21,822 nucleotides of DNA from a virus: positions 1 to 21,822 of the IMG/VR virus record IMGVR_UViG_3300020406_000032. One strand, 5' to 3'. This document shows positions 1 to 21,822 of the stretch, piece after piece (position 1 is the stretch's first letter; each line of letters begins with the position of its first letter). The notes beneath the pieces were generated by a model. It had not been told where the DNA came from and ran no database searches. It saw nothing but the letters and a program-made list of their open reading frames with translations. Made by a program: the position numbers and the translations under genes.

Positions 1-1041
1 TTTAGTGGTACTATTTCTGGTTCTTCTGTAACCAGTATAACAAGACCTACTGGTGCGATTGCACATACTTCTGGTGCTGCTATTGAACTATATGAAATAG
101 ATGGAATACCATTAGACCAGATTAATAGAACTCATACATCAGTCCAAAATGTAGGAATAGATTCATACACAATCACAACTGCGAATACAGCTGCAACTCA
201 AACTGCAACTGCAACAACAGCCACTAATGCAACTGCTGGTATTAAGTTTGGTGGTACTACAACTGTTGCAACTGAAAATGCAATGATGGATGTTATGAAA
301 CCACTTGTAAGTAATGTTGAATATCCTAATACAAAAATTACTGCAAATATTAGAACGACAACTGCAACATCTGTTGATGGTTCACAAACATCATTTAATC
401 TACAATCTACTAGTGCATCTAGACCGATAGTATTAGGTAGAAACTATTATTATGATGTACCAAGAATGGTTGCATCAACTATTAATGAAACAAATGAATT
501 GAACTCATCTAAATCTTTCTTCTTAACTTTGACCATGACTTCAGAGTTTGATAACTTAACACCAGTCGTTGATTTAGATAGAGCATCTATCGCTGCTGTA
601 ACTCATAGAATTAATAATATTCAAAGTTCATCAGATGTTTATCCGACCTCGTTATTTGTTCCAGCAACTGAACCAGAGGGTGATAGTTTAGAAGCAATAT
701 ATCTAACACGACAAGTTCAGATGAAGAGTGCAGCTAATCAGATAAATGTTAAATTTGATGCAGTTAGACCAGCAACATCAACTATTGATGTAATGTTTAA
801 AACATTAAGAACAGATGACTCATCAGACTTTAATGATGTCGGTTATACTTTCTTTAATACAAACGGACAACCAGATGTTACTACTAACTCATCTACTACA
901 AGAGATGACTTTATAGAACACGAATACTCTGCAAAAGACCTTGCAGACTTCAATGCGTTCCAAATTAAAATAAGAATGAGAGGAACAGATTCTACTAACC
1001 CACCAATAATAAAAAGATTAAGGGTTGTTGCAACTGGATAA
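1..1041 (+). CDS. Large virion structural protein, C-terminal part (5' end outside window)
   Basis: The reading frame is open from base 1 and ends at a TAA at 1039-1041, so 346 residues of a longer protein are visible. An internal ATG at 283 is not a convincing start, because the frame upstream has the same Thr/Ala/Asn-rich composition and no ribosome site. The first ~90 residues are low-complexity Thr/Ala. The rest looks like a folded beta-rich domain ending in an I-K-R-L-R-V-V-A motif. Its position just before small fibre-like genes and upstream of gp13 resembles the large baseplate- or tail-associated structural proteins of marine T4-like phages (DUF4815-type proteins come to mind, from memory only). 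A role in the virion is well supported by context. The exact location, baseplate or fibre, is inference. The next gene starts 3 bases after the stop. Confidence 0.6.
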   Translation, partial: FSGTISGSSVTSITRPTGAIAHTSGAAIELYEIDGIPLDQINRTHTSVQNVGIDSYTITTANTAATQTATATTATNATAGIKFGGTTTVATENAMMDVMKPLVSNVEYPNTKITANIRTTTATSVDGSQTSFNLQSTSASRPIVLGRNYYYDVPRMVASTINETNELNSSKSFFLTLTMTSEFDNLTPVVDLDRASIAAVTHRINNIQSSSDVYPTSLFVPATEPEGDSLEAIYLTRQVQMKSAANQINVKFDAVRPATSTIDVMFKTLRTDDSSDFNDVGYTFFNTNGQPDVTTNSSTTRDDFIEHEYSAKDLADFNAFQIKIRMRGTDSTNPPIIKRLRVVATG

Positions 1042-1044
1042 ATT

Positions 1045-1275
1045 ATGTCAGAATTAAAAGTAAAAGATAAAGACTACTTAGTTAGAGACACTTACTCTGG
1101 TGCAATATTAAATACAGATGAAAGTGCATATAATAAAAGTAGAAAAATTAGAATGGAAGCACAAAGACAAAGAGATGAATTAAGAAATGCAGTTCGTGAG
1201 ATAAATACTATTAAGTCGGAAATGCACGAAATGAAAAGTATGATGAAACAAATATTAGAGAAGAGTAATGGCTGA
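1045..1275 (+). CDS. Small charged coiled-coil protein
   Basis: A 76-residue protein of unknown function. Residues 1-35 are polar and hold a Y-L-V-R-D-T-Y-S-G-A-I-L-N segment. Residues ~34-74 form one long, highly charged helix rich in Glu, Lys, Arg, Met and Ile with heptad-like spacing, so a coiled coil is likely. It starts 3 bases after the preceding structural gene and overlaps the next gene by 8 bases, so all three are probably co-translated late proteins. The initiation site is weak, consistent with coupling to the upstream gene. Small coiled-coil proteins in this position often bridge or trimerise tail components, but that role is inferred from context only. Confidence 0.6.
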   Translation: MSELKVKDKDYLVRDTYSGAILNTDESAYNKSRKIRMEAQRQRDELRNAVREINTIKSEMHEMKSMMKQILEKSNG

Positions 1276-1609
1276 TAGAAGTGTACTAGCATCAAATTCG
1301 TTTGAAACTTTTAGAACAACATTCAACTCAACTGCGAGTGATGTTGGTGATATCGCAAATCTACTAGCTGCAACTGGTACTATTGCATCTTCAACAGATA
1401 TAGTAGAAGCAATAGTAGCACTAAATGCTGTTGCTTTTGATGCAACTGCAAATATTTCTTTTAGTGGTAATAATACATTTTCTGGTAGTAGCACTTTTGC
1501 TGGTGTGACATTAAGTTCTGGTGCATTAACTTTTGCAGACGGAACTTCACAGTCAACAGCTGCAACAACACAAGGTTTTGCGATTGCAGTAGCGGTTGCA
1601 CTTGGATAA
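1268..1609 (+). CDS. Small tail-fibre-like structural protein
   Basis: A 113-residue protein. The N-terminal ~55 residues are Ser/Thr/Ala-rich and probably helical. Residues ~60-100 contain short repeats around N-N-T-F-S-G-S-S-T-F-A-G-V, followed by L-T-F-A-D-G-T-S-Q-S-T-A-A. This last motif is common near the C-terminus of phage tail-fibre proteins, where it forms a beta-strand stalk. The gene overlaps the previous one by 8 bases, and an AGAGAAG purine run just upstream of the ATG can serve as ribosome site. There is no signal peptide or membrane segment. A fibre or decoration role follows from the motif and the neighbourhood. Partner and location are unknown. Confidence 0.6.
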   Translation: MADRSVLASNSFETFRTTFNSTASDVGDIANLLAATGTIASSTDIVEAIVALNAVAFDATANISFSGNNTFSGSSTFAGVTLSSGALTFADGTSQSTAATTQGFAIAVAVALG

Positions 1610-1628
1610 ATAATAGAGAGAAACACAA

Positions 1629-2225
1629 ATGGCAAATAATTTTAAAAATTCATTCGTAAGTGTAAGTTCTGCTGGAGAATATTATCAGTCTAATGCAACT
1701 GACTCTTTAACAGGCCCACAAACAGTTTATACTGCAAACAATGGTTCTGGAGTAAATTCAATTCTTATTGAATTAGATGCAGCTAATACTGGTGCCTCTG
1801 CAATAACAGCAACTGCATATCTTCAAGACACTAGTGCAACATTAGGAACAATAACAAGTATTGCATCATCAAGTGATACTGCAACGGTAACTTGTGCTGG
1901 TGCTCACGGATTACAAACTGGTATGTATGTAAATGTAACTGGTTCTACAACAAACTATGTTAATGGAATATATAAGATTACAAGAACTGGTGCAAACACA
2001 TTTACATATACACAAAACTCAAGTGCATCAGATGGAAGTGCAGCGGGTACGATAGTAATCTACAAAGCATTTCATATTGTAAAAGATGCACCTATTCCAC
2101 CACAATCAACTCTTAAAATTGTGTCTGGACAAAAGGTTGTTTTAAATAGTAACGATAAAGTATTAGTATATGGAAGTGCAGCTACATTAGATGTTGTTGC
2201 ATCAATACTTGAAGATGTAACTTAA
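1629..2225 (+). CDS. Virion structural protein with an inserted beta module
   Basis: A 198-residue protein. The ends (about 1-72 and 145-198) read as one small beta-sandwich: N-N-F-K-N-S-F-V and V-Y-T-A-N-N at the front, then I-V-K-D-A-P-I-P-P and L-K-I-V-S-G-Q-K-V-V-L at the back. This is a pattern I recognise from short structural proteins of marine T4-like phages. Between them, residues ~73-143 form a second beta module (H-G-L-Q-T-G-M-Y-V-N-V-T-G followed by V-N-G-I-Y-K-I-T) of the type found as repeat units in tail fibres. The protein therefore looks like a host domain with a module inserted in a loop. A purine-rich AGAGAG precedes the ATG. Function is inferred from fold pattern and context. 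Confidence 0.6.
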   Translation: MANNFKNSFVSVSSAGEYYQSNATDSLTGPQTVYTANNGSGVNSILIELDAANTGASAITATAYLQDTSATLGTITSIASSSDTATVTCAGAHGLQTGMYVNVTGSTTNYVNGIYKITRTGANTFTYTQNSSASDGSAAGTIVIYKAFHIVKDAPIPPQSTLKIVSGQKVVLNSNDKVLVYGSAATLDVVASILEDVT

Positions 2226-2237
2226 TGGAGTTTGTAA

Positions 2238-3038
2238 ATGGCATATATAGGTAAACCATTTCTAAATGTTCCAGTCAATTCATTTGCAAAAGAAGATTTC
2301 GTAGGTTCTGATACTGGTACAAATAATAGTATTGCAAATTCACTTGTTCTTTCAAGAGAAGTGCCTGGACTTAATGCATCAAATGTTGAAGTTTTTGTAA
2401 ATAATATTAGACAAGAACCAGATGTTGCATACTTTATGAAAGACGATGCAAACGGTGTTCCAAAAATTTTAGAATTTTCAGAAGCACTAAGTTCTGGTGA
2501 TGAAATCTATATTATACATAAAGGTTTAGGGCCAGGCACAGAAAAATCTGGTATTGCAGCTGGTTCAATCACTGCATCTCTTTTAGACGACACTTTAAAA
2601 ACATTTACATTAGATACATTTACTGGTGATGGTTCTACGGTTGCATTTGTAACTTCTTCTACTATTTCAGCTGCAAGTGCATTATTAGTAACGATTGACG
2701 GTATTGTTCAAAAACCTTCATCAAATTATTCTACATCTGGTGCAACTGTTACATTTACATCTGCTCCATCTGCATCAGCAGAAATAGAAGTTAGAGATTT
2801 AGGAATCAAAACATCAGTAAGAAGAGGAACTGGTTTTAATTTAGATACACTCACAGTAAGTGGTGGTTCAACAACCACTATGACATTATCACACGAAGTT
2901 CTAGTAAATGATGTATTTATTTTTATCAATGGAGTTTGTCAAATTCCAACATCTGCTTATTCTATAAGTGGAACAACCGTGACCTTTGCATCTGCATTAT
3001 CAGACGGTGATGTTGTAGTTGCAAGATACCAGAGATAA
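2238..3038 (+). CDS. Tail-fibre-like protein with three beta repeats
   Basis: A 266-residue protein made of three copies of a ~60-residue beta module, at about residues 35-95, 125-190 and 205-265. Each copy runs: a Leu/Thr-rich strand, then V-x-V-F/T-I-(N/D)-(N/G)-I-x-Q-x-P, then Y-x-x-S-G, then V-T-F-x-x-A-L-x-x-G-D. This module is typical of marine and T7-like phage fibre proteins and suggests an elongated rod. A GGAG-type ribosome site lies just upstream, in the gap after the preceding stop. The gene is followed after only 2 bases by the first glycine-rich fibre gene, so this protein may be an adaptor or shaft for those fibres. That link is inference. Confidence 0.7.
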   Translation: MAYIGKPFLNVPVNSFAKEDFVGSDTGTNNSIANSLVLSREVPGLNASNVEVFVNNIRQEPDVAYFMKDDANGVPKILEFSEALSSGDEIYIIHKGLGPGTEKSGIAAGSITASLLDDTLKTFTLDTFTGDGSTVAFVTSSTISAASALLVTIDGIVQKPSSNYSTSGATVTFTSAPSASAEIEVRDLGIKTSVRRGTGFNLDTLTVSGGSTTTMTLSHEVLVNDVFIFINGVCQIPTSAYSISGTTVTFASALSDGDVVVARYQR

Positions 3039-3040
3039 AA

Positions 3041-4819
3041 ATGCCATTAACAACTATTAAATCATCAAACATAAAAGACTCAGAAATAAAAGATGCAGAT
3101 ATTAGTCCAACTGCTGGTATTACAGAATCTAAAATTACTGGATTAGATGCAAATCAAATTAGTGCAAATGCATTTAATATTGGTGTGTTAGGTTTTAAGA
3201 TGGCAGTAAGTGATGGACTTACTATTTTCAATCTAGTAGATGGTGTCGTAGATGAATTTAATGATGAGTCTGGTGTAGATACTGCCGAAAATAGTAATGC
3301 ATCTTATGATGCTACTTCTGATTTCTATGCAAATCAATCTTTAAATCAACCTTTACCAGCTCCACAAATAGGAAGAACATCTATAACATCTACTGGTTCT
3401 GGAACATATTCTGTTGAACCTACAACATCGGCAGTTGATGTTTTAGTTGTTGGAGGAGGTGGTTCTGGTGGTGCTGGTGGATATAATAATACTGCTGGTG
3501 GAGGTGGTGGTGCTGGTGGTTTAATATTTTATGAAGATTATCCAGTAACTGGTGGTAGTAGTATTCCAGTATCAGTAGGTGCTGGTGGTAGAAGTGCTGG
3601 AGGGGGTGGCCCAAATGGGACTGGGTCAAGTGGTTATGAACCTTTCCAACCACAAAGATTCACTTACAGTTTTCCAGTGATGCCAAGTGCTAATAATCAA
3701 TCATATTATTCTCCAGGCGAACAAGGTACAGATTCAGTTTTTAATGCAGCTCCAGCATTAGTTTTAACTGCTGAAGGTGGTGGTGCTGGTGGTGGATACG
3801 CAACCACAGTTTATGTTCCTTGGCCAACAGCAGAAAATTTTGAACAAACAGTAATAAAAGGTGGTAGTGCTGGTGGTACTGGTTCATATAGTACAGAAGA
3901 TAATTCTGAATCACCAGAAGCAGAACACGCATCTACTCAAGTTACAAATCATCCAGTTCCTGGCTTGTCAAATGACCCTTTACCTGGCACACCAATAAAT
4001 GCTAGGGGTGCATTTGGTAATTCTGGTGGGGTATCAAGTGGAACTGCAACAAATTCTACACACTGCACATCTGGTGGTGGTGGTGGTGCTGGAACTTCTG
4101 GTGGAGATGGTATTGCTACACCAGAAACTGGTGGTGCTGGTGGAGAGGGTTTAAATTACAATATTGCAGATGGTTCAACACCAGTAGGATATGCTGGTGG
4201 CGGTGGAGGAGGTGGTGCTGATACTGCACCTCCTAGTGAAAGTGTTCCTTATGGTGGAGGTGTAGGACAGAATACAACTGCACAATCAAGTTCACCTTGG
4301 GCACCGATATCAAGTCCTTATAGTCCAGTGATTGCTGGTACTGAAGGATATTTTGGTACTGATGGTGTTGCTAATCGTGGTGGTGGTTCTGGTGGTGGTC
4401 ATGTGGAAGGAACAAGTCCTAATGCAGAAGTTGGTGTAAGTGGTATAGCTGGTTCTGGTGTTATTATTGTTGCAGAGTCTAAAGGAAATATTACACAGTC
4501 AAGTATGACTTTAATATCTGATACATTCACTGCAAACTCAACTCCTTCAACTGCAAGAATAGTTTTATTTGCAGAGTTACCAGATGGAACATCTGATTTT
4601 ACAGTTTCTGCAACAAGAGACAACACAAACTTTGATGCTATAACATTAACCGATGAAGGATATGCAGCTGGTTCTTCTGGAACAAAAATATTTACTGGTT
4701 CAACACCTTTAACTGGAGCTGCGCCTGGACAACCTCAAGTGCAATTAAGATGGAAAGTAGTAGGTTCATCTTTGACTGGTAATAACAAAATTCATGGTGT
4801 TGCATTGCAGTGGAAATAA
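3041..4819 (+). CDS. Glycine-rich tail fibre / adhesin (paralogue A)
   Basis: A 592-residue protein, one of four paralogues in this window. Residues 1-44 carry an I-K-D-S-E-I-K-D-A-D-I-S-P type repeat, as in many fibre attachment regions. Residues 45-96 (bases 3173-3328) are a conserved module: F-N-I-G-V-L-G-F-K, then L-V-D-G-V-V-D-E-F and D-T-A-E-N. A variable core (~130-480) starts V-D-V-L-V-V-G-G-G-G and is packed with GGG/GGA motifs plus Pro/Tyr-rich loops, and includes N-I-A-D-G-S-T-P and N-H-P-V-P. The last 106 residues (bases 4499-4819) are a conserved beta domain ending I-H-G-V-A-L-Q-W-K. Glycine-rich cores of this sort form polyglycine-II bundles in the T-even-type adhesin gp38 (phage S16), so receptor binding is plausible. 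Phage glycine-rich domain PF21722 may match. No chaperone gene is recognisable nearby. Confidence 0.75.
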   Translation: MPLTTIKSSNIKDSEIKDADISPTAGITESKITGLDANQISANAFNIGVLGFKMAVSDGLTIFNLVDGVVDEFNDESGVDTAENSNASYDATSDFYANQSLNQPLPAPQIGRTSITSTGSGTYSVEPTTSAVDVLVVGGGGSGGAGGYNNTAGGGGGAGGLIFYEDYPVTGGSSIPVSVGAGGRSAGGGGPNGTGSSGYEPFQPQRFTYSFPVMPSANNQSYYSPGEQGTDSVFNAAPALVLTAEGGGAGGGYATTVYVPWPTAENFEQTVIKGGSAGGTGSYSTEDNSESPEAEHASTQVTNHPVPGLSNDPLPGTPINARGAFGNSGGVSSGTATNSTHCTSGGGGGAGTSGGDGIATPETGGAGGEGLNYNIADGSTPVGYAGGGGGGGADTAPPSESVPYGGGVGQNTTAQSSSPWAPISSPYSPVIAGTEGYFGTDGVANRGGGSGGGHVEGTSPNAEVGVSGIAGSGVIIVAESKGNITQSSMTLISDTFTANSTPSTARIVLFAELPDGTSDFTVSATRDNTNFDAITLTDEGYAAGSSGTKIFTGSTPLTGAAPGQPQVQLRWKVVGSSLTGNNKIHGVALQWK

Positions 4820-4822
4820 ATT

Positions 4823-6526
4823 ATGCCAAATCCAAATACTGGTTTAACTCAGATAAAATCAACTGACATCACAGATGGTATAATCACTGATGCAAAAATA
4901 TCCCCTAGTGCAAATATCACATCAACAAAAACTGGAATTGCAACTGATTTAACTGACACAAATAATCCTTTTAATATCGGTGTATTAGGATTTAAACACG
5001 CAGTCAATGAAGGTTTGACAATATTTAATTTAGTAGATGGTATTGTTGATGAGTTTCACAGTGAAGGTGGTATAGATACTTCAGAAAATTCAAACGCAAC
5101 TTATGATGCAACATCAGATTTTTATTCAAATGATAGCACTGCACCATCACCAGCAACAACAAATATACAAGCATTTTGGCACAATGACGGCACCTTTAAT
5201 GATAATGAGTCAACAGATGGTGGTGGAGCTTCTAATAATGAAGTATCACCATTTACATATACTGCACCACCAACAGCAAAAGCAGTTGATTTATTAGTAA
5301 TAGGTGGTGGAGGAGCTGGTGGTTTAGGTGTAACTGGTTCAATGGTAGGTTCTGGTGGTGGAGGAGGTGCTGGTGGTTTAGTTTATATTGAAAACTTTCC
5401 AGTAGTTCCTGGCGGCACTTATCCTATTACAGTTGGTGCTGGAGGTCAAGATGAACCTAATGGAGGTACATCTGGTGCAGACACAACATTTACATCACCA
5501 ACACCAACTCCTTTCGGCACAAGTATTGTAGGTGAAGGTGGAGGTGCTGGTGGTAATTATAATGGGCCAACTGGTTCTGAATATGGATTTGAAGGTGGTT
5601 CAAGTGGTGGTCACGGATGGGCAGGAGTTAATGCATTAGAAGAATTTACACAAGCAACAAATCATCCTATACCAGGCATAACACCAGCTGGAGATAATGC
5701 TGTTGACCAAAGTCCTAGTCTTAATTTACAAGGTAGTTATGGTGGAGATGGTGCTCAAGCTATTTTGTCTGGAGAATATGTAACTGGAGCAGGAGGTGGT
5801 GCTGGTGAAAATGCTACAAATGGAGGTTCTAATACATACTCAGTTGGTGGTGCTGGATTACCATATGATATTGCAGATGGTTCAACTCCGATAGTTTATG
5901 CTGGTGGTGGAGGTGGTGCTAGTGGATATCCTATTCCTTCACCATATAGTCCAGAGGCCCCAGGCGGAGGTGGTAGAGGTATAGGTGGTACAAATTCTCA
6001 AGCAGAACCAGCTGATGCAACTCCACAAAGTCCATTGTTGAACGGAACATCTCCTCCTCAGTTTGGGCCACAGATTGCAGCCCTATCCTTTGGTGGCGGT
6101 GGAGGTGGTGGAGGTAATAATGGTGGTTCTGGTACAACACCAGCTGGTGGTGGTAATGGTGGAAGTGGTGTTGTTTATGCCTCTGTTTCAATAACTGGTA
6201 GTAATTCAAGTTCTATGACTTTAATATCTGACACATTTACTGCAAATGCAACACCAAGTAAAGCAAGACTTGTATTATTTGCAGAAATACCAGACGATTT
6301 AAATACAGATATAAACGCATCAGTAACAAGAGATAATACAACATTCAATTCTATTACATTAAAAGATGAAGGTTTTCAAGCAGGAAGTTCTGGTATTAAG
6401 ATATTTTCTGGTAGTACACCTTTAACTGGTAGTGCAAGTCCTCAAGTTCAATTAAGATGGAAAATAGTAGGTTCATCACTTACTGGTCAAAATAAAATTC
6501 ATGGTGTAGCTCTCCAATGGGCATAG
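4823..6526 (+). CDS. Glycine-rich tail fibre / adhesin (paralogue B)
   Basis: A 567-residue protein, tandem to paralogue A with a 3-base gap and a weak ribosome site. The conserved N-terminal module is at residues 50-101 (bases 4970-5125; F-N-I-G-V-L-G-F-K, V-D-G-I-V-D-E-F). The glycine-rich core (~155-455) starts V-D-L-L-V-I-G-G-G-G and keeps the D-I-A-D-G-S-T-P box and a T-N-H-P-I-P-G box, but its loops differ from A in sequence and length. The conserved C-terminal domain spans bases 6209-6526 and ends I-H-G-V-A-L-Q-W-A. The core suggests a polyglycine-type adhesin head with variable tip loops. The terminal bases CAATGGGCATAG also contain an out-of-frame ATG that opens an eight-codon frame whose TGA overlaps the next gene's ATG. 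Confidence 0.75.
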   Translation: MPNPNTGLTQIKSTDITDGIITDAKISPSANITSTKTGIATDLTDTNNPFNIGVLGFKHAVNEGLTIFNLVDGIVDEFHSEGGIDTSENSNATYDATSDFYSNDSTAPSPATTNIQAFWHNDGTFNDNESTDGGGASNNEVSPFTYTAPPTAKAVDLLVIGGGGAGGLGVTGSMVGSGGGGGAGGLVYIENFPVVPGGTYPITVGAGGQDEPNGGTSGADTTFTSPTPTPFGTSIVGEGGGAGGNYNGPTGSEYGFEGGSSGGHGWAGVNALEEFTQATNHPIPGITPAGDNAVDQSPSLNLQGSYGGDGAQAILSGEYVTGAGGGAGENATNGGSNTYSVGGAGLPYDIADGSTPIVYAGGGGGASGYPIPSPYSPEAPGGGGRGIGGTNSQAEPADATPQSPLLNGTSPPQFGPQIAALSFGGGGGGGGNNGGSGTTPAGGGNGGSGVVYASVSITGSNSSSMTLISDTFTANATPSKARLVLFAEIPDDLNTDINASVTRDNTTFNSITLKDEGFQAGSSGIKIFSGSTPLTGSASPQVQLRWKIVGSSLTGQNKIHGVALQWA

Positions 6527-6539
6527 TATATATATTATT

Positions 6540-7052
6540 ATGAAAATATTTAAACAAAAATACAAAACTCCGACAAAAAAAGAATTTCCCCCAATCGTAA
6601 CTTATCACGATAAAAGATACGGTGGTACGATGGTTGATGAACAAGGTCGTTTCTATACAGTAGAAGATGAAACACAAAGACTGTTTCGTTGGGAACGAAT
6701 GATTCGTAAAAAAGAAAGAACTCAAGAACAAATTAAAACTTGGATTGCAATCAAAGAGGGAAGATATCACAAAAAAAATTATTATATGAATAATAATAAT
6801 AGTAAACAACATTTTCACTGGAATAAAATGCCGAAACCTAAAACTGGTGGTAAATTATCTAGAAGATTAGATGGTGGTTGGGTAGAGGAATATAAACCAG
6901 CAAAATCTACACGATTACATAAATGGTTGCAAGATGCAAAAGAGGGAAAAGTTTTTAATGGACAAAAACATAGAACTAAACAATGGTTAATAAAACCCAC
7001 TAATGCAGATGTTGAACAAATAAAAAACCCTATTGACATTGAAAAAAAATAA
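6540..7052 (+). CDS. Highly basic protein of unknown function
   Basis: A 170-residue protein I do not recognise. It is extremely rich in Lys and Arg with many aromatic residues and few hydrophobic stretches, so it has no membrane segment or signal peptide. Visible features are K-E-F-P-P-I-V-T-Y-H near residues 14-23, F-R-W-E-R-M-I-R-K-K-E-R near 49-60, an Asn run at 83-87, and a half from ~91 on with W-V-E-E-Y-K-P-A-K and H-R-T-K-Q-W-L. Such a charge could mean nucleic-acid binding or packing against DNA in the head, but this is only inference. It sits between the fibre pair and the oxygenase pair. Its last codons contain the -35 element of the promoter for the next gene. There is no clear ribosome site before its ATG, which lies in an AT-only run. 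Confidence 0.55.
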   Translation: MKIFKQKYKTPTKKEFPPIVTYHDKRYGGTMVDEQGRFYTVEDETQRLFRWERMIRKKERTQEQIKTWIAIKEGRYHKKNYYMNNNNSKQHFHWNKMPKPKTGGKLSRRLDGGWVEEYKPAKSTRLHKWLQDAKEGKVFNGQKHRTKQWLIKPTNADVEQIKNPIDIEKK

Positions 7053-7060
7053 GTTATAAT
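7033..7060 (+). promoter_or_regulatory. Sigma70-like promoter (TTGACA, 16 bp, TATAAT)
   Basis: A perfect TTGACA at 7033-7038 and a perfect TATAAT at 7055-7060 are separated by 16 bases. The start of transcription would fall near 7067, about 13 bases before the ATG at 7080, with an AAGG-type ribosome site at 7067-7070. This is a host-vegetative (phage early) promoter pattern in the middle of late structural genes. The -35 box lies inside the last codons of the preceding gene, and the region is AT-rich, so a chance -10 match is easy. The joint match with near-ideal spacing is what supports the call. Confidence 0.55.
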
Positions 7061-7079
7061 AATTAAAAGGTGAAAAATT

Positions 7080-7736
7080 ATGAGTAAATTTACAGACACA
7101 GAGATTGATACTCTGGAACTTCCTAAAGAAGAAGAAAAAAAAGAAGAAACCCAAGAACAAAATATTGTTGAACCAGATGATAAAAATATTGTCAAACTGG
7201 TCGGTAATAAAAATATAGTTTCTATATTAACATCACAATTTTTTGCAGAGAAAGAGTGTGATGCGATAATAAAAGAAACAGTCAAAGAGTTATGGGTTGA
7301 TAGTTCATTAAAAGGTGTAAGAAAAGCAACACAACAATCTTTACCTATGAACGATAAAGGTTGGCCTTATACTAAAGTATTGGAACTTGCACAACAAGCT
7401 AATAATAAGAATTTTAAAATGCAACTTGCTGGTTTCTATCAAGCAGACAATCCACAAATAGTTTGTTATAAGAACAAAGATATGTATAATTATCATTTAG
7501 ACATAGGAAACAATGCACCATTTAGAAAATTAACTTTTATTATTCAATTATCTGACACCAAAGATTACGATGGTGGACATATTGAATTAATGAATATGAA
7601 CACGGATAATAAATTATTTAGAGAAAAAGGTCAAATAATTATATTCCCATCTTTTGTTCCTTGGCGTGTTACCAAAGTCACAAAGGGTGTAAGAAATTGT
7701 ATTGAGGGTTGGTTACACGGCCCAAGTTATGTATGA
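7080..7736 (+). CDS. 2-oxoglutarate/Fe(II) oxygenase-family protein, distal iron His replaced
   Basis: A 218-residue protein of the prolyl-4-hydroxylase-like (PKHD/PiuC-type) 2OG-Fe(II) oxygenase fold. Residues 1-40 are an acidic, Glu/Lys-rich leader. The jelly-roll core shows Y-x-x-H-L-D (H139, D141, the proximal iron pair), R-K-L-T-F-I-I-Q-L (149-157), Y-D-G-G-H-I-E-L (163-170), F-P-S-F (189-192) and T-K-G-V-R...G-W-x-x-G-P with the likely 2-oxoglutarate-binding R205. The family normally has His two residues before the V-T of F-P-S-x-x-x-H-R-V-T; here that position is W195 (TGG at 7662-7664). The protein may therefore bind iron abnormally or be non-catalytic. Substrate unknown. It overlaps the next oxygenase gene by 4 bases (ATGA) and has its own sigma70-like promoter. 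Confidence 0.8.
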   Translation: MSKFTDTEIDTLELPKEEEKKEETQEQNIVEPDDKNIVKLVGNKNIVSILTSQFFAEKECDAIIKETVKELWVDSSLKGVRKATQQSLPMNDKGWPYTKVLELAQQANNKNFKMQLAGFYQADNPQIVCYKNKDMYNYHLDIGNNAPFRKLTFIIQLSDTKDYDGGHIELMNMNTDNKLFREKGQIIIFPSFVPWRVTKVTKGVRNCIEGWLHGPSYV

Positions 7737-8479
7737 CATTTAATAAAATCGCACAACAAGTCCCATTTGATAAAAGAGGTAAAATCACATCTGAGATATG
7801 GTTTCCTACATTGTTTCATTTTACAGATATTCTAAACTATGAAGAACGAAATAAGAAATGGTTAAAACATATTTTTAAATGGAGAGATGATGATAACAAA
7901 GGAATAGTTCGTTCTAACTCAAGAGGTTGGCATAGTGCAGTAGATATGCATATGCGAGAAGAATATAAAGATATGGGGAAAGAAGCACTTCAAGTAGGAT
8001 TGAGAATACAAGAAATAATGGATTTAAATCCAGATACAGAACCAGTCATTGATAATATGTGGGCAAATGTTTCTCAGTTTGGTGCTCACAATCGTAATCA
8101 TACTCATCCAGGCTCACACTTTAGTTTTGTTTACTATTTACAATCTCCAGAAAAATGTGGACAAATATGGTTTTCTGACCCTAGAGCACAAGCAATCGCA
8201 GTTCAATTACCATACAACCCAAAAAAACCTAGATTAAGAGAAACACTTAATGAAGTATATTGGGCTCCAGTTCCAGGCAGACTGATTATGTTTCCATCTT
8301 GGGCTGTACACGAAGTAGAACCTAATTTATCAGAATTGATGGGTAAAAAAGGGTTAAGAGTAAGTGTTTCTGGTAATTTAAGTTTTCGTTTTAAAAAAGA
8401 TGCTACTTTTAAAGAAGAGAGAGAAGGACACGATGCAAAAGGTTTTCTTACTATGAAGGGTGCAGAGAAAAGAACATAA
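7733..8479 (+). CDS. 2OG-Fe(II) oxygenase family protein (2OG-FeII_Oxy_5 / TIGR02466 type)
   Basis: A 248-residue protein. Residues 109-150 carry the family signature: M-W-A-N-V-S-Q-F-G then H-T-H-P-G-S-H-F-S (123-131), V-Y-Y-L-Q, and I-W-F-S-D-P-R. A second block is P-G-R-L-I-M-F-P-S-W-A-V-H-E-V-E-P-N (181-198), with H193 as probable distal iron ligand, followed by R209 in a strand that fits the 2-oxoglutarate-binding Arg. The catalytic set therefore looks intact, unlike the neighbour upstream. Such genes are frequent in T4-like phages of marine hosts. The substrate is unknown (protein or nucleotide hydroxylation have been suggested for the family). I chose the ATG that overlaps the previous stop as ATGA, which implies translational coupling. 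A TTG 24 bases upstream would add eight residues and is less likely. Confidence 0.8.
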   Translation: MTFNKIAQQVPFDKRGKITSEIWFPTLFHFTDILNYEERNKKWLKHIFKWRDDDNKGIVRSNSRGWHSAVDMHMREEYKDMGKEALQVGLRIQEIMDLNPDTEPVIDNMWANVSQFGAHNRNHTHPGSHFSFVYYLQSPEKCGQIWFSDPRAQAIAVQLPYNPKKPRLRETLNEVYWAPVPGRLIMFPSWAVHEVEPNLSELMGKKGLRVSVSGNLSFRFKKDATFKEEREGHDAKGFLTMKGAEKRT

Positions 8480-8490
8480 TCTCTTTTTAT

Positions 8491-8498
8491 TATAAATA
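8491..8498 (+). promoter_or_regulatory. T4-type late promoter box (TATAAATA) before gp13
   Basis: An exact TATAAATA lies in the 37-base gap between the oxygenase gene and gp13. Transcription would start about 6 bases downstream of the box, near 8504, just ahead of an AAAGGA ribosome site (8505-8510) and the ATG at 8517. This matches the T4 gp55-dependent late promoter, and marine T4-like phages keep this consensus. No other exact plus-strand box occurs until the one before gp18, so it may drive gp13 through gp17. Confidence 0.75.
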
Positions 8499-8516
8499 AT
8501 AATAAAAGGATTAGTT

Positions 8517-9335
8517 ATGGCAGTACCTACTTCAAAGTCAACATTTAAAGAATATTGTTTAAGAGCATTAGGTAAAGGTGTCATTGATATCAATGTATCT
8601 GATGACCAAATAGATGATAGAGTAGATGAAGCTTTACAATATTTCTCAAAATACCATTATGATGGTATTGAAAGAGTATATCTAAAACATCAACTTACTA
8701 CAGCTGAAATTGCAAGAATGAGAAGTAATGAGAGTGCAGTTACAGCAACCGATAAAGTTGATAGTTCAATTACAGCAGACTTTTTACAACAAGAAAATTA
8801 TATACCTATTCCAGATAGTGTATTAGCAGTTGTAAAAGTATATCCAGTAACAGATAAATTAACTCAAAATTTATTTGATGTTCGTTATCAATTAAGATTA
8901 AATGACTTATATGATTTTAGTTCAACTTCAATAATTCACTATGAAATGACAATGAGGCATCTAGATTTTCTAGACCACATTCTTACTGGTGAATATCCAA
9001 TAGATTTTAAAGAACATCAAAATAGATTATACATTCACGCAGACATGGAAAAAGATTTCAATAACGGTGATTTTCTTTTAATAGAATGTTATAGAAAATT
9101 AGACCCAACAGTTTACACAGATGTGTTTGATGATATGTATTTAAAAAGATATGCAACTTCATTAATTAAAAAACAATGGGGTGCTAACCTATCAAAATTT
9201 AATGGTGTTCAAATGTTAGGTGGAGTTACTATGAACGGTGAAACAATCTATCAACAAGCGTTAGATGAAATCACTAAATTAGAAGAAGAAATGAAACTAG
9301 GATTTGAGTTACCAGTAAATTATATGGTAGGGTAA
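8517..9335 (+). CDS. 13: Neck protein gp13
   Basis: A 272-residue protein matching the gp13 head-completion/neck protein of T4-like marine phages. The N-terminus P-T-S-K-S-T-F-K-E-Y-C-L-R-A-L-G followed by V-S-D-D-Q-I-D-D-R-V-D-E-A-L is characteristic. A central block around Y-E-M-T-M-R-H-L-D-F-L and a C-terminal acidic helix L-E-E-E-M-K-L-G-F-E-L complete it. gp13 acts with gp14 on the portal vertex after DNA packaging to seal the head and form the surface to which the tail docks. It is followed by gp14 (3-base gap) and gp15, the canonical order. The start has a good ribosome site (AAAGGA) and a late promoter box just upstream, so expression late in infection is expected. Confidence 0.9.
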   Translation: MAVPTSKSTFKEYCLRALGKGVIDINVSDDQIDDRVDEALQYFSKYHYDGIERVYLKHQLTTAEIARMRSNESAVTATDKVDSSITADFLQQENYIPIPDSVLAVVKVYPVTDKLTQNLFDVRYQLRLNDLYDFSSTSIIHYEMTMRHLDFLDHILTGEYPIDFKEHQNRLYIHADMEKDFNNGDFLLIECYRKLDPTVYTDVFDDMYLKRYATSLIKKQWGANLSKFNGVQMLGGVTMNGETIYQQALDEITKLEEEMKLGFELPVNYMVG

Positions 9336-9338
9336 GTT

Positions 9339-10508
9339 ATGTCAGTCAACAAATTTTTTCACGACAGTAATAAAACTTCTATATCTGCCGAAAGAGACCT
9401 ATATAAAAATCTAGTCAAAGAAGCTATCCAGATTCATGGACACGATGTCTATTATGTAAATAGAACATTTGTTAACGAAGATACTTTATTTGGTGAAGAT
9501 ACATCATCAACTTTTTCAGAATCACAACTTATAGAAATGTATGTAGAAAATGCAGAGGGTGGTCTTGAGGGTGAAAAAGAATTAGTATCAAAGTTTGGAT
9601 TAGATATTAAAGATGAAGTTACCTTTGTCGTAAGTAAAGAAAGATTTCAAGACATAACAAAACAAGTTGTTTTAGAATCTGGTACTACTGAAACTTTTGG
9701 TGCAGTATTATTAGAAGACGGAACAACTACAAGTGAAAGTGCATATCTTGTAAATGAAGATGAATCCACTGATGCAGATAGACCTTTAGAAGGTGATTTA
9801 GTTTTTCATCCTATCATTAATAAAATGTTTGAAATAAGTTTTGTTGACCACGATGAACCTTTCTTTCAATTAGATAACAATCCAGTTTATAAATTAAAAT
9901 GTAGATTATTTGAATATGGTAGTGAGGGTCTTGATACTGGTGTAAGTGCGATTGACCAAATAGAAACTGATAGTAGTTTAGATGCACTTTCTTACCAGTT
10001 TACATTAGAACAAACTGGAACATATACAGAAGAAATTGCATTAGAAGATAATGATTTATTATTATTAGATAGAACAGATGGTGGTGGTTCTGATGCTGGT
10101 GATAATCTAATTTCTGAAACACAGTTTGGTGCAAGTTCTATACTACTTGAAACTGCTGATACTTATTACATTACAGTTAAAGATGAAACTGGTGCATTTG
10201 AAGAAGACGAAGTTATTACTGGTGCAAACGGTGGACAAGCTTATATCAGACTAATAAATAGTAACACATTACATTTTGAATATATAACTGGAACATTTGC
10301 AAAAGATGAAGTTATTACTAGTAGAAACAATGGGTTTACTGCAACAATAACTGAAATAAAAGAAGAAAATCATTATCTAATAAATGAAGAATATAATGTA
10401 GATACTATTGATGAAAAATCTCAGATTGAAGATTTTGAAAACTTAGATAATACAATATTAGACTTTAGTGAATCAAATCCATTTGGTGACGCTGGGAAGG
10501 AATCATAA
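9339..10508 (+). CDS. 14: Neck protein gp14
   Basis: A 389-residue protein. The N-terminus (N-K-F-F-H-D-S-N through residue ~110, with H-G-H-D-V-Y-Y-V-N-R and an acidic stretch) and the block at ~150-195 (L-V-F-H-P-I-I-N-K-M-F-E-I, F-F-Q-L-D-N) are those of gp14 in marine T4-like phages. gp14 completes the neck with gp13 and takes part in head-tail joining. Two extras stand out. Residues ~238-260 hold L-L-L-L-D-R-T-D-G-G-G-S-D-A-G-D, a motif also present twice in the fibre-like protein at 11328. Residues 286-303 and 318-337 are an imperfect tandem beta repeat (G-x-F-x-x-D-E-V-I-T). It is longer than T4 gp14 (about 256 residues from memory). The TAA overlaps the next ATG by one base. Confidence 0.88.
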   Translation: MSVNKFFHDSNKTSISAERDLYKNLVKEAIQIHGHDVYYVNRTFVNEDTLFGEDTSSTFSESQLIEMYVENAEGGLEGEKELVSKFGLDIKDEVTFVVSKERFQDITKQVVLESGTTETFGAVLLEDGTTTSESAYLVNEDESTDADRPLEGDLVFHPIINKMFEISFVDHDEPFFQLDNNPVYKLKCRLFEYGSEGLDTGVSAIDQIETDSSLDALSYQFTLEQTGTYTEEIALEDNDLLLLDRTDGGGSDAGDNLISETQFGASSILLETADTYYITVKDETGAFEEDEVITGANGGQAYIRLINSNTLHFEYITGTFAKDEVITSRNNGFTATITEIKEENHYLINEEYNVDTIDEKSQIEDFENLDNTILDFSESNPFGDAGKES

Positions 10509-11308
10509 TGTTAGGACAACAATTTTATCACGAAACGATTAGAAAAATCATAGTATCATTCGGTACTATTTTTAATAATATACAGATTGTCAGAAAAAAT
10601 AGTTCTGGTAATATTACACAATCTATGAAAGTTCCACTTGCATATGGGCCTAAACAAAAATTTCTTACACGAATTAGAGAAGATGCAAGTATTAGTAAAA
10701 CAACTGCGATTACTTTACCTAGAATTGCATTTGAGATACAAACACTTTCTTACGATACAACTAGAAAATTAAATCGTGTTACAAAGATTAGAAAGACAAG
10801 TGCAAAAGGTTCTGGTAAATTAGAAACACAATATATGCCTGTACCTTATAATGTTGATTTACAATTATTTGTCATGGCAAAAAGTGGTGATGATGCACTA
10901 CAAATCATAGAACAAATATTACCTTTCTTTCAACCAGAATATACAATTACAGTCAATGATAATTTAGATATGAAACAAAAAAGAGATGTTCCTATTGTAT
11001 TAACTGGTATAGATTATGAAGATAATTATGAAGGTGATTTCACAACAAGACGAGCAATCATTTATACATTATCTTTTACTGCTAAATTTTATTTGTATGG
11101 GCCTGTCACATCACAATCTATTATTAAATCAGTTCAAGTTGACCAGTTTACAGATTTACCAGACAAATCACCTAAAAGAGAACAAAGATATAGTGTCACA
11201 CCAGAACCAGTATCTGCTGATTTTGATGACAACTTTGGATTTAATGAAACAACATCTTTCTTTCAAGATGCGAAAGACTTTAATCCAGAAACTGGTAGTG
11301 ATGAATAA
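10508..11308 (+). CDS. 15: Tail sheath stabiliser and completion protein gp15
   Basis: A 266-residue protein. L-G-Q-Q-F-Y-H-E-T-I-R-K at the start, V-P-L-A-Y-G-P-K-Q-K-F-L near residues 38-49 and the L-P-R-I-A-F-E-I block are hallmarks of gp15 in T4-like phages. gp15 forms a hexameric ring capping the top of the tail tube and sheath and joins it to the neck. The size agrees with T4 gp15 (272 residues from memory). The start codon overlaps the gp14 stop by one base (TAATG), so translation is probably coupled. The C-terminal ~35 residues are Asp/Phe/Asn-rich and look disordered. In T4 the next gene is 16; here a fibre-like gene intervenes. Confidence 0.92.
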   Translation: MLGQQFYHETIRKIIVSFGTIFNNIQIVRKNSSGNITQSMKVPLAYGPKQKFLTRIREDASISKTTAITLPRIAFEIQTLSYDTTRKLNRVTKIRKTSAKGSGKLETQYMPVPYNVDLQLFVMAKSGDDALQIIEQILPFFQPEYTITVNDNLDMKQKRDVPIVLTGIDYEDNYEGDFTTRRAIIYTLSFTAKFYLYGPVTSQSIIKSVQVDQFTDLPDKSPKREQRYSVTPEPVSADFDDNFGFNETTSFFQDAKDFNPETGSDE

Positions 11309-11327
11309 ATAAGAGTAGGAGAATAAA

Positions 11328-12257
11328 GTGCCAATAAGAACATTACCAAGTAGAGCTATTGCAGATGCATCAATACAAGCTGTTGATATTGCAAGTAATA
11401 GTATATCAAAAGCAAAAATAGATGCAGATACACGACTAGGTTTACAGAACGATTCAATTATATTAGATGGAACAGATGGTGCTGGTGCAAACAAAGGTGA
11501 TTTTTTAGTATTAGATGGAACAGATAATTCTAGTACAAATGCAGACGATAGAATACTTTTTGACGAAATATTTATAGATAAAATCGGATTGTTTAACATT
11601 AATACTTTAGGTTCTGGTGGTCAAGCAGTCAAAGTAAATACTGGTGGAACTGGACTTGAATTTGGTGCAGCTGGTGGACTAGTTTTACTAGAAGAAAAAA
11701 ATGTTGTATCTGGTTCTGCAGCTACACAACCTTTTCATTTTCAAAATATTTTTTCTTCTACATACAGAACATACAAAGCAATATACTCAGTTAAAGAAAC
11801 AGAAAGTTCTAATAATGCTAGTAACTCTGGTTTAATTGTAAGATTAGGTAATGCTGGTACATTATCAACTGGAACATCATCAACTGTTTCACACTCATTA
11901 CAGTATCTTAGAGGAGACAACACAACTCATTCTGTTGTATATGGTGACAGTGATGACATATTAGTATTTTGTCAAAACTCTGCAAGTAACGAAGATATGT
12001 TAGCTATGGGTTCATGTGAATTTCATAATTTTCAAACTGCTGATTTACCTGCTTTCTGTCTCTCTAATACAGTAATGCACGGAACTAGTAATACAAATTA
12101 TTTAGACACTGGTTTTAATATATTACAAAACAATAATAATTTTACTGATGTGTCTTTTGAATACAAAGTCACTGGTGGAGGTGGTGGTGGTAATATGGAT
12201 TATACAACAACTGGGTACAATGTATTTGGTAATGTAAAAATATACGGAATAATCTAA
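11328..12257 (+). CDS. Fibre-like structural protein inserted between gp15 and gp16
   Basis: A 309-residue protein starting at GTG with a well-placed AGGAGA ribosome site (11317-11322). Residues ~9-40 (S-R-A-I-A-D-A-S-I-Q-A-V-D-I, S-K-A-K-I-D-A-D) resemble the N-terminal helical/turn repeats of fibre and appendage proteins, including the glycine-rich fibres here. Residues ~43-80 hold two L-D-G-T-D repeats, as in gp14. Residues ~90-115 have S-G-G-Q-A-V-K-V-N-T-G-G-T-G-L-E-F, a common fibre beta-turn stretch. The C-terminal ~190 residues form a different beta-rich domain with a lone G6 run near residue 285. It does not carry the C-terminal domain of the four glycine-rich paralogues. Probably a tail fibre or virion decoration protein. 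Its last base is the first base of gp16. Confidence 0.65.
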   Translation: MPIRTLPSRAIADASIQAVDIASNSISKAKIDADTRLGLQNDSIILDGTDGAGANKGDFLVLDGTDNSSTNADDRILFDEIFIDKIGLFNINTLGSGGQAVKVNTGGTGLEFGAAGGLVLLEEKNVVSGSAATQPFHFQNIFSSTYRTYKAIYSVKETESSNNASNSGLIVRLGNAGTLSTGTSSTVSHSLQYLRGDNTTHSVVYGDSDDILVFCQNSASNEDMLAMGSCEFHNFQTADLPAFCLSNTVMHGTSNTNYLDTGFNILQNNNNFTDVSFEYKVTGGGGGGNMDYTTTGYNVFGNVKIYGII

Positions 12258-12652
12258 TGTCTAAAGTTAATAATATTTTAGATGAAACATTGATAGGTGA
12301 ACAAATTATGAAGGTTGAAGATAAACCAAAAACTGTTGTCAAAACAAATAATGAAGGTAATGATTTTGAATATCAAAGACAAAATTTTTATTCATTAGTT
12401 GAAAAAGGACAAGATGCAATAGAGGGCATATTAGACCTTGCAAGGGAAAGTGAACATCCAAGAACATATGAAGTTGCTGGACAACTCATAAAAAATGTTG
12501 CAGAGGTCACAGAGAAACTTGGTGATTTACATTTGAAGATGCAAAAGTTGAAAGAATTACCAGACAAAGGGCCAAAGAATGTAACTAACGCATTGTTTGT
12601 TGGTTCTACAACGGAATTACAAAAAATGTTAAAAAATAGTGGGAGTAAGTAA
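12257..12652 (+). CDS. 16: Terminase small subunit gp16
   Basis: A 131-residue, mostly helical protein that fits T4-like gp16. After a variable ~35 residues comes the core D-F-E-Y-Q-R-Q-N-F-Y-S-L-V-E-K-G-Q-D-A-I, then H-P-R-T-Y-E-V-A-G-Q-L-I-K-N-V-A, then a Lys-rich helix and the tail N-A-L-F-V-G-S-T-T-E-L-Q-K-M. These are the central coiled-coil oligomerisation helices and the conserved C-terminus. gp16 forms rings that regulate gp17 ATPase and nuclease and recognise the phage DNA for packaging. In most T4-like phages gp17 follows directly; here two fibre genes of 3.7 kb lie between them. The ATG overlaps the preceding stop by one base, and its own TAA overlaps the next ATG by one base. Confidence 0.9.
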   Translation: MSKVNNILDETLIGEQIMKVEDKPKTVVKTNNEGNDFEYQRQNFYSLVEKGQDAIEGILDLARESEHPRTYEVAGQLIKNVAEVTEKLGDLHLKMQKLKELPDKGPKNVTNALFVGSTTELQKMLKNSGSK

Positions 12653-14538
12653 TGGGTGAAACTAAAGTCAATAACAACATGATACAAGATGGTGCGATTG
12701 ATACAAATAAACTCGCACCTAATTCTATATCTTCTGCAAACATTACTGACGGAAGTATTGTAAACGCAGATATATCTCCTAGTGCAGCTATCACATTATC
12801 AAAAATCAGTACGCCTGGAAGTGCAACAGACTTTTTAAAAGGCGATGGTTCTTTTGGTACAGTAGATACAAGTGCAATCGCAACAAACACATTTAATATC
12901 GGAGTATTAGGTTTTAAGATGGCAGTAAACGATGGTTTGACTATCTATAATTTAATAGACGGTGTAGTTGATGAGTTTCACGATGAGTCTGGTGTAGATA
13001 CTGCTGAAAACTCTGCAACTACAAACTATGATTCGTCTGGTGATTTCTATCAAAATTTAGATTCAACGCCTGGTGTTACAATGCATCTAGGTGTAGAAGC
13101 AGTTACTTTTGAAAATCCAGAACACGCACCTTTGATAACATACACATCACAAGAAGCTGCCAATGGTGCATTTGGAGCTCAAGGTAGTATTACATTTCCA
13201 TCTTTAACAACTTCAATAGAAGCAACTATGGTTGGTGCTGGTGGTGCGAATAGTGGTAATGGAGATGGAGGGCCAGGTGGTAGTGTTCAAGCAACTATAA
13301 CGAATCCATCTATCGCTGGTGCAACTTGGGATTATGTTGTTGGTGAAGGTGGTAATGGTACATCTTATGCAACACCGTCACCAGAAGTCGGTGCAAGTGG
13401 TGGATATGGTGGTGGCGGTTCTGGTTCTACTGGAGGTGGTGGTGGTTTCACTGGTATTTTTGATGGTGAAGTTACAATCATAGAAGGTGGTACATATAAT
13501 GAGAATGGTGCATGGCAAACTCCAGGCTCACCTAATAATTATCCAGATGAAGGGCCAGGTTTTGCAGATACAGTTTCCCCAACTAATGCTAGTGAAGCAG
13601 TTTTAATTGTAGGTTCTGGTGGTGCTGGTGAGAACTCAAATGGTGCCCCACAAGCACAAGGTGGTGGTGGTGGATTTTTAGCAGGAACAAATGGTTCTGG
13701 TAGTTTTAGTGTACCTACTGCTGGTTCTGGTGGCACTAATGCATCTGGTGGTGGTGCAGACCAAGAAGCAAACGGACATTTGGCTGCATATCCTTTTGGT
13801 GAAGGTACTGGTTTTGGCCCATCAGAATGGACTCAAGAATCTCCACATCCAAACGCAATACATTTTCAAGGTGGTGGAACAGCATATCCACCTTATCACT
13901 ATGGTGGTGCTGGTTCTGGATATCACGGAGGTGGTGGTACATCTGACCCAGGCGGTACTACTGGTGGTGCTGGTGGAGGTGCTGGATATTCAAATCCAAC
14001 ATATGTTCCAACACCATCTCTAGAATACGAAACAGCAGTAGGAGCTGGAGCCGCTCCAGCACCAGAAAGTACATTTGATGAAGCACCATATTACACTGCA
14101 TTACCCTCACCAAGACAAGCACTTTTTGCAGCTGGAGCTCAAGGTGAAGGTGCAGAAAATGGTGCGAGTAATCAAGGTGGTGATGGTGGTATTCTTTTAA
14201 CATTTGATGCTGGTGCTCAAGCAACTAGTATGACTTTAGTATCAGATACATTCACTGCAAATTCAACTCCAACAACTTCAAGAATAGTAGTATTTGCAGA
14301 ACTACCAGATGGATTAAGTGATTTTACAGTTTCTGTAACAAGGGATAACTCAACATTTGATACTGTAACATTAACAGATACTGGTTATGTTGCTGGTTCT
14401 AGTGGCACTAAAATATTTACTGGAACAAGAACATTAACTGGAACAGCAAGTCCTCAAGTCCAAATGAGATGGAAAGTAGTAGGGTCATCTTTATCTGGCA
14501 CTAATAAAATTCATGGTGTTGCGTTACAATGGGCATAA
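12652..14538 (+). CDS. Glycine-rich tail fibre / adhesin (paralogue C)
   Basis: A 628-residue protein, the longest of the four paralogues. Residues 1-80 carry an N-terminal repeat region (D-G-A-I-D-T-N-K-L-A-P, I-T-D-G-S-I-V-N-A-D-I-S-P-S) and F-L-K-G-D-G-S-F-G-T. The shared module is at residues 81-133 (bases 12892-13050). The core is glycine-rich but of another subtype: it opens I-T-F-P-S-L-T-T-S-I-E-A-T-M-V-G-A-G-G and lacks the V-L-V-V-G-G-G-G and N-I-A-D-G-S-T boxes of A, B and D. The shared C-terminal domain spans bases 14224-14538 and ends I-H-G-V-A-L-Q-W-A. This looks like a swapped core between conserved ends. The last ten bases (ATGGGCATAA) also contain the start of the next fibre gene. 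Confidence 0.75.
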   Translation: MGETKVNNNMIQDGAIDTNKLAPNSISSANITDGSIVNADISPSAAITLSKISTPGSATDFLKGDGSFGTVDTSAIATNTFNIGVLGFKMAVNDGLTIYNLIDGVVDEFHDESGVDTAENSATTNYDSSGDFYQNLDSTPGVTMHLGVEAVTFENPEHAPLITYTSQEAANGAFGAQGSITFPSLTTSIEATMVGAGGANSGNGDGGPGGSVQATITNPSIAGATWDYVVGEGGNGTSYATPSPEVGASGGYGGGGSGSTGGGGGFTGIFDGEVTIIEGGTYNENGAWQTPGSPNNYPDEGPGFADTVSPTNASEAVLIVGSGGAGENSNGAPQAQGGGGGFLAGTNGSGSFSVPTAGSGGTNASGGGADQEANGHLAAYPFGEGTGFGPSEWTQESPHPNAIHFQGGGTAYPPYHYGGAGSGYHGGGGTSDPGGTTGGAGGGAGYSNPTYVPTPSLEYETAVGAGAAPAPESTFDEAPYYTALPSPRQALFAAGAQGEGAENGASNQGGDGGILLTFDAGAQATSMTLVSDTFTANSTPTTSRIVVFAELPDGLSDFTVSVTRDNSTFDTVTLTDTGYVAGSSGTKIFTGTRTLTGTASPQVQMRWKVVGSSLSGTNKIHGVALQWA

Positions 14539-16331
14539 CAAAATTAGAAAATCAAAATCTAAATGATGATGCAATCACCTCTAGTAATACTAGTGGTATG
14601 TCAGTTGATTCATCAAAAATAAATAGTGCAATCACAAATGATGATATATCTCCAAGTGCGAGTTTAGCAACAACTAAATTAGATTTAAGTAGTGTTCCAT
14701 CATCGCAATTTGTTCAAATGAATAGTAGTGGTGGTACTATTGATATACAAGGTTTAGATGAATCAACTTTTAATATAGGTCTTCTTGGTTTTAAAATGGC
14801 AGTAACTGAGGGTCTCACTATATTTAATTTAAAAGATGGTATTGTTGATGAATTTAACGATGAAAGTGGTATAGACACAGCAGAAAATGTTAATGTCACT
14901 TATGACAGTTCTTCAGATTTTTATAGTGGTGGTTTCGGAATCGGTGATTCACCACCAACAGAAGGTATAACTGCATTTACATCTGTCGGCCCTCACACAT
15001 ATAATGTAGAAACTGGCACTACCAATGTTAATGTTTTAATCGTTGGAGGTGGTGGAGGAGGTGGGTCTGGTGGATATAATAGAACTAAAGGTGGAGGTGC
15101 TGGTGCTGGTGGTTTAATCTACTATCCAAATTATCCAGTAACGCCTGGTGGTACAGTTGCAGTAACAGTTGGTGCTGGTGGTGAAGGTGGTGGATATTAT
15201 CCATCGCCTGGTTCTACACCTTATACACCAACTGCAAGACCAGATGGTCGTGTAGGAACTGGGGAATTCGGTGGTTATGAACATCCACAATATACTTATC
15301 CACCAAATCGCACATATTACACGCCTGGACAAACTGGTACAGATTCATCTTTTGGGCCTCTCATAGGTGAGGGTGGGGGTGCTGGAGGAGGTTATTTAAC
15401 TGCTGGTTCACATCCATATATGGGTGGTTTAACTGGGCCACAATATCATTCAGGCGGTAGTGGTGGTGCAGCTGGTGGTAGTGGGTCAGGTTACACTCCT
15501 GGCTCTGCTGGTGAGACTTCAACTCAAGTTGGTAATCATCCAATTCCATTGACTCCAACAGTTTTACCAGAAAACTCGCCTGGAAGTTTTGGAAATGATG
15601 GTGGTGTAAACCAAACAGATTCTGCTCCTACATTTGGGGCGTCTGGTGGCGGAGGCGCTGGTGGTGCTGGTGGAGATGCTGAAGGGACTGTTGCTGGGGA
15701 AGGTGGTATTGGACTAAATTATAATATTGCTGATGGCACTACATCAGTAGGTTATGCTGGTGGTGGTGCTGGTGCTGCTGATGGTGATTTTCCACAAGGA
15801 ACTTCAGTGCCATTTGGTGGTGGAGATACAAACCCTTCTCCTCATCAATCAGGGCCCTTTTTTCCTGGCTTGCCTGGTGCTGTAAATAGTGGTGGTGGTG
15901 GAGCTGGTGGAAGAAATACTCCCCCATACCCACAACCAGTCGGAGGTGCATATGGTGGAGATGGTGGGCCTGGTGTTGTTATAGTTAAAGAAGTTCAAGG
16001 TCAAGTTAATAACACTTCTACAACCCTAATATCAGATACATTTACTGCAAACTCTATTCCAACCACAGCAAGAATAGTTGTTTTTGCAGAAATTAATAGT
16101 ACATTAAATTCACAATTAAGTGCATCTGCAACTAGAGATAATACAACTTTTAATGCGATTACTTTAACTGATAGTGGTTATGTAACTGGTTCAAGTGGTG
16201 TTAAAATATTTACTGGTAGCACACCTCTAACTGGTTCTGCAAGTCCTCAAGTACAATTAAGATGGAAAATAACTGGTTCTAGTTTAACTGGTGCTAATAA
16301 AATACATGGTGTATCTTTACAATGGGCATAG
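14529..16331 (+). CDS. Glycine-rich tail fibre / adhesin (paralogue D)
   Basis: A 600-residue protein. It starts M-G-I from an ATG inside the Q-W-A-stop codons of paralogue C, a 10-base overlap in another frame with no ribosome site, so coupling to C is likely. The shared N-terminal module is at residues 81-132 (bases 14769-14924) and the C-terminal module at bases 16017-16331. The core (~165-490) is closest to that of paralogue A, 11 kb away: both have T-Q-V-x-N-H-P, Y-Y-(S/T)-P-G, Y-N-I-A-D-G-(S/T)-T-x-V-G-Y-A-G-G-G and V-P-(Y/F)-G-G-G in the same order. It is likely a virion adhesin with a polyglycine-type core and Pro/Tyr-rich surface loops. Its own last codons provide the gp17 start. Confidence 0.75.
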   Translation: MGITKLENQNLNDDAITSSNTSGMSVDSSKINSAITNDDISPSASLATTKLDLSSVPSSQFVQMNSSGGTIDIQGLDESTFNIGLLGFKMAVTEGLTIFNLKDGIVDEFNDESGIDTAENVNVTYDSSSDFYSGGFGIGDSPPTEGITAFTSVGPHTYNVETGTTNVNVLIVGGGGGGGSGGYNRTKGGGAGAGGLIYYPNYPVTPGGTVAVTVGAGGEGGGYYPSPGSTPYTPTARPDGRVGTGEFGGYEHPQYTYPPNRTYYTPGQTGTDSSFGPLIGEGGGAGGGYLTAGSHPYMGGLTGPQYHSGGSGGAAGGSGSGYTPGSAGETSTQVGNHPIPLTPTVLPENSPGSFGNDGGVNQTDSAPTFGASGGGGAGGAGGDAEGTVAGEGGIGLNYNIADGTTSVGYAGGGAGAADGDFPQGTSVPFGGGDTNPSPHQSGPFFPGLPGAVNSGGGGAGGRNTPPYPQPVGGAYGGDGGPGVVIVKEVQGQVNNTSTTLISDTFTANSIPTTARIVVFAEINSTLNSQLSASATRDNTTFNAITLTDSGYVTGSSGVKIFTGSTPLTGSASPQVQLRWKITGSSLTGANKIHGVSLQWA

Positions 16332-17962
16332 AGAATCAATATCTAGGAAATCCTAATTTAAAGAAAGCATTTGTAAGTCAAGAGTTTACAAAAGAAAATA
16401 TTCTTGAGTTTCAAAAATGTATGAATGACCCACAATATTTTATAGAAAAATATATAAAAATTGTATCATTAGACAAAGGTTTAATACCATTTGATATGTA
16501 CCCTTTTCAAAAAGAAATGGTTGGTACATTTCACAACAATCGTTTTACAATCTGTAAATTACCCAGACAATCTGGTAAAACAACCACAATGGTTTCGTAT
16601 ATATTACATTATGTTTTATTTAATCAAAATATGAATGTTGCTATACTTGCAAACAAAGCTGCAACTGCAAGAGATATTTTATCTAGATTACAACTTGCAT
16701 ATGAACATTTACCTAAATGGTTACAACAAGGAATATTATCATGGAATAAAGGTAGTTTAGAATTAGAAAATGGTTCACGCATAGTCGCAGCCTCAACATC
16801 ATCAAGTGCAGTTCGTGGTGGTTCATACAATATGATATTTTTAGATGAGTTTGCGTTTGTACCTACAAATATTGCAGAAGAGTTTTTTAGTTCGGTTTAT
16901 CCTACAATATCATCTGGTCAATCTACAAAAGTGATTATTGTATCAACACCAAATGGTATGAATATGTATTATAAATTATGGACTGATGCAGAAACAAAAA
17001 AGAATTCTTATATACCGATAGAAGTTCATTGGTCTGAAGTACCAGGCAGAGATGAAAAATGGAAAAAAGAAACGGTTGCAAATACAAGTGAAGCACAGTT
17101 TCAAAAAGAATTTGAGTGTGAGTTCTTAGGTTCTACTAATACATTAATAAGTGCATCTAAAATAAAAACAATACCTTTGAGAACACCTTTGACATCTAAT
17201 GCTGGTCTTGATGTATATGAAAAACCTAAAAAAGGTGGTACATATGTAATTGTTGCAGATGTAGCTAGAGGTATTCAAGGTGATGCATCTGCATTTATAG
17301 TTGTTGATGTTTCTCAATTACCATATCGTATGGTTGCAAAATATAAAAATAATGAAATAAAACCTATGTTATTTCCTAATATTATTAAGGATGTTGCACT
17401 TGCATACAATCAAGCATTTGTATTAATAGAAGTAAATGATATTGGTGACCAAGTTGCAAATGCATTACAATTTGATTTAGAATATGATAATCTAATTATG
17501 GCAAGTATGAGAGGTCGTGCTGGTCAAATAGTTGGTGGTGGATTTAGTGGTGGTAAATCACAACTTGGTGTGAGAACAACTAAAGCAGTCAAAAAAATCG
17601 GTTGTTCTAATCTAAAAACAATGGTAGAGTCTAATAAAATTATATTAGAAGATTATGATATAGTTGCAGAGATGTCTTCATTTGTTCTTCATGGACAGTC
17701 ATATCAAGCAGAAGAAGGACACCACGATGATTTAATGATGTGTTGTGTATTATTTGCGTGGTTATCTGGACAAACTTACTTCAAAGAACTTACTGATAGT
17801 GATGTTAGAGCTAAGTTGTTTGCAGAAAGTCAAAATCAGTTAGAACAAGACCTTGCACCATTTGGATTTTTAGATAACGGTATTGATGACCCTATACCAC
17901 AAATAGATGAATATGGTGAAAGGTGGACACCAGTTATTAGGAAGTATGATACAAATTGGTAA
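16322..17962 (+). CDS. 17: Terminase large subunit gp17 (ATPase/nuclease)
   Basis: A 546-residue DNA-packaging motor, close to the marine T4-like gp17 length. The ATPase domain shows Walker A P-R-Q-S-G-K-T-T (81-88), Walker B M-I-F-L-D-E (171-176) and the coupling motif S-T-P-N-G (208-212). The C-terminal RNase H-like nuclease shows V-A-D-V-A-R-G (D313), L-I-E-V-N-D (E370) and H-H-D-D (467-470), giving the expected acidic metal site. It pumps DNA through the gp20 portal and cuts concatemers. The start M-G-I-E-N-Q-Y-L-G-N-P-N-L-K-K aligns with the usual N-terminus, yet it lies inside the last three codons of fibre D. The 3' end overlaps the minus-strand gene by 26 bases. Confidence 0.96.
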   Translation: MGIENQYLGNPNLKKAFVSQEFTKENILEFQKCMNDPQYFIEKYIKIVSLDKGLIPFDMYPFQKEMVGTFHNNRFTICKLPRQSGKTTTMVSYILHYVLFNQNMNVAILANKAATARDILSRLQLAYEHLPKWLQQGILSWNKGSLELENGSRIVAASTSSSAVRGGSYNMIFLDEFAFVPTNIAEEFFSSVYPTISSGQSTKVIIVSTPNGMNMYYKLWTDAETKKNSYIPIEVHWSEVPGRDEKWKKETVANTSEAQFQKEFECEFLGSTNTLISASKIKTIPLRTPLTSNAGLDVYEKPKKGGTYVIVADVARGIQGDASAFIVVDVSQLPYRMVAKYKNNEIKPMLFPNIIKDVALAYNQAFVLIEVNDIGDQVANALQFDLEYDNLIMASMRGRAGQIVGGGFSGGKSQLGVRTTKAVKKIGCSNLKTMVESNKIILEDYDIVAEMSSFVLHGQSYQAEEGHHDDLMMCCVLFAWLSGQTYFKELTDSDVRAKLFAESQNQLEQDLAPFGFLDNGIDDPIPQIDEYGERWTPVIRKYDTNW

Positions 17963-18263
17963 ATGAATCTTCATCAATTAAATCATTATCTTTTTTCAAA
18001 AAACAATTATGACAAACTATTGTATTGTTATCTATTTGTTCTAATAACAATTTTCTAGTATCTTTTTTTAAACTTTTCTTTTTAGAATCTGCACGAATCT
18101 TTCTATCGTCTGGATAAAATTTTAAGACAACCAATTCAGATTCACCACAATATTTACAAGATTTATCTCTTAACTGTTCGTTAATCCATTTATCTTTTAA
18201 TCTACGGTGTCTTCGTGCAACTTTTCGTATTGTGTTACGGTATTTTTGATAATGTTCACTCAT
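17937..18263 (-). CDS. Small zinc-binding HNH-like protein, catalytic His absent
   Basis: The only minus-strand gene, in the gp17-gp18 gap and overlapping the gp17 3' end by 26 bases. From the chosen ATG it has 108 residues; an upstream ATG at 18296 would add 11 hydrophobic residues and is less likely. The N-terminal ~35 residues are a basic helix (K-V-A-R-R-H-R-R-L-K-D-K-W). Then come C-K-Y-C-G and, about 45 residues on, C-H-N-C, which would form a zinc site as in HNH endonucleases. The spacing L-x-F-x-x-D-x-R-K after the first CxxC also fits an HNH fold, but the His-His pair expected there reads Y-P, and the final N-C-H reads N-C-F. It is probably a DNA-binding relic or non-nuclease derivative of a homing-type HNH protein. 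No clear ribosome site. Confidence 0.65.
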   Translation of the reverse strand: MSEHYQKYRNTIRKVARRHRRLKDKWINEQLRDKSCKYCGESELVVLKFYPDDRKIRADSKKKSLKKDTRKLLLEQIDNNTIVCHNCFLKKDNDLIDEDSFTNLYHTS

Positions 18264-18312
18264 ATTTATATTTAGACTTGGTATAAAAACAAACATACAA
18301 AAAATGATTTTT

Positions 18313-18320
18313 TATAAATA
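18313..18320 (+). promoter_or_regulatory. T4-type late promoter box (TATAAATA) before gp18
   Basis: An exact TATAAATA occurs in the 98-base gap between the minus-strand gene and gp18. Transcription is expected to begin near 18326, giving a leader of about 35 bases that contains a strong AAGGAG ribosome site (18349-18354) before the ATG at 18362. This suits the tail sheath protein, one of the most abundant virion proteins. The leader also holds a small AT palindrome (TTAATTAA), of no known role. Confidence 0.8.
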
Positions 18321-18361
18321 TAGTTGTAGTAGATTAATTAAACTATATAAGGAGTAGAAAT

Positions 18362-20374
18362 ATGGGATTTCAAGTTTCTCCAGGCGTACAAGTCAAAGAA
18401 GTTGACCTAACGAATATTGTTCCTGCTGTTTCTACAACTATTGGTGCTGTTTGCGGCCCCTTTGAAAAAGGGCCTGTAAGTGAAATAACAAGTATCAGTT
18501 CCGAAAAACAACTCGTTGAAGTGTTTGGTAAACCAAATGCAAACAATTTTGAGTATTTTTTCACAGCTGCAAACTTTTTACAGTATTCAAATTCACTAAG
18601 AGTTGTAAGAACTGAAAGCGCATTGAAAAATGCATCTTCTGGTGGTTCTGGTATCTTAATCAGAAACACTTTGCATTATCAAGAGTCTTTTGCAGATGGA
18701 CAAGGTACTCACGGTACTTGGTCAGCAAGAACGGCTGGTATACACGCAAACGGAATTAAAATAGACATTTGTGATAAAAACAACTTTTCAGAAATGTCAA
18801 ATAAACAAGTTAATGATGCTTCTGCATCTGCAGCTGAAGCAACAATTACAATGGATGCGATTGCAACTGGTGATTTTGCAGTTGGTGAAGTTATAGAATT
18901 TTATTCAGATGCTGGTGGTACAGTTTTTGCAACTGGACACGAAGCACAAAAATACGAAATTACAGCAGTTGATTTTTCTGCTGAAACAATTACATTTAGA
19001 CAATTAGATGACCCTGCTGGTAGTGGATTAATCGCAGACCTAGCAGACGACTCATATGTAAAAAGATACTGGAGATTTTCAGATTTATTTGATACTGCTC
19101 CAGGCACATCTGAATTTGCAACTGCAAGAGGTGTTCTTGATGATGAAATACACATAGTTGTATACGATTCATCTGGAAGACAAACTGGTTTTGATAACGA
19201 TGTTGCTGGTGAGAGATTAAACTCTGTACTAGAAACATTTGCATTTGTATCAAAACACCCAGAAGCGAGTACACCTCAAGGTAATTCAAATTTTTATCCA
19301 GATGTAATTTACAGAGATTCTAAATTTGTCTATTGGGGAGACCATCCAACTGCAGCTATTGATGCATCTGGTGACTGGGGTCAACCTCTTTCATCTGATT
19401 TATCAGTACAAGGTTCAAGTGCTTTTAATAAACTTACAACTGGTGTAGAAAATGTAGATAGGTCTACACTTGCAAATGGAACAGATGATTATGCTGTTAC
19501 AGATGGTGAGCAACTTACTTCATACGCAAGATTTGATGACGGTGAAGCAGTTGATGTAAACTTAATTATGGCTGCAAAAGCAAGTTCAACTCTTGCAACA
19601 AACTTAGTAACTATTGTGGAGAAAAGAAAAGATGCATTAGTATTTATTTCTCCAGAAAGAGCTGATGTTGTAGGTGTTGCAGATTCTAACACACAAACTA
19701 CAAATGTCAAGAACTTTTTTGATTTACTTCCAAGTACATCATTTGCAGTTTTTGATAGTGGTTACAAATACCAATATGATAGATTTAACGATGTATATCG
19801 TTATGTACCATTAAATGGTGATATTGCTGGTGTAACTGCATTTACTGAATCTGTTGCAGATGCATTTTTCTCTCCTGCTGGTTTTACCAGAGGTCAAATT
19901 AGAGGTGCAGTTAAACTTTCATACGAACCTAACAAAGACCAAAGAGATACACTATATAAAGCAAGAATTAATCCAGTCAACTCATTTCCTGGCCAAGGTA
20001 CTGTGTTATTTGGTGATAAGACTGCTCTTGCAAAACCAAGTGCGTTTGACAGAATAAATGTTAGAAGATTATTTATTATTCTTGAAAAAGCAATCGCAAC
20101 TGCAGCTAAGTTCCAACTATTTGAGTTCAACGATGAATTCACAAGAGCTCAATTTAAAAATTTAGTAGAACCTTTCTTGAGAGAGATTCAAGGACGAAGA
20201 GGTATTACTGACTTTAAAGTAGTTGCAGATGAATCTAATAACACTGGTGAAGTAATTGATAGAAACGAATTTGTTGCAGACATTTTTGTCAAACCAACAA
20301 GGTCTATCAACTTTATCACTCTTAACTTTGTCGCTGTAAGAACTGGTGTTGCGTTTACAGAGATAGGAGGGTAA
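18362..20374 (+). CDS. 18: Tail sheath protein gp18
   Basis: A 670-residue contractile tail sheath protein, similar in length to T4 gp18 (659 residues from memory). The N-terminus F-Q-V-S-P-G-V-Q-V-K-E-V-D-L-T and the following G-A-V-C-G-P-F-E-K-G-P are diagnostic. So is the C-terminal domain: F-I-I-L-E-K-A-I, F-E-F-N-D, F-L-R-E-I-Q-G-R-R-G-I, V-A-D-I-F-V-K-P and V-R-T-G-V-A-F-T-E. The stretch from about residue 150 to 290 is the variable outer domain, with beta-rich Ala/Thr segments. gp18 hexamers stack round the gp19 tube and contract at infection. It has its own late promoter box and a strong ribosome site, and is followed by gp19 after 4 bases. Confidence 0.96.
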   Translation: MGFQVSPGVQVKEVDLTNIVPAVSTTIGAVCGPFEKGPVSEITSISSEKQLVEVFGKPNANNFEYFFTAANFLQYSNSLRVVRTESALKNASSGGSGILIRNTLHYQESFADGQGTHGTWSARTAGIHANGIKIDICDKNNFSEMSNKQVNDASASAAEATITMDAIATGDFAVGEVIEFYSDAGGTVFATGHEAQKYEITAVDFSAETITFRQLDDPAGSGLIADLADDSYVKRYWRFSDLFDTAPGTSEFATARGVLDDEIHIVVYDSSGRQTGFDNDVAGERLNSVLETFAFVSKHPEASTPQGNSNFYPDVIYRDSKFVYWGDHPTAAIDASGDWGQPLSSDLSVQGSSAFNKLTTGVENVDRSTLANGTDDYAVTDGEQLTSYARFDDGEAVDVNLIMAAKASSTLATNLVTIVEKRKDALVFISPERADVVGVADSNTQTTNVKNFFDLLPSTSFAVFDSGYKYQYDRFNDVYRYVPLNGDIAGVTAFTESVADAFFSPAGFTRGQIRGAVKLSYEPNKDQRDTLYKARINPVNSFPGQGTVLFGDKTALAKPSAFDRINVRRLFIILEKAIATAAKFQLFEFNDEFTRAQFKNLVEPFLREIQGRRGITDFKVVADESNNTGEVIDRNEFVADIFVKPTRSINFITLNFVAVRTGVAFTEIGG

Positions 20375-20378
20375 TTAG

Positions 20379-20912
20379 ATGGCAAATATTAACGATTTTA
20401 AATCAAGACTTGCTGGTGGTGGTGCTCGTGCCAATCAGTTTAGGGTAATATTACCTCCTCCAGTCGGACAAGTAACTGCAGCTATCAATACTGAACAATT
20501 TGCATTTCTGTGTAGGTCAGCATCTTTGCCTGGTCAAACACTTGCTGAAATTGCAATTCCATTCAGAGGTAGACAACTTTATGTTGCTGGTGAAAGAACT
20601 TTTGAAGTATGGACAACAACTGTATTTAACGATACAGATTTTGGAGTTCGTAGAGAAGTTGAAAGATGGATGAACGGTATTAATGACTTAGTTAATAATA
20701 CTGGTGCAACCAATCCAGCTGATTATAGAGTAGATATGATTGTTCAACAATTAGATAGAGATGATACAATTCTTCATCAATATGTACTTGAAGGTTGTTA
20801 TCCTCAAGCGTTAGGTGCAATAGAACTTGCATATGATACTAACGATGCTATTGAACAGTTTGAAATTACTTGGAGATATGACACATTCAGAGTCACAGGC
20901 ATCAATTTATAA
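20379..20912 (+). CDS. 19: Tail tube protein gp19
   Basis: A 177-residue protein that forms the inner tail tube through which DNA passes. It begins N-I-N-D-F-K-S-R-L-A-G-G-G-A-R-A-N-Q-F-R-V, with L-C-R-S-A-S-L-P-G-Q-T, F-R-G-R-Q-L-Y-V-A-G-E-R, F-E-V-W-T-T-T-V-F-N-D and a C-terminal F-E-I-T-W-R-Y-D-T-F, all typical of T4-like gp19 (T4 gp19 has about 163 residues from memory). The strong ribosome site AGGAGG (20365-20370) lies inside the last codons of gp18, 4 bases upstream of the gp18 stop-gp19 start gap, so the two are expressed from one transcript in the amounts needed for a tube and sheath of equal stacking number. Confidence 0.96.
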   Translation: MANINDFKSRLAGGGARANQFRVILPPPVGQVTAAINTEQFAFLCRSASLPGQTLAEIAIPFRGRQLYVAGERTFEVWTTTVFNDTDFGVRREVERWMNGINDLVNNTGATNPADYRVDMIVQQLDRDDTILHQYVLEGCYPQALGAIELAYDTNDAIEQFEITWRYDTFRVTGINL

Positions 20913-20915
20913 CTC

Positions 20916-20923
20916 TATAAATA
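20916..20923 (+). promoter_or_regulatory. T4-type late promoter box (TATAAATA) before gp20
   Basis: An exact TATAAATA sits in the 36-base gap between gp19 and gp20. Transcription would start near 20929, close to an AAAGGAGT ribosome site (20933-20940) and the ATG at 20949. It probably starts a head-gene transcript (gp20 onward, beyond this window). No hairpin-plus-T-run terminator is visible between gp19 and gp20, so gp18-gp19 transcripts may also read through. Confidence 0.75.
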
Positions 20924-20948
20924 TAATAATATAAAGGAGTTGTAGATA

Positions 20949-21822
20949 ATGGCTGAGTTTTTTGGTTTTGAAATAAAAAGAAAAGAAAAGGAGTTGGGGG
21001 CGGTAACGCCTCCAGCTACTGATGATGGTACATACGATATATCTGGTGGTGGTTTCTATTCCACAATCCTAGATACAGATGGTCGTTCTCGCACAGAAGA
21101 TGATTTAATCCGAAGATATAGAGATATTGCAATACAACCAGAGTGTGATAGTGCAATAGAAGATATCGTAAGTGAAGCAATCGCATCTGATGAAAGAGAT
21201 ATGTGTGTATCTATTGCATTAGATAATTTACAAGTTTCTACTTCAATTAAAAAAAGAATAAAAGAAGAGTTTGAAAGAATTCTTCAACTATTAGATTTTA
21301 ATAATAAAGCACACGATATTTTTAGAAGATGGTATGTTGATGGAAGATTATTCTATCATAAAGTTATTGATACTAAAAGTCCAAGAAAAGGTATTCAACA
21401 ACTTCGTTATATTGACCCTAGAAAAATTAAAAAAGTTAGAGAAGTACAAACTGATAAAAAGGGTGGTGTTGATGTTGTAAAAAAATTCAAAGAGTTTTAC
21501 ATATATAATCAACATGGACATCAAGTTAATAATACTTCTACTGGTGTTAAATTAACATTTGATTCAATTTCATATTGTCCATCTGGACTTATTGATATGC
21601 ATAAAGGTACAGTATTATCGTATCTTAATAAAGCAATCAAACCAGTAAATCAATTAAGAATGATTGAAGACTCTGTGGTAATTTATAGAATATCAAGAGC
21701 TCCAGAAAGAAGAATATTTTATATTGATGTAGGTAATTTACCTAAAATAAAAGCAGAACAATATCTTAAAGATGTTATGAATCGTTATCGTAACAAACTG
21801 GTATATGATGCATCTACTGGTG
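20949..21822 (+). CDS. 20: Portal protein gp20 (3' end outside window)
   Basis: The first 291 codons of the portal vertex protein; the frame stays open to the window end. Residues A-V-T-P-P, Y-D-I-S-G-G-G-F-Y, I-L-D-T-D-G-R-S-R, L-I-R-R-Y-R-D-I-A-I-Q-P-E-C-D-S-A-I, F-R-R-W-Y-V-D-G-R-L-F-Y-H, R-Y-I-D-P-R-K-I-K-K-V-R, L-R-M-I-E-D-S-V-V-I-Y-R-I-S-R-A-P-E-R-R and F-Y-I-D-V-G-N-L-P are the standard gp20 blocks used as a marker for T4-like marine phages. Twelve subunits form the channel at one head vertex, dock gp17 during packaging, and later bind gp13/gp14. It has its own late promoter box and a good ribosome site. Nothing odd is seen in the visible part. Confidence 0.97.
   Translation, partial: MAEFFGFEIKRKEKELGAVTPPATDDGTYDISGGGFYSTILDTDGRSRTEDDLIRRYRDIAIQPECDSAIEDIVSEAIASDERDMCVSIALDNLQVSTSIKKRIKEEFERILQLLDFNNKAHDIFRRWYVDGRLFYHKVIDTKSPRKGIQQLRYIDPRKIKKVREVQTDKKGGVDVVKKFKEFYIYNQHGHQVNNTSTGVKLTFDSISYCPSGLIDMHKGTVLSYLNKAIKPVNQLRMIEDSVVIYRISRAPERRIFYIDVGNLPKIKAEQYLKDVMNRYRNKLVYDASTG

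Follow-up and report, generated by a model that had tools for sequence, protein, structure and literature searches.

Exchange of modules is already known from phage adhesins, whereas it is usually unclear how a fibre survives the swap of its receptor domain. Adhesins of the gp38 type reportedly exchange between conserved motifs, as Tetart is said to have described in 1998. The S16-type gp38 is recognised by a polyglycine sandwich of ten glycine-rich helices, which sits on a beta-helix and is joined to gp37. Its glycine-rich motifs and its hypervariable segments, tied to host range in the available parts of two reports on S16- and T2-type proteins (PMC6851490, PMC12892980), resemble the genes presented here, whereas gp38 is, in the first of these, a single adhesin with a beta-helix domain that caps gp37 (PMC6851490). 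The cyanophage Pam3 tail fibre gp24 (PDB 7ypx, 7yfw) shares with our family a TNF-like and glycine-rich fold (Z 15.6 and 15.2, 25-27% identity). The matched part is described as recognising the host receptor, and the available text has these domains end a simple fibre; our family, in contrast, has a predicted insert in a split sandwich, occurs in several copies and exchanges its cores (PMC9608196). A Pam3-type receptor domain is a trimer, assembled with a separate chaperone; in the present analysis, no gene for a chaperone was identified.

At the level of the locus, the host recognition cluster of pelagimyophages is a fibre region, hypervariable and flanked by VrlC and gp14 (PMC7029224); metaviromic islands likewise contain host-recognition genes that vary, and terminase genes are named among their contents (PMC3909814). 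Two of the four genes studied here, g1 and g2, precede gp13 and gp14, as genes of such a cluster would (VrlC was not identified), whereas the terminase genes enclose g3 and g4, which are thus outside it. Glycine-rich paralogues, exchange between slots and a split socket are not described in the consulted portions of both reports (PMC7029224, PMC3909814). In haloarchaeal hafunaviruses, too, a hypervariable region encodes a tail adhesin rich in glycine, whose type goes with host range and differs between viruses of the same species; however, they have one adhesin gene, and the excerpted text describes no multi-slot exchange (PMC8651126). The listed titles and abstracts of open-licence papers mention neither exchange among multiple fibre slots nor a split socket that carries receptor domains as inserts.

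Anatomy of four fibre genes at two sites

The window, by which we mean the whole stretch of 21,822 nucleotides, is a fragment of a T4-like phage, a marine virus of bacteria. It contains the order gp13-gp14-gp15-gp16-gp17-gp18-gp19-gp20 of the T4-like structural module (Kyanoviridae relatives), with the portal end assigned from a near-DNA match, and the identical gp13-to-gp20 order is present in Melnitz, HTVC008M and Mosig. As far as tested, these three cultured relatives appear to have the sites without this fibre family: profiles for the two conserved modules described below found neither in ten of their fibre-like or neighbouring proteins. One of the ten, Mos62, contains 23% glycine. A near-DNA search of a phage collection returned seven records, at terminase, neck or portal DNA or at unannotated portal-region DNA, and a tblastn search with g4 found nothing, probably in part due to low-complexity masking.

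The genes g1 to g4 encode proteins of 592, 567, 628 and 600 amino acids, all on the plus strand, and are related far beyond chance (with g4 as query, g1 is found at E 2.5e-124, g2 at 6.6e-56 and g3 at 9.4e-43). Each consists of a variable leader of 44-80 residues, an N-module of 52-53 residues, a core with 24-29% glycine and a C-domain of 104-106 residues. In slot P1, g1 (3041-4819) is divided into leader (3041-3172), N-module (3173-3328), core (3329-4498) and C-domain (4499-4816); the corresponding parts of g2 in slot P2 (4823-6526) are 4823-4969, 4970-5125, 5126-6208 and 6209-6523. The gene in slot P3, g3 (12652-14538), follows the terminase small subunit and is partitioned at 12652-12891, 12892-13050, 13051-14223 and 14224-14535, and g4 (14529-16331), the last fibre gene before the terminase large subunit, at 14529-14768, 14769-14924, 14925-16013 and 16014-16328.

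Protein identity among the four amounts to 73-81% in the N-module, 69-79% in the C-domain and 31-48% in the cores. An earlier, sequence-only reading had recognised a four-gene family with shared ends and divergent glycine-rich middles, spending about 7.1 kb or a third of the window; open reading frames and identities confirm the family, which measures 7,163 bases (32.8%). It had, however, missed the leader, and only the g3 core stands clearly apart (31-34%), whereas those of g1, g2 and g4 can be aligned with each other (43-48%). The Pfam family PF21722 (Gly_rich_2, gathering cut-off 24.3 bits) is matched above its cut-off by g2 (46.9) and g4 (32.4), below it by g1 (19.1), and not by g3. At the DNA level, the N-modules are 69-79%, the C-domains 71-81% and the cores 47-59% identical; the 69-81% of the ends gives no support to recent gene conversion having kept them alike.

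Directly 5' of g1, a fibre-like gene of 266 amino acids (2238-3038, plus strand) has tail-fibre PHROG matches, and a gene similar to it lies immediately upstream of fibre genes at other sites in relatives; its product is a candidate partner of the fibre proteins. The second site is bordered upstream by the terminase small subunit (12257-12652, plus strand; PHROG 445, E 2.2e-43) and downstream by the large subunit (16322-17962, plus strand), which overlaps g4 by 10 bases. Before the small subunit lies an open reading frame of 309 amino acids (11328-12257, plus strand) with neither Pfam nor PHROG match, kept only in part in G001, G002, G005 and G006 (68-96% over 116-152 residues).

Predicted fold and the question of function

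As a correction to the earlier reading of the conserved ends, structural models predict them to be the two halves of one beta-sandwich, with the core in its loop. Residues 97-600 of the g4 model matched one beta-sandwich at Z 13.3 with only 142 residues aligned, N-C packing being judged from fold matches alone. One core-less relative, folded at a mean pLDDT of 80, is predicted to be the bare sandwich, matching the same sandwich as the g4 model does, at Z 13.9 over 135 residues. Among solved structures, the best socket matches were the phi812 baseplate protein (9euf, Z 13.9) and the HFTV1 tail protein (9h4p, Z 12.5); the likeness is one of fold, as sequence identity is 10% and 20%. Both chains may also hold large insertions, because few aligned residues span long stretches (135 over 503-1150 in 9euf, 119 over 567-884 in 9h4p). 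The socket itself resembles carbohydrate-binding modules. A C-domain search against PDB sequences gave chance-level matches only. For the core, the g4 model matched the Pam3 fibre (VIA: Z 15.2, 3.2 A over 197 residues, 27% identity), and Foldseek also returned the Pam3-type TNF-like and glycine-rich fold for this model (E 4.7e-5). The analogy to S16 gp38 drawn earlier gives way to Pam3 as the best solved match; a gp38 chain appeared neither in the sequence search nor among the fold matches listed, an absence that does not exclude likeness.

We propose, at a probability of about 0.72, that the genes encode adhesins which occupy several slots, are built on a split socket and can be exchanged, their cores being moved by recombination at or near socket sequences. 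The leader would fix the place where the protein attaches, the N-module and C-domain would together form a carbohydrate-binding-module-like sandwich as socket, and the core, placed in a loop of that sandwich, would present a TNF-like and glycine-rich domain like the receptor-recognising end of Pam3. Because the insert would enter and leave the socket at one loop, the core could be swapped or lost without breaking its holder. The leader mostly follows the slot, which would suit an address for the attachment position, whereas its median dN/dS of 0.50, the highest of all parts (core 0.39, C-domain 0.15, N-module 0.12), fits poorly with a strict address role. Modelling of the leader is poor (block pLDDT 39-58).

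It is also conceivable, if unlikely, that cores are exchanged in proteins that do not bind receptors but serve as decoration of the head, the neck or the baseplate or work against co-infecting phages. The position of g3 and g4 between terminase genes, away from those of the baseplate, would suit this, and a socket resembling carbohydrate-binding modules might itself bind sugar. However, the fold match of the core is to that portion of the Pam3 fibre which, in the available text, recognises the receptor (PMC9608196), the gene before g1 has tail-fibre matches, and cores evolve faster than the socket (dN/dS 0.39 versus 0.12-0.15). We consider receptor binding by virion-borne g1 to g4 proteins the probable function.

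Exchange of cores between slots and phages

Exchange was quantified on 80 distinct near-clade proteins out of 114 (75 with core), clustered at a single chosen setting (leader 0.50, core 0.55, C-domain 0.80); A4 comprised 97 and A5 93 of the 114 proteins, and three scans took the best 80 matches only. In the class counts, crossover estimates and trees, "slot" stands for leader class rather than proven position. Clustering sorted the 80 proteins into 19 leader classes and, with "none" counted, 16 core classes; 10 of the 15 real core types are paired with at least two leader classes. Trees agree with this shuffling: mapped onto the core tree, leader-class labels change 36 times (minimum 18; 48-60 in shuffles), and core labels mapped onto the leader tree change 34 times (minimum 14; 45-55 in shuffles).

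In seven close phages including the window, which share 88-96% identity with the window in the genes on either side of g1 and g2, same-slot cores are less than 50% identical in 20 of 21 pairs at P1 and 19 of 21 at P2; adding the more divergent G007 and G009 gives 33 of 36 and 26 of 28. Conversely, comparison across sites gives core identities of up to 92% in protein, against a background of 30-37% for unrelated cores, and the DNA of the L070 core is 96-97% identical to that of L046 and L010, which stand at a different site, next to an N-module at 75%. Leader and C-domain of g1 are nearest to P1-type genes of relatives, whereas its core is nearest to genes of other leader classes (L017, 79%; L005, 75%); the g2 core is 85% identical to L072, a gene of another leader class, and slot P1 of G013 also holds the g3 core type. 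Compared with relatives that have three genes, g4 has a leader most like that of their middle gene (PX, 54-55%; the last gene shows 36% in G001), whereas its N-module, core and C-domain are, L001 aside, closest to the last gene. Phages of this lineage have up to five copies, and those of the distant clade six, spread over two or three sites in the genome; the two clades share no common core (best 30-37%; 33 of 34 distant members compared).

The exchangeability of cores, proposed from the window alone, is thus borne out by divergence within slots and near-identity between sites. One-to-one conservation without exchange, named at that stage as the contrary outcome, is not seen at P1 and P2 but is seen at P3 and partly at P4. 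Exchange is uneven, because at P3 the cores of four genomes correspond one-to-one (80-91%); at P4, likeness ranges over 64-93% among four of the six cores. Such slot fidelity, together with a core dN/dS above that of the N-module and C-domain, could point to old paralogues, each with its own core, diverging fast by point mutation and indels. This account might hold for P3 but is contradicted for P1 and P2, where same-slot cores lie near background, by the near-identical cores at different sites and by the conflict between leader and core trees, and overall it is very improbable.

L045 matches L046 and L010 at 99% in the core, but this was not counted as between-slot exchange, all three genes preceding the terminase large subunit. 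The leader of L045 belongs to the class of the third site, and from the N-module through the large subunit L045 and L010 are 98.8% identical; therefore, what was replaced here, within one slot, was the leader side and not the core. Exchange of partial cores seems rare, as judged from the sequences: a 60-residue window of at least 80% identity occurred in 5 of 2,461 pairs of different core types, each involving L048.

Crossovers could be estimated for the 36 of 75 full-length members that had usable mates and fell into the N-module in 32 and the C-domain in 31, at positions varying from base 16 to 153 and from base 0 to 311, respectively; mate selection biases them toward the ends, and the 36 are not independent, many sharing ancestry. 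Exact matches of at least 20 bases between copies within one genome were found in 12 of 48 pairs for the N-module, 19 for the C-domain, 6 for the cores and none for the leaders. That the conserved ends serve as recombination arms, as suggested earlier, is consistent with these data but not proven: crossovers lie mostly in the two modules, yet mate selection partly forces them there. Homologous recombination is the route we favour. Constant ends with variable middles also resemble systems in which variation is programmed, either by a site-specific recombinase or by a diversity-generating retroelement. The latter is recognised by a reverse transcriptase with a template repeat, and an invertible fibre cassette by a site-specific invertase next to the variable gene. 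This is a scarcely credible alternative given that crossover estimates are spread across N-module and C-domain instead of one site and that no recombinase or reverse transcriptase was found among 20 window proteins (PHROGs) or 10 (Pfam) of this incomplete fragment, outside which such a gene may lie.

Core-less genes, distant relatives and implications

Five distinct core-less proteins occur among the 80 near-clade members, and one and the same core-less gene is present in five records from five samples. Misassembly classically arises where conserved ends recur within a genome, and the near relatives are metagenomic contigs, but that the mosaics are assembly chimeras is the least probable account, as 17 of the 43 leader-core combinations recur in at least two distinct proteins, the same core-less gene recurs across samples and no stop codon interrupts any of the matches listed.

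In distant phages, the C-domain stands beside unrelated domains, in several proteins clearly together with an N-module. After removal of duplicates, 85 of 95 rows entered the Pfam scan, each with at most its last 560 residues, and these distinct viral C-domain proteins carry, with overlaps, Gly_rich_2 (24), Laminin_G_3 (16) and two F5/8 type C families (9 and 7); the strict N-module pattern was found in only 16 of the 85. A broader proposition, which we hold at even odds, is that a portable split socket is widespread in tailed phages: a carbohydrate-binding-like sandwich with one or two loop ports would accept inserts of unrelated folds (glycine-rich and TNF-like, laminin-G lectin, F5/8 type C) or none, and would let some phages combine adhesins over several slots, with some holders left empty.

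If the split socket is true, it would provide a structural reason why exchange of receptor domains is tolerated, predict at which places it is tolerated and explain both core-less genes and unrelated inserts. Mostly uncultured marine phages would then gain an adhesin set of several slots, with core types that can be read from metagenomes. These core types could be tested on hosts, offering a route to who infects whom.

Fibre genes in the structural module

The 21,822-base window comes from a T4-like marine phage and carries its structural module, with gp13, gp14, gp15, the small and large terminase subunits, sheath, tube and portal in their usual order. Its large terminase subunit shares 75% identity with the counterpart in Methylophilales phage Melnitz and 67-68% with those in Pelagibacter phages HTVC008M and Mosig. 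The four fibre-like genes, all on the plus strand, form two tandem pairs: g1 (3041-4819) and g2 (4823-6526) lie some way upstream of gp13, and g3 (12652-14538) and g4 (14529-16331) are placed between the terminase genes. This inter-terminase gap behaves as a variable site with other contents in the cultured relatives: Melnitz has an F5/8 type C protein there, HTVC008M an oxygenase and a halogenase, and Mosig an ORF of the 70-aa class. Gene maps of relatives, gathered from viral contigs, show the same two fibre sites, and G007, G010 and G016 also carry fibre genes at a further upstream site. Copies number at most five per record in close relatives and at most six in the distant clade, as counted in 29 records, many of them fragments.

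Several neighbouring features were recorded alongside. The g3/g4 (14515-14550) and g4/terminase (16310-16345) junctions are 10-base overlaps, in which the conserved QWA-stop end codons of g3 and g4 include the ATGGGCATA start of the downstream gene; the end of g2 (6515-6526) has bases identical to that overlap, yet the next listed gene begins further on. A 266-aa fibre-like gene (2238-3038) has 30-36% identical counterparts in G007, G010, G016, G017, G018, G022 and G026, which immediately precede fibre genes in all seven records, and this repeated position suggests a partner or attachment protein of the fibres. Matches to a 309-aa ORF (11328-12257) in G001, G002, G005 and G006 span only 116-152 aa (68-96% identity), the remainder being variable. 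Between terminase and sheath, a small HNH-endonuclease-like ORF (17937-18296, minus strand) is retained in all five mapped relatives covering that place, and in the individual loci L010, L045 and L046. In G007, four large unassigned ORFs stand between the oxygenase gene and gp13 (minus strand of contig L231, 2874-9011, corresponding to 10960-17097 once the map is oriented); the window has no such ORFs at this place.

Core exchange between slots and phages

The sequence-only reading had described four ORFs with conserved ends and divergent glycine-rich cores, and identities measured part by part bear this out. Among g1-g4, a leader of 44-80 aa precedes an N-module of 52-53 aa (73-81% identity), a glycine-rich core (31-48%) and a C-terminal domain of 104-106 aa (69-79%). 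Median dN/dS values of 0.12 for N-modules, 0.15 for C-domains, 0.39 for cores and 0.50 for leaders (40-44 pairs each) make the two ends the most constrained parts, and the high value of the leaders is ill-suited to a strict attachment address.

Slots P1 and P2, the positions of g1 and g2, were compared in seven genomes (the window, G001, G002, G005, G013, G014 and G015), in all of which they are flanked by the same two genes, 92-95% and 88-96% identical to the window's in the six relatives. Same-slot cores fall below 50% identity in 20 of the 21 pairs at P1 and 19 of the 21 at P2, while leaders, N-modules and C-domains are mostly far closer; with two more divergent genomes added, G007 for both slots and G009 for P1, the counts become 33 of 36 and 26 of 28. 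Similar cores recur elsewhere, against a background of 30-37% identity between unrelated cores. The core of the last fibre gene in G006 is 92% and 89% identical to those of other-site genes in G007 and G016, 79% to G001 P2 and 76% to G014 P1; the G013 P1 core shares 80-84% with the P3 cores (the slot of g3) of G001, G002 and G005, and the g1 core 75% with G002 P2. At the DNA level, the L070 core (third site in G010) matches the cores of L046 and L010, both located before the terminase, at 96-97% identity, and the adjoining N-modules are 75% identical.

With leader class as a stand-in for slot, the 80 near-clade proteins fall into 19 leader and 16 core classes ("no core" included), and at least two leader classes accompany 10 of the 15 real core types. 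On the same stand-in, the leader plus N-module tree conflicts with the core tree: placing leader-class labels on the core tree takes 36 changes (minimum 18, shuffles 48-60), and placing core labels on the leader tree takes 34 (14 at minimum, 45-55 in shuffles), with the C-domain tree intermediate at 28 and 34. Since these counts lie above the minimum but below the shuffles, core exchange is frequent, yet non-random. The earlier proposal of an exchangeable set is supported by the relatives, except at P3, where cores stay with the slot across four genomes (80-91%), and in part at P4, where 64-93% identity unites four of the six cores. No common core was found between the distant and near clades. 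Conservation at P3 and P4, clade-separate cores and a changeable leader all run against a simple exchange picture.

g4 itself may be composite. Its leader is 54-55% identical to that of the middle gene of three-gene relatives and 36% to that of the last gene of G001, whereas the N-module, core and C-domain of g4 have, L001 excepted, last genes as their closest relatives. G001, G002 and G005 have three fibre genes at the inter-terminase site and G006 has two, as in the window. A fusion of the middle and last genes that eliminated one copy could account for this mismatch.

Placement of crossovers

The conserved ends had also been proposed as recombination arms. Among 36 mosaics, which include all four window genes, 32 have the estimated left crossover in the N-module and 31 the right one in the C-domain, a placement that arises partly by construction, given that mates were picked for similar leaders and cores and that one event can recur in several related sequences; the remaining ends lie at most 83 bases from a core edge. 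The proposal is consistent with these positions, which mate choice partly forces. The spread says more: left ends range from N-module base 16 to 153 and right ends from C-domain base 0 to 311, which fits homologous recombination along a conserved stretch better than a single fixed site. Exact stretches of at least 20 bases, which could seed such events, are shared by intragenomic copy pairs in the N-module (12/48), C-domain (19/48) and core (6/48), and never in the leader (0/48).

One crossover is recent. L045, L046 and L010 all stand before the terminase, but L045 has the third-site leader class. The fibre genes of L045 (546-2381) and L010 (2865-4838) were compared: from the N-module start through the terminase the two sequences are 98.8% identical over 4,110 bases, and positions 51-2378 of L045 match the third-site genes of L070 at 93% identity. 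Here the leader side was replaced, not the core, by a crossover at the leader/N-module border.

A predicted socket and its inserts

Five distinct near-clade proteins of 225-240 aa lack a core entirely, 4-5 residues (SNPT in four of them) linking N-module to C-domain. They carry four different leader classes, and one recurs in five records from five samples. In the g4 model (mean pLDDT 73.5, 97-sequence alignment), the core matches the Pam3 cyanophage tail fibre (Z 15.6, 223 residues, 5.6 A; Z 15.2, 197 residues, 3.2 A; identity 25-27%) and the Bxb1 tail-tip protein (Z 14.7). The matches ranked next extend across model residues 97-600 but align no more than about 130-150 of them, so that N-module plus C-domain correspond to one beta-sandwich; they comprise the phi812 baseplate (Z 13.3), the HFTV1 tail (Z 11.9) and Eph ligand-binding domains (about 9-11). 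Residues 100-239 of a core-less protein modelled alone (mean pLDDT 80.1) match the same sandwich: phi812 (Z 13.9), HFTV1 (Z 12.5) and a xylanase carbohydrate-binding module (Z 10.7). Because both models match as one beta-sandwich, the two ends are predicted to be halves of a single socket, with the core inserted in its loop. Judged solely from the aligned ranges, the matching domain in the phi812 and HFTV1 chains may itself contain large insertions.

The socket appears to extend beyond glycine-rich cores to laminin-G and F5/8 type C inserts. In L079, on the same contig as L245, N-module and C-domain enclose a laminin-G domain (Pfam E 2.5e-19), and a Rhizobium phage protein combines such a domain with the C-domain and a weak N-module match. 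Of two F5/8 type C stretches in L082, the better occupies the core position (265-387) and the other is placed between two N-module pieces (48-75; 231-243, weak). A wider scan gave 79 loci from the best 80 of 110 matches. The 85 distinct C-domain proteins include Gly_rich_2 in 24, Laminin_G_3 in 16 and F5/8 type C families in 9 and 7 (overlapping); the C-domain stops at most 5 residues from the ORF end (95 rows, duplicates still included). When all 85 are aligned, the second aspartate of DGxxD, a motif of the N-module, hardly varies, though a strict form of the pattern picks out just 16 of them. Alphaproteobacterial and Nitrospina metagenome bins include contigs with the C-domain relatives L324-L327; these may be prophages or phage contigs.

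Tail adhesins that are rich in glycine and bear hypervariable loops are already known from gp38 (PMC6851490, PMC12892980) and hafunaviruses (PMC8651126), as are hypervariable host-recognition islands in pelagimyophages (PMC7029224, PMC3909814). Searches of open-licence literature listed nothing on the exchange of cores among several slots, on holders without a core or on a split socket that carries unrelated inserts. We propose that the leader would set the slot, the socket act as holder and the core recognise the host, the last by analogy with the Pam3 fold (PMC9608196), and that recombination across socket sequences would swap the core. The predicted split-socket structure offers a reason both for core exchange and for the existence of core-less proteins.
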